DNA of 49,423 nucleotides. It comes from a virus. Position numbers and translations under genes: made by a program. The stretch lies in IMG/VR virus record IMGVR_UViG_3300030117_005015, positions 1 through 49,423 of that record; one strand, given 5' to 3'. The notes under the pieces were generated by a model. It had not been told where the DNA came from, did not search any database, and worked only from the letters and a program-made list of their open reading frames with translations. Below are positions 1 through 49,423 of the stretch, in pieces. How positions within the stretch are numbered: position 1 is the stretch's first letter; each line of letters begins with the position of its first letter.

Positions 1-483
1 AGCTCCGAAAGAAGGTAGGTAAACAATATCTCCATTAACAAAACCATTAGTTTGAAATAAAGGCGTAGGATTTGCTAGGTTTCCAGTAATATCTATTTCA
101 TATATCCAATTAGAACCTATACTTGATGTTACACTTCCTATTATTAAAGTTGTATCATTTTTAGCACACATTCCATTGCCGGTATAACTAATACCAAATG
201 GAGTTGCTACACCTGGTATAACCGATATAAAAATAGGATCCACCTGTTCTATAAGACAGTTTTCGTCAAGTATTTCGAATTTTTTAATATGATCACCTCC
301 ATGTCCGTCTGGACATTTTATAAAAAAGAAATTATCATATTTAGCTAATTGTCCAGGTTCAAAATCAGGATGTGAAACAGCTTGTGATAATCCAGTTACT
401 GGATCTGTAAAAGTTATCGCTCCACCAAGAAAGCCTGATGTATCAGATACAACTATTTTACAATCTAAACAATCTATTGCCAT
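1..483 (-). CDS. Hypothetical protein, 3' end beyond the window
   Basis: Open frame of 161 codons starting at ATG 483 and running off the left edge without a stop. It begins MAIDCLDCKIVVSDTSGF and contains several Gly/Thr/Pro-rich stretches with no charged helices, which suggests an all-beta structural or fibre-like protein. A Cys pair lies near the N-terminus and another Cys sits in KCPDGHGGD. It lies 6 nt after the preceding gene (490-810) in the same leftward train of small virion-like proteins, so a tail or fibre-associated role is the simplest inference. I do not recognise a family. Confidence 0.75.
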   Translation of the reverse strand, partial: MAIDCLDCKIVVSDTSGFLGGAITFTDPVTGLSQAVSHPDFEPGQLAKYDNFFFIKCPDGHGGDHIKKFEILDENCLIEQVDPIFISVIPGVATPFGISYTGNGMCAKNDTTLIIGSVTSSIGSNWIYEIDITGNLANPTPLFQTNGFVNGDIVYLPSFGA

Positions 484-489
484 TTTATT

Positions 490-810
490 TTATTTAATTA
501 TTACATCTACAGTAGGTGTTTCAGATGCTGACTTAGTTAATTTTAAGTATAAACCGTATTGATTAGTAGAATTATCAAATGTAAAATCATGTACTAATGT
601 AACACCAACTGGTAACTCTACGCTTTTTAATATATAAAACTTACCACTAAGCTCTTTTTCTATATACAAATCTACAGTACATTTAGTATCCGCATGTATA
701 TTGGTTAGTGATATAGAAGATACTTTTACGCCTGCCCCAGGTGCTAATAACTCTCTAGTTAATTCAGCGGCTGCGGATGATGCTCCAGTTATATTAAAAT
801 ATTTAGCCAT
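490..810 (-). CDS. Small putative virion or fibre-associated protein
   Basis: 106 aa, starting MAKYFNITGASSAAAELTRE. The protein alternates short hydrophobic stretches with Thr/Ser/Asn turns, as in a compact beta-sandwich: SISLTNIHADTKCTVDLYIE, then YILKSVELPVG, then YGLYLKLTK. No signal peptide or membrane segment is visible. It sits 6 nt after the 817-1257 gene and directly before the partial gene at the left edge, at the end of a run of similar-sized proteins. The pattern 'I.LTN....CTVDLYI' loosely parallels the 'VYIRN', 'IYICN' and 'VYLKN' strands of the three upstream paralogues, so it may be a distant member of that family. Function unknown; a structural role is inferred from position. 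Confidence 0.75.
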   Translation of the reverse strand: MAKYFNITGASSAAAELTRELLAPGAGVKVSSISLTNIHADTKCTVDLYIEKELSGKFYILKSVELPVGVTLVHDFTFDNSTNQYGLYLKLTKSASETPTVDVIIK

Positions 811-816
811 GTGATT

Positions 817-1257
817 CTACCCCTTAGCCTCTACAATACCATCTGCGAATACCATATATTCTAAATATTGTGTTTCAGTTGCAGTAGAAGAAGCTACAGT
901 TATATTAACATTACCATCATAAGGCATAAGCATCCAGTCTCCACCATATAATTTACCTATAGTTTCAGATGTAGTTGCTGCTGCCGCAGATGCATGGTAA
1001 GCCACATAAAAAAATTCTGCTTTATTGGTACTAGCGTTTCTTATATACACTTTATGTGCCATATCATCAGTAAGCTCATCGTGTTCAACAATTACTGCCG
1101 CAGTTGTACTCGTGAATTTTTTAGTACGCAAACCGGTTGTTTCATCTAAACCTACAGAAGGATTAGCACTCTTGCTCATTGTCATTGTTTTACTAATACT
1201 AACAGGATAACTAAGTATATCACTACTAACATTAATAGTTGCTGTTGTTGTTGCCAT
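817..1257 (-). CDS. Tandem-family structural protein, copy 3
   Basis: 146 aa, starting MATTTATINVSSDILSYPVS. It shares with its neighbour (1282-1710) the opening MATTTATI, a strand of the form VYIRN/IYICN, the block GKLYGGDWMLMPYDG (GRLYAGDWMFVPYNA in the neighbour), and an ending YLEYMVFA (IEYAMFKTA there). The second neighbour (1749-2102) keeps the same plan in shorter form. These are therefore tandem duplicates that diverged. The Thr/Ala/Ser-rich, low-charge composition fits beta-sandwich decoration or fibre-head proteins. The start is the ATG preceded by an A/T-only leader made of TAAA units, with no Shine-Dalgarno site. Confidence 0.85.
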   Translation of the reverse strand: MATTTATINVSSDILSYPVSISKTMTMSKSANPSVGLDETTGLRTKKFTSTTAAVIVEHDELTDDMAHKVYIRNASTNKAEFFYVAYHASAAAATTSETIGKLYGGDWMLMPYDGNVNITVASSTATETQYLEYMVFADGIVEAKG

Positions 1258-1284
1258 ATTTATTTATTTATTTATTTATTTTTA
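1258..1284. repeat. TTTA tetranucleotide run between paralogues
   Basis: The gap between two tandem genes is a run of about six TTTA units on the + strand, read as (TAAA)n on the coding strand and ending directly at ATG 1257. Shorter versions occur at 2119-2139 on this strand and, in the opposite orientation, at 49110-49124 and 49318-49330. It probably serves as an unstructured, A-rich translation leader, as is usual in Bacteroidota, which rarely use Shine-Dalgarno pairing. A run like this is also prone to slippage, so its length may vary between relatives. Confidence 0.7.
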
Positions 1285-1710
1285 TGATTCAGCTGCTGGA
1301 AGAGTCCATGCAGTTTTGAACATTGCATACTCTATTTTATTTGCCCCTACAAGACCTTTTACTTCTACCTCCGCATCACCATCACTAGCATTATAAGGTA
1401 CAAACATCCAATCACCTGCATATAATCTACCTATTACAGTTTCATGAAGTTTATATTCTATATAACGAGTGTCATCGTCTGTAGTAGTATTGCAAATATA
1501 GATCCAATAAGCACCGTTATCTGTTGCAGGTCCATCTGCAAATAACTGAGCCTCATAATCTTTTGCTATTTCTGCGTTACCCATTTCCATCAACTCCATG
1601 CCAGTAGTTATACCAGTCTTCATCAATGTTGAACTAGCACTTATATTTAAAGGACTACCAGGCATCAAATCTGAACTGGAAATACTAATTGTTGCTGTTG
1701 TTGTTGCCAT
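1282..1710 (-). CDS. Tandem-family structural protein, copy 2
   Basis: 142 aa, starting MATTTATISISSSDLMPGSP. It matches the 817-1257 product in its first eight residues, in the central IYICNTTTDDDTRYIEYKL strand region, in GRLYAGDWMFVPYNAS, and in the C-terminal IEYAMFKTA. The region between is different (MELMEMGNAEIAKDYEAQLF), so the copies have diverged outside a shared beta core. Pattern and low charge suggest a virion surface or fibre-tip protein, by inference from context just downstream of a fibre-like gene. The start is fixed by the shared MATTTATI opening. Confidence 0.85.
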   Translation of the reverse strand: MATTTATISISSSDLMPGSPLNISASSTLMKTGITTGMELMEMGNAEIAKDYEAQLFADGPATDNGAYWIYICNTTTDDDTRYIEYKLHETVIGRLYAGDWMFVPYNASDGDAEVEVKGLVGANKIEYAMFKTAWTLPAAES

Positions 1711-1748
1711 GTTGTTGTTTTTATTTGTTATTAATTAATTGTTTTATT

Positions 1749-2102
1749 TTATGCTTCAAATATAGCGTATTCTAAATACGGTGTACTTGAAACTGAAGCA
1801 ACTACTACATCATTGCCCGAGTCCCAAGGAAAAAAAGCAAATTCTCCTGCTGCTAATAAAAAGTTAGCGGCTGATCCAAACTTAACCTGTATGTTTATTG
1901 TATCATCTGTATTTTTCAAATAAACATATGATTTTGTGTAAGAAGATGCTGCTAGTAATGTTAAATCACTTGTAGAAGTAGCTATTTTACTAGGTGCTAT
2001 TACAGCTTTAGTTATATTTAAATTATCCACTACAGAAAAGTTTATTAAATCAGTCGTAGCATCTGCACAAGATAATGTTAAAGTTGGTATTAATGTTGCC
2101 AT
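1749..2102 (-). CDS. Tandem-family structural protein, copy 1
   Basis: 117 aa, starting MATLIPTLTLSCADATTDLI. This is the shortest and most diverged of three tandem relatives. It keeps a strand resembling the others (SYVYLKNTDDTINIQVKFG), an aromatic-rich turn (GEFAFFPWDSGNDVVV) equivalent to GDWM..PY in the other copies, and the same ending (YLEYAIFEA). It follows the 466-aa fibre-like gene by 35 nt of AT-rich leader. The set probably arose by gene duplication. A virion decoration or receptor-contact function is an inference; I cannot name a known family. Confidence 0.82.
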   Translation of the reverse strand: MATLIPTLTLSCADATTDLINFSVVDNLNITKAVIAPSKIATSTSDLTLLAASSYTKSYVYLKNTDDTINIQVKFGSAANFLLAAGEFAFFPWDSGNDVVVASVSSTPYLEYAIFEA

Positions 2103-2137
2103 GTTATTATTTGTTTAATATTTATTTATTTATTTTA

Positions 2138-3538
2138 TTAAGGTGTTGAATCTATTTCTGTAACTGAAGTATTTGCTATTCCTAAATATGTAGACCAATC
2201 GTCTTCTATAACTAAAGTTATAAAAATTCTTTCATTACTTCCTGTTATATCTGTATCTGACTGTATTGATATTACGAACATATCTGTAGAATCCCAATGT
2301 TTAGCAGAGCTAAATGGAACATGCCACAAGTGTTGATCGTCCGCATTATTAACCGTAACGTTTACTGTTTCTACAGAAGAATAACCACCAGAATAAGAAG
2401 TTCCAACAGTATTTGTTTCTACACCAAAGGTAACCGTAGCATCGCCAGTATGTGTATTAAACGCCTCAGCTCTCCATGTGAGTGATACTAATCTACCATC
2501 ACAAACAGCCACTTCTTGATTTTCCTCTCTAGTTAATACTGTTTGTTCATCTTGAGATTTTAATGGTAAATAATATTTAGTTGTACCTATATCTGCTCTA
2601 AAAGATGTATTTACTATTCTATAGTGTTTACCCGTTTGAACTGTGGTATGAACTGAATTTATTCTATCATCTATAGCCGCCGAAGTCATTATACTAGTAT
2701 CATTGTCAACAAATGATTCACCATGAGCTTGAACAGCTGTTAAATTTATGCTATCAAAACCCAACGTTGTTATACCAGTAACGCTTCCACCATCTACTGT
2801 AACAGTGCCATCTAATAATATATTATTTCCACTAGCCGGTTCTAATTTTATTTGACCATTAGCATCTAGTGTTATATCTCCATCGGCTTCTACCTCAAAA
2901 TTAGCAGCAGCGGCAGCATCATCTACTGTTGTGAGTAAAGTATCCCCATCAGCACCAACGGTTATTCTAAACTTATCATCATCATTACCACTTTTATACC
3001 ACTCATAAATACCGGAGTAGTTTTTGTGAAATATATTACCATCAACAGAAAAAGTCAAATGAGCCGCATGTGAATCATCATCTATAGTAGTAATAGTAGT
3101 AGCTCCGTGAGTTGTTGTGCCTATTGTAAACCTATCACCGCTATCTTGATTTGATAAAATTGATAATAAAGAAGTGTCTGTTTCCCCAGCATCATTACTG
3201 AATGTTATATAAGTTAGCGCCGTCATTGTATCGGAACCAGTAGCCGCTAAAAGCCCACCTGCACTTCCGTTTGACATAAAATCAGAAACATCAACTCCAA
3301 TTGTAGCAGCATAAGCTCCACCAGTTGCACCCGAAACACTTGTTAAATCTACAGCTGTGCCAGCGGTTAAAGTAATACCACTTATATCACCAGTTTCCGA
3401 TGACATTACAATTTTTTGATTTGAATCTAAACCTAAATACCCACCACTAACTATTGTTCCAGTACGTATATTTTCTAAATATACATCACCACGAAACCTA
3501 GATACAAGGTCATATATATGTTGACCTATCCACTTCAT
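2138..3538 (-). CDS. Tail fibre-like or phage structural protein
   Basis: 466 aa, starting MKWIGQHIYDLVSRFRGDVY. The N-terminal 35 residues are helical and basic, followed by long stretches rich in Gly, Thr, Asp, Ala and Ser with repeating 'DG(D/N)..L' turns, for example VEADGDITLDANGQIKLEPA around residue 230. That is the usual look of trimeric beta fibre shafts. The C-terminal 170 residues are more globular (HYRIVNTSFRADIGTTKYYL onward) and could be a head domain. The ATG overlaps the stop of the upstream adhesin gene by one base. Neighbours (adhesin upstream, tandem small beta proteins downstream) fit a host-contact cluster. The family is inferred from composition and position. Confidence 0.75.
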   Translation of the reverse strand: MKWIGQHIYDLVSRFRGDVYLENIRTGTIVSGGYLGLDSNQKIVMSSETGDISGITLTAGTAVDLTSVSGATGGAYAATIGVDVSDFMSNGSAGGLLAATGSDTMTALTYITFSNDAGETDTSLLSILSNQDSGDRFTIGTTTHGATTITTIDDDSHAAHLTFSVDGNIFHKNYSGIYEWYKSGNDDDKFRITVGADGDTLLTTVDDAAAAANFEVEADGDITLDANGQIKLEPASGNNILLDGTVTVDGGSVTGITTLGFDSINLTAVQAHGESFVDNDTSIMTSAAIDDRINSVHTTVQTGKHYRIVNTSFRADIGTTKYYLPLKSQDEQTVLTREENQEVAVCDGRLVSLTWRAEAFNTHTGDATVTFGVETNTVGTSYSGGYSSVETVNVTVNNADDQHLWHVPFSSAKHWDSTDMFVISIQSDTDITGSNERIFITLVIEDDWSTYLGIANTSVTEIDSTP

Positions 3539-6480
3539 TACTTAATTAATTTTCTTTCTACAGTTCCGTCTTCATAAAGAAATAATAACACTCTATTTTT
3601 TTCAATTTTAGCTGGTCTACCTAATAAATCAGTAACCGAAACTAATTTAGCAATACGTTTTGGTATAGGACCGACCCAAGTTCCTTCACAATAATCATAT
3701 GTTAATTGACATATATTATCCCATTCGTTTTCACAACAGTAATCATCTACTGAAATCACCCAAGCGTAACAAGGATCATTTAACCAATAGGGATTACCTG
3801 CACCAGTAATGCAACCAGCATCGTAAAGACAAGAAACGCTATCATGAACATTAGCGGAAATATCATAATTATAAGCCGATTGATCCATACAGCCCTCAAT
3901 AATTGCGATACAACTTTCGTTATCTGTGTTTGCAAGTGAATCATAATTAAGCGCAGTGGAGTCCATACATCCATATATAAACGGGATACAACTAAAGTCT
4001 TCAACATTTGCCAAAGCATTATAATTAAGCATAGAAGGATCCGTACAACCATATATATAAGGAATACAACTATTATTGTCAGCATTTGCTAAAGGATTAT
4101 AATTAAACATCGTTGAATCAGTACAACCAAATATATATGGAATACACGAACCATCATCAGTATTAGCACTTGCATCAAAGTTAAACATAGTAGGATCGGT
4201 ACATCCATATATAAACGGCACGCAACTACCATCATCAGTATTAGCGTTTGGATTATAGTTAAATGCTAATGGCTGCATACAACCAAGTATTACAGCTACA
4301 CACCCACCGTTATCTATATTTGCTATAGAATCATAATTAAATGCCGTTGAATCTGTACAACCCCATATAGCTTCGGTTACACATGAACCATCATCTACAC
4401 CTGCTACATATCCTTGGGTATAATATTCTAAAAATGATGAATTAGTACATCCAGGCATATAATAACAAGTGTCAGGTGTATTAGCTGATATATCATAATT
4501 ATAAGCAGTTGAATCTGTACATCCATGTACTACAGGCTCGCAATAGTTACCACAAGATGGTATAGCTGTATATATTTCCCAGAATGGATGACTAAAAGGC
4601 TGTAGAGCGCCTTGGCCATTATTTGCAAAAGGATTTGTTCCTTCTGATAACAATGTATCACCGTAAGCATTTATTAATAAAAAAGAATTCTGCATAGTCT
4701 GAAACTCTACTTCTTGTGGTGGTTGTTGAGCTCCAGGAACTTCAAAATAATAAACTAAAACAGGCTCATCTGTTTCTAAATCTATTGGAAACGATTGTGA
4801 ATAAGAACCAGGCCCCATTGTGTATGTCCAAGTATTAGACCCTTGAGTAATACCTAAATAAGAATTACCCCATCCATCCGCAGCATCATCTTCTATTATT
4901 AAAGTATAATCACATACTGGTACTAAATCCATTATAGTTGCAGTAGGATCATAATTAAACATAGTGTCATCTGTACACCCATATATATGCAAATTAATAC
5001 ATGTACTATCGTCTACGTTCGCTAATGGATTATATTCTTGATAGTTTGGATCAGTACAACCAAGTATTGTGTCTTGTCCAGCGCAAGTAGTTCCATTTTG
5101 AACTGTAGAATATGCTACGTATCCAAAGTTAACGCCCACTGTATTTTGACTACCATCTAACCAAGTTCCCGATGTAAGATACGTTATAGTGTCTCCAGCA
5201 CAATCATATATAACAACTTCCCCTGCTGAACCAGGCGTTCCGTTCCCCATTATTCCATCGCCATACGTATCATTTAATATAAGTTCAAACCCTGATTGCT
5301 GAACACAAAACTCGTAAGTATAAGTCTGCCCTATGTCACCATAATCATACGTTCCTTGTGGAGCATCTCCTACGGCTTGGCCTCCACTCATCATTGTCCA
5401 AGAAGTTTCACCTGGCCAATTATCCAATCTAATCGTCATTGTTACTTGATACTCATTGTCTGGATCACATACAGCACCAGCACAACTCCCATCATCAATG
5501 TTAGCAAATGGATTGTATGATGTTTGAGTTGAATCAGTACAACCCGGTATACAAGGCGACGGAGTATAAGTTATTGTATCTGACAAGGTTCCATCCGCAT
5601 ATTCTAACACTATATAGTGCTCAACACTCCAGTTAGGAGGCATTTGTCCGCTTCCGGCGTTTACAGCAAAGTTGTTATATCCATTAGCCGCTGGCCAATA
5701 ACCCATGTAAGAATAAATATGATTATTTTCATTACCATAATGTATTTCAATTACATCGCAAGTAGACGTTGTAGTATCAGACCACCATTCAAATGTTATT
5801 CCAGTTTGAGTTCCCCAGCATTGATCATAAGCATTAGCGTTTATAAAACCTCCACAAGGGGGATAAGTACAAGATCCATCAGGATAAATAGCGTTAGCAT
5901 CATAGTTTAAAGCTACAGAATCCATACAACCCATAGCTGGATTAAATGGATCACTAATCATTATGTCATCTATAGCTATATCACTAGTATATAAATCACC
6001 AGTTACAGCTGTAAATTGTATTTTAAATGAATCAGTTGATGATATTGGATAATAAGCAAAAAACCATTCATCACCATAATTACCAGATTTAACGTCTAAA
6101 ACAGTATATCCATTATTATCTATTACCCCTATTTCTAAATCACCCATCTCCATACCATACATATGATACCAAAACGATAACACTTTACCAGGTGTTGCTG
6201 AAATGTCAAATGTTGGTGTGTATGTTATAAGTGTTTTGTTAGGATAATTAGGATAAGAAGACTCTACATAGTAATAAGTACCACCACCTGTTGTATGGTC
6301 TCCAGAAGGCCCGGTGTTATAACTATAAGTTGGTCCTTGCCAAACACTCCAATCTCCGTCATCAAATTGATCTTGTTCTAATGGTATATAGTTTTCAAAG
6401 TCATATATCCAAGGAAAAGTACTTACTTGTCCAAAATTAAATAATGGTAGTAATAATAATATTAATAATAGTTTTTTCAT
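3538..6480 (-). CDS. Secreted adhesin-like protein with T9SS-type C-terminal sorting domain
   Basis: 980 aa with four parts. Residues 1-18 are a Sec signal peptide (MKKLLLILLLLPLFNFGQ). Residues about 25-180 resemble a MAM/jelly-roll domain (DFENY at the start, FWYHMYGMEMGDLEIGV, IAIDDIMISD at the end). From about 183 to 885 lie 13 Cys-bounded repeats of the form GC(T/M)D...NY...A...DDGSC, nine of them dense after residue 640. Then comes a CC...WD..C module (DDYCCENEWDNICQLTYDYC), and the last 35 residues (SVTDLLGRPAKIEKN and LLFLYEDGTVERK) match the type A C-terminal sorting domain of the Bacteroidota type IX secretion system. All these modules are typical of flavobacterial secreted proteins. 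The gene starts with an ATGA overlap on the preceding 57-aa gene. Either the host exports it during infection, or the domains have been reused as a virion adhesin. Acquisition from a host is inferred. Confidence 0.85.
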   Translation of the reverse strand: MKKLLLILLLLPLFNFGQVSTFPWIYDFENYIPLEQDQFDDGDWSVWQGPTYSYNTGPSGDHTTGGGTYYYVESSYPNYPNKTLITYTPTFDISATPGKVLSFWYHMYGMEMGDLEIGVIDNNGYTVLDVKSGNYGDEWFFAYYPISSTDSFKIQFTAVTGDLYTSDIAIDDIMISDPFNPAMGCMDSVALNYDANAIYPDGSCTYPPCGGFINANAYDQCWGTQTGITFEWWSDTTTSTCDVIEIHYGNENNHIYSYMGYWPAANGYNNFAVNAGSGQMPPNWSVEHYIVLEYADGTLSDTITYTPSPCIPGCTDSTQTSYNPFANIDDGSCAGAVCDPDNEYQVTMTIRLDNWPGETSWTMMSGGQAVGDAPQGTYDYGDIGQTYTYEFCVQQSGFELILNDTYGDGIMGNGTPGSAGEVVIYDCAGDTITYLTSGTWLDGSQNTVGVNFGYVAYSTVQNGTTCAGQDTILGCTDPNYQEYNPLANVDDSTCINLHIYGCTDDTMFNYDPTATIMDLVPVCDYTLIIEDDAADGWGNSYLGITQGSNTWTYTMGPGSYSQSFPIDLETDEPVLVYYFEVPGAQQPPQEVEFQTMQNSFLLINAYGDTLLSEGTNPFANNGQGALQPFSHPFWEIYTAIPSCGNYCEPVVHGCTDSTAYNYDISANTPDTCYYMPGCTNSSFLEYYTQGYVAGVDDGSCVTEAIWGCTDSTAFNYDSIANIDNGGCVAVILGCMQPLAFNYNPNANTDDGSCVPFIYGCTDPTMFNFDASANTDDGSCIPYIFGCTDSTMFNYNPLANADNNSCIPYIYGCTDPSMLNYNALANVEDFSCIPFIYGCMDSTALNYDSLANTDNESCIAIIEGCMDQSAYNYDISANVHDSVSCLYDAGCITGAGNPYWLNDPCYAWVISVDDYCCENEWDNICQLTYDYCEGTWVGPIPKRIAKLVSVTDLLGRPAKIEKNRVLLFLYEDGTVERKLIK
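3828..4560 (-). repeat. Coding array of GC-D-NY-A-DDGSC repeats
   Basis: Within the adhesin gene, nine consecutive units of about 25-37 codons encode GC(T/M)(D/Q)..x.NY....A..D...C. Clear examples are YGCTDPTMFNFDASANTDDG, FGCTDSTMFNYNPLANADNN and YGCMDSTALNYDSLANTDNE. DNA similarity between units is visible, with recurring 'ccatatataaa' and 'gtacaacc' segments on the + strand, so the array probably expands and contracts by recombination. Four more diverged units lie upstream at about 5930-4930. The paired Cys suggests a disulfide per unit and the Asp-rich turn suggests metal binding; both are inference. Confidence 0.85.
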
Positions 6481-6650
6481 ATTTCAAATCCTAAATTACA
6501 AATCATTAATCTAAATCTTTTTGCAGTACATCCTGCTTCGCAAAATAAACAAGCTTTTATTTCCAATACTGTAAACGTACCTAATCTAAAACTTATTTCG
6601 TATTTTTCTTTTTTATTTCCTGGTTTAAAACCGTTTATCCAATTTATCAT
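6477..6650 (-). CDS. Cys-rich 57-aa protein upstream of the adhesin
   Basis: A short frame of 57 codons starting at ATG 6650, 3 nt after the nuclease gene stop, and ending in TGA at 6479-6477, which overlaps the adhesin ATG (ATGA). It reads MINWINGFKPGNKKEKYEIS at the start and then contains CLFCEAGC and a later Cys near the C-terminus, giving four Cys in about 20 residues. The tight spacing on both sides fills an otherwise empty 174-nt gap, which supports it as a real gene. The Cys cluster could bind a metal or form disulfides; no family is recognised. Translational coupling to the adhesin is likely. Confidence 0.7.
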   Translation of the reverse strand: MINWINGFKPGNKKEKYEISFRLGTFTVLEIKACLFCEAGCTAKRFRLMICNLGFEI

Positions 6651-6653
6651 AGT

Positions 6654-7022
6654 TTATCTTTTACCGCCATCATATTTAACAGCGTGTCCTTCTTTTATTA
6701 ATAATTCATTTACACTTTCTAACGTTAGTTTCTCTTGTCCGTCTACCATATCCACAAATAACTCACCTAAACATCTTCCATATTTTCCAACACCATGAGA
6801 TTGTAATGTTATTTCTTTTGCTCCTTCTAGCAATTGCTTAACTCTATCTTTAGCTGCTAGTCCCCTAGCTTTCTCTTCTAAGTCTCTAGTTCTGGATTCT
6901 GGAGTATTAATCCCCATAAATCTAATCCTTTTTTTAGTAGATATATCAAATCCTAAATCTATATTAGCATCAATAGTATCACCATCAATAACTCTGTCTA
7001 ATTTTATTTTATAAGTATACAT
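6654..7022 (-). CDS. Staphylococcal nuclease-like (SNase/TNase) endonuclease
   Basis: 122 aa with the complete SNase core. VIDGDTIDA (Asp13, Asp15) supplies the calcium site, RIRFMGINTPE supplies Arg34 and Glu42, and GKYGRCLGEL supplies Arg83, equivalent to the Asp21, Arg35, Glu43 and Arg87 set in the staphylococcal enzyme. The C-terminal helix (SVNELLIKEGHAVKYDG) also fits. Family members cleave DNA or RNA with calcium. There is no signal peptide, so it should act in the cytoplasm or travel with the virion. Its place between the thioredoxin-like gene and the adhesin, away from replication genes, leaves the role open: host DNA degradation, nucleotide recycling, or injection-associated cleavage. 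Confidence 0.9.
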   Translation of the reverse strand: MYTYKIKLDRVIDGDTIDANIDLGFDISTKKRIRFMGINTPESRTRDLEEKARGLAAKDRVKQLLEGAKEITLQSHGVGKYGRCLGELFVDMVDGQEKLTLESVNELLIKEGHAVKYDGGKR

Positions 7023-7037
7023 TATTTTTTAGGATAA

Positions 7038-7400
7038 TTAAAAATCACTCATTAATTGATTATCTATTTCTTCTTGTACTTCTTCTTTAGTTGCTACCAT
7101 TTTAAAACTAAGATCTGCTTGGAACCTAGCAACTTCTTCACCATCTTTAAATATTATTATTGTAGGCACAACAGCTATTTTATATTTTTTTGCTTCATTT
7201 GGGTTGGCAGCTATATCAGTATAAGCTTTAGTTCTACAATCGTTAAGATCCATAACCCACGGCACATCATTAACTTTATTCCAACCCGCATTAAATTGAA
7301 CAACTTTTATTTGCCCAAAACATATACTAGTTAATAACATAAAAATAATTATTAACATATATATAATTCGCGAATGCCAAGTAATTTCAGAATTTTCCAT
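7038..7400 (-). CDS. Membrane-anchored thioredoxin-fold protein lacking the CxxC
   Basis: 120 aa. Residues 12-29 form a hydrophobic segment (IIYMLIIIFMLLTSICFG), a signal peptide or anchor. The rest has a thioredoxin plan: KVVQFNAGWN for the strand before the active site, a helix, then KIAVVPTIIIFKDGEEVARF, which includes the conserved cis-Pro (Pro79) and following strands. At the active site the usual W-C-x-x-C reads W-N-K-V-N (residues 40-44), so both redox Cys are Asn. The protein cannot be a dithiol oxidoreductase. A binding or scaffold role is possible, as with T7's use of host thioredoxin as a processivity factor, although this one is extracytoplasmic. Start and stop abut both neighbours. 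Confidence 0.8.
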   Translation of the reverse strand: MENSEITWHSRIIYMLIIIFMLLTSICFGQIKVVQFNAGWNKVNDVPWVMDLNDCRTKAYTDIAANPNEAKKYKIAVVPTIIIFKDGEEVARFQADLSFKMVATKEEVQEEIDNQLMSDF

Positions 7401-7711
7401 TATCTATTATATAATTTATCTTCTATTTTTTCTAAAGTTTCTTTTATTTCAGTAACATCTTCTTGTGTGCTCATAATAGTGTTACGTATCATTTCGTCTT
7501 TCATTTGAAATTCCATTCTACTAACTTCATCTGGTGGTAGTTTTTCTATCCACTCTGGATTCCACTCGTTTTTAGGAAGTTCTTTTGCCTCTGCTATATC
7601 AGCTTGCAAAGCAAACCACATACCAACAACTGTCGCTATTACAAAGCCAGCTCCTATTATTGTTTTTATACTTAATTTAAAAGATGTATCTTCATTTAGT
7701 TCTTTTGCCAT
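7400..7711 (-). CDS. Single-TM coiled-coil membrane protein
   Basis: 103 aa. A short basic/polar head is followed by one clear transmembrane segment at about residues 16-36 (IGAGFVIATVVGMWFALQA). A Pro-rich linker (LPKNEWNPEWIEKLPPDE) and a charged C-terminal coiled coil (ITEIKETLEKIEDKLYNR-like heptads, residues about 66-103) complete it. This is the shape of an inner-membrane spanin, holin-associated or chaperone-type phage protein. It lies between an outer-membrane barrel gene and a membrane-anchored thioredoxin fold, so an envelope function (lysis or superinfection exclusion) is likely. The family is not identifiable by eye. Confidence 0.75.
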   Translation of the reverse strand: MAKELNEDTSFKLSIKTIIGAGFVIATVVGMWFALQADIAEAKELPKNEWNPEWIEKLPPDEVSRMEFQMKDEMIRNTIMSTQEDVTEIKETLEKIEDKLYNR

Positions 7712-7716
7712 TTTTT

Positions 7717-8796
7717 TTAAAAAATTGTATAGTTAACTCCTAGTTTAAAATCGTACCATTCTCTATTCCAGTACTTGTTATATTTTCCTTCTACAAAATA
7801 TCCTAATTGTTTATTTACTTTTACACCATATATTAACCCTCCTGAATAATCATACCATTGACCATCAACGTAGTTGTGATAACTAAATTCACTACCATCA
7901 TCGTAATGATATGGCATTAAGCTTCCCCAAGCATGCAACCAAGTTTTTTTAGAATATTTATAATAATCAAAACCTATAACTAAAGAATGCTGTATTGTTT
8001 TCTTTAATTCGTTTCTTTTCTTTTCTGTGTAATCTGACAATACTTGTGGTATAACAACAGCCTCCCAAACCTCAGCACTTGTAGCAACTAATTCTCCAGC
8101 TGGATTATAATATTCACTGTTATACACATCCACCGTATAACCTTCTTGTAGGGCTAAATAAGTATAATGTATATTACCATTATCAAGCATCCATTCATCA
8201 AGAGCATTATAACCATATGGCTCTGCTAGTCTATGTGTTAATCCAATATTCCAAGATAAGTTACTATTTTTACGATGTCTATATCTCTCTGATGCTTCAA
8301 AATATTTTACGTCAGCAAAACCATCTTCTAAATATTCCAACTTTAAAGCAAAGAAGTTTACACAAAGCTCATCTTCACAACCTTCATCAGAACTAAATCT
8401 AATAAAATGATGTTGATCCATATAATTTACTCCTTCTTGCCTCTTGTAATCTACTTCAAATAAATATTCAACCCCTCTAACTTTACCTACAGTAGCCGCA
8501 TCACTGTAATTAGATTCCGTTCCATCATAAAAAGTCTGAGCTTTATTTTCATATCCAAATCTTGCTATCTTACGTAAACCTATAGTAAAATTATAATCAT
8601 AAGGAGTTGAAATAGTTTGAGTAGACAAGCCGTTATCTACTGAAAACACATCAACATCAGACAATGATGTTCCACCGTTTACAGCGGCATAAAATGTAGA
8701 AAACTTTAACAAGTCTTGAACATCTTCTTTTTTAAATGTTTGTGCTATTACTATATTATGTATAAATAATAGTAATAATATTAGTTTTTTCATCAT
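7717..8796 (-). CDS. Outer-membrane beta-barrel-like protein with signal peptide
   Basis: 359 aa. A Sec signal peptide (MMKKLILLLLFIHNIVIAQ) is followed by many amphipathic strands rich in Tyr/Trp/Phe, for example VEYLFEVDYKR, FFALKLEYLE, SLVIGFDYYKYSKKTWLHAW, GLIYGVKVNKQLGYFVEGKY. The protein ends DFKLGVNYTIF, with a terminal aromatic residue as in the beta-signal recognised by the BAM complex. It is probably inserted in the host outer membrane. In a phage this could block receptors (superinfection exclusion), alter permeability or help lysis; the sequence does not decide. It follows the giant ejection-type gene after a 43-nt gap that holds a repeated motif (8801-8810). Confidence 0.8.
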   Translation of the reverse strand: MMKKLILLLLFIHNIVIAQTFKKEDVQDLLKFSTFYAAVNGGTSLSDVDVFSVDNGLSTQTISTPYDYNFTIGLRKIARFGYENKAQTFYDGTESNYSDAATVGKVRGVEYLFEVDYKRQEGVNYMDQHHFIRFSSDEGCEDELCVNFFALKLEYLEDGFADVKYFEASERYRHRKNSNLSWNIGLTHRLAEPYGYNALDEWMLDNGNIHYTYLALQEGYTVDVYNSEYYNPAGELVATSAEVWEAVVIPQVLSDYTEKKRNELKKTIQHSLVIGFDYYKYSKKTWLHAWGSLMPYHYDDGSEFSYHNYVDGQWYDYSGGLIYGVKVNKQLGYFVEGKYNKYWNREWYDFKLGVNYTIF

Positions 8797-8800
8797 TGTT

Positions 8801-8810
8801 ATATAGTCAC
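8801..8810 (-). promoter_or_regulatory. Repeated intergenic motif GTGACTATAT, copy A
   Basis: In the gap before the outer-membrane protein gene the coding strand reads GTGACTATATAACAATG. The same ten bases GTGACTATAT occur at 20854-20863, in the other long gap of this half of the window. Both sit upstream of a gene in a region where most genes abut. It could be a phage promoter or activator site. With only two copies, chance is not excluded. Confidence 0.35.
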
Positions 8811-8839
8811 TTATTTTTACAATTGTTTACTTTTATTAT

Positions 8840-11800
8840 TTATCTTCTTACACTAGACCTTGTAGACTTTCTTTTTCTATTGGTTTTTGGTTTAATATGT
8901 TTTTCTAAATAATCTTTAATTATCTTTTTATTTTGATTTTTATCTTGTAATTCTATAATTTTTTTAGCTCTACTAGTTTTGTAATGTAACTTACTTATTT
9001 CCTCCTCTTTCACACCTAATTCTATTAGTAATGCAATTTGTTGATCTTTCTTTAAATCATATATTAATTTTTCAGTTTGCTTTGTAGAATCATCAAAAAT
9101 TTGTTGTTTAAATTCTTCAGCTTCTTTTTTCTCTATTTCTTTTAACTTTTTCTTTTGTTCTTTTTCAATGTCTTTTTGTTTTTGCTTCTCTTGTTTTATT
9201 TCAGTTTTTGTAGCTTCTATATCTGCATCTTTAATACCTAAATCCCAAGTATTCCAACCTAAAAGCAAAGCAGCTCGCTGCCAAAACGCATTACTTGAAT
9301 CCATAGCGTTATCAATATTTAACATTTTATTTGCTAATCTACCAAGTGGTATATTTGTAAAACCTTCTATCACATTACCTACAGCACTCCAAACGGGATT
9401 ATCTAACGTTAAACCTCGTTTTTTAAATACTTCTCTATTATATTTTCTTGATTGTATAGATCTATATATCTTTCCAACTTTAGAGCTTAAAGGTGGAGAG
9501 AAACTTAAAAGTTGTAATATTGTATACGTATGATCTGATTTTGTTAAAAACTCTTCATCAGTATCTTTAGCATCTTGTTTTTGATATTCTATCACTGCGT
9601 TTTTTGTAGCACTAACAGCTCTACCACCAAAACCTATAGTTACTAACCAAGTATCTATCATACTATTTAATGCTCTATCTGTTCTTTTGTCAAACTCTTC
9701 TTCTTCATCAATCATAGCCCACATAGCTGATTGTAAAGCATGGAAAACAACATTCATAATAACTCCATAGTAAACTATTTTAGACACATGAGTTTTAGTA
9801 TCCCCTCTTTTGTTTATAATATCTCTAGCGGCTTTATTCATTATTCTACCAGCTTGCATTGGATAGTTAGCAAATGCTAACACCAATCTACCTAACGGGC
9901 TTTTTTGTTGTTGAGATAACATGTCTGGTCTAGCTGATTGTTGTGACACTTCTGTTGTTTCTTGGAAATCTAAGAATGCTTGTTTTTCAGCTTGCTCTAA
10001 AGTTATACCTTCTTTAACTAAAGCTTTTATTTTATTTCTATAATATGTAGCCCCACCACTAGAAATAGCAAAGCTATCAGCAACTTGTGTTGGTAAAAAA
10101 CCTTTTTGTAATAACCACGCTACAGCAGCTTTTGCTTTGTTTTGACTACCAGCAACAGCGGCAGATAATTCAGCTTCATTAATACCTCTTCTATTACCAG
10201 CTCTTCTTTGTTTTAAATAATCAGAGTTAAAAATTGTTGAAAAATCTTTCCAGTATTGTTTTTGATTAGCAAAAACCGTGGCAGCGTTTAAAGGGTTATT
10301 AAATGACCAATTTATATAGTTAGTCATAGATATAGTTTGTAATAATGCAGATCTCATGTTAAAGAACATAATTGCACCAACAGCATTGTTAACCCAATTC
10401 ATGTACATATTTACAAGTCTATTAGAACCTTGCTTTCTGTTTCTACCAGTCTCCATAGTAAACAACATATCTTCTAAGGCTTCTCTAAAGTTTTTACCAT
10501 AAATAGCTTGTACTTTGTTTAGATTATCTTTAGAAAATATTTCATTTTTATTTTCTATAAATTCATTTAAAAATTTAGACCTAACGTCACCAATAGCTCC
10601 ATCACTTAATAAATCAGAATTTATATTTTCAACTAACCAATATTCACCTGGCTCTGAATAACCTTCTTTTCTTTTAGATATTTTACCAACTTGATCTGCA
10701 AACTGCTTTAATTCTGTGTCAGTTTTTACAAAATCAGATAACATTTTAGTATCTCTTTTTGATAAACCAGGTATTTCAAAACCTGCTTTTTGCCAAAGAT
10801 AAACTCTAACAGCTTGATCAACAGTAAATTCTACACCTTCATAACCATCGAATGATTTAAGTTTTTTTGTTAAATCTTTTTTAACACTTTTATTTTCTTT
10901 TAATAAATTTTTATAATTTTCAGAAGCTATTTGTCTTGAAGCGTTTAATTCGTCAATACCTCTTGCGAAAGGATCTATTAAAGCTTTTTTGAAAAACTTC
11001 ATTTGTTGTTCTCCTTGTTTACCTTTACCTAAAAAGTTATATAATAAACCAACAAAATCTTGAGCAGAAGCTGGTATAATAGATTTATACTTTGACTTGT
11101 TACCTCTTAACTTAGCTTGAGCATCAGAAAAAGTTATAACAGCTTGAACACCAGTTGTTTGCTGTATTATTTTATTAAATTCTTTATTTAAATCTTTTGA
11201 AAAATCAACTTTAGCTTGTTGTACTTTTGATTTAACATCAAATTGATCTAGTACATTTTTTACAGCTTGTACGTTTTGTAGAGCATCGTCTGCAAAATAA
11301 AAGTCATTAAAACCTTCACCGACTTTGTCAGCAACCCAAAGTGCTTTTGCCTCACTCGTACTGTTGGCTAAACCAGTAATGTTTTCTATTGATATATTTA
11401 AACCATTTGCTTGTAAAAAATCATGTATTGCTTGTGCTGATTCAGGTGGTCTAGCTGTTAAAACAAACATATTTTTAGAACCAAACTTTTTTTGTAGCTT
11501 TAATGCTTTTTCAAATAAAGGTGCTTTTTTACCTTCAACAACTTTTGAAAACTCTGAAAAATCAAACTCATAACCTTTAGCAGCTAACTCTTCGTATGTG
11601 GCGGCATACTGTTCTGCATTTAGCTTACCTTTAGTACCGTCAGGTCTTGTAAAATTAATCATAGACTTTGTTGTAGCCAATGTATCGTCAAAATCTAGTA
11701 TTGTAATACCTTTTGGTTTATTTTTATTTGATCTTGAGAACAACACAGCGTCATCAATAATTCTTTCACTAGTAAAATTATCTTTTGAAAATTTAGTTAC

Positions 11801-14800
11801 AACTTTTTCTACATCTTTTTCTTTAAAAAAGTTTACGTTTTGTTTTTCAAAAGTTCTTGAATCTATTTGCGTCTCAACAATAAAAACAACTCGTCTCATG
11901 CCTCCAGCTCTTTTATCAGCTGCCATCCTAATAGTTAAAGGTATAGGCACGCCAAGTTGTTCAAAGTTAGCAACTTGATCACTTATATTTAAAGGATCTG
12001 CATCACCCATTGTATAAGTACCTGATCTACCCGTAGTAATATAAAAAGAAGGTATAGGTTTGTTTATATAATCGTATGATATAAAATCAGTTTTAACCCA
12101 TTCGTATGAAGTAGCTAGTGCATCTAATTTGTTTTTCTTAATATCTTGCCAAGCTTCTTCTGTTATTAAAGTTTGCTCTTGTTTAGGACCAGAGCTTAAA
12201 ACAAAGTTCTTAACACCGTATTTATCTTTTAATAATTCTTTTATTTGCTTTAAAGCAGGTATTGATTGTTTAACTAAAGCATCAATTTTTTCAGGATTTA
12301 AACTAGTTTTATTACCTGCTACAGTGTATTCAGTACCTTTTGATTCAATTATTTTGTCAATGTCTATATATATATTTCTTTTAGGTCCTTTTGACTTATC
12401 GGCTTTTATTTCTGAACCAAAAGGCATACCGTCAACTTCTAACTGTACATCTGGATTTTCACCTTCTGCAACTTCTTCTACCAATAGCTTTATGTTTGGA
12501 TTACTTGCAATAGTATTTTTAAAATTATTTATACCGTGTTGTTCTATGTAATAAGAGTTAGGTTTTGATTTTAAACCTTCTTTGTTTCTTAAAGACCTTA
12601 ATTCTTTTATAGCATTTTTAATTTCTGGTATTTTATATAATCCGCTATAATCGTACGCGTTATCTGTTATTAAATGTTTTAATGCAACTCTCCAAGATAT
12701 ATCTTTAGTGTCTATACTTAGTAATATATCATTTAAACCGTTTTTTTCTGCTCTAATAATAAAATTATTTGCTGTTTTACTACTATATTCTTTATCATTT
12801 TTCTTGCTAAACTTAACGTCAGGGTCTCTACCTATATTAGCACCTAAAGTTTCTATATCATCTTTAGCTAAAGTTTCACCTTTAAGTTCAGCTATTTCTG
12901 TTCTTTTTTGTATTATTTCTGTTTCTTGAGCTACTTCCATTGTAGCATCAAAAGATAATGCACCAGCCATGTTTTTTGCTAACGTATCTTTTCTTGTACC
13001 TCTTTTACCAGATCTTTGTCCTGTAACAGGATTAAAAGCAGGTATATCAAAAAAGCCCATAAATTCTTCTTCAGTAGGCATTTTTTTCTTATATAAATTA
13101 ACAGACTTATCTTTATCGTAAGATCTTATAGCTGCTGGAGGTAATAGTTGTTGGTCTACAGCGTTTTCTACTTCACTTCTTGTAGTAAGTTTTTTTATAA
13201 AAGTTGTAAAAATCCTATCTTTAACATCAACATTACGTTCTATTTGTACTAAATCAGATGTAAATAAAGCGTTTATTATTGGCTCTCTAAACTTTCTTAA
13301 ATTACTAGCATATGTTTTAGTACCTAAAAAGTTTTTAATTGTTTTAAACAAATAACTATTAGCTTGATCTCTTAATTTTATTTGTATATTTTTAGCAGAA
13401 GTATTACTTTCATATGCTCTTAATAAAGATTTACGCGCAGCATCTTTTATTTGATTATATAATTTACCATTAGTTTCTATACCTAGTTGTTTTCTAAACT
13501 GCGATTGTTTTTGACCTTGTTCTTTTATTTGTGCTTTTCTAGCTTGAGCAGCTGGTGATAAATCTTCTGTTTCAAAAGAAGTTTCTACCTCAGTATCTTT
13601 TATGTCAAAAGTTGTTTCACCTTCTTTAGTTCTTTTAGCAGCATCTATTCTAGTTGTTTTACCTTCTTTTTTAGCGGCTATTGCAAGAGCTTTGTCTGCG
13701 TCTAATTTTGCAAAACTAATATCAGACATTATACGCTCACCAATTGTTACACCTTCTTTTACATCTGTTTTTCTAGTAGCTTGTGGATTATAATTAAATA
13801 ATCTTTGAGAAGCTTTTTCTATAACTTGTTCTGTTTTTTCAGGACCCATCCTAAGACCTTTAATATAGTTGTTTATAGGTCCATTTTCATTGTTTATAGA
13901 ATCAAATATTTGACCAAACTCTGTACTACGTCTAAACTCGTTTTGTGTGTATTCTTTACCTTCTTGTTGTAATTTATTTTTTAAGTTATTTTCTATTTCA
14001 TTTACAGCTGTAACAGCTTTTGATCTTGAAAACTTTGTTGTAGCTTCTGTACGTTGAGCACCTGTAACTAAATCACCTTCTGCACCTTTAGCAGCTACAT
14101 TAATTATAGATTTACTTACATAATCTTTTTTAATACTTTTAGCATAATCTTTTATAAAGTTAAATACATCTCTACCGGTATTAAATTTAATCTTTTTTAA
14201 ACCTATTCTTTGTAAAGTTTGTCTTACAAAATCACCTATTTTAGTAAAAAAAGAATCATTAAAAGTTAATGTACCATCAACAATTGATTCAGCCATAATA
14301 GTCATAGTTTCTTCACCAAACTCACTAACACGTTGTCCAGTTTTAGGATCTATATATGCACTCATTCTATCCACAAACTCTTGAGATACACCACCATACT
14401 TTTCATTAACATAGTCTGTTACTGCATTACCAAAAGCATCTTGAGTAACTTGATCGTTTCTAAGAGTTCTTGATAAAATTTTATGAAAAAACTCGTGTGC
14501 AGCTACACCTTCTTTATAATTATCTTTATTTATTATAATATCATAACTACCATCAGGTCTATCTATAATATAACCAAACTGTTTATCAGCTGTTTTAAAA
14601 GCTTCTAATCTATTTTTAGTATCTTCTAAGTTTTGTTTAGCTGTTGTATTTTCAGTTGTACCAGACTCTGTTTCTGCTACACGTGATTTATAACCTTCAA
14701 CTTCGGCTTCAAGCAAAGAAATTATTTCAGCTTGACTTTCAGCTATATCTTCATTACTTAGTTCTACTATATCACCTTCATCACCAGTTTTATCTTGAAC

Positions 14801-17800
14801 AGCATCCATTTGTTTTTTAACTGTAGCTGTTTCTTTATTTATAGCAGTGTTTAAAACGGCTTTAGCAGATTCATCTAGTTCAACAATACTAGCATCAGTT
14901 TCTACAGGTAAAGGTTCTATTTTTTTAGTTGGTATTTTACCTGGTACTACCTCAGCATATTTATTTAATATCTCACTTATTTCATTGTTTATATTTTGTA
15001 ACTCTTGTTCAATACCTGGTACTGCACTTGCACCTGTTTTTTTAGAATCTTGTTCTGCTTTAACTCTTCTTTTTTCAAGTTCTACTAAAGAACTTCTATC
15101 TTCAGCATTAGTAATTCTATCACTTATTTCAGAATCTATTTTTATACTATCAATTTTATCTTGTACATAGTTTCCATAAGCTTCAGCTCTATTTGAAGCT
15201 TCTTGTGCGTATGCGTTAATAGCGTCTTCACTAATTTTTTTAATAGAAACAGGCGCGTCTACGTTAAGATCTGTATCTATGCCAGAATCAAAAGTGGTCT
15301 GTGATTTTATTTCATATTTAAAATTTTCAACATCTTGTAAAGTTTTTAAACCATCAACATAGTCAATAAAAGATTGCTCACTTACAACTGTACCATCAAT
15401 AGTAAGTTCTACTTTTGCAAGTACAGGTGGTAAATAATAGTGCTTGTTATTTTCAGCTTTTATTATACCACCAGTTTGAGGTGTGTACGGCATGTAACCG
15501 TTTTTAGGTATTAAATTACCAGCTGGATCTACAAACTGGTCATTACCTTGATAGCCATTAGGATCTGCATAGACTTTTATACCCGTAACATTACCTTGAC
15601 CATCTAATAAATTACCTTCTTTATCAATATTTGGTTGTGGTCTGGTGTATTTATAACCAGTTTCCATATTACCAGTTTTAACAAACTCTTCTGTAAAACG
15701 AGTTTGATCTCTTAAATCTACTGGTTTAACTTCTTTTAAACCTGTAGTACCACTATCTACATCGCTTTTAATATCGTTTTTGACACTATTATATGCAATT
15801 ATCGTTTCTGTTGCTAAACTAAATACAGCTGGAGAAAAACCTTCAAGAACTATATCAACTTCATCAAATTTTAAATTTGCTGTTTTAAATTTTGTGTATT
15901 CACCAGTCATACCTCCAACAACATCAGTTGTAACGTTATAAGGTATAGTTAAAGTTGTACCAACTATCTTAGAAGTATTAGTTGTTTTACCTACAGTTTT
16001 TATTATAGCAGATGAACCTTTTATACCAAGCATCGATGTTATAAGCTCTGTTGCAGCTACAGAAGCACCACCTAATCTAGCTCTTCTTTTTATTTCTGCT
16101 CTAAACTCATCATTTTCTAACAAACGTCTTATATTATTAGGCGTCATATCATCACCTATAGCTTCTAGCTCTTCTTGAAGTATTTGAGTAAACGTAGCTA
16201 TAGTCTCCATGTTATAGTTCATGGAAGTCATACCAGCAACGAAACCACCACCAAGAGCACCATAACCGGTATACCAAGTAGCACCCGCACCAGCAAGAGC
16301 AGAACCAGACGCATCTTTTAAAGCTTCTTCATTAAACATACCTACTGCACTAGAAACAAAAGCCTGACCAAAACCTTTAACACCTTCGTCTTTAATAGCG
16401 TTCATAGTAGACATAAACCAGTTTTCACCATCATCTCTGTACTCGTTATATGATTCAGACCAAGATATTAAAGCCTTCATGTCAGCAGAAGCAGTTTGTA
16501 CTTCTTCTATAGCTTCTATCATTTTCTGTAAATCTTTGTCAGATATGTCATCTATATTTTCAAGATCGCCAAATATAGGATCTACGGCTCTATACAAATC
16601 AGCTTGAGCTTGCCCAGCGTCAACAGCTGCGTCAAATGCACTTGGCCCATTGTAAGTATCAACAGGGTTTAACATCCACTCCTGTAGTCTTTTCATTTCT
16701 TTTACACCTGCACGACCTTCTAAACCAGTTTCAAACTTTTGCTGCTCACCCCCAACCCAAGCTCCTATTTTTGTATCGTATCTAAACGGTGCAGTTACAA
16801 TAATCCAATCATCAAACGTGTTTTCAATTAAACCTGATTTTACTGTACCAAAAATACCAGTATCTACTTTTAATGGAATAATATAACCAGGTTCAAACTT
16901 AAACCCAAAATAAGGATTACCTTTGTATTTTTTGTTATTAGCCCAACTGTTTAAAAGTCTTATGGCTTCTTTTTCATCCTTTTGATGAAAATGATAACCA
17001 TTATAACGCTCACCTTTTTTAGCCATTGGTGGATCTTTCATAATATACTCTTCAAAAGCATATCTTTCTGGTCCTAAAATAGCAAGCCTTTCTTCTTGTT
17101 CTTCAATTTTTTTAACTCGACCATCAAGTAAATTTACAACTATATTTGAAGCTTGTTGATATTGATTATAAGATAAGTTGTTGTTGTAAAACTCTCTTTC
17201 AAATGAGTTTGCTGGATTTTGCAAAACATTATTAAAATCACTTGGCATATCACCAAGACTTATACTAAATGTATTAGAAGGATTCATGCCAAAATCATTT
17301 TCATCTCTTCCTTTGTAATTATATAAAAGTTCTGGTATATCATTAAACGATATTACAGCCGGTGGTGCTTTTTCTTTTTTCTTTTCAGTGTTGTCAACAG
17401 TAAGTTCTTTATCAAGAAGTAATTCACCAACGTTTCTGTAAAGTTGCTCGCTTTCTTTAAGAGGTTTAAATATACTATTAATTAAACCACTAGCACCATC
17501 AAAAATACCACCTACTGTTTTTTCTATACCATATTGCACTACACTTTTACCAAAAGCTTCATCACCTGGTTTTACATCACCAACAAATAATTTTCTAATT
17601 GCGTCTGTTTTAAAAAGATTTTCATCAACGTTTTCTATACTATTAAAATATTCATCTGAAAAATTAAAATCTTCTTTAAATTTTTCATTTATAATACTAT
17701 AGTTACCTTTATATTCAGGGTTGTTTGCCGTGTACACGTACTCTTCTAAAGTTGCAGGATCAAATTCTTTTAAATCAGGAAATAATCTATTTATTTCATC

Positions 17801-17911
17801 CCACATATATCCACCTTCTGCAGTACGAAAACGAATATTATTGGCTACCAACACATATTGTTGTAGCGCAGAAGCTATAACGTTTAATTTATCTAAGCTT
17901 GGTTCGTTCAT
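8840..17911 (-). CDS. Giant polyvalent ejection (internal virion) protein with zincin and HAD domains
   Basis: 3023 aa, the largest gene here. About residues 535-560 form a Gly-rich hydrophobic stretch (GALGGGFVAG). A zincin motif HEFFH lies at 1139-1143. A HAD-type phosphatase domain runs from about 2068 to 2200: DFDDTLATT at 2073-2081, FVLTARPPES and DFYFADDALQNV. Two hydrophobic helical regions lie at about 2504-2533 (AVGAIMFFNMRSALLQTIS) and 2709-2732 (IVYYGVIMNVVFHALQSAM), and the C-terminus (2897-3020) is a basic coiled coil. Size, membrane-active stretches and position after two smaller internal-virion candidates match T7 gp16-like or crAss-type injected proteins, and the mixed enzymatic content fits 'polyvalent' phage proteins delivered with the DNA. 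The frame is intact. Individual functions are unproven. Confidence 0.8.
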   Translation of the reverse strand: MNEPSLDKLNVIASALQQYVLVANNIRFRTAEGGYMWDEINRLFPDLKEFDPATLEEYVYTANNPEYKGNYSIINEKFKEDFNFSDEYFNSIENVDENLFKTDAIRKLFVGDVKPGDEAFGKSVVQYGIEKTVGGIFDGASGLINSIFKPLKESEQLYRNVGELLLDKELTVDNTEKKKEKAPPAVISFNDIPELLYNYKGRDENDFGMNPSNTFSISLGDMPSDFNNVLQNPANSFEREFYNNNLSYNQYQQASNIVVNLLDGRVKKIEEQEERLAILGPERYAFEEYIMKDPPMAKKGERYNGYHFHQKDEKEAIRLLNSWANNKKYKGNPYFGFKFEPGYIIPLKVDTGIFGTVKSGLIENTFDDWIIVTAPFRYDTKIGAWVGGEQQKFETGLEGRAGVKEMKRLQEWMLNPVDTYNGPSAFDAAVDAGQAQADLYRAVDPIFGDLENIDDISDKDLQKMIEAIEEVQTASADMKALISWSESYNEYRDDGENWFMSTMNAIKDEGVKGFGQAFVSSAVGMFNEEALKDASGSALAGAGATWYTGYGALGGGFVAGMTSMNYNMETIATFTQILQEELEAIGDDMTPNNIRRLLENDEFRAEIKRRARLGGASVAATELITSMLGIKGSSAIIKTVGKTTNTSKIVGTTLTIPYNVTTDVVGGMTGEYTKFKTANLKFDEVDIVLEGFSPAVFSLATETIIAYNSVKNDIKSDVDSGTTGLKEVKPVDLRDQTRFTEEFVKTGNMETGYKYTRPQPNIDKEGNLLDGQGNVTGIKVYADPNGYQGNDQFVDPAGNLIPKNGYMPYTPQTGGIIKAENNKHYYLPPVLAKVELTIDGTVVSEQSFIDYVDGLKTLQDVENFKYEIKSQTTFDSGIDTDLNVDAPVSIKKISEDAINAYAQEASNRAEAYGNYVQDKIDSIKIDSEISDRITNAEDRSSLVELEKRRVKAEQDSKKTGASAVPGIEQELQNINNEISEILNKYAEVVPGKIPTKKIEPLPVETDASIVELDESAKAVLNTAINKETATVKKQMDAVQDKTGDEGDIVELSNEDIAESQAEIISLLEAEVEGYKSRVAETESGTTENTTAKQNLEDTKNRLEAFKTADKQFGYIIDRPDGSYDIIINKDNYKEGVAAHEFFHKILSRTLRNDQVTQDAFGNAVTDYVNEKYGGVSQEFVDRMSAYIDPKTGQRVSEFGEETMTIMAESIVDGTLTFNDSFFTKIGDFVRQTLQRIGLKKIKFNTGRDVFNFIKDYAKSIKKDYVSKSIINVAAKGAEGDLVTGAQRTEATTKFSRSKAVTAVNEIENNLKNKLQQEGKEYTQNEFRRSTEFGQIFDSINNENGPINNYIKGLRMGPEKTEQVIEKASQRLFNYNPQATRKTDVKEGVTIGERIMSDISFAKLDADKALAIAAKKEGKTTRIDAAKRTKEGETTFDIKDTEVETSFETEDLSPAAQARKAQIKEQGQKQSQFRKQLGIETNGKLYNQIKDAARKSLLRAYESNTSAKNIQIKLRDQANSYLFKTIKNFLGTKTYASNLRKFREPIINALFTSDLVQIERNVDVKDRIFTTFIKKLTTRSEVENAVDQQLLPPAAIRSYDKDKSVNLYKKKMPTEEEFMGFFDIPAFNPVTGQRSGKRGTRKDTLAKNMAGALSFDATMEVAQETEIIQKRTEIAELKGETLAKDDIETLGANIGRDPDVKFSKKNDKEYSSKTANNFIIRAEKNGLNDILLSIDTKDISWRVALKHLITDNAYDYSGLYKIPEIKNAIKELRSLRNKEGLKSKPNSYYIEQHGINNFKNTIASNPNIKLLVEEVAEGENPDVQLEVDGMPFGSEIKADKSKGPKRNIYIDIDKIIESKGTEYTVAGNKTSLNPEKIDALVKQSIPALKQIKELLKDKYGVKNFVLSSGPKQEQTLITEEAWQDIKKNKLDALATSYEWVKTDFISYDYINKPIPSFYITTGRSGTYTMGDADPLNISDQVANFEQLGVPIPLTIRMAADKRAGGMRRVVFIVETQIDSRTFEKQNVNFFKEKDVEKVVTKFSKDNFTSERIIDDAVLFSRSNKNKPKGITILDFDDTLATTKSMINFTRPDGTKGKLNAEQYAATYEELAAKGYEFDFSEFSKVVEGKKAPLFEKALKLQKKFGSKNMFVLTARPPESAQAIHDFLQANGLNISIENITGLANSTSEAKALWVADKVGEGFNDFYFADDALQNVQAVKNVLDQFDVKSKVQQAKVDFSKDLNKEFNKIIQQTTGVQAVITFSDAQAKLRGNKSKYKSIIPASAQDFVGLLYNFLGKGKQGEQQMKFFKKALIDPFARGIDELNASRQIASENYKNLLKENKSVKKDLTKKLKSFDGYEGVEFTVDQAVRVYLWQKAGFEIPGLSKRDTKMLSDFVKTDTELKQFADQVGKISKRKEGYSEPGEYWLVENINSDLLSDGAIGDVRSKFLNEFIENKNEIFSKDNLNKVQAIYGKNFREALEDMLFTMETGRNRKQGSNRLVNMYMNWVNNAVGAIMFFNMRSALLQTISMTNYINWSFNNPLNAATVFANQKQYWKDFSTIFNSDYLKQRRAGNRRGINEAELSAAVAGSQNKAKAAVAWLLQKGFLPTQVADSFAISSGGATYYRNKIKALVKEGITLEQAEKQAFLDFQETTEVSQQSARPDMLSQQQKSPLGRLVLAFANYPMQAGRIMNKAARDIINKRGDTKTHVSKIVYYGVIMNVVFHALQSAMWAMIDEEEEFDKRTDRALNSMIDTWLVTIGFGGRAVSATKNAVIEYQKQDAKDTDEEFLTKSDHTYTILQLLSFSPPLSSKVGKIYRSIQSRKYNREVFKKRGLTLDNPVWSAVGNVIEGFTNIPLGRLANKMLNIDNAMDSSNAFWQRAALLLGWNTWDLGIKDADIEATKTEIKQEKQKQKDIEKEQKKKLKEIEKKEAEEFKQQIFDDSTKQTEKLIYDLKKDQQIALLIELGVKEEEISKLHYKTSRAKKIIELQDKNQNKKIIKDYLEKHIKPKTNRKRKSTRSSVRR

Positions 17912-17916
17912 TTAAT

Positions 17917-19536
17917 TTATCTTCCTTGTTTAAACTTATAATCAGTATCTATATACTGAGCATAATATTTTAATTGTTTAGCTAACTCATATTTAGTAAA
18001 CACATGTTTACCTCTTTGTTGTAAATCTTCTTCAGTATACGGAGCATATCCAGGACCTTCTCTTCTGTATAACTTATAAGTACCATCGCTTTGTAGTAAA
18101 TATTCTTCTTGTTGTATAACAACTAATCTTTCACCTCTTTCAATAGCTTTTGCAGCTATATATTCTAATTGTTTATCTTTACGTGAAGGTAGAGGTACAT
18201 CTTTACCAAACACTACGCCCATACCCTTGTTTGGATTAGCATCGTTTTGCCAGCCATCAGCGTGTTTAAGTTGGTATTTTTCTTCTATTATATCTTTAAA
18301 ATAACCCATTAAAAGTTTTTTAGATCTTTCAAAGTCAAAATTTTCATCGTCAATTTTTGTTAAAACATCAACCATCATATTGTAATTTTTTCTAAAAGCA
18401 TCTGGATCTGCTGCTCTTTCAAGATCCTCAACGTCTATAACACCGTCTTCACCAAACGCCTCTATCATTTCTTTAAATAACAATTGAAAAGAAGCATCCA
18501 TTAAATCTAACTGTATACCATAGTTACCACTTAGTTTTAGTTCAGTTAAAAATGAAGGTCTACCTAAAGTCATTTTTACGTTGTCACCGCCCATACCTAC
18601 TCTTCTTAAACCTAAACTTCTAAAATCTTCTGGTTTTTGTATTATAAGGTCAAGCTGACCTAAAACTTCTTCTTCATTAAAATTTAACATGGCACCTGAC
18701 TTACCAGCTTCAAAAGCCTCTTGCTGCATATCATTAACAAGAGATATAATTTGTCTATCTTTGTTTAACAGCGCAGCTGGAAAGTTTTCCCTCATTTGAT
18801 CAATAGTATACGCAGCTTCACCGTATTGGTATTCTTCATAAACAGGTGCTTCTTGTAAATCTATTGCACCTATATTTAATAATTCAGTATTAAATCCACT
18901 TAATTGTTGAGTTGAAGGTGTTACAGTTCTAGTACCTGTTAAAAAGTTTCTAGCATAAAAAGTTAGTTCACCATTTATAAAAGCAACTTGTACATCATCA
19001 TCATTATCTATATCAACACCCATCATTTTGTTTTGAGCGGCCATAACCGTAGGATCTAAAGCACCTTCAATCCAAGAATCTCTTTGTTCATATAACAAAT
19101 CAAAAGTTTGTCTTGCTTTGTAAGCTTGATTTGTTATTGAAACAAGCTCAGCTTCTAAACGTGTTCTAGCTCTTTCGTTTTCTATAGTATCATCTCTACC
19201 ATAAGTATTAACAGCCATGTACTCTTCTTGTAATCTTCTTATTTCTCTGTCTAAAGCATCTACAACTTTTTGACTCATTGTTTCGCCGTTTACAGTAAGT
19301 TTTTCATGTTGCTTTTGTAATGTTTTTTGAAAAGCATTTAACTGTTTTCTTTTACCTGCGTCTATTATTTGTTCTTGTTTTATATAATCTTGAAATAAAT
19401 TATCTGTTAATTTATAATAGCTTTCCATAGATTTAACATTACCTTCAAATAAAGGTGATAAATCTCTTATATTTATCTTTGATCTTGATAAACTTTCTTT
19501 TAACGATAAATTTACTAATGTACTATCTGCTGGCAT
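17917..19536 (-). CDS. Putative internal virion (ejection) protein, gp15-like position
   Basis: 539 aa, mostly helical and acidic. It starts MPADSTLVNLSLKESLSRSK and has long Gln/Glu-rich helices around residues 70-160 (RLQEEYMAVN, ARTRLEAELVSITNQAYKAR). A central region has RSLGLRRVGMGGDNVKMTLG, and an acidic calcium-like stretch DIDNDDDVQ lies near 175. No signal peptide or membrane span is seen. It lies 5 nt upstream of the 3023-aa gene and 10 nt after a small Gln/Ala-rich protein, the same order as the three ejection proteins gp14-gp15-gp16 in T7-like phages. Assignment rests on order and composition. Confidence 0.65.
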   Translation of the reverse strand: MPADSTLVNLSLKESLSRSKINIRDLSPLFEGNVKSMESYYKLTDNLFQDYIKQEQIIDAGKRKQLNAFQKTLQKQHEKLTVNGETMSQKVVDALDREIRRLQEEYMAVNTYGRDDTIENERARTRLEAELVSITNQAYKARQTFDLLYEQRDSWIEGALDPTVMAAQNKMMGVDIDNDDDVQVAFINGELTFYARNFLTGTRTVTPSTQQLSGFNTELLNIGAIDLQEAPVYEEYQYGEAAYTIDQMRENFPAALLNKDRQIISLVNDMQQEAFEAGKSGAMLNFNEEEVLGQLDLIIQKPEDFRSLGLRRVGMGGDNVKMTLGRPSFLTELKLSGNYGIQLDLMDASFQLLFKEMIEAFGEDGVIDVEDLERAADPDAFRKNYNMMVDVLTKIDDENFDFERSKKLLMGYFKDIIEEKYQLKHADGWQNDANPNKGMGVVFGKDVPLPSRKDKQLEYIAAKAIERGERLVVIQQEEYLLQSDGTYKLYRREGPGYAPYTEEDLQQRGKHVFTKYELAKQLKYYAQYIDTDYKFKQGR

Positions 19537-19546
19537 AATTTATATT

Positions 19547-20311
19547 TTATCTTTGGAACATTTGTTTTATTAAGTCCGCTAAATACGTAGAACCTTGTTT
19601 AACACCTTGACCTATCTTGTAGCCTGGTGTACCTTCGCTATAATCAAACATACCTGCTTCTTGAGCTTGAAAACCTGTACTTACAACTCCTTGTATTCCT
19701 GATATTAAAGCTTGTTGTTGTGCTATTTGAGCGTTCATTTGATTTGCTTGTGCTTGAGCTAAAGCTGCGTTAGCACCTGTGGCTTCACCCATTTGCATAC
19801 CAAGCAAAGTAGCTTGTCTATCTCTTTTTGCTTGTTCAATACCTGCCTCACCCGTTAACTCAAGTCTTTGTGCTTGAGCAGCACCTTGAGCAGCTAGCCT
19901 TTGATTAGCAGCCTCTTGTTGACCAATACCTGCTGATATTCTTTGTATTGACAAAGCGCCTTGATTAGCTAGTGTTTGAGCTAAACCAGAAATACCACTA
20001 GCACCTGCCGCAGAACGTAAGTTAGCCATTACATCAGCCATTTGCTGAGAAGTTTGTTGAGCTTGAAACTGAGCAGCTTGTTGGTTAACAGTTAAGTCTT
20101 CATATACATTTTCCATATCTTTATAAGGATTTCTAAACTGCATGCTTCTATATTTTTCTTTTTCAACATCTAAAAGCTCTTGCTGTCTAATTCTTTCATT
20201 TTTAGCATCTCTATATTGTTCATTAGCCAAAGCTCTGTTTTCTCTAGCAGCACTCATACCCATAAGACCTACAGTAGCAGAAACACCTACTGATATTGCA
20301 CCCCAACTCAT
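19547..20311 (-). CDS. Putative internal virion protein, gp14-like
   Basis: 254 aa. The N-terminus is hydrophobic and Gly/Ala/Ser-rich (WGAISVGVSATVGLMGMSAA, about residues 3-22). It is followed by a charged helix and then a long Ala/Gln-rich helical region (QFQAQQTSQQMADVMANLRS, ANAALAQAQANQMNAQIAQQ) typical of small ejection proteins that line the portal channel or penetrate the envelope. The C-terminal piece ends STYLADLIKQMFQR. It stands first of three probable ejection genes. No enzymatic motif is present. The family match is by composition and gene order. Confidence 0.7.
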   Translation of the reverse strand: MSWGAISVGVSATVGLMGMSAARENRALANEQYRDAKNERIRQQELLDVEKEKYRSMQFRNPYKDMENVYEDLTVNQQAAQFQAQQTSQQMADVMANLRSAAGASGISGLAQTLANQGALSIQRISAGIGQQEAANQRLAAQGAAQAQRLELTGEAGIEQAKRDRQATLLGMQMGEATGANAALAQAQANQMNAQIAQQQALISGIQGVVSTGFQAQEAGMFDYSEGTPGYKIGQGVKQGSTYLADLIKQMFQR

Positions 20312-20336
20312 AATATATATTTTTTAATTAATATTT

Positions 20337-20831
20337 TCATTTTTTATTTTTTAAATACTCTTCGTAATCATCCCAGTCAAACACTACGTTTATTTTAGCT
20401 AATTCATCTAAATCTTGAGTATTTGTAGGATTTGCGTGAACTGTAACAATAACGCAGTCTTCTGCTGCATATACAATTCTTTTAGCGCCTTGTGGAGATA
20501 TTATATAACAAGGAGCTATAAATTCTTCTACACCTTCTTCTTTTGAAGACTGTAATAATCCTGATAAAAGAAAAAAACCATAACTGTGTTTATGTATTGC
20601 AGAAAAACCTAGTTGTCCTTTTTTCATTTTCATTTCTCTTAAATACAAACCTTCTGCAAAAGAGTGTTTATATTCCCAGTGTCCTTCAGCGTATGTTATT
20701 TCTTTACCATTACCAATAACATTAACACCATCAGCAATACTTATAAAATAATCTTCTATTTGTTTTACTTTTTCTTTATACGATTCTGCTGGAGTATTAT
20801 CAAATATTTTTTGTAATTCGTATTTAGACAT
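20337..20831 (-). CDS. Cupin-fold protein within the tail/ejection cluster
   Basis: 164 aa. After a helical N-terminal 50 residues the sequence follows a cupin pattern. The first motif is FSAIHKHSYGFFLLSG (His80, His82) ending in a Gly turn. It is followed by GVEEFIAPCYIISPQGAKR and a second motif AEDCVIVTVHANP with His132. Two His in motif 1 and one in motif 2 could bind a metal, though the canonical Glu of motif 1 is not clear. The C-terminus is acidic (VFDWDDYEEYLKNKK). The gene lies among tail and internal virion genes; cupin-like proteins do occur in phage tail loci. It could be structural or a sugar or nucleotide modifier. Confidence 0.7.
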   Translation of the reverse strand: MSKYELQKIFDNTPAESYKEKVKQIEDYFISIADGVNVIGNGKEITYAEGHWEYKHSFAEGLYLREMKMKKGQLGFSAIHKHSYGFFLLSGLLQSSKEEGVEEFIAPCYIISPQGAKRIVYAAEDCVIVTVHANPTNTQDLDELAKINVVFDWDDYEEYLKNKK

Positions 20832-20853
20832 AATTTAATTTAATTTATATCTA

Positions 20854-20863
20854 ATATAGTCAC
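20854..20863 (-). promoter_or_regulatory. Repeated intergenic motif GTGACTATAT, copy B
   Basis: The 44-nt gap before the cupin-fold gene reads CTGTGACTATATTAGATATAA on the coding strand. Its core is identical to the motif before the outer-membrane protein gene (8801-8810), and both lie 20-35 nt or less from a start codon. A TATATT-like element overlaps it. This may be an internal promoter that boosts the cupin/ejection block. Confidence 0.35.
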
Positions 20864-20875
20864 AGTTTTTGTTGT

Positions 20876-21259
20876 TTATTTACTACTAACAGATATTTCA
20901 GAACCAACAGCAAATAACTCGTTTTTATTAGCAAAATCATCATTTACAAAATTACATAAAGCATAGTAACCTTTTAAGCTACTACTATTTATAGCTAAGT
21001 TCTTTTTAAATGTAATAAAATTATTTGTTGCATTAAAAATAGAATTTAATTGAGCTACAGTTAAGTTTTGTGAAGTAAAATTAAAACCTATAGAGTTTTC
21101 ATTTATTTCTGTTACTTGACCAATTAATTTTGTTGTATTGTAAGTTGAGAAACTAGTAGGACCTGAATTAATAGGATTACAATATAACAAATCACCAACT
21201 TGTAAAGAAAAGTTAATATCAAAATTTAATTTATCTAATGTTGCTTCTGTTTGTGCCAT
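20876..21259 (-). CDS. Small tail-associated protein
   Basis: 127 aa, starting MAQTEATLDKLNFDINFSLQ. The protein is Asn/Ser/Phe-rich with alternating strands (VGDLLYCNPINSG, KLIGQVTEINENSIGFNFTS, YYALCNFVN). It has low charge and no signal peptide, and looks like a beta-barrel or OB-like small structural protein. It is separated by only 6 nt from the 499-aa protein before it and by 44 nt from the cupin-fold gene after it. Position between large tail proteins suggests a tail accessory component. I do not recognise a specific family. Confidence 0.7.
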   Translation of the reverse strand: MAQTEATLDKLNFDINFSLQVGDLLYCNPINSGPTSFSTYNTTKLIGQVTEINENSIGFNFTSQNLTVAQLNSIFNATNNFITFKKNLAINSSSLKGYYALCNFVNDDFANKNELFAVGSEISVSSK

Positions 21260-21265
21260 ATTCTA

Positions 21266-22765
21266 TTATGTTGCTGTTAATATTTTTTCTAAATCAAAAC
21301 GTAAACTTACATCTTCTGCACCAGCTTCTAACACTTCAATATCACCTGTTATTGTAGCTATTCTACTAGCGCCACCAAACGTTAATGTTACACCACTTTC
21401 TAATTCTTGAGCAGCACTTAAAACAATAGTTCCAGCACCACTAACTGTACCAGCGCCACTATCAACAAAAGGTACCGCTGAAGAAGTATCAATACCAATG
21501 CCAGTAACTGTACTAACATCATCTCTTATACCATCTCTTTCTGCAATAGCAACGCTTGTGCTAGCTGAACCTATAGTGCTAGATGTTGTAGTTGTAGTTA
21601 CAGGTGTTAATTCTACTTTTAAATTACTAAACTTAACATCGTAACCACTAAGGCTTTTAATAGATGAAGGACCATATCCATATATTTTAATTCCATCGTC
21701 TTTTAATGCGTCAGCTTGTTGCTTACTAAAAACAATATTACCAGGCTGACTAGTAACAACACCATTTGTTAAAGTTGGTGGGGCTGTTGATTCTATGGCA
21801 TTTACAAAAGTTACAATAGTGTCTACTTTATAAGTTTCTAAAACAGATGATGCTCTTCTATTTGTTGTTTTGGTTTCTTCTACAGTTACTACATAATCAG
21901 CAAGTGAAGAACCAGAATCAAGGTTAGTAGATGGAGCTACAAACATACCTTTTTTTAAGCCAATAATGTTATCTAATGGCCATCTATAAAATCGACTACC
22001 ACTATCTGTATTTTCACCAGTTATAGCTAAACCAGCACTACCAATAGTTCTATTTACAAAAGCCAAAACGTCATTTTCTATAGGCTGTCTATTTATAACA
22101 AAGTTTCTAGTAGTAGCAGCTGTAACTGTTATAGTAAAAGATTTTTTTTGACTACTTGTACCTCCTGCAACGGTTATAGTATCTTCAACTCGAACTATAC
22201 TATTAAAAGGAGTTAATGAGTTTGGAGATATAGCTGTTAATGTAATTGTTTTATCAACATGTTGATATATTTTTTTAATTAATACAGCTGAGTCAGAACC
22301 TTTAGAAGAGTTTAAGTTTATAGTATTATCAGGATATCTAACTTCAGTATAATTAGTATGAAAAGTATTTTCATTTATATTTGCTATAAGGTTTATAGTA
22401 TAATCATCAGTATTAGTGTCAGGTAAAGCTGGAAAAACAATATTACCTCTATAACTACCGCCTTCTAAAACACCCTGCAAAAAACTTGAAGCTGTAGTAA
22501 AAGTATTAGTAACAAAGTTGTAAAAGCTACCGTGGTTATTTAATATTATCAAAGTAAAAACACAACCACTATCACCGGCAATATTAAATTTTCTATTTTC
22601 ACCAGAAGCTTTAATATTTCTTAAATTTATATTAAAATCTCTTATGATTTTACGTTTTTGTCCATTAGTTCTAGTAGCACCTACTCTTGCAGGCGTAACA
22701 TTATTCGCCATTGTAGAGCTAGGCGTGTATGAAGAACCTGATGAACCTCCGTATCCGTTTGCCAT
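21266..22765 (-). CDS. Putative tail structural protein
   Basis: 499 aa. The N-terminus is a flexible Gly/Ser-rich tail (MANGYGGSSGSSYTPSSTMA) followed by a basic segment NGQKRKIIRD. The rest is beta-rich with many Thr/Val/Ser strands (KTITLTAISPNSLTPFNSIV, FTITVTAATTRNFVINRQPI), as in immunoglobulin-like or fibre-anchor domains. No enzymatic motif is visible. It starts 4 nt after the stop of the 2120-aa nozzle-like protein, so the two probably assemble together. A fibre-attachment or tail-hub role is an inference. Confidence 0.7.
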   Translation of the reverse strand: MANGYGGSSGSSYTPSSTMANNVTPARVGATRTNGQKRKIIRDFNINLRNIKASGENRKFNIAGDSGCVFTLIILNNHGSFYNFVTNTFTTASSFLQGVLEGGSYRGNIVFPALPDTNTDDYTINLIANINENTFHTNYTEVRYPDNTINLNSSKGSDSAVLIKKIYQHVDKTITLTAISPNSLTPFNSIVRVEDTITVAGGTSSQKKSFTITVTAATTRNFVINRQPIENDVLAFVNRTIGSAGLAITGENTDSGSRFYRWPLDNIIGLKKGMFVAPSTNLDSGSSLADYVVTVEETKTTNRRASSVLETYKVDTIVTFVNAIESTAPPTLTNGVVTSQPGNIVFSKQQADALKDDGIKIYGYGPSSIKSLSGYDVKFSNLKVELTPVTTTTTSSTIGSASTSVAIAERDGIRDDVSTVTGIGIDTSSAVPFVDSGAGTVSGAGTIVLSAAQELESGVTLTFGGASRIATITGDIEVLEAGAEDVSLRFDLEKILTAT

Positions 22766-22769
22766 ATTA

Positions 22770-25700
22770 TTATGATTGTGTTGTGTTAATTATTAATTGA
22801 TTAGCATTTACTACACCTATACCTTGGTACGTAAAATCTTTTTCTTCTATTATATCTGTTTCTATACCTTTAATGTGGTTAAACCATTTGTTTTCTTTTT
22901 TAATAAACTCTACGTTTGAACCAGCTTGCATATCAGTGTTTATTGTTTGTAAATACCAACCTTTTTTTGGTGTTAAATTATAATACTGGCCGTCACTTAA
23001 GTCTTTAGTTACTTTTGCTTGAGAACCTTCATATAGTAATGTTTTAAAACTTTTAACTATACTAGGGCTATCGTTTAATAAAAAACTTATTGTTGAGGGA
23101 CTTTGAAGGCCGTAGTATGTATTATAGGTTGTGTTTTCAAAATGATGTTGATATATTTTACCTCTACTAAAAGTGTAATAATCACTAGCCATACTAACAC
23201 CACTTTCCATTTGCACAAAAGATTTAAAACTAACCCAACCTCTAACGTCTTCTTTAAATGAAACGACATAATTTCCTTGTCCACTAGTATTTGGTTTTAA
23301 AGCTATATTATATTCATCTTTTTTGTGATCGTAACTACCTATTAGTTTATTGTTAAGTTTTAAATTATCTCTAAACCAGTCTTTCATACCATGATCTGAT
23401 ATAGGTGTTAAACCATCCATAGATAATCTTATAACTGATCCTCTTTGTTTGTCTGTAAAATAAGCTCTATAAGATTCTGAAGCAAATGACTCTGGATTTT
23501 GTGATATACCGTACTCACCAGCATATGGTATTGCTTGTCCTAAAACTTGTTCGTTTGCTATTAACTGAGGATTACCATCTGCATTAAATAAAGCATCTTT
23601 AGTAGCTAGTATTTTTAATATTCTATCTTCACATAACGTAATTAAATCACCATCAGCTGTTGATCTTGAATGTAGTTTTTGTATGCTACCATAAACTGGA
23701 TTTATTTCTTTTGTAATATTTTCAGCTGCTATAAATTGATTTAAATTATTTATTGAAGATATAGAATTATATATACCAGAAAATATTAAACCGTATTGTC
23801 TTGTTTGTTTTTCTATTACTTCTTCTAAAGTTGATGAAGCTCTTACACCGTTAGAAATAAAAGGTAAATTAAAATTATCTCTTATTCTGTTTGATTCAAC
23901 ACCATTAAAAAACGTATAACAATTATAATAATTTAAAGTGTGCCAAAAGTTCCAAGTGTTTAAGTTTATAGTTAAAAAACTACCATTTATAGCTTCAACG
24001 TATGTAGAAAAAATACTACCGTCTGGTTTTTTTATATGAACCCAATCAATACCAGTAACAGCTGGAGTATTTATAATTGTTGGTGGTGTTGATAAAGTTA
24101 ATATATTACCTTTTATATCTATTATTTCAGCATCAATAGAGAAATTTTGTACGCTTGAAGCTGTAAATATTGTACAGTTTTCAAAAGTACCATTTAATAT
24201 AGGTGTTGATCCTATTTCTTCTTCTTGTAGTGGTAAAAACCCTGCATCTGTTTCTTCATTTAATTGAACAGGTATTAAATCACTAGCCTCATAATATATA
24301 TCTAAATCAGGTGAATCTTTTGGCTCTGTTTCCCATATAGCTGGATTATCTGGTAGTAATTCATTATCATAAGATGGTTCTATAAACTCCATAGTATAAC
24401 CAACAGCGTATAATAATTTTGTAGTAGCACCTGCAACACCATAGTTAGTGTTATCTGTAAAAGCGCCTTTACCAGTTGTACTTTTTTGTAAGCTAATTCT
24501 AGCAGCTGAGTTAGGACTATAACCGTTCATTGTACCTTGTACAAAAGTTATACTAGTGTTTGGTCCAGGATTAATAGTATGTCCTAAATCTAAAGCCTCT
24601 ACGTAACCCGTTAAATAAACTTTTACAGCTGCTTGGTTACCAACACCTATTACACTAACATTTTTATCTATATCTCTAACTACTAAATAAGGTTTTATAG
24701 CTGGAGTTGTTACATTATATGGATAAGTTCCAAGCTCCGTGGCGCTACTTTGATCATATTTAGTATAACTCTTTACTATAAAACCTGTAGTAAGTATACA
24801 AGGTTTACCGTGTTGGTCTAATGCATTATTATAAGAGTCTAAAGTTATATATATATAATGATCATCTATACCTGTACTTGTAGTATTATCACCACTTGTT
24901 TGGCCAACACCAACGTCATTACCATAAGGACCGTCATTAGTGCCTGTATAATTAAGTGTTGTTAATGTTATTTCTCTACCTGAATTAACAATAGGACCTA
25001 GCTCTGATTGATCTCCACCAACATCTAGTGGTATCCAGTCTAGCTTTTTAGTGTTATGCTCTTGCACCCACTTCCATTGTTTATTAAAATTAGTTGATAG
25101 TTGAGCGCCGTTAAAATGCCCATCAAAATCACTTGCACTTGAAGGTATTGATCCAGCTTGTTCTCTTAACATATCTCCTTCACTTGTGTGATTACCTTGA
25201 ACAAAATACCTTATAATATTTCTTTCATTAACTTGATTGTTAAGATTATACCTTGTTTCAAAAGGATCTTCAGCCCAGCGCCACACGCTACCAGGACTAA
25301 GCCTGTCAGTAAAAGCTTGTGTAGGACTGTCGTTATAATTAGGATTTCCTATACCTACAGACCAAAGCTCATTTATCCAAGCATTAGTACTTTGACCTGG
25401 ACCGTGTCCGTCTGTTAAAATATTGTATGCACCTATTCCAGCGTTACCAAAAAAGCCAGCATTATAAAGCTCGGTAGTATCAAATGATTCATCTTTAAAT
25501 ATGGGGCCAAGAGTTAAACTAAAATGATGGTATCCAGCTGCGTAATCTATAGCAGCATTGTTACCTACACTTGCTGAACTACCTATAGGTAAAGATTCTA
25601 TACCACCAGTACCCATAGCGGTCATATCAAATTGATTAGCTTGATTAGAAGGGTGATATGCTGGTGCAAAATCATTACCCGCGGAAGGAGATCTATCAAC

Positions 25701-28700
25701 ATGCTTATACATATCTAAAAACCATACTTCGTTTTTTCTAGCACTTTTATCTGCTTTTTTATTATAACTATTAGTACCTAAATAATCATCTATAGAAGTA
25801 TCATTAGTACCAGTACTAGCATAAACATTTGATCCACCAATTTTTTTACCGTGGCCTGTATATGTCCAGTATTCATAAAACCAAGGTGTAGCTGCAGGAT
25901 TTGAAACATCAACAGTACCATTGTTACTTGGAGAATCAAATCTATATTTACTTGTTGAAACATCTAAACTTGTATTGCTAGGAGCTATTCCAAAATCCCA
26001 CTCTTCATTACCGTAATCATATCTTCTAAAATAACAAGCAAACCTACCAAAAGGATGCGAGTAAGCGTTTCTTCCTCCACTTGTGCCACTATTTATATCT
26101 TCACCATGGCCTGTTGCTTTTATACTATGCGTTTTGTGGTGATCATCACGCATCGCATATATTTTTTTAGAAGCTACTGTTCTCCAATTTTCACTAGCCG
26201 AAGTATCTTGAGATATGTAGTTTCTAAACACATCATCTATATAAATTTTTACAAAAAACTTACCATCAAAAATAGGTAAGTTTTCAACTTTTTTCTTAAA
26301 TATATTTATTTTAGCATTGTCTTGTATTTCTGTAGAAAAAGCACCAGAAGCATCGTTTGTTATAAAGTTAACATCACTTTCTAAAAAGCCATCTACTTTA
26401 ATATAGTACTTTGGGTTTATAGGTGCTGAGGAGTCAAAAGCGTCTGTAGTTATAGAAGTTATTCTATACTCTTGACTTTCTATACTAGAACCAGCTAAAG
26501 AAAATGTAAAGTATAAATCACCATCTTCAATTTCGTGAAGCCTGCTTCCTGAAGAATTACCAAAAAAATTATAATTTAAAGTAAAATTATCTACACCAGA
26601 AACTGGGGCATCAACAAGAGTGTTAATACCAAAAACATTATTATTAGCTGTATTTAAATGTTTAGCTGTAATCAAGCTTGTTGTTTTTGTTTTTACAAAA
26701 TCAGGCGCTTCGTTTTCTATAGCTAAAACTTTATATCTAGATTTTGTATCAACAGCTTGATTACTTTCTTGAGCTTTTTTTAATACTAAAAAAGTGTCTA
26801 TATCAATTTTGTTTCTATCAGACGAAGGAAAAGAAAGCCAAACATTACCGTCTTCAGCATTATACCACCTGTCCATTGCCATATTATAGTACTCGCCAGA
26901 AGTTTGTTTTATATAAAACTTATAGTATTTTTGGTTTTTAGGTATACCAGATTTAAAACCTACTCTTAATCTATTTGCCTTTTGAGCTTCAGAATAATTT
27001 ACTTCAAAAGTTCCAGAAGGATTTGAAATAACAGGTGTTTCTCTACCATATTCATCTATAAACACAACACCTAGTTGGTATTCTCTCAATGACTTTATAG
27101 ATTTTACCGAGTTAGTTTGATATTGTGTTTCATCCCATGATAAAATATTGTTTTGATCTATTTTTTGTATTTTAAAATCAGGCGAGTAAGGATTACCTTG
27201 TATATCAAAAACATCAAAACCTTGAGTGTAATTACCGTAAACAATTCTATTACCTGTTACCTCTTGTGCTAAAGCTGTTTTAGGAACATTATCCCAAGTT
27301 CTTATTAATTGATTTGAAGGAACTGTAGATTTTATAGTTTCATGAGTTATATTGTAAATATTGTTTTGCCAATAATCATCAACTGAATCTTTTTTAATTG
27401 TATCTACAACATATATATTTGGTGAACCATCTTCTTTATAAAGTATATCTATTTCAACAACATCTAAAGGCGTATCATTTAATCTAAAGTTTTTAACATC
27501 AATTTGGGTTAACAAGTTTGTCATACCCAAATTATAACCTTTTTTAGGATGGTAATCAAAAGTACCTGGCACAAAAGCCACTTGAGTAAACGGTGAGTAT
27601 GTAGAATATTCTCCGTCAACATATTTATATCTAGTAGCAAATCTAGGAAACTTAAACTCAAACAACCTTTCATATGTATCAAATAAATCTATAGCATATT
27701 TTCTTAAAGGATATGTTGCATCTGCTACTGGTGGAAAACCATCTATATTTGTTATTTCTATTTTTATTGTTACTGGATTACCAGGAGTGGCTGAAAAATT
27801 ATTTGTACCAACACTTACTATTTCTCCTTTTATTCTATAGTCTGTTATTGGTATAGGTGGAGGATCTTGAGAACCACCTGAAACTTCATCAAATTCTTTT
27901 AAAACAACAGTGCTACCAACACTCCAGTTTGCAAGAGTAAACGTTGTATTTAAATTTATATCTTCAACTATTTGTATATCTACATTATCACCTATGTTAA
28001 CTCCTGAAAAATCATACGGATCTTGATTAAAAGAACTACTAGTTGATATAATATCATCACTATCGTTTGGAAGAGGGTCTTGATCTAAACCTACAGATAT
28101 AACACCAGTATAAACTTGAGATAAATCTCTACCCGTTTTTAAATCTAAAATAGGTGCTTTACTAGGCGCTTTTCTTATTACAGTAACATGTTTTTCTTGT
28201 AACAATATATTATCGTTAATTGTAATATTATTTGTTTCGTTTACTAATCTAGTAGGTGCGTTACCATCAGTACCTTGTTTACATCTATCTATATTTATTT
28301 TTTTCGGCTCATTAACGTTATCTGTAAAAAACAATAAGTTATCAATAATATTAATACCTGTTATTATTGTATCAGGTCTAAAGTTTAAAGGAAGTTTGTT
28401 TTCTTCTTGATTGTTTTTAAAAGTCAAAGCTATAATGGAGTTATTACTTACTTCATCTTGTAAATCATCAGGTATATAATTTAGTTGAAAAGTTGGTATA
28501 TTTCCTTGTGCTGATGGAATTACCACAGGTGGTTCTGCAAAAAAAGTACCACCTGAATCAGCACCGTTAGAAAAATCAAAAGTGTTTATTGTTTGACCAG
28601 AAGAATTTATAGTAGCAAAGCCTGTTAAAACAGAACCTGTAGATACACTTTGGTTTGTTCCTGGTACAAAAGCTGTTACGCTTGGTTGTCCAAGCTGGCC

Positions 28701-29132
28701 AAGTAATATTTGTGTTGCAAAAAGATATATAATAGTTGTATCAGCTTCTATAACAACAGGAGTAACAATATTGTCTTTATATTCTAATATAGAAGAACCA
28801 TTTGACACAGAGTTAAATAACGGATTACTTCCAGGGCTATTCATTACTATATCAGAATAGTTTACATTGTTATTTTCACTTGCTAACAACCAGTAAACTG
28901 CATTATTTTTTTCATCAGCTATACTACCAACACAAACTTTATCTGCACCTATAAAATTTTGACCAGAAATAAGCGTGTTACCTAACAAGTTTTGTACAGT
29001 ACCTACTTCAGAACTATCTGAAGTTGAAACTTGCACATTCATAGCATCTCTATATTCTCCATTTGGAACAAGTCTTTCGTCAAGATCTTTGTTCATTTTA
29101 CCACCGGTAAAATTCTGTCTAATCTCTGGCAT
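22770..29132 (-). CDS. Giant tail nozzle/stabilisation-type protein
   Basis: 2120 aa. The N-terminus carries a stretch also seen at the start of podovirus tail-nozzle proteins: FTGGKMNKDLDERLVPNGEY then RDAMN, a Gly-Gly start followed by an Arg-Asp-Ala-Met-Asn helix. Many strands follow, as expected of a beta-propeller core with large insertions. Conserved-looking blocks include GIPKNQKYYKFYIKQTSGEY around residue 725, and the C-terminal part includes DRILKILATKDALFNADGNP and SRGKIYQHHFENT. It far exceeds T7 gp12 or P22 gp10 in length, so much of it may be receptor-facing insertions. It follows the ring/adaptor genes by 3 nt, exactly where the nozzle gene stands in related phages. Confidence 0.75.
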   Translation of the reverse strand: MPEIRQNFTGGKMNKDLDERLVPNGEYRDAMNVQVSTSDSSEVGTVQNLLGNTLISGQNFIGADKVCVGSIADEKNNAVYWLLASENNNVNYSDIVMNSPGSNPLFNSVSNGSSILEYKDNIVTPVVIEADTTIIYLFATQILLGQLGQPSVTAFVPGTNQSVSTGSVLTGFATINSSGQTINTFDFSNGADSGGTFFAEPPVVIPSAQGNIPTFQLNYIPDDLQDEVSNNSIIALTFKNNQEENKLPLNFRPDTIITGINIIDNLLFFTDNVNEPKKINIDRCKQGTDGNAPTRLVNETNNITINDNILLQEKHVTVIRKAPSKAPILDLKTGRDLSQVYTGVISVGLDQDPLPNDSDDIISTSSSFNQDPYDFSGVNIGDNVDIQIVEDINLNTTFTLANWSVGSTVVLKEFDEVSGGSQDPPPIPITDYRIKGEIVSVGTNNFSATPGNPVTIKIEITNIDGFPPVADATYPLRKYAIDLFDTYERLFEFKFPRFATRYKYVDGEYSTYSPFTQVAFVPGTFDYHPKKGYNLGMTNLLTQIDVKNFRLNDTPLDVVEIDILYKEDGSPNIYVVDTIKKDSVDDYWQNNIYNITHETIKSTVPSNQLIRTWDNVPKTALAQEVTGNRIVYGNYTQGFDVFDIQGNPYSPDFKIQKIDQNNILSWDETQYQTNSVKSIKSLREYQLGVVFIDEYGRETPVISNPSGTFEVNYSEAQKANRLRVGFKSGIPKNQKYYKFYIKQTSGEYYNMAMDRWYNAEDGNVWLSFPSSDRNKIDIDTFLVLKKAQESNQAVDTKSRYKVLAIENEAPDFVKTKTTSLITAKHLNTANNNVFGINTLVDAPVSGVDNFTLNYNFFGNSSGSRLHEIEDGDLYFTFSLAGSSIESQEYRITSITTDAFDSSAPINPKYYIKVDGFLESDVNFITNDASGAFSTEIQDNAKINIFKKKVENLPIFDGKFFVKIYIDDVFRNYISQDTSASENWRTVASKKIYAMRDDHHKTHSIKATGHGEDINSGTSGGRNAYSHPFGRFACYFRRYDYGNEEWDFGIAPSNTSLDVSTSKYRFDSPSNNGTVDVSNPAATPWFYEYWTYTGHGKKIGGSNVYASTGTNDTSIDDYLGTNSYNKKADKSARKNEVWFLDMYKHVDRSPSAGNDFAPAYHPSNQANQFDMTAMGTGGIESLPIGSSASVGNNAAIDYAAGYHHFSLTLGPIFKDESFDTTELYNAGFFGNAGIGAYNILTDGHGPGQSTNAWINELWSVGIGNPNYNDSPTQAFTDRLSPGSVWRWAEDPFETRYNLNNQVNERNIIRYFVQGNHTSEGDMLREQAGSIPSSASDFDGHFNGAQLSTNFNKQWKWVQEHNTKKLDWIPLDVGGDQSELGPIVNSGREITLTTLNYTGTNDGPYGNDVGVGQTSGDNTTSTGIDDHYIYITLDSYNNALDQHGKPCILTTGFIVKSYTKYDQSSATELGTYPYNVTTPAIKPYLVVRDIDKNVSVIGVGNQAAVKVYLTGYVEALDLGHTINPGPNTSITFVQGTMNGYSPNSAARISLQKSTTGKGAFTDNTNYGVAGATTKLLYAVGYTMEFIEPSYDNELLPDNPAIWETEPKDSPDLDIYYEASDLIPVQLNEETDAGFLPLQEEEIGSTPILNGTFENCTIFTASSVQNFSIDAEIIDIKGNILTLSTPPTIINTPAVTGIDWVHIKKPDGSIFSTYVEAINGSFLTINLNTWNFWHTLNYYNCYTFFNGVESNRIRDNFNLPFISNGVRASSTLEEVIEKQTRQYGLIFSGIYNSISSINNLNQFIAAENITKEINPVYGSIQKLHSRSTADGDLITLCEDRILKILATKDALFNADGNPQLIANEQVLGQAIPYAGEYGISQNPESFASESYRAYFTDKQRGSVIRLSMDGLTPISDHGMKDWFRDNLKLNNKLIGSYDHKKDEYNIALKPNTSGQGNYVVSFKEDVRGWVSFKSFVQMESGVSMASDYYTFSRGKIYQHHFENTTYNTYYGLQSPSTISFLLNDSPSIVKSFKTLLYEGSQAKVTKDLSDGQYYNLTPKKGWYLQTINTDMQAGSNVEFIKKENKWFNHIKGIETDIIEEKDFTYQGIGVVNANQLIINTTQS

Positions 29133-29135
29133 GTA

Positions 29136-30632
29136 CTAGTGTTTAATTTGTTTTGATTTACCCCTTAATACTTGGGTAATTTCTTCTAATTTAATATTTG
29201 ATAATCTTAATTTTGCCTTTCTAGTTTCAGCAAATCTTTCTTTTCTAAATCTTTGAACTATATATTCAGGCACGTTTGCTCTAGTCGATATTATTGCATA
29301 TGCTATACATTTGTACATCGCTTCTTCCGCTAACTTATGTACTTGCATTTCTTTTTCTGTACCAATACTATCACTTATATAATCTAATATTACTGTTTGA
29401 CCACTTATATTAGAACTAAAATTTATTTTACCAAGTCTATTATCTATATAAAAAGATCCATTTACTTGAGCGTGCTGTGGATCTAGTCCATATCTATTAC
29501 CTTTCATTTTCCAATGAAGATCATCTTCATAATCTTGGTTATTATTTTCTGAAGGTGTAGTTGACTTATAACTATTCCAAGTTGAAGAATTTATTTCATT
29601 ACCTGCTGGTGATTTTAAATAATCATTAAACGTCCAGTTTCTAACAGATATATCATCTACATTATTTGTTTCTGTTAAAGTAGTATCTTGTGCTGTAAAC
29701 TCGTGAAAAGAAACAACAACAACATATACAGTATCAATATTTTGAACATTTATTTTTTGTAAAAACTTTTCTGTTGTATTGTCAACAGCTACACTCCACT
29801 CTATATAACTAGCAACACCATCGTCTGTTTGCAAATCAAATATATCTAAGTTAGTGTTTGTGGTTGGTAAATCTCCAGCAGAAGTAGAGTCAAAATTAGT
29901 TGTATTACCATCAGGCACTGAAGTACTTAACCCAACTCTTAATATACCAGGGCCGGTGCCAGAAGCAAAATCAACAGCTTGACCAGAAGCAGACATTGTA
30001 ACATACTCTTTATCGCTAACATCTAGCTCTTGCCAAACAGCCATAGCATGACCCCAGTTTACAGGCGAAGAAACAGCACCATTAAAATTAGTTCTAGTTC
30101 TGTGTGAAAAAACTAATTTATTTGATAAAATTTCTGACTTTGCAAAACCAGCGCCAAAAGGTATAACATCAGGGTTTTTTTGCCAACTAGTAAAATCACC
30201 AGCTGCAAAATCACCGTCTACAACTTCTTCAGCTCTTTCGTTAAAAGTATAACTACCATCATCTTCTTGACTTATTTGAAAAGGATTATTAGTTCTATTT
30301 GTAAAATATAAAGGATGTTTTATACCAGAAGAATCTACCCATGATAGCTTTGTATAGTTTACATAATCATGAGGCAATGGCATTGTTAACGAAGGTGGTA
30401 CGTCTATTTGTTGAGACTTTATAGATTTAAAAGTATCAAACGATAATTCTTGTAAAGCACGTTGTGCAAAATAAGATATATCAGCTCTTTTTATTTTTGA
30501 TATTAATTTGTTTTCTCCAACATAAGCTATTTGAAACTGAGTTATAATATCTTCTAAAGAAGTAAACTGATAACTTCCTAAATTATTACCTAAATAATAA
30601 TCTCTGTGTGTAGTGTTGTCTAATAATCCCAT
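29136..30632 (-). CDS. Head-tail connector (ring) protein with inserted beta domain
   Basis: 498 aa. The first 135 and last 120 residues form a helical connector-like fold: SKIKRADISYFAQRALQELS near residue 50 and KLAEEAMYKCIAYAIISTRA near 430, followed by a basic helix (RKERFAETRKAKLRLSN). Between about 136 and 335 lies a beta-rich insertion that starts VVDGDFAAGDFTSWQKNPD, the opening typical of carbohydrate-binding jelly-roll domains. So a P22 gp4-like or T7 gp11-like adaptor seems to carry a decoration domain on the tail surface. The gene sits between the 244-aa adaptor candidate and the nozzle. Connector assignment is by pattern and order. Confidence 0.7.
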   Translation of the reverse strand: MGLLDNTTHRDYYLGNNLGSYQFTSLEDIITQFQIAYVGENKLISKIKRADISYFAQRALQELSFDTFKSIKSQQIDVPPSLTMPLPHDYVNYTKLSWVDSSGIKHPLYFTNRTNNPFQISQEDDGSYTFNERAEEVVDGDFAAGDFTSWQKNPDVIPFGAGFAKSEILSNKLVFSHRTRTNFNGAVSSPVNWGHAMAVWQELDVSDKEYVTMSASGQAVDFASGTGPGILRVGLSTSVPDGNTTNFDSTSAGDLPTTNTNLDIFDLQTDDGVASYIEWSVAVDNTTEKFLQKINVQNIDTVYVVVVSFHEFTAQDTTLTETNNVDDISVRNWTFNDYLKSPAGNEINSSTWNSYKSTTPSENNNQDYEDDLHWKMKGNRYGLDPQHAQVNGSFYIDNRLGKINFSSNISGQTVILDYISDSIGTEKEMQVHKLAEEAMYKCIAYAIISTRANVPEYIVQRFRKERFAETRKAKLRLSNIKLEEITQVLRGKSKQIKH

Positions 30633-30636
30633 TTAT

Positions 30637-31371
30637 TTATTGTTTTTCTTGTTGTAGTTTTGCTGCTTCCATACCTTGACCAGCTCTCATAATATCATCT
30701 CTTAACATAGAAACACCTGCTAGTTTTAATATTTTATATACTAACTCTGTTTCTTCTGAAGTATGTAGTTCAAAATCTGTTGATGTACCTGGATTCCAAA
30801 GAGCGGTATTACTATTACTAGAAACTACATAGCCCCAAACTGGTTTATTAGGTTTTTTTATATAACTTATTTTTACACTATCAGCTATTGGTGGTGGTGG
30901 GATTATTTTTATTCTATCAAAACCAGATGCATCGTGTATGTAAACTGGTCTTTTTTGAGTTTCTCTAGCCAAAGGACTATTAGTATATTTTCTATATTCT
31001 TTTGCTGTAACTTCTTCTACAACTTTATACCCAGCTAAATTACTGTAATCAGCCATGACCTCTAAAATTCTATATAAAGAAAACTGTGTTAAATCTATAT
31101 CTCCTTCGTTATTTAAAACAGCTGTATTAGGTTCATCAGTCCATATTTCAAACGCACTTATTTTACTTTCTAATATATCTTTCATATCAGAGTGACCCAT
31201 ACTATTACCAGGTAATCTGTTGAATTGATTTAAATCATAAAAGTATTGCTCGAATATTTCTTTTTGTGCAAGATCTGCAAACAGATTAAACTCTTGTGGA
31301 GTTATATAACCCCTTTGCTCTTTGTTAGCTATAGCTAAAACTTTTTGATAAACATTATCTATAGATACCAT
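30637..31371 (-). CDS. Putative head-completion/adaptor protein
   Basis: 244 aa, starting MVSIDNVYQKVLAIANKEQR. It contains a hallmark-looking segment YITPQEFNLFADLAQKEIFE at about residues 22-41, followed by YFYDLNQFNRLPGN. The middle holds strands with conserved aromatic residues (KISYIKKPNKPVWGYVV), and a C-terminal helix ends GMEAAKLQQEKQ. Helix-strand-helix organisation and location between the capsid and ring genes suggest an adaptor at the portal. No catalytic motif. Similar small proteins occur next to the ring protein gene in other marine Bacteroidota phages, to my recollection. Confidence 0.65.
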   Translation of the reverse strand: MVSIDNVYQKVLAIANKEQRGYITPQEFNLFADLAQKEIFEQYFYDLNQFNRLPGNSMGHSDMKDILESKISAFEIWTDEPNTAVLNNEGDIDLTQFSLYRILEVMADYSNLAGYKVVEEVTAKEYRKYTNSPLARETQKRPVYIHDASGFDRIKIIPPPPIADSVKISYIKKPNKPVWGYVVSSNSNTALWNPGTSTDFELHTSEETELVYKILKLAGVSMLRDDIMRAGQGMEAAKLQQEKQ

Positions 31372-31380
31372 AATATTTTT

Positions 31381-31536
31381 TTATTTTTTATAAGGAAACA
31401 TTTTATTTAATTGTTGTTTTCTTTTTCTACAGCCGCAGTCTTTGCCTGTAACTTTAGATACTTTATCAACAACTTTTTTTATTCCTGTTGCTTTTGTAAT
31501 TTTTTCTATTGAGTCGCCTAATCCTTTTGATTTCAT
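31381..31536 (-). CDS. Small basic protein with CGC motif
   Basis: A short frame of 51 codons from ATG 31536 to TAA 31381. It reads MKSKGLGDSIEKITKATGIK at the start and has the pattern DCGCRKRKQQLNKMFPYKK at the end. The Cys-Gly-Cys core flanked by basic residues suggests a metal- or nucleic-acid-binding tail on an amphipathic helix. It fills the gap between the 273-aa gene and the adaptor gene, after a UNCG-type hairpin at 31559-31578, and has its own AT-only leader. The compact, gap-free frame and strong lysine bias support a real gene. Function unknown. Confidence 0.75.
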   Translation of the reverse strand: MKSKGLGDSIEKITKATGIKKVVDKVSKVTGKDCGCRKRKQQLNKMFPYKK

Positions 31537-31558
31537 ATAATTTTATTTTTGTAGTTAC

Positions 31559-31578
31559 GATCGCCCCGTAGGGCGACC
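31559..31578 (-). terminator. Stable UACG-loop hairpin after the 273-aa gene
   Basis: On the coding strand GGTCGCCC-TACG-GGGCGATC forms an 8-bp stem, one pair being G-U, closed by a UNCG tetraloop. It begins 15 nt after the stop of the 31593-32414 gene. No U-run follows on this strand, so it may be a weak terminator, a processing site or a 3'-end stabiliser rather than a classic intrinsic terminator. Confidence 0.55.
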
Positions 31579-31592
31579 GCTCTACAGTTTGT

Positions 31593-32414
31593 TTATCTTA
31601 ATCTTTTTTCAATACTAGTAAACACTTCCATACCTTCATCAGTTTTAAACCAAGCGGCTAATGCTGAATAAGGATGTTCGTCAAAAGGAACATTTAATAA
31701 TTTTCTACCGTTACTACCCCAAGTAAAAGTTCTTTGGTCAGCAGATAATTTTAATATACCCATTTCAGTAGCTCTAATACCAAGGTTTCTAAGTAAAACG
31801 TTTTCATCATTTATTAAATCTAAAAATAAACTAGGGTTTCTTTTAGCAAATATAAGCAGATCACGTTTAAGTTCCTTAGAACTCATCTCTGATACCTTAG
31901 AACCTATTTCTACACGCATAACAGCTTCTACCATATCTATATCTAAATCTCTAGCAGCAGTTAACGCATCGATTTCTATTTCTATATTAGCAACTTGATC
32001 AATAGCTACAACTTCTGGTTTCCACTCATAAAATAATTTGTTTCTATGAGGGTGGTATAAACTTAAAAGCTTTTGTAAAACTACTTTTTCTCTTGGTACT
32101 TGTAAAATACCAGCTCTAAAAATTATATGTTCTAATCTTTGATCGCCTTTCATTTCATCTACAAAGCAAGTTTTTTGATTTGAACAATATTTAAGTTCTC
32201 TTTCGTATTGTTTTTCTTCGTCAAACCAGTATATACCAGCTGATTTTACAGTATAAGATAGTGGCTTGTTACCTTTTCTTAAAAAATATTGTCTATCTTT
32301 TACTTCCCACTCTGATTTTTTTGATTCAACTTTTTTAGGTTTTGGTGTTTCAACAACTGGTGTTTCAACAACAGGTACCTCTACCTCTTTTTTTGTTTCT
32401 TGTTTTTTTGCCAT
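31593..32414 (-). CDS. Conserved-looking protein between capsid and adaptor genes
   Basis: 273 aa. The first 40 residues are a low-complexity Lys/Val/Pro/Glu tail (KKEVEVPVVETPVVETPKPK). The body starts WEVKDRQYFLRKGNKPLSYT and has YCSNQKTCFVDEMKGDQRLE and a C-terminal AAWFKTDEGMEVFTSIEKRL. It is mixed alpha/beta with no signal peptide. It is bracketed by two strong hairpins: one after the capsid gene and one after its own stop. That implies expression separate from, and lower than, the capsid. Related genes stand at the same place in other marine phages, to my recollection, but with no assigned function. A minor head protein is my best guess. Confidence 0.65.
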   Translation of the reverse strand: MAKKQETKKEVEVPVVETPVVETPKPKKVESKKSEWEVKDRQYFLRKGNKPLSYTVKSAGIYWFDEEKQYERELKYCSNQKTCFVDEMKGDQRLEHIIFRAGILQVPREKVVLQKLLSLYHPHRNKLFYEWKPEVVAIDQVANIEIEIDALTAARDLDIDMVEAVMRVEIGSKVSEMSSKELKRDLLIFAKRNPSLFLDLINDENVLLRNLGIRATEMGILKLSADQRTFTWGSNGRKLLNVPFDEHPYSALAAWFKTDEGMEVFTSIEKRLR

Positions 32415-32430
32415 AATATAATATATAATA

Positions 32431-32466
32431 AAATTAATAAAATAAAGCCGAGGCCGAAGCCTCGAC
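32431..32466 (-). terminator. Strong intrinsic terminator after the major capsid gene
   Basis: Coding-strand GTCGAGGC-TTCG-GCCTCGGC (32466-32447) forms an 8-bp stem with a C(UUCG)G tetraloop, followed by TTTATTTTATT. This is a textbook rho-independent terminator placed 15 nt after the capsid stop. In an otherwise gap-free operon it should lower transcription of downstream genes relative to the capsid. Confidence 0.85.
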
Positions 32467-32480
32467 TTTTATATAAATGC

Positions 32481-34004
32481 TTACTTCATTAACATAAAGT
32501 TATTAGCACCTTGTACAACTAAACATCTTTCAGATAAGTAGTGTACTTGCATTACATCTAAATCAGATGTTACAGCTCCTACAGAACCTGTAACCCAAGT
32601 CTTCATTTTTCTTGACTCAGTTTGTGAAGCTCTAAATCTAACATGTAAAAATGGTCGCTTTAAGTTTTTACCTAAAGTTTGATCATATACAGTAGATACA
32701 CCAGCAGGAATAATAACACCTCTTAGTGGAGCAACAGCATCTCTAGAGTTAATACCACCTCTTGTAGATTTGTCGTTTAAGTATCTAAAGTCAGACTTGT
32801 AGAAGTCATAAGAACCTCTTCTGAAACCAGAGAAACCTAAATTAAGTGCCATATCTTCAGAGTTGTTAAATACACCGTAAGAAGTACCACCAGCTCCGTA
32901 AGAGTTCATTGAAGCTAGCATGTCATCCATAGCTAAACTAGTAGCTCTGTTTACAAACATCATGTTTTCTTCAATAGCACCTTGAGAGTCAAACTCAGCT
33001 AAAATAGCGTCAAACTCAGCTAAATCAGTAGCAGCGTTAACACCAGTTACACCAGTAGTAATATTACCACGAGTTTCAATAGCAGCAAATAAACCTTCAG
33101 TACCAAATGGCGCGTTAGTTGCTGGAAATTGAGAAGTACCAGTAGCAGCGTGACCATCAATATTAGAGTTACCAGTAACACCTTTAACAGCTTCTAACAT
33201 AGTCATTTCTAAGTAATCAGCAAAACGAGATCTTGTTTCACCTTCAGCTTTTAAGTACCATAAGTAACCTGATTGACCAGCTTCACCTGTAATTTCAACC
33301 CAACCAATTTGAGAAGCATCAGATCCTGAGATCTCATAGTAATCTTTCATTATGATTGGTTTGTTAGTAAATGATTGGTGAGTTGGTTTAACAGTACCGT
33401 AACCTGTAGTAGCAGACGAAGTACCTCCTTGACCTTGAGTACCTTTTATAAACTCAGATCCAATAACTAATAATGTAGCATTGTTAGCAGCTGGAACTCC
33501 AGTATCAGAGAAAGCAGTAGCAGCATCAACAGTTGCAACCTCGTAAGGCTCACAAGTTGCTACAGTAGCAGAAGTAGCTGTAACTAAACATTTAATAGTA
33601 CCTTCAGCTGTAGCTACAATTACCATATCATTAATACGTACACCGTGCTCTCCTGAAGCTATAGAATTACCATCTATATCAGTACCAAACGTAAATGTAC
33701 ACTCGTTAGTGTCATACTTACCTATATAAGATAGGTGTAATCTACCTTGCTCAGACCAAATAACTTGATCAGAACTCATTGACTCCTCAGCACCTACTTG
33801 TGAAAGGAAACCAGAAATTGTTCTATTACCGAATACCTCAGCTTCTTGCTCAATAAGGTCCGGCACATATTGTTGACCCCAGTCGTTTCCGTCTGCAGTA
33901 AAGTCAATATAGTTTGAAGCTAGTGTTTGCTTTTTTGAAGCTGGCACACTATTTAATTGACCTGCAGCGCCCGAATGACCAGCGCCGGGATTTGAAATTG
34001 CCAT
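32481..34004 (-). CDS. Major capsid protein
   Basis: 507 aa. N-terminus MAISNPGAGHSGAAGQLNSV, a flexible arm. Residues about 45-70 contain a helical N-arm (PDLIEQEAEVFGNRTISGFL). The block KPIIMKDYYEISGSDASQIG then WVEI, followed by YLWYLKAEGETRSRFADYLE (spine helix), matches the capsid proteins of crAss-like and related Bacteroidota podoviruses as I recall them, which have the HK97 fold. The C-terminus has YDQTLGKNLKRPFLHVRFRA. Context is decisive: terminase, portal, scaffold, then this gene, then a strong terminator. Codon use is richer in G/C-ending codons (for example GCT, GTA) than in its neighbours, consistent with high expression. Confidence 0.9.
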   Translation of the reverse strand: MAISNPGAGHSGAAGQLNSVPASKKQTLASNYIDFTADGNDWGQQYVPDLIEQEAEVFGNRTISGFLSQVGAEESMSSDQVIWSEQGRLHLSYIGKYDTNECTFTFGTDIDGNSIASGEHGVRINDMVIVATAEGTIKCLVTATSATVATCEPYEVATVDAATAFSDTGVPAANNATLLVIGSEFIKGTQGQGGTSSATTGYGTVKPTHQSFTNKPIIMKDYYEISGSDASQIGWVEITGEAGQSGYLWYLKAEGETRSRFADYLEMTMLEAVKGVTGNSNIDGHAATGTSQFPATNAPFGTEGLFAAIETRGNITTGVTGVNAATDLAEFDAILAEFDSQGAIEENMMFVNRATSLAMDDMLASMNSYGAGGTSYGVFNNSEDMALNLGFSGFRRGSYDFYKSDFRYLNDKSTRGGINSRDAVAPLRGVIIPAGVSTVYDQTLGKNLKRPFLHVRFRASQTESRKMKTWVTGSVGAVTSDLDVMQVHYLSERCLVVQGANNFMLMK

Positions 34005-34024
34005 AATTTTTTTGTTTTAAATTG

Positions 34025-35224
34025 TTATTTATTATTTTTAATTTTAAACTTAAAATCAGAAGAATCATTACCTAACACCCTTACTTTTATACCACCTGAT
34101 TCAACAACACCGTGGCTTTGTCTTGGGTTCATATCTACGTTTTTAGATTTAGCAATACTTTCTTTCATAGCATCTGCTTTACCTTGTTCGTAAAAATGTT
34201 TTGCAACAGCATCAGCGTTCATTGCTGTATACAAAGATTTGTGATAACCCGCAGCGTCTTTTAAAGCCATTCTTTTATCTAAAAACTTTTTAGTAAAATT
34301 GTTTAAATCGCTTTGCGTAGTTTTTACTTCGTCAACATTGTTCACATTAAACCTGTATTTTTTATCACCGACGTTATATTCAAAACCTTTGAACTTGTCG
34401 TTAAAAACTTGATTAGTTTTTTGTGTAAAAATTTCAGAATTTTGTCTTGCTATTTTGTTAGTCGCTTCTGACTCCTTGTTATATCTATTGAAAAAATTAA
34501 CAGCTTTTTGTTGTTCTTTAGTTAACCTTGAACCAGCTTTAATATTTCTATAGTATTTAGACTTTTGCCCGTCTAAGTGGGCTTTAGCGCTGGCAACTTG
34601 CTCTTTTAGCGCTAGCTTTTTTCTTTTAATATCACGTTCTTCGTCTACTTCTTCATCATAAGAAAAAGAATCTTCCATTAAAAAGTTTATTTCTTCAGTT
34701 GTTAAATGAGGTTTTGTTTGTTTATAGTATTCATATAAAACATCATTATCATTTAATTTACTGTAATCTTTATTAAGTTTTACATAATCGTTTATATCTC
34801 CACCAGTTTCTTTCATAAACTCAACTAACTTCTCTACATTTTCTGGTAATGGTTCACCAGTTGCTTTAGCTTCAGCTATTGCTTCTTCAACTTTTTCCTC
34901 TACTTTCTTAATCTCTTTTTCAGTAGAATCTTCAGTAATTTCTTCTAAAACTGGAGCTTCTTGTTCTTTTACTTCTTCTTGTTTTTGCTCAGGTTCTGCT
35001 TGCTTAGAATCTTCAACTACTTCTTTTTCGTTAGTTTTATTTTCTTCTGGTTTTTCGTTTAAATCAACTTTAGTAACATCTTCTTTTACTTCTTGTTTTT
35101 CTTTACTAAGATCAACTTTTACAGTATCTTCTTTTGATTCAAACTTTTTTATTTTAGTTTTTTTAACTTTTAGTTTCTCAACAGTATTATCTACTGCTGG
35201 TTCTTCTTTTTTCTTTTTTGCCAT
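34025..35224 (-). CDS. Scaffolding protein
   Basis: 399 aa, extremely charged. Residues 1-140 are Lys/Glu/Val low-complexity sequence (KKKKEEPAVDNTVEKLKVKK, EITEDSTEKEIKKVEEKVEE). A helical middle (AKAHLDGQKSKYYRNIKAGS, EQQKAVNFFNRYNKESEATN) and a compact C-terminus (HFYEQGKADAMKESIAKSKN, ending SSDFKFKIKNNK) follow. This composition and the place between portal and capsid genes are standard for scaffolding proteins, which direct prohead assembly and then leave. No protease motif is visible in it. The nearest protease candidate in the train is the small zincin at 43072-43506. Confidence 0.8.
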   Translation of the reverse strand: MAKKKKEEPAVDNTVEKLKVKKTKIKKFESKEDTVKVDLSKEKQEVKEDVTKVDLNEKPEENKTNEKEVVEDSKQAEPEQKQEEVKEQEAPVLEEITEDSTEKEIKKVEEKVEEAIAEAKATGEPLPENVEKLVEFMKETGGDINDYVKLNKDYSKLNDNDVLYEYYKQTKPHLTTEEINFLMEDSFSYDEEVDEERDIKRKKLALKEQVASAKAHLDGQKSKYYRNIKAGSRLTKEQQKAVNFFNRYNKESEATNKIARQNSEIFTQKTNQVFNDKFKGFEYNVGDKKYRFNVNNVDEVKTTQSDLNNFTKKFLDKRMALKDAAGYHKSLYTAMNADAVAKHFYEQGKADAMKESIAKSKNVDMNPRQSHGVVESGGIKVRVLGNDSSDFKFKIKNNK

Positions 35225-35251
35225 AATATAATATAATAATAATTAATAAAT

Positions 35252-37669
35252 TTATTTAGGATCGAAAGCACCCATACCAAAACCTCCTCCTAGTATATCA
35301 TTACCTGAAGACTCAAAGTTTTTAGGTGGTTTACCACTATTTCTTTGGTCTATAAGTTGACTTTGTTGGGTTGCTTGTATTCTAGTTCTTTCGTCTTTTC
35401 TATCTTCTTTTTGTTTTTCTTTATTTTTTTGACCTTGTACTTCCATACCTTTTAACTGCATATTGTATTGAAACTCTAAAGCCATTAACTCTTTTTTATG
35501 CTGAACTTCTTGCATCATTTTTTGTGACTCTAGTTGAGATCTAATTTGCTCAAGTTGAGCTTCGTTTTCAGTTATAGTTTGATTTTTTTGCATTTCAGCT
35601 TGAGCAGCTGCTTGAGCAGACTGTTGGTTTAATTGAGCTTGTTGTTGCATGTTTTGCATTTGTATTTGCTGATCTCTTGCTAGCTTTTTTCTTCTTCTTA
35701 TTTTTAAAAGCTGATTGGCTAATTTTATATTTTTTATTTCTCTAATATCAATAGCATCAGCTAACTCTATTATTTGTTGTTGAAGAGCCATTTGTATGTT
35801 GTTTTCTAACATCATCTTTTCTTCTTCATCTGGCTGTAATTCAATAAAAATACCAAAGTCATATAAGTAAAGTTCTTTTAGTTCTTCTAAAACAGCAGCA
35901 TTATGTACACCTATTGACTGTATAAACGCTTCTCTTGTTGGTGAATATTCTAGTATATCAGATATTCTAAGTGATAAACACTCTGCTGTTTCTGCTGTTA
36001 AAAACAAACCAGCTTGTAATATATGTCTTGTAGCTGTATTACTATTTGCAGCTGCTAGTTTTTGCACACCTACTAAAGCATTTTTATCTGGCATACTACC
36101 ATCTCTAGCTTCATTTAAACCAGTTACATCTCTAATCATTTGTAAGTAATAATTGTAATTACTTATAAGTGCTTGCATTTTTTGTCCACCAGCTCCTGAT
36201 GTAATTTCTTGTATCGGTACTTTACCAGGATTCATATCACCGTCTTGTGTGAAAGACCTACCAATAACACTACCAGTTTGGAAGAACATGTTTAAAGCTT
36301 CTTGTGGGTTGTAATTTGTGCCGTTACCTAAGTCTATTTCTGCTAAACCATCTGCATCTAAATAAACACCATCTGGTACCATACGAGATAAAACTTGTTG
36401 TAGTTTTAAATGTGTTAACTGTATCATGTCTGCAAAACCAGTTATTTTTCTAACTAAAGAATCAATTTTACCATTATACATACGTGGTGCTACAATAGAA
36501 TAATTCATTTTAACTTTAGTAAAATTACTTTTAGGTCGCATCATGTTTTTTGCCATTTCCCACCTAAGCAATTTATTTGTACCAAGTATCATAGCACCAT
36601 CATAAAGCACTTCTATAGATCTTAGCATTTTGCCGTAACCACCTTGTTTATCTTGTGGTGGATTAAATGAATCATCTTTTTGTATTATTTTTTCAGCACC
36701 AGTACCAGTTTCTTTTACCTTGTAAACTTCGTTCATATAAGTTTTATAGTTAAAATATAAAACCTGTATTGTGTTGTTATCTTCTTTATCGTAATTATGT
36801 TGTGAGTTATAGTTTGATCTAGTAGTTGGTTTTGTTTTCATTATTTCCTCTAAATCACTTTCAGTCAAATGAGGAAACTGTTTTGCTAATTCATTTACAG
36901 GTATTGTTTTAACTTCACCAACATAATATATATCTTCAAAATACGGTGATTCTGTATAAGAGTAAACTAAATTAGCTGGATCAACATAATCAATAACAAC
37001 ACCTTCTGAAGTATTAAAAGATGTTTTAACAGCACCTATACCTAAAATAGTAAGATCTTGATAAAATTGTTTTTTAATTAATTCATATCTATTACCTTCA
37101 AACAAAGTATTTAATGCTTGTTCTTCAGCTAGTTCTGCAGATTGTTTATATGATATTTGCATATGAAGACCTAACTCTTCGTTTGTTTCAGGTAATTCTT
37201 CTACATTGCTTTCTCTAACGTTTAAATTTAAATCTCGCTTTACAGCTTCATTAAATTGTTTTAATCTCATATCTTTCATTATAGCATCCATATATTGTGT
37301 TCTTTTTGAAACACCATATGGATCTTGTGAAAAAGCTTTTATATCGTATGTTCTTTCAGCTATACCGTTTACAACTATATCAACAAACTTAGATATAATT
37401 GGAACTGGTTTCCAGTCTAAATTTAAATAGGACAAATCACCGTTTATAGATAACTCATCCTTATATTTTTGTATAGGTTGTTCGCCTCTAGCGTATAATC
37501 TTAAGTTGTGAAAGTCGTTGTGATTTGTTCTATATCTATTAACATTTCTATCATCATCAAACCACTCTTGCTCTATAGCTCTACCAACTCGTAAACCATA
37601 GTCGTAACTTAGCTTTTCAGCGTCGCTAACGGTTTGACTTGGGAAATAGCTTTTGCTAGGATATGCCAT
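35252..37669 (-). CDS. Portal protein
   Basis: 805 aa. The N-terminal third has ERTYDIKAFSQDPYGVSKRT, and the central region has a wing/stem arrangement (YQDLTILGIGAVKTSFNTSE, VIDYVDPANLVYSY). Then come RKITGFADMIQLTHLKLQQV and DVTGLNEARDGSMPDKNALV, typical of the stem and crown in large Bacteroidota podovirus portals. Residues about 655-780 are Gln/Met/Lys-rich coiled coil (QIQMQNMQQQAQLNQQSAQA), likely the crown or barrel. It lies directly after the terminase gene (2 nt) and before scaffold and capsid. The dodecameric portal forms the DNA channel at one capsid vertex. Confidence 0.88.
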   Translation of the reverse strand: MAYPSKSYFPSQTVSDAEKLSYDYGLRVGRAIEQEWFDDDRNVNRYRTNHNDFHNLRLYARGEQPIQKYKDELSINGDLSYLNLDWKPVPIISKFVDIVVNGIAERTYDIKAFSQDPYGVSKRTQYMDAIMKDMRLKQFNEAVKRDLNLNVRESNVEELPETNEELGLHMQISYKQSAELAEEQALNTLFEGNRYELIKKQFYQDLTILGIGAVKTSFNTSEGVVIDYVDPANLVYSYTESPYFEDIYYVGEVKTIPVNELAKQFPHLTESDLEEIMKTKPTTRSNYNSQHNYDKEDNNTIQVLYFNYKTYMNEVYKVKETGTGAEKIIQKDDSFNPPQDKQGGYGKMLRSIEVLYDGAMILGTNKLLRWEMAKNMMRPKSNFTKVKMNYSIVAPRMYNGKIDSLVRKITGFADMIQLTHLKLQQVLSRMVPDGVYLDADGLAEIDLGNGTNYNPQEALNMFFQTGSVIGRSFTQDGDMNPGKVPIQEITSGAGGQKMQALISNYNYYLQMIRDVTGLNEARDGSMPDKNALVGVQKLAAANSNTATRHILQAGLFLTAETAECLSLRISDILEYSPTREAFIQSIGVHNAAVLEELKELYLYDFGIFIELQPDEEEKMMLENNIQMALQQQIIELADAIDIREIKNIKLANQLLKIRRRKKLARDQQIQMQNMQQQAQLNQQSAQAAAQAEMQKNQTITENEAQLEQIRSQLESQKMMQEVQHKKELMALEFQYNMQLKGMEVQGQKNKEKQKEDRKDERTRIQATQQSQLIDQRNSGKPPKNFESSGNDILGGGFGMGAFDPK

Positions 37670-37671
37670 AT

Positions 37672-39888
37672 TTATTGCTTAATTATTCTTGAATTAGTTC
37701 CAGTATTAGTATACTTGGAAATATTTATATTTAGTTTTGGTTTTTCAACCTTTGCGTTTGGTGCATACAAATGCCTATTGTTAGCCATTATAGCTAAACC
37801 GCTACTTATTGTTGCATCAAACTTAGTTCTTTTTGTTATATCAAATCTGCTCCAATCGTTTAGTAAGTCGTTAAAATATAGACTACCAAAACTACCATCT
37901 TGCTTCATACCTACATGATCTTGTATATACATTTCAATAGCAGCTGCATGAGCTTGCTTTATATCTTCACTAGAGTTTGGTATACCACCTATTTCTTTTT
38001 CTGCTACAGAAAGTTTGTTCCATATTTTATCTGGTCTATTCATACTAAAACCTCTATAACCTCTACGCCGTAAATAATATAGTAATCTTGGTTTATTGTT
38101 CTCTGCAAGTATTGGCATACCGTAAAACACTAATGCCATTAATACATCTTCAAAAAATATTTCAGCTGTTGGTGGTCTTGATAAGTATTCTAAAAAAAAG
38201 CTATTAGCAGGAGCATCTTCCATGCTAAACTTAGTTAATCCGTGTAAAGCTCCTTTTGAACCTTGACCATCTACAGTTCCAGATATATCATAACTATCAC
38301 AACCAAAAGCGCCCATATGTTCATTGCCAGGATATTTAATACCGTTTTTAAGTATTATTTTGTTTTGTAAATGTTGAGGTGGTACCCAGCTAACTTTAAA
38401 CCTGCCTTTTGGATCTGGATAAAATATTACGTTTGTATCTTTAACACCATTTACCCATTGAAAATTACCAGTTGAAATACCTAAAGTTCTAGACATCTCT
38501 TCGTTATAATCTATTTGTTCGTATATTTTTATTAAATTAAATATACTGTTTTTTGTTTCATCTCTAAACGCGTGTTCTTCAGTTCTTGGAAATTGTCTAT
38601 AAAATTCATTTAACGCATCTTGATCACCTTTTAAACCATCAGCTTCGTTGTTCCAGTGATCAATAACACCTATGTCAATTAGTTGACCATCTGGTGCGAG
38701 CACATCCCTGTCAGGAGTAGTAAATACTGGAACTCCGTGTTCGTCAATAAATCCTTCATAGTTCCATTCCATTGGGATAAACAAAGAGTATAAACCAGAT
38801 TTCGTTTGACCGTTTCTATTTCGCTTTGTGACATCACTTGCATTATATAATTTTTTAAAGTTATCACCTCCTTTGTCAAGCGCATTACTAGTACTACCCA
38901 TCATACACTTACCTATAATTCTACTACCTAGTCTAAGACATGTTTTAGTTACTCGCCAGTTGTTTAATATATTATCAGGTCTTTCCCACTTACCACTTTC
39001 ATCGTGAACTAATAAAGCTAACTTTTCACCGTCATAACTATTGTCACCTGTGTTTTTCCAGTCTATAGTTGTATCTAAACCTTGTATATCTTCAAGCTGT
39101 TCGTTAGCTGTTATTTTTTTTCTTGTAAACTTACTAGCTGGCACTCTATATGCAAGCTCTGACTTTGGCCTGTCCATACCATCTTGTATTGGTTTGAAGA
39201 AAAACGGATAATTAATACTGATAGGTACTACTTTATCTGTAAACATTTTTTTAGCATCTGCACCTGTTTTAGATAGTATACCATATCTACTATCACTTGA
39301 TATTGTAGCTAAGTTAACTGTTTCCGCAGATGACATAAACGAAAAGCCTGATCTTCTGTTTTTTAAATAACACATACCATAACATCTTTTATCAGCTTTA
39401 CAAGCCTCCCAAAATATATAAAACAGTCTGTTTGCTTCTCTAAAGTCAGGTGCACCTACATCTATTTTACTCCATTGTAAATACATGTAGTGCGTACCTG
39501 TTATATATGTTGGTTTGTTATTGTTATAAAACCAAAAACCTTCGTCTCTTCGTTTAAACTCTTCATCTATATAATCATACCATTTTTCTTTTTGATTTTC
39601 TGGATATGATTTCCAATCAAATATATTTTTTAATCTACTTAATTCTTTTGGATATTCTATTTTTTGCCACTTATTTACTTCGTTTTTGTGCACGTGCACT
39701 GGCAGCATTGGCAAAGCAATGCGCAAACCTTGGATCTCAAGTACATTACCAATTTTTCCAGTTTTAGAGATAACCACGATATCATGTTCTTTATTGTATC
39801 CATATTTCCATTTTTTTAATTTGTTAAGACGACTAATAGTCGTTTTTTTAATAGGTTCTATTATTTTAACTAAACTTTGCTCGTACAT
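37672..39888 (-). CDS. terL: Terminase large subunit (ATPase-nuclease)
   Basis: 738 aa. The ATPase core has a deviant Walker A, KNRRSGFS (residues about 177-183), Walker B LALLVHDES (290-298) with the catalytic Glu, and a coupling motif CMMGSTSN (328-335). The nuclease domain starts at AFGCDSYDISGTVD (Asp531). The Walker A lacks the usual GK(T/S) lysine and relies on the upstream Arg pair, seen in some phage terminases. The enzyme packages DNA into proheads through the portal. Its start overlaps the stop of the 108-aa gene (TAATG), which suggests coupled synthesis of both terminase subunits. Confidence 0.92.
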   Translation of the reverse strand: MYEQSLVKIIEPIKKTTISRLNKLKKWKYGYNKEHDIVVISKTGKIGNVLEIQGLRIALPMLPVHVHKNEVNKWQKIEYPKELSRLKNIFDWKSYPENQKEKWYDYIDEEFKRRDEGFWFYNNNKPTYITGTHYMYLQWSKIDVGAPDFREANRLFYIFWEACKADKRCYGMCYLKNRRSGFSFMSSAETVNLATISSDSRYGILSKTGADAKKMFTDKVVPISINYPFFFKPIQDGMDRPKSELAYRVPASKFTRKKITANEQLEDIQGLDTTIDWKNTGDNSYDGEKLALLVHDESGKWERPDNILNNWRVTKTCLRLGSRIIGKCMMGSTSNALDKGGDNFKKLYNASDVTKRNRNGQTKSGLYSLFIPMEWNYEGFIDEHGVPVFTTPDRDVLAPDGQLIDIGVIDHWNNEADGLKGDQDALNEFYRQFPRTEEHAFRDETKNSIFNLIKIYEQIDYNEEMSRTLGISTGNFQWVNGVKDTNVIFYPDPKGRFKVSWVPPQHLQNKIILKNGIKYPGNEHMGAFGCDSYDISGTVDGQGSKGALHGLTKFSMEDAPANSFFLEYLSRPPTAEIFFEDVLMALVFYGMPILAENNKPRLLYYLRRRGYRGFSMNRPDKIWNKLSVAEKEIGGIPNSSEDIKQAHAAAIEMYIQDHVGMKQDGSFGSLYFNDLLNDWSRFDITKRTKFDATISSGLAIMANNRHLYAPNAKVEKPKLNINISKYTNTGTNSRIIKQ

Positions 39889-40214
39889 TACTTAGATCTT
39901 CCTTCTGCGAATCCTTTAAAAACTTTTTTTTCTACTTCTTCAGGTGCTTTACCTTCTAGTAAGTTTTTTTCTTCTTGAATTCTGTTAAGTATTTCAAATG
40001 CATCAAATATAGCTAGTTTTTTTGTAGCAGCAGCATTTTTTAATCTATCAGCTGATATATCATCATCTGAATCTACAATAGGTTCTTTTGCAACTTTAAT
40101 TAATTCATCTACTGCTTTTTGCCCAGCTAGGATTATATTCTTCTTCGTTTCCTTGATATTCATATTTAATTGTAATAAAATTTGATAAAACTCTGTATAG
40201 TCTTTCACCGTCAA
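39888..40214 (-). CDS. Probable terminase small subunit
   Basis: 108 aa from the first ATG (40214), or 91 aa from the internal ATG at 40163 (MNIKETKKNIILAGQKAVDE). It is helical and acidic, with AVDELIKVAKEP then SDDDISADRLKNAAATKKLA followed by IFDAFEILNRIQEEKNLLEG. That is a helix-turn-helix-like DNA-binding core and an oligomerisation coiled coil. Its stop overlaps the terL start. It also overlaps the preceding gene out of frame by 110 nt (or 59 nt with the second start), a long overlap for a phage gene. The internal start is the more likely. Assignment rests on position and helix pattern. Confidence 0.6.
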   Translation of the reverse strand: MTVKDYTEFYQILLQLNMNIKETKKNIILAGQKAVDELIKVAKEPIVDSDDDISADRLKNAAATKKLAIFDAFEILNRIQEEKNLLEGKAPEEVEKKVFKGFAEGRSK

Positions 40215-40698
40215 CTATAAACTCATACTCACTGCTTGGCCTAAAACCAACTAACTCATTAACTTTTACTGTGCCATCTGTATACTTAACTATACCTTGT
40301 AATGGCTTTTCAGTTTCAGTGTTAAATTTATCTACAGCTTTTAAAGGTTTTACAAAACAATAACCTTTTGGTGCTATCCACTTTTGTTTTCTTTTATATA
40401 GAAAGATTTGATCTTGATTTATTAAATAAGTAGATTCATTAAAATAACTTCTACTGTTTTTTTCTATACCTTTTACATTGTGCCATCTTCTAAAAACGTT
40501 ATGATGTACTATAACTGTATCACCTGGTTTTATATCTGTATCACCAATCATTGGCGTTGATATAACAATAGCTTCTCTATTTACATATTGGTGATTATAT
40601 ATTTCAGTATTAAGTATTAACTCTTTATCACCAACTTTTTTGCTATTATTATATCTATTACCTTTTGGTGTTACAACAAAGTTGTAAACGCTTTTCAT
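40105..40698 (-). CDS. Tandem GroES-like (Cpn10-fold) protein
   Basis: 197 aa. Two copies of a GroES-like beta-barrel can be read. Copy 1 (residues 1-103) has NFVVTP, AIVISTP, DIKPGDTVIVHH (55-66) and YLINQDQIFLYK (91-102). Copy 2 (107-180) has GYCFVKPL, QGIVKY, VDGERLYRVLSNFITIKY. These mirror the GroES order: first strand, G.V..G, L..GD.V..., then the final strand ending in 'ILAI'. The usual mobile-loop GGIVLP sequence is not obvious. It stands between small unknown genes and the terminase genes, with a long overlap into the latter. A second co-chaperonin for the phage GroEL, or a capsid-associated barrel, are the alternatives. Confidence 0.7.
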   Translation of the reverse strand: MKSVYNFVVTPKGNRYNNSKKVGDKELILNTEIYNHQYVNREAIVISTPMIGDTDIKPGDTVIVHHNVFRRWHNVKGIEKNSRSYFNESTYLINQDQIFLYKRKQKWIAPKGYCFVKPLKAVDKFNTETEKPLQGIVKYTDGTVKVNELVGFRPSSEYEFIVDGERLYRVLSNFITIKYEYQGNEEEYNPSWAKSSR

Positions 40699-40919
40699 TA
40701 GTATTCTAAGTTATATTCTATAGATACTGCCATGTTTTTATTAAAGTCTTTCCAAGGCAATACATCTTTGTTTTTTCTAATATAAATAGAATACTTTTCA
40801 TCTTCTTCTAATATATCACAAATTGTATGTCCACCATATACTTCTTGACCAACAGCATAATGCATGGCATCATTTTTATAATCTTTGCCTACGGATATTT
40901 TACGAATTAGCTTTGCCAT
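40698..40919 (-). CDS. Hypothetical small protein
   Basis: 73 aa, starting MAKLIRKISVGKDYKNDAMH. It looks like a compact alpha/beta protein with YAVGQEVYGGHTICDILEED followed by YSIYIRKNKDVLPWKDFNKN. Basic residues dominate the N-terminus and acidic residues the middle. The start lies 20 nt inside the end of the upstream gene, and the ATG of the GroES-like gene overlaps its stop by one base. This tight packing supports a real gene. No family is recognised. Confidence 0.7.
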   Translation of the reverse strand: MAKLIRKISVGKDYKNDAMHYAVGQEVYGGHTICDILEEDEKYSIYIRKNKDVLPWKDFNKNMAVSIEYNLEY

Positions 40920-41181
40920 TGTCAGGGTAGTTTATTTTACCAGTTTGAATATCTACATCAAATGTACCATAATCTTTTTCAAACTCTTTTTGTAATATTG
41001 TTAATTCATCTCTATGACCAGCTATACCGTGTAATAAATCATGCTTTCTAAGTTCCATTGAACCTAGTTCTAGTTGTGATCTATTTATATCGTTTATAGT
41101 TTTTTGAACCTTTGTTAGTTGTTCTTTTGTAATTGTTTCTGGTTTAGACTTTAAGTCTACTATTTTTTCTTTTTTTGCCAT
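40900..41181 (-). CDS. Coiled-coil hypothetical protein
   Basis: 93 aa, starting MAKKEKIVDLKSKPETITKE. Most of the protein is a heptad-rich helix (QLTKVQKTINDINRSQLELG, MELRKHDLLHGIAGHRDELT, ILQKEFEKDYGTFDVDIQTG), suggesting a parallel coiled-coil dimer or trimer. The segment HGIAGHRDE resembles GTAGHRKES in the 48-kb gene product, probably by chance, since both sit in helical or basic contexts. The 3' end overlaps the next gene by 20 nt. No catalytic motif; a scaffolding or assembly role is possible. Confidence 0.7.
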   Translation of the reverse strand: MAKKEKIVDLKSKPETITKEQLTKVQKTINDINRSQLELGSMELRKHDLLHGIAGHRDELTILQKEFEKDYGTFDVDIQTGKINYPDNGKANS

Positions 41182-41201
41182 TTTATTTAATTTAAGTTAA
41201 T

Positions 41202-41429
41202 TTAATCTTCTATTATCCACTCTGATTTATTAAGCTCTGTTAATATTTCTTCGTGTGTATATTGTGTTTTACCATCTAAAAAGCTTGGTGTGTTACCTTC
41301 AAACTTTACAAATGTTTTTGTGCCTGCGTTGTTGTATCTTAACGTGCTTGATGATGTTTCCAGCACTTGATCAAAGTTTACATTTGCAACTTCAGCTTTT
41401 GTTATTATTACGTATTTTCTATTATTCAT
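41202..41429 (-). CDS. Hypothetical small protein
   Basis: 75 aa from ATG 41429 (MNNRKYVIITKAEVANVNFD). An earlier in-frame ATG at 41480 would put the start 50 nt inside the LamG gene. The later ATG starts 1 nt after that gene's stop, with an AT-rich leader, and is preferred. The product is alpha/beta and ends YTHEEILTELNKSEWIIED, a helix with a terminal aromatic/acidic tail. It contains the motif SSTLRYNNAGTKTFVKFEGN. Function unknown. Confidence 0.65.
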   Translation of the reverse strand: MNNRKYVIITKAEVANVNFDQVLETSSSTLRYNNAGTKTFVKFEGNTPSFLDGKTQYTHEEILTELNKSEWIIED

Positions 41430-41430
41430 T

Positions 41431-42183
41431 TTATAACGGTATATCTGTTGTGCCTTGTGTTGGACTATTTGTTGGAACACCTACAAGTGAAGAGCCTGTT
41501 GAATCTACAAAATTACCACTTGTTTCATCTAATAGAAGCCAAGCTCGTAAATTCATTCTTGATTTAATATTACCTTCTAACATAGCTAGTGGTTTACCAT
41601 TGTTATAAAGCTCTGTTGCTTGTACATCTGTTAAAACATTTGCAAATAAAGCTAAGTTACTAAAATGACCTTGGAAAAAAGCATTATCAGCGTTACCAGG
41701 TTTACCTATGTAAATTTTATTAGCAGTAGTTGCAAAAGACGCTATTGAAGATGTACTAGCAGCTACTTTAGTACCATTTAAATATATACCTATAGTATTA
41801 TTTTCTCTATCCCAAGAACAAACAAAATGCGTCCAGCCATTACTAACAGAGTCACTAGCTGAGTATTCATAATCTAAAATTGTATTTTGACTACCACCTC
41901 TACAGTTTACACGTATAAGCTCACTACCACCTTGATTAATGAATAAAATTGCTATTTTATTATTATTACTTGTATCGGTATGCAAGTTAAAAATAGTATC
42001 ATTTTGATTTGCTGTTTCTAGCTTAAGCCATACAGACATACTACCTACATTTTTTATATCATTAGCTAAAGAGCTTGTTATAATAATATGATCATTAGTA
42101 CCATCTAGCGAAACTGATGTTCTAAAAGCGGCGTGATTTGGTCTTACTCTATATGAAGATGCTATGTTTGATAAACCTAGCAT
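41431..42183 (-). CDS. LamG/concanavalin-like lectin-fold protein
   Basis: 250 aa. Residues about 20-170 follow the LamG (laminin G-like jelly-roll) pattern: SVSLDGTNDHIIITS at the start, MSVWLKLET, NGWTHFVCSWDRENNTIGIY then LNGTKVA, and KIYIGKPGN near the end. LamG domains bind glycans or proteins. The C-terminal tail (residues 195-250) has an Asn/Thr/Ser-rich strand region, probably an attachment to the virion. No signal peptide is seen, so it acts as a virion protein or in the cytoplasm. It overlaps the next upstream gene's stop by one base. Its location far from the tail block suggests a capsid-surface or fibre decoration. Confidence 0.8.
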   Translation of the reverse strand: MLGLSNIASSYRVRPNHAAFRTSVSLDGTNDHIIITSSLANDIKNVGSMSVWLKLETANQNDTIFNLHTDTSNNNKIAILFINQGGSELIRVNCRGGSQNTILDYEYSASDSVSNGWTHFVCSWDRENNTIGIYLNGTKVAASTSSIASFATTANKIYIGKPGNADNAFFQGHFSNLALFANVLTDVQATELYNNGKPLAMLEGNIKSRMNLRAWLLLDETSGNFVDSTGSSLVGVPTNSPTQGTTDIPL

Positions 42184-42545
42184 TATTTACCAAAATAACA
42201 TATTATACCATCAGTAGTTTGAGCTGCATTTAAAGAAACCGCAGTCCATCTACCGTATATAGTTATGCCACCAGGAAACAATATGCCAGTATCTAATGTT
42301 TCACTATTACCACCAGTATTTCCATTAGTTATACCAAAATACGCATTATTAGTTTCTGTACCACTATATACTACAGAGTTACTAGTATCAGCTGTTAAAA
42401 CATCAAACGCTGTTTGACCTAACATTGTAATAGCTATAATAACCATATTATCAGGTGGTGTTAAAGTTTCACCATTATCATTATGCATGTGAGCACTACC
42501 TAGTTGTCCAAAGTTATATGCTACTTCTGTTGAATTTATTCCCAT
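42183..42545 (-). CDS. Small beta-rich putative virion protein
   Basis: 120 aa, starting MGINSTEVAYNFGQLGSAHM. Gly/Thr/Asn-rich with strands such as DNMVIIAITMLGQTAFDVLT and GILFPGGITIYGRWTAVSLN, it ends DGIICYFGK. It resembles the small beta-sandwich proteins at the left end of the window in style, with a GGxxxYGRW turn, but not clearly in sequence. The stop and start overlap both neighbours by one base. Virion decoration is an inference from composition. Confidence 0.7.
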   Translation of the reverse strand: MGINSTEVAYNFGQLGSAHMHNDNGETLTPPDNMVIIAITMLGQTAFDVLTADTSNSVVYSGTETNNAYFGITNGNTGGNSETLDTGILFPGGITIYGRWTAVSLNAAQTTDGIICYFGK

Positions 42546-42931
42546 TATTTTTTTACTTTTTCTAGTGATCTACCACCGAAGTAAGCACCGATCACAGTTA
42601 TTAATACTAATTGTAATAAGTCCACCCAAGTATCTTTTACTTCAAAAGCAATAACACCAGCATCAATAAATATCATCAATACTGTTGATACTACTAAAAA
42701 TATAAGTACTAAAGGTCTTATGTTTTTACTAAGCCATGAATCAGATTTCATATCAACGTTCCATCTGTTAGTTACTTGCTTTTGCATCTCAGCTTCATAA
42801 CCCATAATCATGTCTTTAATTTGTTTTTCTGCTTCTAGCTTTTCTTCTTTTGATGTGTGTAAGTTATCTATAACACCACCCACGCTTTTTACGAGGTCAG
42901 CAGCACCACCTCCGAATATTTTATCTAACAT
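42545..42931 (-). CDS. 3TM-type phage holin-like membrane protein
   Basis: 128 aa. The N-terminal half is a charged helix with a short amphipathic segment at its start (FGGGAADLVKSVGGVIDNLH). The motif WLSKNIRPLVLIFLVVSTVL leads into TM1 (about 70-92), and a second membrane segment lies at about 103-120 (DLLQLVLITVIGAYFGG), followed by RSLEKVKK. This layout, with 'SDSWLSKNIRP' before TM1 and 'GAYFGGRS' after the last TM, is typical of the 3TM holin family found in phages and gene transfer agents. It should form the inner-membrane lesion at lysis. No endolysin gene is seen beside it. Confidence 0.85.
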   Translation of the reverse strand: MLDKIFGGGAADLVKSVGGVIDNLHTSKEEKLEAEKQIKDMIMGYEAEMQKQVTNRWNVDMKSDSWLSKNIRPLVLIFLVVSTVLMIFIDAGVIAFEVKDTWVDLLQLVLITVIGAYFGGRSLEKVKK

Positions 42932-43060
42932 TTATGCTTTCTTTTTAGTTTTAACTTTTTTAGTCATTTTGCCAACTACAATTGAAGTAGGTATTTTTGC
43001 AAAACCATTTAGTACTTTTTTACCACCTTTTTTACCACGTCTTTTCATTTTAAATGCCAT
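42932..43060 (-). CDS. Small basic protein with MAFKMK N-terminus
   Basis: A short frame of 42 codons from ATG 43060 to TAA 42932. It starts MAFKMKRRGKKGGKKVLNGF and ends in a Lys-rich tail (KVKTKKKA), giving a strongly positive protein that could bind nucleic acid or the capsid interior. It shares the MAFKMK start with the 43516-44190 product and MGFKL with two other genes in the cluster. It fits neatly between its neighbours. Confidence 0.7.
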   Translation of the reverse strand: MAFKMKRRGKKGGKKVLNGFAKIPTSIVVGKMTKKVKTKKKA

Positions 43061-43071
43061 GTTGTTTTTTT

Positions 43072-43506
43072 TTAAATATATGCCTCGTCGTTACCGTTGT
43101 TAGCGTCGTTTTCCCATGGAAAGTCATGATCACCTGCTTGTTTCCAAACGCCATCAACTAATATTGAGTCAACACCATTAATATCTTTTCTTATATACTT
43201 ATTGCCATTATACATAACATAATTGTCTGTATATGCTAATTTACCTATCTTCATGTCAGTTGCGTGCCTCATTTCGTGGTTTACAACCATAGCTTCTTCT
43301 TGGCTATTAGGTTCTATTTGATCACTAATAAATATAGTACCATCCATATTAGCCTCACCCATAATACCTTCATCTAAAGGCACTCTAATTACTGGAGTAC
43401 CAGGTACAGATGCATCGTCACCAGCTTGCTGGCCAAAACGCATTTTATTTCTTATCTGTCCGTTTACAGCATAATTACCTCTTTCTGATCCTAGTTTAAA
43501 TCCCAT
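43072..43506 (-). CDS. Small zincin-type metallopeptidase candidate
   Basis: 144 aa. N-terminal tag MGFKLGSERGNYAVNG, shared in its first five residues with another gene. A central strand-helix region contains AMVVNHEMRHATDMKIGKL, where His77-Glu78-x-x-His81 is the zinc-binding HExxH motif. Downstream, the C-terminus has WENDANNGNDEAYI, with acidic residues that could supply the third zinc ligand. No signal peptide is visible. Candidate roles are a prohead maturation protease, given its place upstream of the head genes, or a cell-wall/host-protein protease. The short size suggests a minimal catalytic domain. Confidence 0.7.
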   Translation of the reverse strand: MGFKLGSERGNYAVNGQIRNKMRFGQQAGDDASVPGTPVIRVPLDEGIMGEANMDGTIFISDQIEPNSQEEAMVVNHEMRHATDMKIGKLAYTDNYVMYNGNKYIRKDINGVDSILVDGVWKQAGDHDFPWENDANNGNDEAYI

Positions 43507-43515
43507 ATTTTTATT

Positions 43516-44190
43516 TTAATAATAATTAGAATAAGTTTCTGATCTAGTACCTATACCAAGGTCAGATAAAGCATCTCTTGTTTCAAATCTATCAGGTCTT
43601 AAATCAAAATGGTTATCTGCATCTTGTTCATCTATGTTAAGAAGTTTACCATTTTCAGGATTATATGTATATGTTGATGTTTTATCTTTACTACGTACAA
43701 TTATTTGTTCTATATCACCATTTTTATTTTCTATTTTAGTTGTTTCTATAACATCAAAAATACCTCCACCGTGTTTACGATGACCTCCAAAAGGTTTAAA
43801 AGATTCTAATGCACTAGAGTAAGCAACATCTTCATCACCTTCTTTTCCTTCAAAATATGACATATCATCTCTTAAAAACCTTCTATTATTTTGGTTTAAA
43901 ACTAAAACTCTTTCAGTATATGCGTATCTGCCTTTTTTTAATTTTTTTTCAAAATAATTACCATAAGTAGCAACGTTGTATTTATAACCCATTTCAGTTG
44001 TGTCATAAAAACCATCTGGCGTGACACCATATAAATCATCAAAATTTAAATCTTCGTACTCTGACAAAGAACTATCAGTTGAAAGAGGTCTATCTTGTCT
44101 ACTTTGGCTAGGATCAGTGATACGCCTTACAGGTGAACGCATTTGTGGCGCTAACTTCTCTTCTACAGAACTTTTCATTTTAAAAGCCAT
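43516..44190 (-). CDS. Hypothetical protein with MAFKMKSS N-terminus
   Basis: 224 aa, starting MAFKMKSSVEEKLAPQMRSP. The N-terminal 35 residues are basic and flexible (MRSPVRRITDPSQSRQDRP). The body is acidic and Tyr-rich (YGVTPDGFYDTTEMGYKYNV, FEKKLKKGRYAYTERVLVLN), with a later KSTYTYNPENGKLLNID-like strand region. No enzyme motif. It shares the N-terminal tag with 42932-43060 and the QMRSP motif with the next gene (44190-44558). Its ATG overlaps the previous stop by one base. A virion or assembly-associated protein is an inference. Confidence 0.7.
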   Translation of the reverse strand: MAFKMKSSVEEKLAPQMRSPVRRITDPSQSRQDRPLSTDSSLSEYEDLNFDDLYGVTPDGFYDTTEMGYKYNVATYGNYFEKKLKKGRYAYTERVLVLNQNNRRFLRDDMSYFEGKEGDEDVAYSSALESFKPFGGHRKHGGGIFDVIETTKIENKNGDIEQIIVRSKDKTSTYTYNPENGKLLNIDEQDADNHFDLRPDRFETRDALSDLGIGTRSETYSNYY

Positions 44191-44558
44191 TATAGTACAT
44201 TGTTTTTTAATTCTTCTCTAGCTCTTTCAAAATCTTCATATGAAGGTATATAAGTACCTAGTTTTGTTCTAGCTTCAGTTGCCTTCATCCAAGCTTCTTC
44301 CATTTCTGGGTATGAACCGTTTTTATGAGCTAAGTTCCAATTAGTATTTTCTAAACTATTATCATTTTGTGATTTGTCATACGCTCTCGCTTCATCTAAA
44401 CTTCTCCAGTTTTTAAAATGTGCTATATATGCGTTTATAATATCTTCTGGGCTAAAATCATCGTAACCAAGCTCTGCTGGTTGTTGAGCTGGTAATCTTC
44501 CTAGTTGATCTTGTCTCATAGGAGAACGCATTTGTGATGCTTGTGTTCTATTATTCAT
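44190..44558 (-). CDS. Hypothetical protein with QMRSP motif
   Basis: 122 aa, starting MNNRTQASQMRSPMRQDQLG. The first 30 residues are flexible and Gln/Pro/Arg-rich, and the rest is helical (PEDIINAYIAHFKNWRSLDE, EMEEAWMKATEARTKLGTYI, EDFERAREELKNNVL). The QMRSP(M/V)R core matches QMRSPVRR in the downstream product. The start shares ATGA with the end of the winged-helix gene. Function unknown; the shared tag hints that these proteins go to the same place, perhaps the prohead. Confidence 0.7.
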   Translation of the reverse strand: MNNRTQASQMRSPMRQDQLGRLPAQQPAELGYDDFSPEDIINAYIAHFKNWRSLDEARAYDKSQNDNSLENTNWNLAHKNGSYPEMEEAWMKATEARTKLGTYIPSYEDFERAREELKNNVL

Positions 44559-44995
44559 CTTGTATTGTCTTTAATCATATCATCTATAGCTTTGTTATAA
44601 ACTTTATCTGTATATGATTTATTATTAAAAAAAATACTTCTTTCTGATATAGGCATGTCTTCTTCGCCTAAAAGTATTCTATATATTCTACTTATCATTT
44701 GACCACATTTAAAAGATGTTTTAAACACAGAGTATTTTATAGTTGTTCTGTTTCTATGTCTCCATACTTCTATCCAACCATCTCTTCGTAGCCTTTCCCA
44801 ACGGTTTTTGTCCCATGAATATGTGTAAGTACCGTCTAAAAACTCTTGTCGTGTAAATCTTTTTTTACAATCTAAATAAATTAATAATTCTAAATCTGCA
44901 TCTTTTAACCCGTAAGTTTTACAGACCCACTTTCGTGTGAGCCTGTAATACTTAAGGATATTCATGTCACGCAGATCCTGCGCGGTTAGTCTCAT
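44555..44995 (-). CDS. Winged helix-turn-helix (MarR-like) DNA-binding protein
   Basis: 146 aa, strongly basic. Residues about 27-85 form a winged HTH pattern: DADLELLIYLDCKKRFTRQE, then DKNRWERLRRDGWIEVWRHR followed by NRTTIKYSVFKTSF (the wing strands). This layout resembles MarR-like DNA-binding domains. The C-terminal 40 residues (RIYRILLGEEDMPISERSIF) may form a dimer interface. As the only likely transcription regulator in the window, it may control timing of the late operon. It is 3 nt after the 44999-45367 stop and overlaps the next gene by ATGA. Confidence 0.75.
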   Translation of the reverse strand: MRLTAQDLRDMNILKYYRLTRKWVCKTYGLKDADLELLIYLDCKKRFTRQEFLDGTYTYSWDKNRWERLRRDGWIEVWRHRNRTTIKYSVFKTSFKCGQMISRIYRILLGEEDMPISERSIFFNNKSYTDKVYNKAIDDMIKDNTR

Positions 44996-44998
44996 TTA

Positions 44999-45367
44999 TT
45001 AATCATCTGGATTAACGTTAGAGTCACCAATTGCAAGAAGCGCTGCTGAGATAAAAGGAGAAATAAACTTGCTATTATCTCCGTCAGCTACAACAACAAA
45101 ACCGCTGTTAGTAGCAGGCGCACCATTCATAGCACCTACAATAGCCTCACAAACTTCTTTGAATTTACCAGACGTGTAAGTCAACTCTACATAGTTAAAT
45201 GTAGCATCAGCGTCAGTACCTTCAACAACTTTAGTGCTTTTGTAGTAAACGTTACAAGTAGTAGCAGCTGTTGGGTGTATACCCAATATGTTTTCAGCTG
45301 GAACAACTACTGCATCCGCTTCTGCATCTGCACCGTTTGCTTCTGCAAAGTATAACATAATCTTCAT
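44999..45367 (-). CDS. Small acidic protein, possible capsid accessory
   Basis: 122 aa, starting MKIMLYFAEANGADAEADAV. It is Ala/Asp-rich, with alternating strand and turn segments (VVVPAENILGIHPTAATTCN, VYYKSTKVVEG, VELTYTSGKFKEV), and ends IGDSNVNPDD. Low basic content and a beta-sandwich look fit capsid decoration or cement proteins. Compared with neighbours it uses more GC-rich codons (GCA, GCT, GAC), as the major capsid gene does, which suggests high expression. A 74-nt intergenic segment with degenerate heptamer repeats precedes it. Confidence 0.7.
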   Translation of the reverse strand: MKIMLYFAEANGADAEADAVVVPAENILGIHPTAATTCNVYYKSTKVVEGTDADATFNYVELTYTSGKFKEVCEAIVGAMNGAPATNSGFVVVADGDNSKFISPFISAALLAIGDSNVNPDD

Positions 45368-45403
45368 AGTTTTACTTTTTTAGTTAATAATTAGGTTAAT
45401 TTT

Positions 45404-45445
45404 ACGTTTTAAGTTTAAAGTTTAAGGTCTAAGGTTTAGGTCTAA
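45404..45445. repeat. Degenerate heptamer repeats after groES
   Basis: On the + strand five imperfect 7-nt units follow each other (ACGTTTT, AAGTTTA, AAGTTTA, AGGTCTA, AGGTTTA), then GGTCTAA. The array covers the groES stop codon and the gap to the next gene. It could be slippage product or a binding site; no hairpin or promoter consensus is evident. Confidence 0.5.
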
Positions 45446-45699
45446 TCTACTAGAACAACATCTCTATCTTGAATAACCATATATAGTTTACCTTTCCAAG
45501 AAATGTCATGTCCAGCATGTTTATCATAAAATATCGTATCACCTTCTTTTAGTGCTTCGACTAAATTACCACACGATATTATTTTTGCTTTTACATATCT
45601 ATTATCAACGTCAGTTTCTTCAGTCATAATTAGACCAGCAACCTTTTTAGGTTCTGTTTTTATATTTTCTATTACTATATATCTATTGATTGCTTTCAT
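45442..45699 (-). CDS. groES: Co-chaperonin GroES
   Basis: 85 aa, full-length but slightly short for GroES. MKAINRYIVIENI forms the first strand; KTEPKKVAGLIMTEETD replaces the mobile loop, with GLIM in place of the usual GIVLP; VKAKIISCGN gives the central strand; and LKEGDTIFYDKHAGHDISWK followed by YMVIQDRDVVLVD gives the roof and final strands. It should cap the phage GroEL encoded just upstream. The two genes overlap by 17 nt. The order groEL-groES is the reverse of the usual bacterial order, and both lie in the same transcript as the head genes they probably assist. Confidence 0.92.
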   Translation of the reverse strand: MKAINRYIVIENIKTEPKKVAGLIMTEETDVDNRYVKAKIISCGNLVEALKEGDTIFYDKHAGHDISWKGKLYMVIQDRDVVLVD

Positions 45700-47251
45700 T
45701 TAATCTCATGTTTGATATTACACAATCTGCAGATATAATAGTAGTCACAACACTTACTGCATTTTTAAGTGCGGACTTAGTTACTAGCACCGGGTCTATA
45801 ATACCAGAATCAATCATATTAACAGCTTTACCTGTTACAACATTAATACCAACGCCATCAACGATGTTTACGTTAGTTACTAGGCCGGCATTATCTAATA
45901 TTGTTTTATATGGTGCTCTTATAGCATCTAGTAGTATTTGCTCACCAGTATTGTCAGCTTTAATATTTTGTGATGCGTTTAATAGTGCTACGCCACCACC
46001 TGGTACAATACCTTCTTTCAAAGCTGCTTTTGTGGCATATATGGCGTCTTCAACTCTATCTTTCTTTTCTTTCATCTCTACTTTAGAGTTTGCACCAACT
46101 TTTATAATACCTACGCTACCTGACAACATAGCTAGTCTTTGTCTATGTTTTTTCTGTATAAATGGGTTTTTCTCCCATTGATTTATAGTTTTCTTAATAG
46201 TTTTTATTCTTTCATCTAGTTGTTCTTCTGGTACATCTATAGTCAAAACAGTATTGTTTTCATCAGTTATAGATGTATGTGCTTCACCTAAACAACTTAC
46301 ATCTATAAGATCTAGGTCATCACCTAGTTGCTCGTTTATTACTTTAGCACCTACTAAAAATGCTAAATCAGCAACTGTATCTTCTTTAGTAGGACCAAAG
46401 CCTGGTAAGTCAACTATATTTACTTTGATGTTACCTTTTACTTTGTTCATTAATAAAGCAGCTTTCACTTGCTGTTCTACCGGAGCAACAATAAGTAAAG
46501 AACGTTTGTTTTTTATAACATGTTCTAATACTGTTTGTATTTTACGTATATTAGGTATTTCTGAAGATACTATTAATACTAATGGGTTATCAAGCTCACA
46601 TATCTGCTTGTCCTTATCAGTAACAAAATGTGGTGATGTGAGTCCTGAATCTATCTGTACGCCATCTACAACTTCTACGTATGTTTCTTCAGTTGGAGAC
46701 TCTTCCATTAAAACCACACCATCTTTACCTACTTTAGTATAAGCTTCTGCTATAATCTTTCCTAGTTCTTCATCATTGTTACAACTAATTGAACTAACAG
46801 ATTCCAGCATATCGCCCTCGATCTTGACAGAAACTTTATTTAGGTAATCATTTACCTTTACTAAACAAGACTTTACACCTTCTTTAGCTTCTCTAATAGT
46901 TACATCTTTATTGCAATTATTAACTTCGTTTAACAAAGATTCAGCAAGGACGGTAGCTGTAGTAGTACCGTCACCTGCTTCTCTTACTGTATTTTTAGCA
47001 GCTTCTTTAATAAGGGTTGCACCCATATTTTCAACCGGGTCAAATAAGACAACTGATTCTGCTACAGTTACTCCGTCTTTTGTTATTACCGGTAAACCTC
47101 TTGCATCTTCGTAAATTACACACTTACCAGATGCTCCCAAGGTTGATTTTACTGCTTTTGCTAGCTTTTTAACACCAGCAATTACTTTTTTATTAGCTTG
47201 ATCACCAAAGTTTACGTCTTTGACAATCTCGCTAGGCTGATTGTATTCCAT
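45683..47251 (-). CDS. groEL: Chaperonin GroEL
   Basis: 522 aa, near-complete GroEL with all three domains. ATP-site motifs are present: KSTLGASGK and VITKDGVTVA near the start, GDGTTTATVL at 93-102 (with the catalytic Asp), EGIVPGGGVALL around residue 400, and IIDPVLVTKSAL near the end. The apical domain region (residues about 195-375) is complete, with a diverged substrate-binding face (TSPHFVTDKDKQICELDNPL). The C-terminus stops at RLNESNQ with no GGM tail. It folds client proteins with GroES in the cytoplasm; phage copies probably serve capsid folding. No host-like heat-shock operator was seen upstream. Confidence 0.95.
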   Translation of the reverse strand: MEYNQPSEIVKDVNFGDQANKKVIAGVKKLAKAVKSTLGASGKCVIYEDARGLPVITKDGVTVAESVVLFDPVENMGATLIKEAAKNTVREAGDGTTTATVLAESLLNEVNNCNKDVTIREAKEGVKSCLVKVNDYLNKVSVKIEGDMLESVSSISCNNDEELGKIIAEAYTKVGKDGVVLMEESPTEETYVEVVDGVQIDSGLTSPHFVTDKDKQICELDNPLVLIVSSEIPNIRKIQTVLEHVIKNKRSLLIVAPVEQQVKAALLMNKVKGNIKVNIVDLPGFGPTKEDTVADLAFLVGAKVINEQLGDDLDLIDVSCLGEAHTSITDENNTVLTIDVPEEQLDERIKTIKKTINQWEKNPFIQKKHRQRLAMLSGSVGIIKVGANSKVEMKEKKDRVEDAIYATKAALKEGIVPGGGVALLNASQNIKADNTGEQILLDAIRAPYKTILDNAGLVTNVNIVDGVGINVVTGKAVNMIDSGIIDPVLVTKSALKNAVSVVTTIISADCVISNMRLNESNQ

Positions 47252-47259
47252 ATTTGATT

Positions 47260-47275
47260 AAATTTAATTAAATTT
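47260..47275. repeat. Perfect 16-bp palindrome upstream of groEL
   Basis: AAATTTAATTAAATTT reads the same on both strands and lies 9 nt before the groEL ATG. It may be an operator, or just part of the AT-only translation leader seen before many genes. Only one such long palindrome was found in the gaps. Confidence 0.45.
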
Positions 47276-47279
47276 GTGT

Positions 47280-47573
47280 TTATTCGAATGTTTTGATCAC
47301 TTTTGGCCCTTTTGTAGCCTCTAGTTTTTTAGAGAAATGGTCGATGCTGCCATCAATTGCGGCTTCTGCACCTTCTAAGGTCTCTCTACGTGTAACATCA
47401 TGCCAATTTTTATCATTTTCTGGATCATTTACTTCAGTTTGATAAAAACCGTTAGGTAATTGCGTAATTCTCCAATTACTTTTGTCAGCTATGTGCTTCC
47501 ACTGGTTAATAGTTTTTTCATTCGGTTTGTTTGAGTACGTACTTGTCGTACTTTTGTAATATAAATAAGTCAT
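47280..47573 (-). CDS. Hypothetical protein upstream of groEL
   Basis: 97 aa, starting MTYLYYKSTTSTYSNKPNEK. It contains a strand/turn pattern NGFYQTEVND then NWHDVTRRETLEGAEAAIDG, ending HFSKKLEATKGPKVIKTFE. The middle block with its 'VTRRETLEGAEAAIDGS' helix has the tightness of a conserved small domain. No signal peptide or membrane segment. It stands between a tag-bearing acidic protein and groEL. I recall similar proteins of unknown function in marine phages, but give no function. Confidence 0.7.
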   Translation of the reverse strand: MTYLYYKSTTSTYSNKPNEKTINQWKHIADKSNWRITQLPNGFYQTEVNDPENDKNWHDVTRRETLEGAEAAIDGSIDHFSKKLEATKGPKVIKTFE

Positions 47574-47624
47574 TTTGGTTTGTTTTTTGGTTAATATTGA
47601 CTTGGTGTAGGGACTTTCCCTATT

Positions 47625-48548
47625 TTATCTTAATTCTCTTGGTATATAACCACGTTTTTCCATGTTTTTTCTTAAAATACTATTTTTTCTAGCATTTTCA
47701 TATATTCTATCGTCTCTTTTTTGTGCAGGAGAGTTGTTTTTTCTTTCATTTATAAATCTTGCTCTTTCACTTGGTGTCATATTAGCAATATCTTTCCTTA
47801 ATTGATCTCTTTTTTCTTTTGGTAGTATTTCTACGCCTTGTCCACCGCTAAAAACTATAGAATCTAGTACTTTTTCTGTTTCTAAATCACTTACAAAATC
47901 TTTATTTTCAGCTCTAGGACCTAAACCTTGTCTTTTTTCTAGCTCACCAGTGTATTCTTCATCTTTTTTTTGCATTGCGCTATCTTTACCGTAAATACTG
48001 TTAAAACCATCAGGACTTGCTAGTTTTCTATCTAAAATATTTATTAATCCTTGGTCAAATTGACTAGTTTGTGCAAGACCACTACTTGGTATATCCATAA
48101 CAACATCTGTGTTCGATGCTATAGGCTCTCCATTTTGATCTACACATGAACCATCATCTTCAGTTGCATCTCTATTATAATTAGCAGCGGCAGGATTCGT
48201 ACATCCTCTTACAGGATCACCACCATCACCGTCATCGTCATTATTATCTGGATCATTATTTGTTTCTTCTAACTTTCCTTCAAGCTCTTCTATTTTATCT
48301 TTAAGATCTTCTATAGTAGTATCATCATTATCTTGTCCTGGAAAATCAAAGTCTATAGAATAATCAACAGAATCAAAATCCATTGTTTTTGGCTTAATAG
48401 ATTGTCCATATCTATATGCTTGATTTATTAAACCTTGGTCAGCTCTTGTTCTTGCCACAGTAAAGTCTTCAGCATTTTTAAGTGCAGACTCTTTTCTATG
48501 TCCAGCTGTACCTTGTATTATAGATTTTTTTCTTAGTTTAAATCCCAT
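47625..48548 (-). CDS. Acidic protein with a single GC-D-NY-DDGSC module
   Basis: 307 aa from ATG 48548 (MGFKLRKKSIIQGTAGHRKE). An upstream in-frame ATG at 48575 would add nine residues and overlap the preceding gene; the shared MGFKL start favours 48548. Residues 60-125 are Asp/Glu/Asn-rich (low complexity, NDDDGDGGDPVRG). The segment RGCTNPAAANYNRDATEDDG then SC is one copy of the repeat found 13 times in the T9SS adhesin 43 kb away. The C-terminus is basic and helical (DQLRKDIANMTPSERARFIN, RKNMEKRGYIPREL). A virion or assembly role is inferred from the tag shared with other genes. Confidence 0.75.
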   Translation of the reverse strand: MGFKLRKKSIIQGTAGHRKESALKNAEDFTVARTRADQGLINQAYRYGQSIKPKTMDFDSVDYSIDFDFPGQDNDDTTIEDLKDKIEELEGKLEETNNDPDNNDDDGDGGDPVRGCTNPAAANYNRDATEDDGSCVDQNGEPIASNTDVVMDIPSSGLAQTSQFDQGLINILDRKLASPDGFNSIYGKDSAMQKKDEEYTGELEKRQGLGPRAENKDFVSDLETEKVLDSIVFSGGQGVEILPKEKRDQLRKDIANMTPSERARFINERKNNSPAQKRDDRIYENARKNSILRKNMEKRGYIPRELR

Positions 48549-48549
48549 A

Positions 48550-48786
48550 TTATTCGTTTTTAGTACCTCGGCCAAAGTTACCTCGGTTGTTTTTTACACT
48601 CACCCTTCTTACGATGCCTTTAGGACCGTGATGTATATCGCTATCACTTCTTTGACCTAATCTTTGGTTTTGCGCTTTTTTACGCTTTCTATCTGCAGTC
48701 TTAGCCATAGCTATGTCTCTACGCTTCTTAGCAGCAGCAGCCTTAGGTGATAACTTTTGTTTTAATCTAATTGGTGATCCTTTCAT
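48550..48786 (-). CDS. Small Arg/Lys-rich protein, first gene of the leftward train
   Basis: 78 aa from ATG 48786: MKGSPIRLKQKLSPKAAAAK at the start, then KRRDIAMAKTADRKRKKAQN and GIVRRVSVKNNRGNFGRGTK. A longer frame would begin with GTG at 48837, but that lies at the predicted transcription start, next to the -7 element at 48842-48849, so the ATG is preferred. The strongly basic helical sequence suggests nucleic-acid or capsid binding. It is the first gene after the divergent region and so the first product of the leftward transcript. It ends 1 nt before the next start. Confidence 0.7.
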   Translation of the reverse strand: MKGSPIRLKQKLSPKAAAAKKRRDIAMAKTADRKRKKAQNQRLGQRSDSDIHHGPKGIVRRVSVKNNRGNFGRGTKNE

Positions 48787-48841
48787 ATATAGTATTATTA
48801 CATGGTAAATAAGTAATTTACACTTAAAAAAAAACACATTA

Positions 48842-48849
48842 CAAATATA
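48842..48849 (-). promoter_or_regulatory. Bacteroidota-type -7 promoter element for the leftward train
   Basis: The coding strand reads TATATTTG, a match to the TAnnTTTG element recognised by the primary sigma factor of Bacteroidota. A TTG lies 14 nt upstream, closer than the usual -33 spacing, so the promoter may depend on an activator. The predicted start, near 48835, gives a 5' leader of about 50 nt before ATG 48786. Confidence 0.5.
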
Positions 48850-48924
48850 GGGGCATGGTGTTGCAACTTTTCTACGACATAGACGGCCAAAACTAAAATT
48901 AGTTATAAACAGGCCACCGCCCCT
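48849..48924. repeat. Long-range inverted repeat in the divergent region
   Basis: AGGGGC-at-GGTG (48849-48860) can pair with CACC-GCCCCT (48915-48924), ten base pairs with a two-base bulge around a 54-nt loop. The loop holds a small hairpin (AACTA-aaat-TAGTT, 48891-48904). Because it sits just upstream of the leftward -7 element it could be an operator or cruciform, or part of a replication origin. No gene lies in 48787-49124. Confidence 0.5.
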
Positions 48925-48993
48925 TTCGTTTTTGTAAATAAAATAAAACTTTTAGCGTTTGTTATCTATATATAATACAAAATAATAAAAACA

Positions 48994-49017
48994 ATTTCCA
49001 TAGAATATTTAGGAAAT
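48994..49017. repeat. Short inverted repeat ATTTCC/GGAAAT
   Basis: Six-base arms ATTTCC (48994-48999) and GGAAAT (49012-49017) flank an AT-rich 12-nt spacer. The size and symmetry suit a dimeric repressor site. It stands between the long inverted repeat and the GC-rich island. Confidence 0.35.
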
Positions 49018-49018
49018 A

Positions 49019-49068
49019 GCTGGGCGGCCCCAGCCCGCCGTGTATAGCATCGACGCTAGCGAGTGCAC
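49019..49068 (+). ncRNA. GC-rich island with two adjacent hairpins (candidate structured leader)
   Basis: In a region where surrounding DNA is nearly all A/T, about 50 nt are strongly GC-rich and can fold. Hairpin 1 is GCTGGG-CGGC-CCCAGC (49019-49034). Hairpin 2 pairs GTGTATAGC (49040-49048) with GCTA (49055-49058) and TGCAC (49064-49068), with a five-base bulge. It lies about 55 nt upstream of the first rightward gene, so it may be the 5' leader of that transcript, a small RNA, or a DNA structure at an origin. No U-run follows, so it is not a normal terminator. Confidence 0.4.
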
Positions 49069-49073
49069 AAACT

Positions 49074-49083
49074 TAATACGACT
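49074..49083 (+). promoter_or_regulatory. T7-promoter-like decamer TAATACGACT
   Basis: The ten bases equal positions -17 to -8 of the T7-class phage promoter, but the following bases (GTCACCAGATAA) differ from its initiation region. It lies 41 nt upstream of the rightward ATG. A T7-like RNA polymerase is not encoded in this window, so the match may be coincidence or a relic. Confidence 0.25.
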
Positions 49084-49124
49084 GTCACCAGATAATATAT
49101 ATATAAATAATAAAATAAATAAAT

Positions 49125-49277
49125 ATGACTTACGAACACGAAATAACATTTAATAACGACGAATTATATTACTTAACTTCGACTACTAATTACTTAAACG
49201 ATAACGACAAACAATTTCTTATCGACGAATTAATTAACTTAAATAATATCAAATCAATTAATACTTATAAAATATAG
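49125..49277 (+). CDS. Small rightward gene, 50 aa
   Basis: Frame of 50 codons from ATG 49125 to TAG 49277, preceded by AAATAAATAAAT, the same leader as before the 817-1257 gene on the other strand. The product starts MTYEHEITFNNDELYYLTST and continues as an acidic, Asn/Asp/Leu-rich small protein. Codons end mostly in C (TAC, GAC, AAC), unlike the T-ending codons of the leftward genes, and nearly all its G residues follow C. It is the first gene of the opposite transcript. Function unknown; an early, host-takeover-type protein would be usual at such a place. Confidence 0.65.
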   Translation: MTYEHEITFNNDELYYLTSTTNYLNDNDKQFLIDELINLNNIKSINTYKI

Positions 49278-49350
49278 ACATTACACAAACTAAATACTAA
49301 CAACAATAGATAATATAAATAAATAAATAACTAATTAAAATTAAACAACT

Positions 49351-49423
49351 ATGTCAAACTTAACAAACACACTAACAACTAAAAGATTTGTAATCAGAAA
49401 AAGTCTAATTGGTAAAAATACAA
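49351..49423 (+). CDS. Rightward gene cut by the window edge
   Basis: Frame starting at ATG 49351, continuing past the right edge: MSNLTNTLTTKRFVIRKSLI then GKNT. It follows the 50-aa gene by 73 nt, including a run of AAAT units (49318-49330), and lies in the same direction. Only 24 residues are visible, too few to name it. The same A-rich leader type precedes it. Confidence 0.55.
   Translation, partial: MSNLTNTLTTKRFVIRKSLIGKNT

Follow-up and report, generated by a model that had tools for sequence, protein, structure and literature searches.

Whether the genes that follow the gene for a 3023-aa protein in this virus record form one envelope-directed system, and at which step of infection such a system would act, is the question raised by this locus. 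The window, by which we mean the whole 49,423-base virus record analysed, is a podovirus-type contig whose terminase is 63.5% identical to that of ctfjg026 and 45% to that of Elemovirus, with further matches to Cellulophaga, Tenacibaculum and Maribacter phages; both its portal and its terminase match PHROG families, and the window has no Rfam match and no tRNA. Its late genes lie on the minus strand, where, in the ORF list, the genes of the block follow the 3023-aa gene, with gaps of 43 nt between the 3023-aa gene and the barrel gene and 5 nt between the barrel gene and that of the transmembrane (TM) protein, and a 1-nt overlap between the TM gene and the gene for the thioredoxin fold. In the stretches compared, the late genes of the Elemovirus and ctfjg026 records stop at the large protein. 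The sequence-only reading had placed five consecutive genes at 6654-8796 and named six; the block is real and lies on the minus strand, but this interval holds four genes, the 57-aa protein and the adhesin falling outside it. We find that the block is three things: a conserved triad (an outer-membrane beta-barrel, a coiled coil with one TM segment and a thioredoxin fold), optional cargo, and a secreted adhesin specific to the clade.

8840..17911, minus strand: 3023-aa protein, 5′ of the triad, probably a virion or ejection protein
7717..8796, minus strand: outer-membrane beta-barrel, core gene 1 of the triad; 359 aa, signal-peptide-like start, C-terminal F
7400..7711, minus strand: protein with one N-terminal TM segment and a periplasmic coiled coil, core gene 2; 103 aa, i-spanin-like layout
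7038..7400, minus strand: exported thioredoxin fold without CxxC, core gene 3; 120 aa
6654..7022, minus strand: SNase-like endonuclease, optional cargo; 122 aa, PF00565 and phrog_452
6477..6650, minus strand: 57-aa protein with four Cys and no export signal seen, optional cargo
3538..6480, minus strand: secreted Cys-rich adhesin, clade-specific; 980 aa, signal-peptide-like start, MAM domain, GCxD repeats

Elsewhere in the window, the 2120-aa protein (22770-29132) carries a crAss muzzle C-terminal domain above the cut-off, a link between the podovirus group of the window and crAss-like phages, and a 254-aa protein gives a weak match to T7 gp14, under the cut-off. A phage Cpn60 chaperonin and a Laminin_G_3 protein are encoded at 45683-47251 and 41431-42183, respectively, and 490-2102 holds four small adjoining genes (106-146 aa, several alike) that recur 3′ of the adhesin in relatives.

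Predicted proteins of the triad

The barrel has 432 relatives in viral contigs, and the window barrel matches no Pfam, NCBIfam or PHROG family. An AlphaFold2 model made with 108 aligned barrels (A7, mean pLDDT 77.7), which supersedes an earlier model (A1, pLDDT 70.1), has 12 long strands, and the PDB matches listed for the barrel are transmembrane beta-barrels, nearly all of the bacterial outer membrane. The top VIA match of the model is Tsx (Z 14.9, rmsd 4.1, 199 aligned), with KdgM (Z 14.0, rmsd 3.8, 170 aligned) and NanC (Z 13.7, rmsd 4.3, 192 aligned) also matched, and NanC is the top Foldseek match (E 3.5e-6). All three are 12-stranded outer-membrane barrels, as is the predicted fold of the triad barrel, yet identity to them is only 8-12% with no family match, and a shared function is not implied. 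A nameless viral entry of BFVD, A0A516LKJ4, matches a model of the window barrel with E 3.5e-19 at 21% identity. A Tsx-like nucleoside channel was rejected, the likeness being one of 12-strand shape only, as was a phospholipase: although VIA also lists OMPLA as a match, distant barrels do not retain the His and Ser near 129-136, as seen in L178, L179, L181, L183 and L184, and we therefore claim no catalytic site for the barrel.

If both ends are periplasmic, the model would place residues 77-107 on the periplasmic side, where residues 80-105 have a pLDDT below 50, and residues 192-266 outside. Conservation among close barrels is fairly even, at 0.95 in 77-107, 0.84 in 192-266 and 0.85-0.95 in the strands. 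Signal-peptide-like starts are present in 77/77 and 142/145 barrels, and a lipobox-like pattern in 40/77 close barrels and 0/145 distant ones; the signal sequence of the window barrel ends in IAQ, without a lipobox Cys. The signal-peptide-like stretches of the barrel, the thioredoxin fold and the adhesin end in AQ, GQ and GQ, respectively, and signal sequences with such ends are common in Flavobacteria. An outer-membrane barrel with a signal peptide, as had been read from the sequence, is thus borne out by its start, by the 12-stranded model and by the membrane beta-barrels that it matches in the PDB. The signal-peptide-like starts also argue against assembly into virions in the cytoplasm. That the triad proteins are virion or injection parts which reach the particle by an unusual route would be consistent with the position of their genes in the late series, behind that of a large virion-type protein, but in the 164-kb phages the triad lies outside the structural genes in the stretch examined, and we regard such a role as very improbable.

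The TM protein has at least 566 relatives. One N-terminal TM segment is found in 145/145 of the relatives analysed, oriented N-in by charge in 113/145, and the 103-aa protein of the window has a C-terminal coiled coil at 73-100, so that the earlier description of a one-TM coiled coil was correct. The 120-aa protein matches TIGR01068 (E 8.7e-6) and its profile matches PDB thioredoxins (best E 1.4e-9), the protein alone lying just under the Pfam thioredoxin cut-off (23.0 bits vs 23.5). The thioredoxin fold that had been proposed therefore stands, but its membrane anchor is doubtful: FGQ, SQ or AQ closes the hydrophobic stretch of most members just before the conserved part, and export with cleavage is for that reason more likely than anchoring. 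CxxC is present in 0/151 relatives and in none of the rows of an 11-row alignment with the window protein.

Inheritance of the triad, its cargo and the adhesin

The triad, a phage module so far uncharacterised, is real and widespread and is the unit of inheritance. In the barrel scan, for which the best 80 of 432 relatives were kept, 76 loci have the TM gene, 73 the thioredoxin fold, 54 the adhesin and 15 the SNase, and the 48 barrel loci with at least 3 kb downstream all have the TM protein, the thioredoxin fold and the adhesin, with the SNase in 10/48. As these first 80 loci were picked by the barrel, the terminase, the TM protein and distant barrels were used as anchors too. Anchoring on the TM protein recovers the barrel in 76/80 loci and the thioredoxin fold in 78/80, in a set that includes unlike 164-kb phages, and the scan with distant barrels adds 75 new loci, 67 with the TM protein and 69 with the thioredoxin fold. 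For the wider set, all three genes are present in 139/155 loci, contiguous in 112/139, in the order barrel-TM-thioredoxin or TM-thioredoxin-barrel; when loci sharing an exact 200-mer are merged into 121 groups, the triad is present in 107 of them. From the terminase anchor, for which 17/80 terminase loci were picked by length, 9/17 contigs reach the large-gene end and 6/9 have the barrel, one as a fragment only (E 8.8e-4); L230 and L232 end inside fibre genes. Overall, the trio is found together in hundreds of contigs, more than by chance. In L229, the stretch right after the large gene (2422-3547) encodes, in place of the triad, proteins of 79 aa (coiled coil/TM), 83 aa and 72 aa (TM coiled coil) and has a DUF5675 gene.

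Across 34 contigs, TerL has a median amino-acid identity of 0.887, the barrel one of 0.855, the TM protein one of 0.774 and the thioredoxin fold one of 0.648, and pN/pS in the same order is 0.129, 0.159, 0.228 and 0.420. The partial Mantel values given TerL are 0.38 for barrel and TM protein, 0.41 for barrel and thioredoxin fold and 0.34 for TM protein and thioredoxin fold, against -0.10 for the barrel and the C-terminus of the 3023-aa protein; the end of that protein co-varies with none of the triad proteins, although as a control it is far more diverged (0.46 identity) and consequently of lower power. Co-variation within the triad could come partly from shared recombination.

A tblastn search of 50,697 phage records with the window barrel, distant barrels, the TM protein and the thioredoxin fold gave no credible homologue among phage isolates, weak matches to coiled coils and ordinary thioredoxins being discarded. 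An origin of the barrel as a host gene was rejected, as a profile scan of genome contigs, which reaches only relatives keeping one of two short motifs, returned 4 loci that all resemble phage contigs assigned to MAGs: genes of phage type are found in L183 and L185/L186, and the same set of genes recurs in L184, a fragment of 3.8 kb. The phage contigs L184, L185 and L186 are in MAGs named Nitrosopelagicus and Maricaulis. A literature search, with most subscription papers outside its reach, found no publication on the triad, and PMC12628812, as far as its available text goes, concerns an engineered fusion without bearing on the triad.

The block as a whole is not one system, a possibility that we rejected on the frequency of its other parts: the SNase at 15/80, the 57-aa protein with a tblastn match in 3/81 loci, the window's own included, and a tail of the adhesin type in 0/155 loci of the wider set. 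Nuclease, 57-aa protein and adhesin are each an addition separate from the triad, and the co-occurrence of the block in relatives holds for the triad but not for the nuclease and the 57-aa protein. The nuclease was rightly named as such, being SNase-like by phrog_452 and by PF00565 (45.6 bits vs a cut-off of 21). No TM segment is present in it or in the 57-aa protein and both are optional in relatives, which places them outside the envelope-directed set and leaves the three triad genes within it. Small proteins resembling the 57-aa protein are carried by L230 and L231, and L048 (1-9783 of a 17-kb contig) has the barrel and the SNase beside other fibre-type genes with GCTD repeats.

The adhesin matches PF00629 (MAM, 72.6 bits) and ends in an 'LLGR' tail where orthologues carry a T9SS sorting domain. 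The cut-off of TIGR04183 / PF18962 (T9SS type A) is exceeded by 5/6 orthologues scanned (50.7, 40.9, 36.0, 34.9 and 30.6 bits vs 23); these two models match neither the window adhesin nor L004, which have another tail, and none of the models applied recognizes the 'LLGR' tail of the window adhesin. By pattern, 8/40 complete adhesins have the T9SS type A tail and 32/40 the 'LLGR' tail, and the swapping of the two at one place suggests that they have the same role. The available portions of two papers report phage-encoded T9SS cargo in Cryophage (PMC7468147) and, on one crAss-like BACON protein, a sorting domain of the T9SS (PMC6949934). The sorting domain is common to these cases and the adhesin orthologues; unlike them, the adhesin here is a MAM/Cys-repeat protein kept in 48/48 close loci and not a variable gene.

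This constant presence in close loci with at least 3 kb downstream, the T9SS domains of the orthologues, the position of the adhesin adjoining the barrel in L183 and L184 and its weak co-variation with the barrel in 27 contigs (0.13, p 0.04; with the thioredoxin fold 0.21, p 0.001) would all suit a barrel that, with its partners, serves T9SS export or display of the phage adhesin as a SprF/PorV-like helper. Triads free of an adhesin, such as that of L233, largely refute this, and the T9SS-type tail is found by pattern in 0/155 wider-set loci. Moreover, 0/68 barrels match the Pfam T9SS barrel families (PorV, PorP/SprF) at E up to 1; the absence of T9SS barrels among the listed folds excludes nothing, and the two may be related at the level of fold. 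We consider a helper role highly unlikely.

Lysis genes beside the triad

Endolysin types were defined as sequence clusters, one member of each matching Peptidase_M15_3 or Amidase_2, with the DUF5675 type called by a custom motif. Of the 139 triad loci, 113 contain an endolysin-type gene, whose median distance to the TM gene is 837 nt, and the number rises to 125 when holin-like genes are counted as well; for the 107 triad groups the counts are 81 and 93. The holin-like label is weak, since only the 137-aa one of three clusters has a Pfam holin match. When 38 long contigs were searched with PF08291, PF01510 and PF18925, 33 had an endolysin-family match and 5 had no match to those three families. 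The endolysin lies within 5 kb of the triad on the same strand in 24/33, with 4.8 expected at random, a test that ignores kinship and, because the long contigs are mutually related, overstates their independence; in 9/33 it is far from the triad, although that of G060 may only wrap round the circular end.

Unrelated endolysin families alternate beside the triad. On the barrel tree, endolysin type switches at least 8 times, where shuffled labels give 19 switches on average, and thus follows lineages with repeated switches. Three loci of 164-kb phages (L280, L281, L285) have the order holin-like gene, barrel, TM protein, thioredoxin fold, 293-aa amidase, 137-aa holin-like protein and TM370; L306, a cluster-mate of the amidase, scores over the cut-offs of PG_binding_1 and Amidase_2, and L289, a cluster-mate of the 137-aa protein, over that of Phage_holin_4_1. 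In the adhesin-free L233, the triad is followed by a lipoprotein-like gene, a coiled-coil protein, an M15 endolysin and a holin-like gene. Within the clade of the window, the triad and the endolysin are set apart by genes for small basic proteins, the adhesin and fibres, in some cases together with a PAP2-like protein (E 5.4e-5, under the cut-off). An M15-type gene is found in 15/80 close loci, whose downstream sequence does not exceed about 8 kb, and in the close relative L234 the endolysin comes some 10.7 kb past the thioredoxin gene; as this M15-type gene follows the orthologue of window 1-483, the window probably ends before its endolysin. A distant endolysin in the window's own clade weakens the case for a role at lysis somewhat.

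Phage outer-membrane exclusion proteins exist, and superinfection exclusion or receptor shielding, in which the barrel and its periplasmic partners would alter the infected cell's surface and keep related phages from adsorbing or injecting and progeny from sticking to debris, is the main rival to a role at lysis. All three triad proteins are exported or membrane proteins and often the triad is preceded by a gene for a large protein with a probable role in ejection, both of which favour exclusion. However, conservation of the barrel is near that of TerL, with its predicted outside loops about as conserved as its strands, the triad is spread over unlike phages and linked to unrelated endolysins, the end of the 3023-aa protein shows no co-variation with it, and PADLOC gives no match for the three triad proteins of the window. 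We judge exclusion to be unlikely, and what survives of the earlier proposal of a superinfection-exclusion or envelope-remodelling system is an envelope-directed triad, for which exclusion is not the best fit given the barrel conservation and the endolysin linkage.

Control of lysis follows as the next rival. Here the TM coiled coil would be a holin or antiholin, the thioredoxin fold a periplasmic regulator and the barrel a sensor of the outside, a division of labour that draws on the same linkage to lysis genes and on weak holin-family matches (phrog_1296, E 0.041 and 0.05). Many triads, however, adjoin separate holin-like genes, and a barrel nearly as conserved as TerL suggests more than tuning, which makes mere control quite improbable.

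A model for the triad and its comparison with known systems

On sequence evidence, the architecture of the triad, its linkage, its spread over unlike phages and its linkage to endolysins are established. We propose that the triad may be one envelope module used during lysis, the outer-membrane step being its most likely point of action, and may work in a spanin-like manner, a reading that we hold to be evenly balanced between true and false. The triad proteins would be made late, with the barrel exported and then inserted into the outer membrane and the TM protein anchored in the inner membrane and reaching with its coiled coil into the periplasm, where the thioredoxin fold, without redox cysteines, would act as a binding piece between the two. 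Removal of the peptidoglycan by the endolysin would free this link between the membranes, and the outer membrane would be opened or fused. The bolder form of the proposal, that barrel, coiled coil and redox-dead thioredoxin adaptor make up a new outer-membrane-breaking lysis machine of hundreds of uncultured marine phages with Bacteroidota-type hosts, working with unrelated endolysins, is advanced only tentatively. If true, a named candidate from hundreds of marine phage contigs, open to direct test, would fill the missing outer-membrane step, three so far unannotated families of envelope proteins would be accounted for, and an outer-membrane barrel would be something that a phage can use at lysis.

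Opening of the outer membrane by tailed phages is known mainly from phages of Proteobacteria. One survey found no spanin in 91/677 phages, according to the available part of PMC6139136, and for a flavophage collection the available part of PMC8776804 names only two possible unimolecular spanins. The layout of an i-spanin, as given in that part of PMC6139136, is one N-terminal TM segment, N-in/C-out topology and a periplasmic coiled coil, and the TM protein has this layout. The triad also has the holin and endolysin neighbourhood of two-component spanins, although not adjacent in the clade of the window. The partner of an o-spanin type, a small outer-membrane lipoprotein, is replaced in the window by a 359-aa barrel, and for this reason we do not file the triad as a two-component spanin. 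The best match to a spanin family, that of one TM relative to phrog_739 (Rz-like spanin), is weak (E 0.13). At L269:6247-7017 and L311:4574-5273, in phages that also carry the triad, a TM coiled coil adjoins a lipoprotein of about 140 aa and the two have the look of an ordinary two-component spanin pair; in L269 the second copy of the TM coiled coil matches phrog_20984 (E 1.8e-13). Such a second spanin-like pair beside the triad in some phages counts against the triad acting at lysis.

Among known systems, lom, cor, llp and the Lc porin are phage outer-membrane proteins of exclusion type and, like the triad barrel, are phage-encoded and directed to the host outer membrane; what sets the triad apart is that its three genes are conserved as a module, occur across unlike phages and are linked to lysis genes. 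To our knowledge, spanins do not use a barrel. The comparison with two-component spanins such as lambda Rz/Rz1, to which no sequence similarity was found beyond the weak phrog_739 match, is nonetheless one of shared organization: an inner-membrane protein with one N-terminal TM segment and a periplasmic coiled coil, an adjoining gene for an outer-membrane partner, and linkage to endolysin and holin-like genes, with a 12-stranded barrel in place of the small lipoprotein and a third, periplasmic protein in addition.

Follow-up and report, generated by a model that had tools for sequence, protein, structure and literature searches.

The window, a virus record from IMG/VR of 49,423 bases analysed here at its full length, contains on its minus strand an open reading frame of more than 9 kb that an earlier note on this DNA had described without giving its strand. 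The frame is confirmed, beginning with ATG and running without internal stops to give a product of 3023 amino acids, and it is the last of a triad of genes:

19547..20311, minus strand: 254-aa protein, first of the triad, profile-homologous to Cellulophaga and Flavobacterium phage virion proteins
17917..19536, minus strand: 539-aa protein, middle of the triad
8840..17911, minus strand: giant polyvalent-type protein, 3023 aa (open reading frame translation; 122 non-redundant relatives)

The portal and TerL of the window fall in PHROG families 6547 and 6681, and TerL identities are 63.5% with an uncultured podovirus, 45% with Flavobacterium elemo phages, and 32–39% with Cellulophaga and Tenacibaculum phages, among which Calle and Gundel have podoviral virions (PMC8776804). 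The source is probably a marine podovirus-like phage related to flavobacterial phages. Elsewhere on the minus strand of the window are GroES and GroEL (45442-47251), both of which are also present in Manatee Spring podovirus and the elemo phages; a 122-aa staphylococcal-nuclease-like protein (6654-7022; DGDT...GINTPE, recognized by eye) downstream of the structural block; and two proteins containing GCTDxxxxNYxxxAxxDDGSC-type repeats (3538-6480 and 47625-48575), one of which has a signal peptide-like start.

The triad of 254, 539, and 3023 aa parallels that of Cellulophaga phage phi18:3 (227, 499, and 1935 aa), all three members of which are annotated from experimental MS/MS proteomics. The 254-aa protein gives profile matches to Calle gp003 (2.7e-12), elemo gp20 (1.2e-9), and phi19:3 gp126 (1.8e-6). 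For the greater part of their length, the Baltivirus giants of phi13:2, phi18:3, and phi19:3 are 93–98% identical at the DNA level. A 508-aa alignment joins the phi19:3 giant to elemo gp18 (7.5e-8), and the zincin region of elemo gp18 aligns weakly with that of the window protein (E 0.004). The virion-detected counterpart phi18:3 gp123 (represented by phi19:3 gp129) has no detectable similarity to the 3023-aa protein and no HExxH. A virion location is well supported for the gene slot, and for the 3023-aa protein itself it is likely from gene position and the slot counterparts. Among relatives checked in detail, the gene for the giant sits behind one for a 480–540-aa protein and mostly ahead of a conserved gene for a 359-aa protein; in the window the latter (7717-8796, minus strand) has a signal peptide-like start, and it is ~87–92% identical in most of the relatives checked, with divergent neighbours.

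Direct searches with the whole 3023-aa protein against Pfam, PHROG, and PDB gave nothing usable (a Cas_APE2256 Pfam match lay under the cut-off and was judged to be chance), and tblastn with aa 1048–3023 found no relative among GenBank phages at E 0.01. Four productive scans of IMG/VR yielded 122 non-redundant relatives, the window counted in, of which 111 are complete and range from 2189 to 4311 aa. At L080:4283-12577 the giant gene is split into several frames, through decay of this copy or an error in assembly. The parts of the window protein are as follows:

14792..17911, minus strand: N-terminal region, aa 1–1040, hypervariable (75% identity in L001 and no relationship in most others; BLAST links 3.9% of pairs)
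16097..16234, minus strand: Gly-rich, mildly hydrophobic segment, aa ~560–605
14039..14734, minus strand: zincin metallopeptidase domain, aa 1060–1291 (by profile, found in 100 giants)
12812..14014, minus strand: helical module MID, aa 1300–1700 (by profile, found in 33 giants)
11777..12811, minus strand: predicted PD-(D/E)XK nuclease-type module, aa 1701–2045
11198..11716, minus strand: HAD phosphatase domain, aa 2066–2238, motifs I–IV intact
9182..11101, minus strand: C-terminal module, aa 2271–2910, constant, all-helical, with a structure resembling that of phage polyvalent proteins in their C-terminal part
8843..9151, minus strand: basic helical tail, aa 2921–3023

As judged by sequence comparison, homology among the relatives is modular: the HAD domain and C-terminal helical module are constant, the zincin is near-universal but divergent, and the modules between are swapped. 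All pairs of relatives (100%) are linked by BLAST in both the C-terminal module and the HAD domain, 38% around the HExxH of the zincin, 9.6% in the slot of 350 aa before the HAD domain, and 3.9% in the first 350 aa. For example, L001 has 75% identity to aa 1–1293, and L002 and L007 are ~35% identical over aa 1065–1764, have no match over the next 280 aa, and are 80% identical from aa 2048 to the end. The HAD domain is missing in about 10 relatives, in which the C-terminal module is kept and starts at the same point. The combination of constant parts and a swapped middle in more than 100 related phages suggests that the giant is a delivery vehicle for interchangeable host-entering enzymes. This cassette-like mosaicism is absent from the earlier note, as are the PD-(D/E)XK module at aa 1701–2045 and an FS[KR] motif at the module junctions.

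The giant had also been credited with a Gly-rich membrane stretch and with membrane-active helices near its C-terminus. A Gly-rich segment is indeed present near 560–605, and one glycine in this part of the chain is nearly invariant among relatives, but its membrane character was overstated, as was that of the C-terminal helices: by the Kyte-Doolittle scale, the two best 19-residue hydrophobic peaks of the protein, at 687 and 2716, score just 1.4. A basic helical tail is borne out, with 28 K/R versus 18 D/E in the last 100 aa. A profile seeded with aa 1–440 drifted to the C-terminal module (matching the window at 2345–2501) and was discarded.

No part of the giant is more conserved than its C-terminal module, which is all-helical in the AlphaFold model. 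This module has no meaningful Pfam match, and in BFVD it matches PolyVal-ART (ADP-ribosyltransferase), LPD (large polyvalent protein associated domain), and MuF-C phage proteins at 1e-8, and unnamed large phage proteins with E values down to 1e-13; the giant is therefore tied to the polyvalent proteins by fold and not by sequence. So conserved a helical module could also belong to a mainly structural protein, a DNA-ejection channel or scaffold in which enzyme-like domains are incidental or decayed, and the counterparts of the giant are annotated as structural proteins only. We consider this improbable, however, as the zincin, nuclease, and HAD catalytic residues are kept despite low overall identity. 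These residues are found at the following sites:

14483..14497, minus strand: HEFFH zinc site, aa 1139–1143, invariant
14309..14311, minus strand: third zinc ligand E1201 (100% in 100 rows)
12404..12451, minus strand: D1821 ... E1834-x-K1836 nuclease motif, with helix E1790 upstream (D, E, and K invariant in 18 aligned sequences)
11681..11695, minus strand: DFDDT, HAD motif I, aa 2073–2077

The HEFFH is the sole HExxH in the 3023-aa protein. An HExxH is present in 108 of the 111 complete relatives (exactly one in 107 of them, compared with 0.8 expected by shuffling), mostly 850–1150 aa ahead of the HAD domain, and is retained even in relatives whose domain escapes the zincin profile. E1201 is invariant in 100 aligned sequences, and in an AlphaFold model (50 sequences, mean pLDDT 80) the HExxH is on helix 91–105 and E1201 on helix 153–167 of the segment, with strands 68–72 and 78–83 adjoining the zinc-site helices. 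Both hallmarks of a zincin, an HExxH and a third-ligand Glu on a later helix, are thus present, and the core has the minimal layout published for polyvalent-protein MPTases, in which an HExxH helix and a second helix with a Glu accompany a small sheet (PMC5512222). Neither Foldseek nor profile searches matched a solved zincin in PDB; the small domain sat in a mostly helical 655-aa model, and helical bundles dominate the Foldseek PDB search with the zincin plus MID. The zincin fold therefore rests on motif, secondary structure, and conservation. Outside the giant, a 144-aa protein (43072-43506, minus strand) has an HExxH of its own (NHEMRHATDM) and is a second, small putative metallopeptidase.

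Used as a single-sequence query, aa 1701–2045 found no relative, nor did this segment match Pfam or PDB, and AlphaFold gave no usable model (pLDDT ~30). Comparison of the slots before the HAD domain among the relatives revealed remote relatives of the segment, and iteration added 18 more. D1821, E1834, and K1836 are invariant in an 18-sequence alignment with 24% mean column identity, and the helix glutamate E1790 is kept in 18 of 19 sequences in a longer alignment. PD-(D/E)XK nucleases have this pattern, E...PD-x12-E-x-K, and with the helix Glu, the PD Asp, and the E-x-K all in place we predict that aa 1701–2045 form a nuclease-type module of this class. Among the 122 relatives, 74 have an EHxxP signature within the last 480 aa ahead of the HAD domain; in these members the PD-(D/E)XK module of the window is replaced by a helical-looking module with a conserved R, E-H-x-x-P, and R-Y.

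The DFDDT is likewise the sole DxDx[TV] in the protein, and HAD motifs I (D2073, D2075), II (T2152), III (K2189), and IV (D2208, D2209) are 98–100% conserved in 136 HAD rows. The expected DxDx[TV], T/S, K, and DD are thus accompanied by a Rossmannoid fold: AlphaFold predicts a Rossmann-like domain (pLDDT ~80–90), with Ceg4 (probability 0.95) and phosphoserine phosphatase (0.90) among the best Foldseek PDB matches. The HExxH at 1139–1143 and the DFDDT at 2073, noted earlier as a zincin and a HAD domain in one chain, are therefore real, with both catalytic sites intact and under strong selection, and from their conservation both are predicted to be enzymes. The domain-by-domain check proposed in the earlier note has recovered the HAD fold and matched the zincin layout, with no PDB zincin found by Foldseek.

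Nucleotides, RNA ends, and host signals had all been suggested as targets of the HAD domain. Of 50 relatives, 21 have a HAD region that matches the polynucleotide kinase family phrog_415 (best 4.5e-7), and 16 have one that matches the DUF2608 family. In six relatives (L045, L075, L084, L136, L143, and L147) ~200 aa bearing a Walker-A-like motif are inserted between motifs I and II of the HAD domain, and in the four of these that were scanned this nested kinase matches AAA_33 (to 1e-16), Zeta_toxin (to 8e-12), and the polynucleotide kinase family phrog_505 (to 2e-13). The nested P-loop kinase at L084:7355-8488, for example, scores as Zeta toxin and polynucleotide kinase alike. The 3023-aa protein itself has no kinase domain, and so does not have the kinase plus HAD composition of a Pnkp. 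A kinase nested in a phosphatase suggests polynucleotide end healing, and RNA ends are the best supported of the three options. As the kinase also matches Zeta toxin, action on UDP-sugars is possible, and a strong contender, although we lean against it, is that the HAD domain acts on a small molecule (a nucleotide, signalling nucleotide, or sugar phosphate) and that the nested kinase of the relatives is a Zeta-type UDP-sugar kinase weakening the cell wall. The best PDB fold neighbours of the HAD domain, Ceg4 and phosphoserine phosphatase, include no polynucleotide phosphatase, the nested kinase matches Zeta_toxin at 1e-10 to 1e-12, one BFVD relative is named UDP-N-acetylglucosamine kinase, and Zeta kinases are known in polyvalent proteins; however, the kinase also matches AAA_33 and polynucleotide-kinase profiles, the HAD half matches phrog_415, and a kinase paired with a HAD domain makes up the two halves of an end-healing enzyme of the Pnkp type.

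Every module junction of the window protein has an FS[KR], and all five copies are near low-confidence linkers of the models:

14024..14032, minus strand: FSR 1294, junction zincin/MID
12803..12811, minus strand: FSK 1701, junction MID/nuclease
11783..11791, minus strand: FSK 2041, junction nuclease/HAD
11732..11740, minus strand: FSR 2058, junction nuclease/HAD
11195..11203, minus strand: FSK 2237, junction HAD/C-terminal module (FS[KR] at this site in 67 of 107 relatives)

Two more FSK, at 2121 and 2459, are inside the HAD domain and C-terminal module and are without the full motif context. Whole-protein counts of FS[KR] are just modestly enriched, because conserved modules add copies, and for this reason enrichment was tested in the part of the chain upstream of the HAD domain. 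Here [VIT][KR]FS[KR] is seen 43 times versus 2 expected (21-fold enriched), and the looser [VITA]xFS[KR] 123 times versus 21 expected; a reversed motif and versions with FT or FN show no enrichment in this region, nor is the loose motif enriched among 287 other ORFs on the same contigs (5 seen versus 9.8 expected). Similarity of their flanks sorts the 123 sites into 69 groups, and 55% of loose motifs are within 10 aa of a module boundary versus 6% of random positions, a comparison that is partly circular in that some boundaries were drawn near the motif. We propose that [VIT][KR]FS[KR] is a candidate processing site at which the zincin may cut.

A 2017 proposal holds that polyvalent proteins are processed by their own zincin, and cites phage P1 DdrB as a processed example (PMC5512222). 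The suggestion in the earlier note that the metallopeptidase could free the other domains matches this proposal, and the junction motif lends it indirect support. N4 vRNAP, which also has an MPTase, enters the virion unprocessed, and encapsidation requires the region (PMC5512222); the zincin therefore need not cut the chain. It could instead be an effector cutting host proteins, or needed for packaging only, such that the giant enters and acts uncut. This is a credible minority view, and it fits with the motif averaging about one per protein and being missing from many relatives, including many with a zincin. A purely structural zincin is nonetheless opposed by the invariant HExxH and E, and the motif is mostly C-terminal of the zincin, which in almost every relative precedes the modules that the motif delimits.

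Intact zincin, PD-(D/E)XK-type, and HAD sites, mosaic evolution, and a junction motif are established at the level of sequence, and we moderately favour, as the best explanation of the whole, an ejection-type polyvalent carrier with interchangeable enzymes, zincin-released modules, and a HAD domain acting on polynucleotide ends. The 3023-aa chain would be packaged in the virion and ejected with the DNA, and the zincin would then cut disordered linkers at the candidate [VIT]-x-F-S-[KR], freeing nuclease and phosphatase from the carrier. The nuclease-type module would attack nucleic acid (host DNA, a competitor, or a defence RNA); the HAD domain, as a 3′-phosphatase type, would heal or trim RNA or DNA ends early in infection; and the swapped module beside it may adapt the phage to competing genomes or to the defences of its host. 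The full generalization, that in a large and mostly uncultured marine phage family the zincin self-cleaves at F-S-[KR] and frees a swappable nuclease-type module together with a constant end-processing HAD, completed by a kinase in some, is tentative and in our estimation somewhat unlikely. The family offers a specific and testable cleavage motif for zincin self-processing and more than 100 natural variants in which the carrier is fixed and the enzyme modules are exchanged, and the cultured relatives, the Flavobacterium elemo and Cellulophaga phages, allow study of the slot protein.

In the ejection proteins gp14-gp15-gp16 of T7 and those of N4 with its vRNAP, genes are in the order small, middle, giant, and the large protein is delivered with the DNA. 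The window triad has the same gene order, and no transglycosylase or RNA polymerase domain was found in its giant. Elemo gp18 (Elemovirus, 3694 aa) and phi18:3 gp123 (1935 aa), the latter located in the virion by MS/MS, occupy the same slot behind a homologous small virion protein, and the HEIFH zincin of elemo gp18 can be aligned weakly; unlike the window giant, elemo gp18 and the Cellulophaga giants have no match to the HAD, C-terminal, or MID profiles, and that of phi19:3 is without an HExxH. The resemblance to T4-type Pnkp is in the HAD half, which matches phrog_415, and in the six relatives that add a P-loop kinase (phrog_505 in those scanned), but their kinase is nested in the HAD domain rather than fused before it, the window protein has the HAD domain only, and the setting is a virion-type giant.

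By the definition of Iyer et al. 2017 (PMC5512222), the giant is a polyvalent protein, having disparate activities (zincin, PD-(D/E)XK-type, and HAD) in one polypeptide. Pfam scans found no LPD or other polyvalent domain by sequence; such domains are common in these proteins and not defining. The main text of PMC5512222 makes no mention of a HAD domain, and in the literature searched we found no description of a constant phosphatase-carrier with a swapped middle, junction motif, and nested kinase. With the known polyvalent proteins the giant shares disparate enzyme domains in one chain, a zincin MPTase hub, a virion-gene neighbourhood, mosaic swapping, and a structurally similar C-terminal module. 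Its family differs from them in having a constant HAD domain and C-terminus, a swapped middle, and the FS[KR] junction motif, and a HAD phosphatase conserved in ~90% of the family is thereby added to the enzymes that polyvalent proteins appear to deliver.
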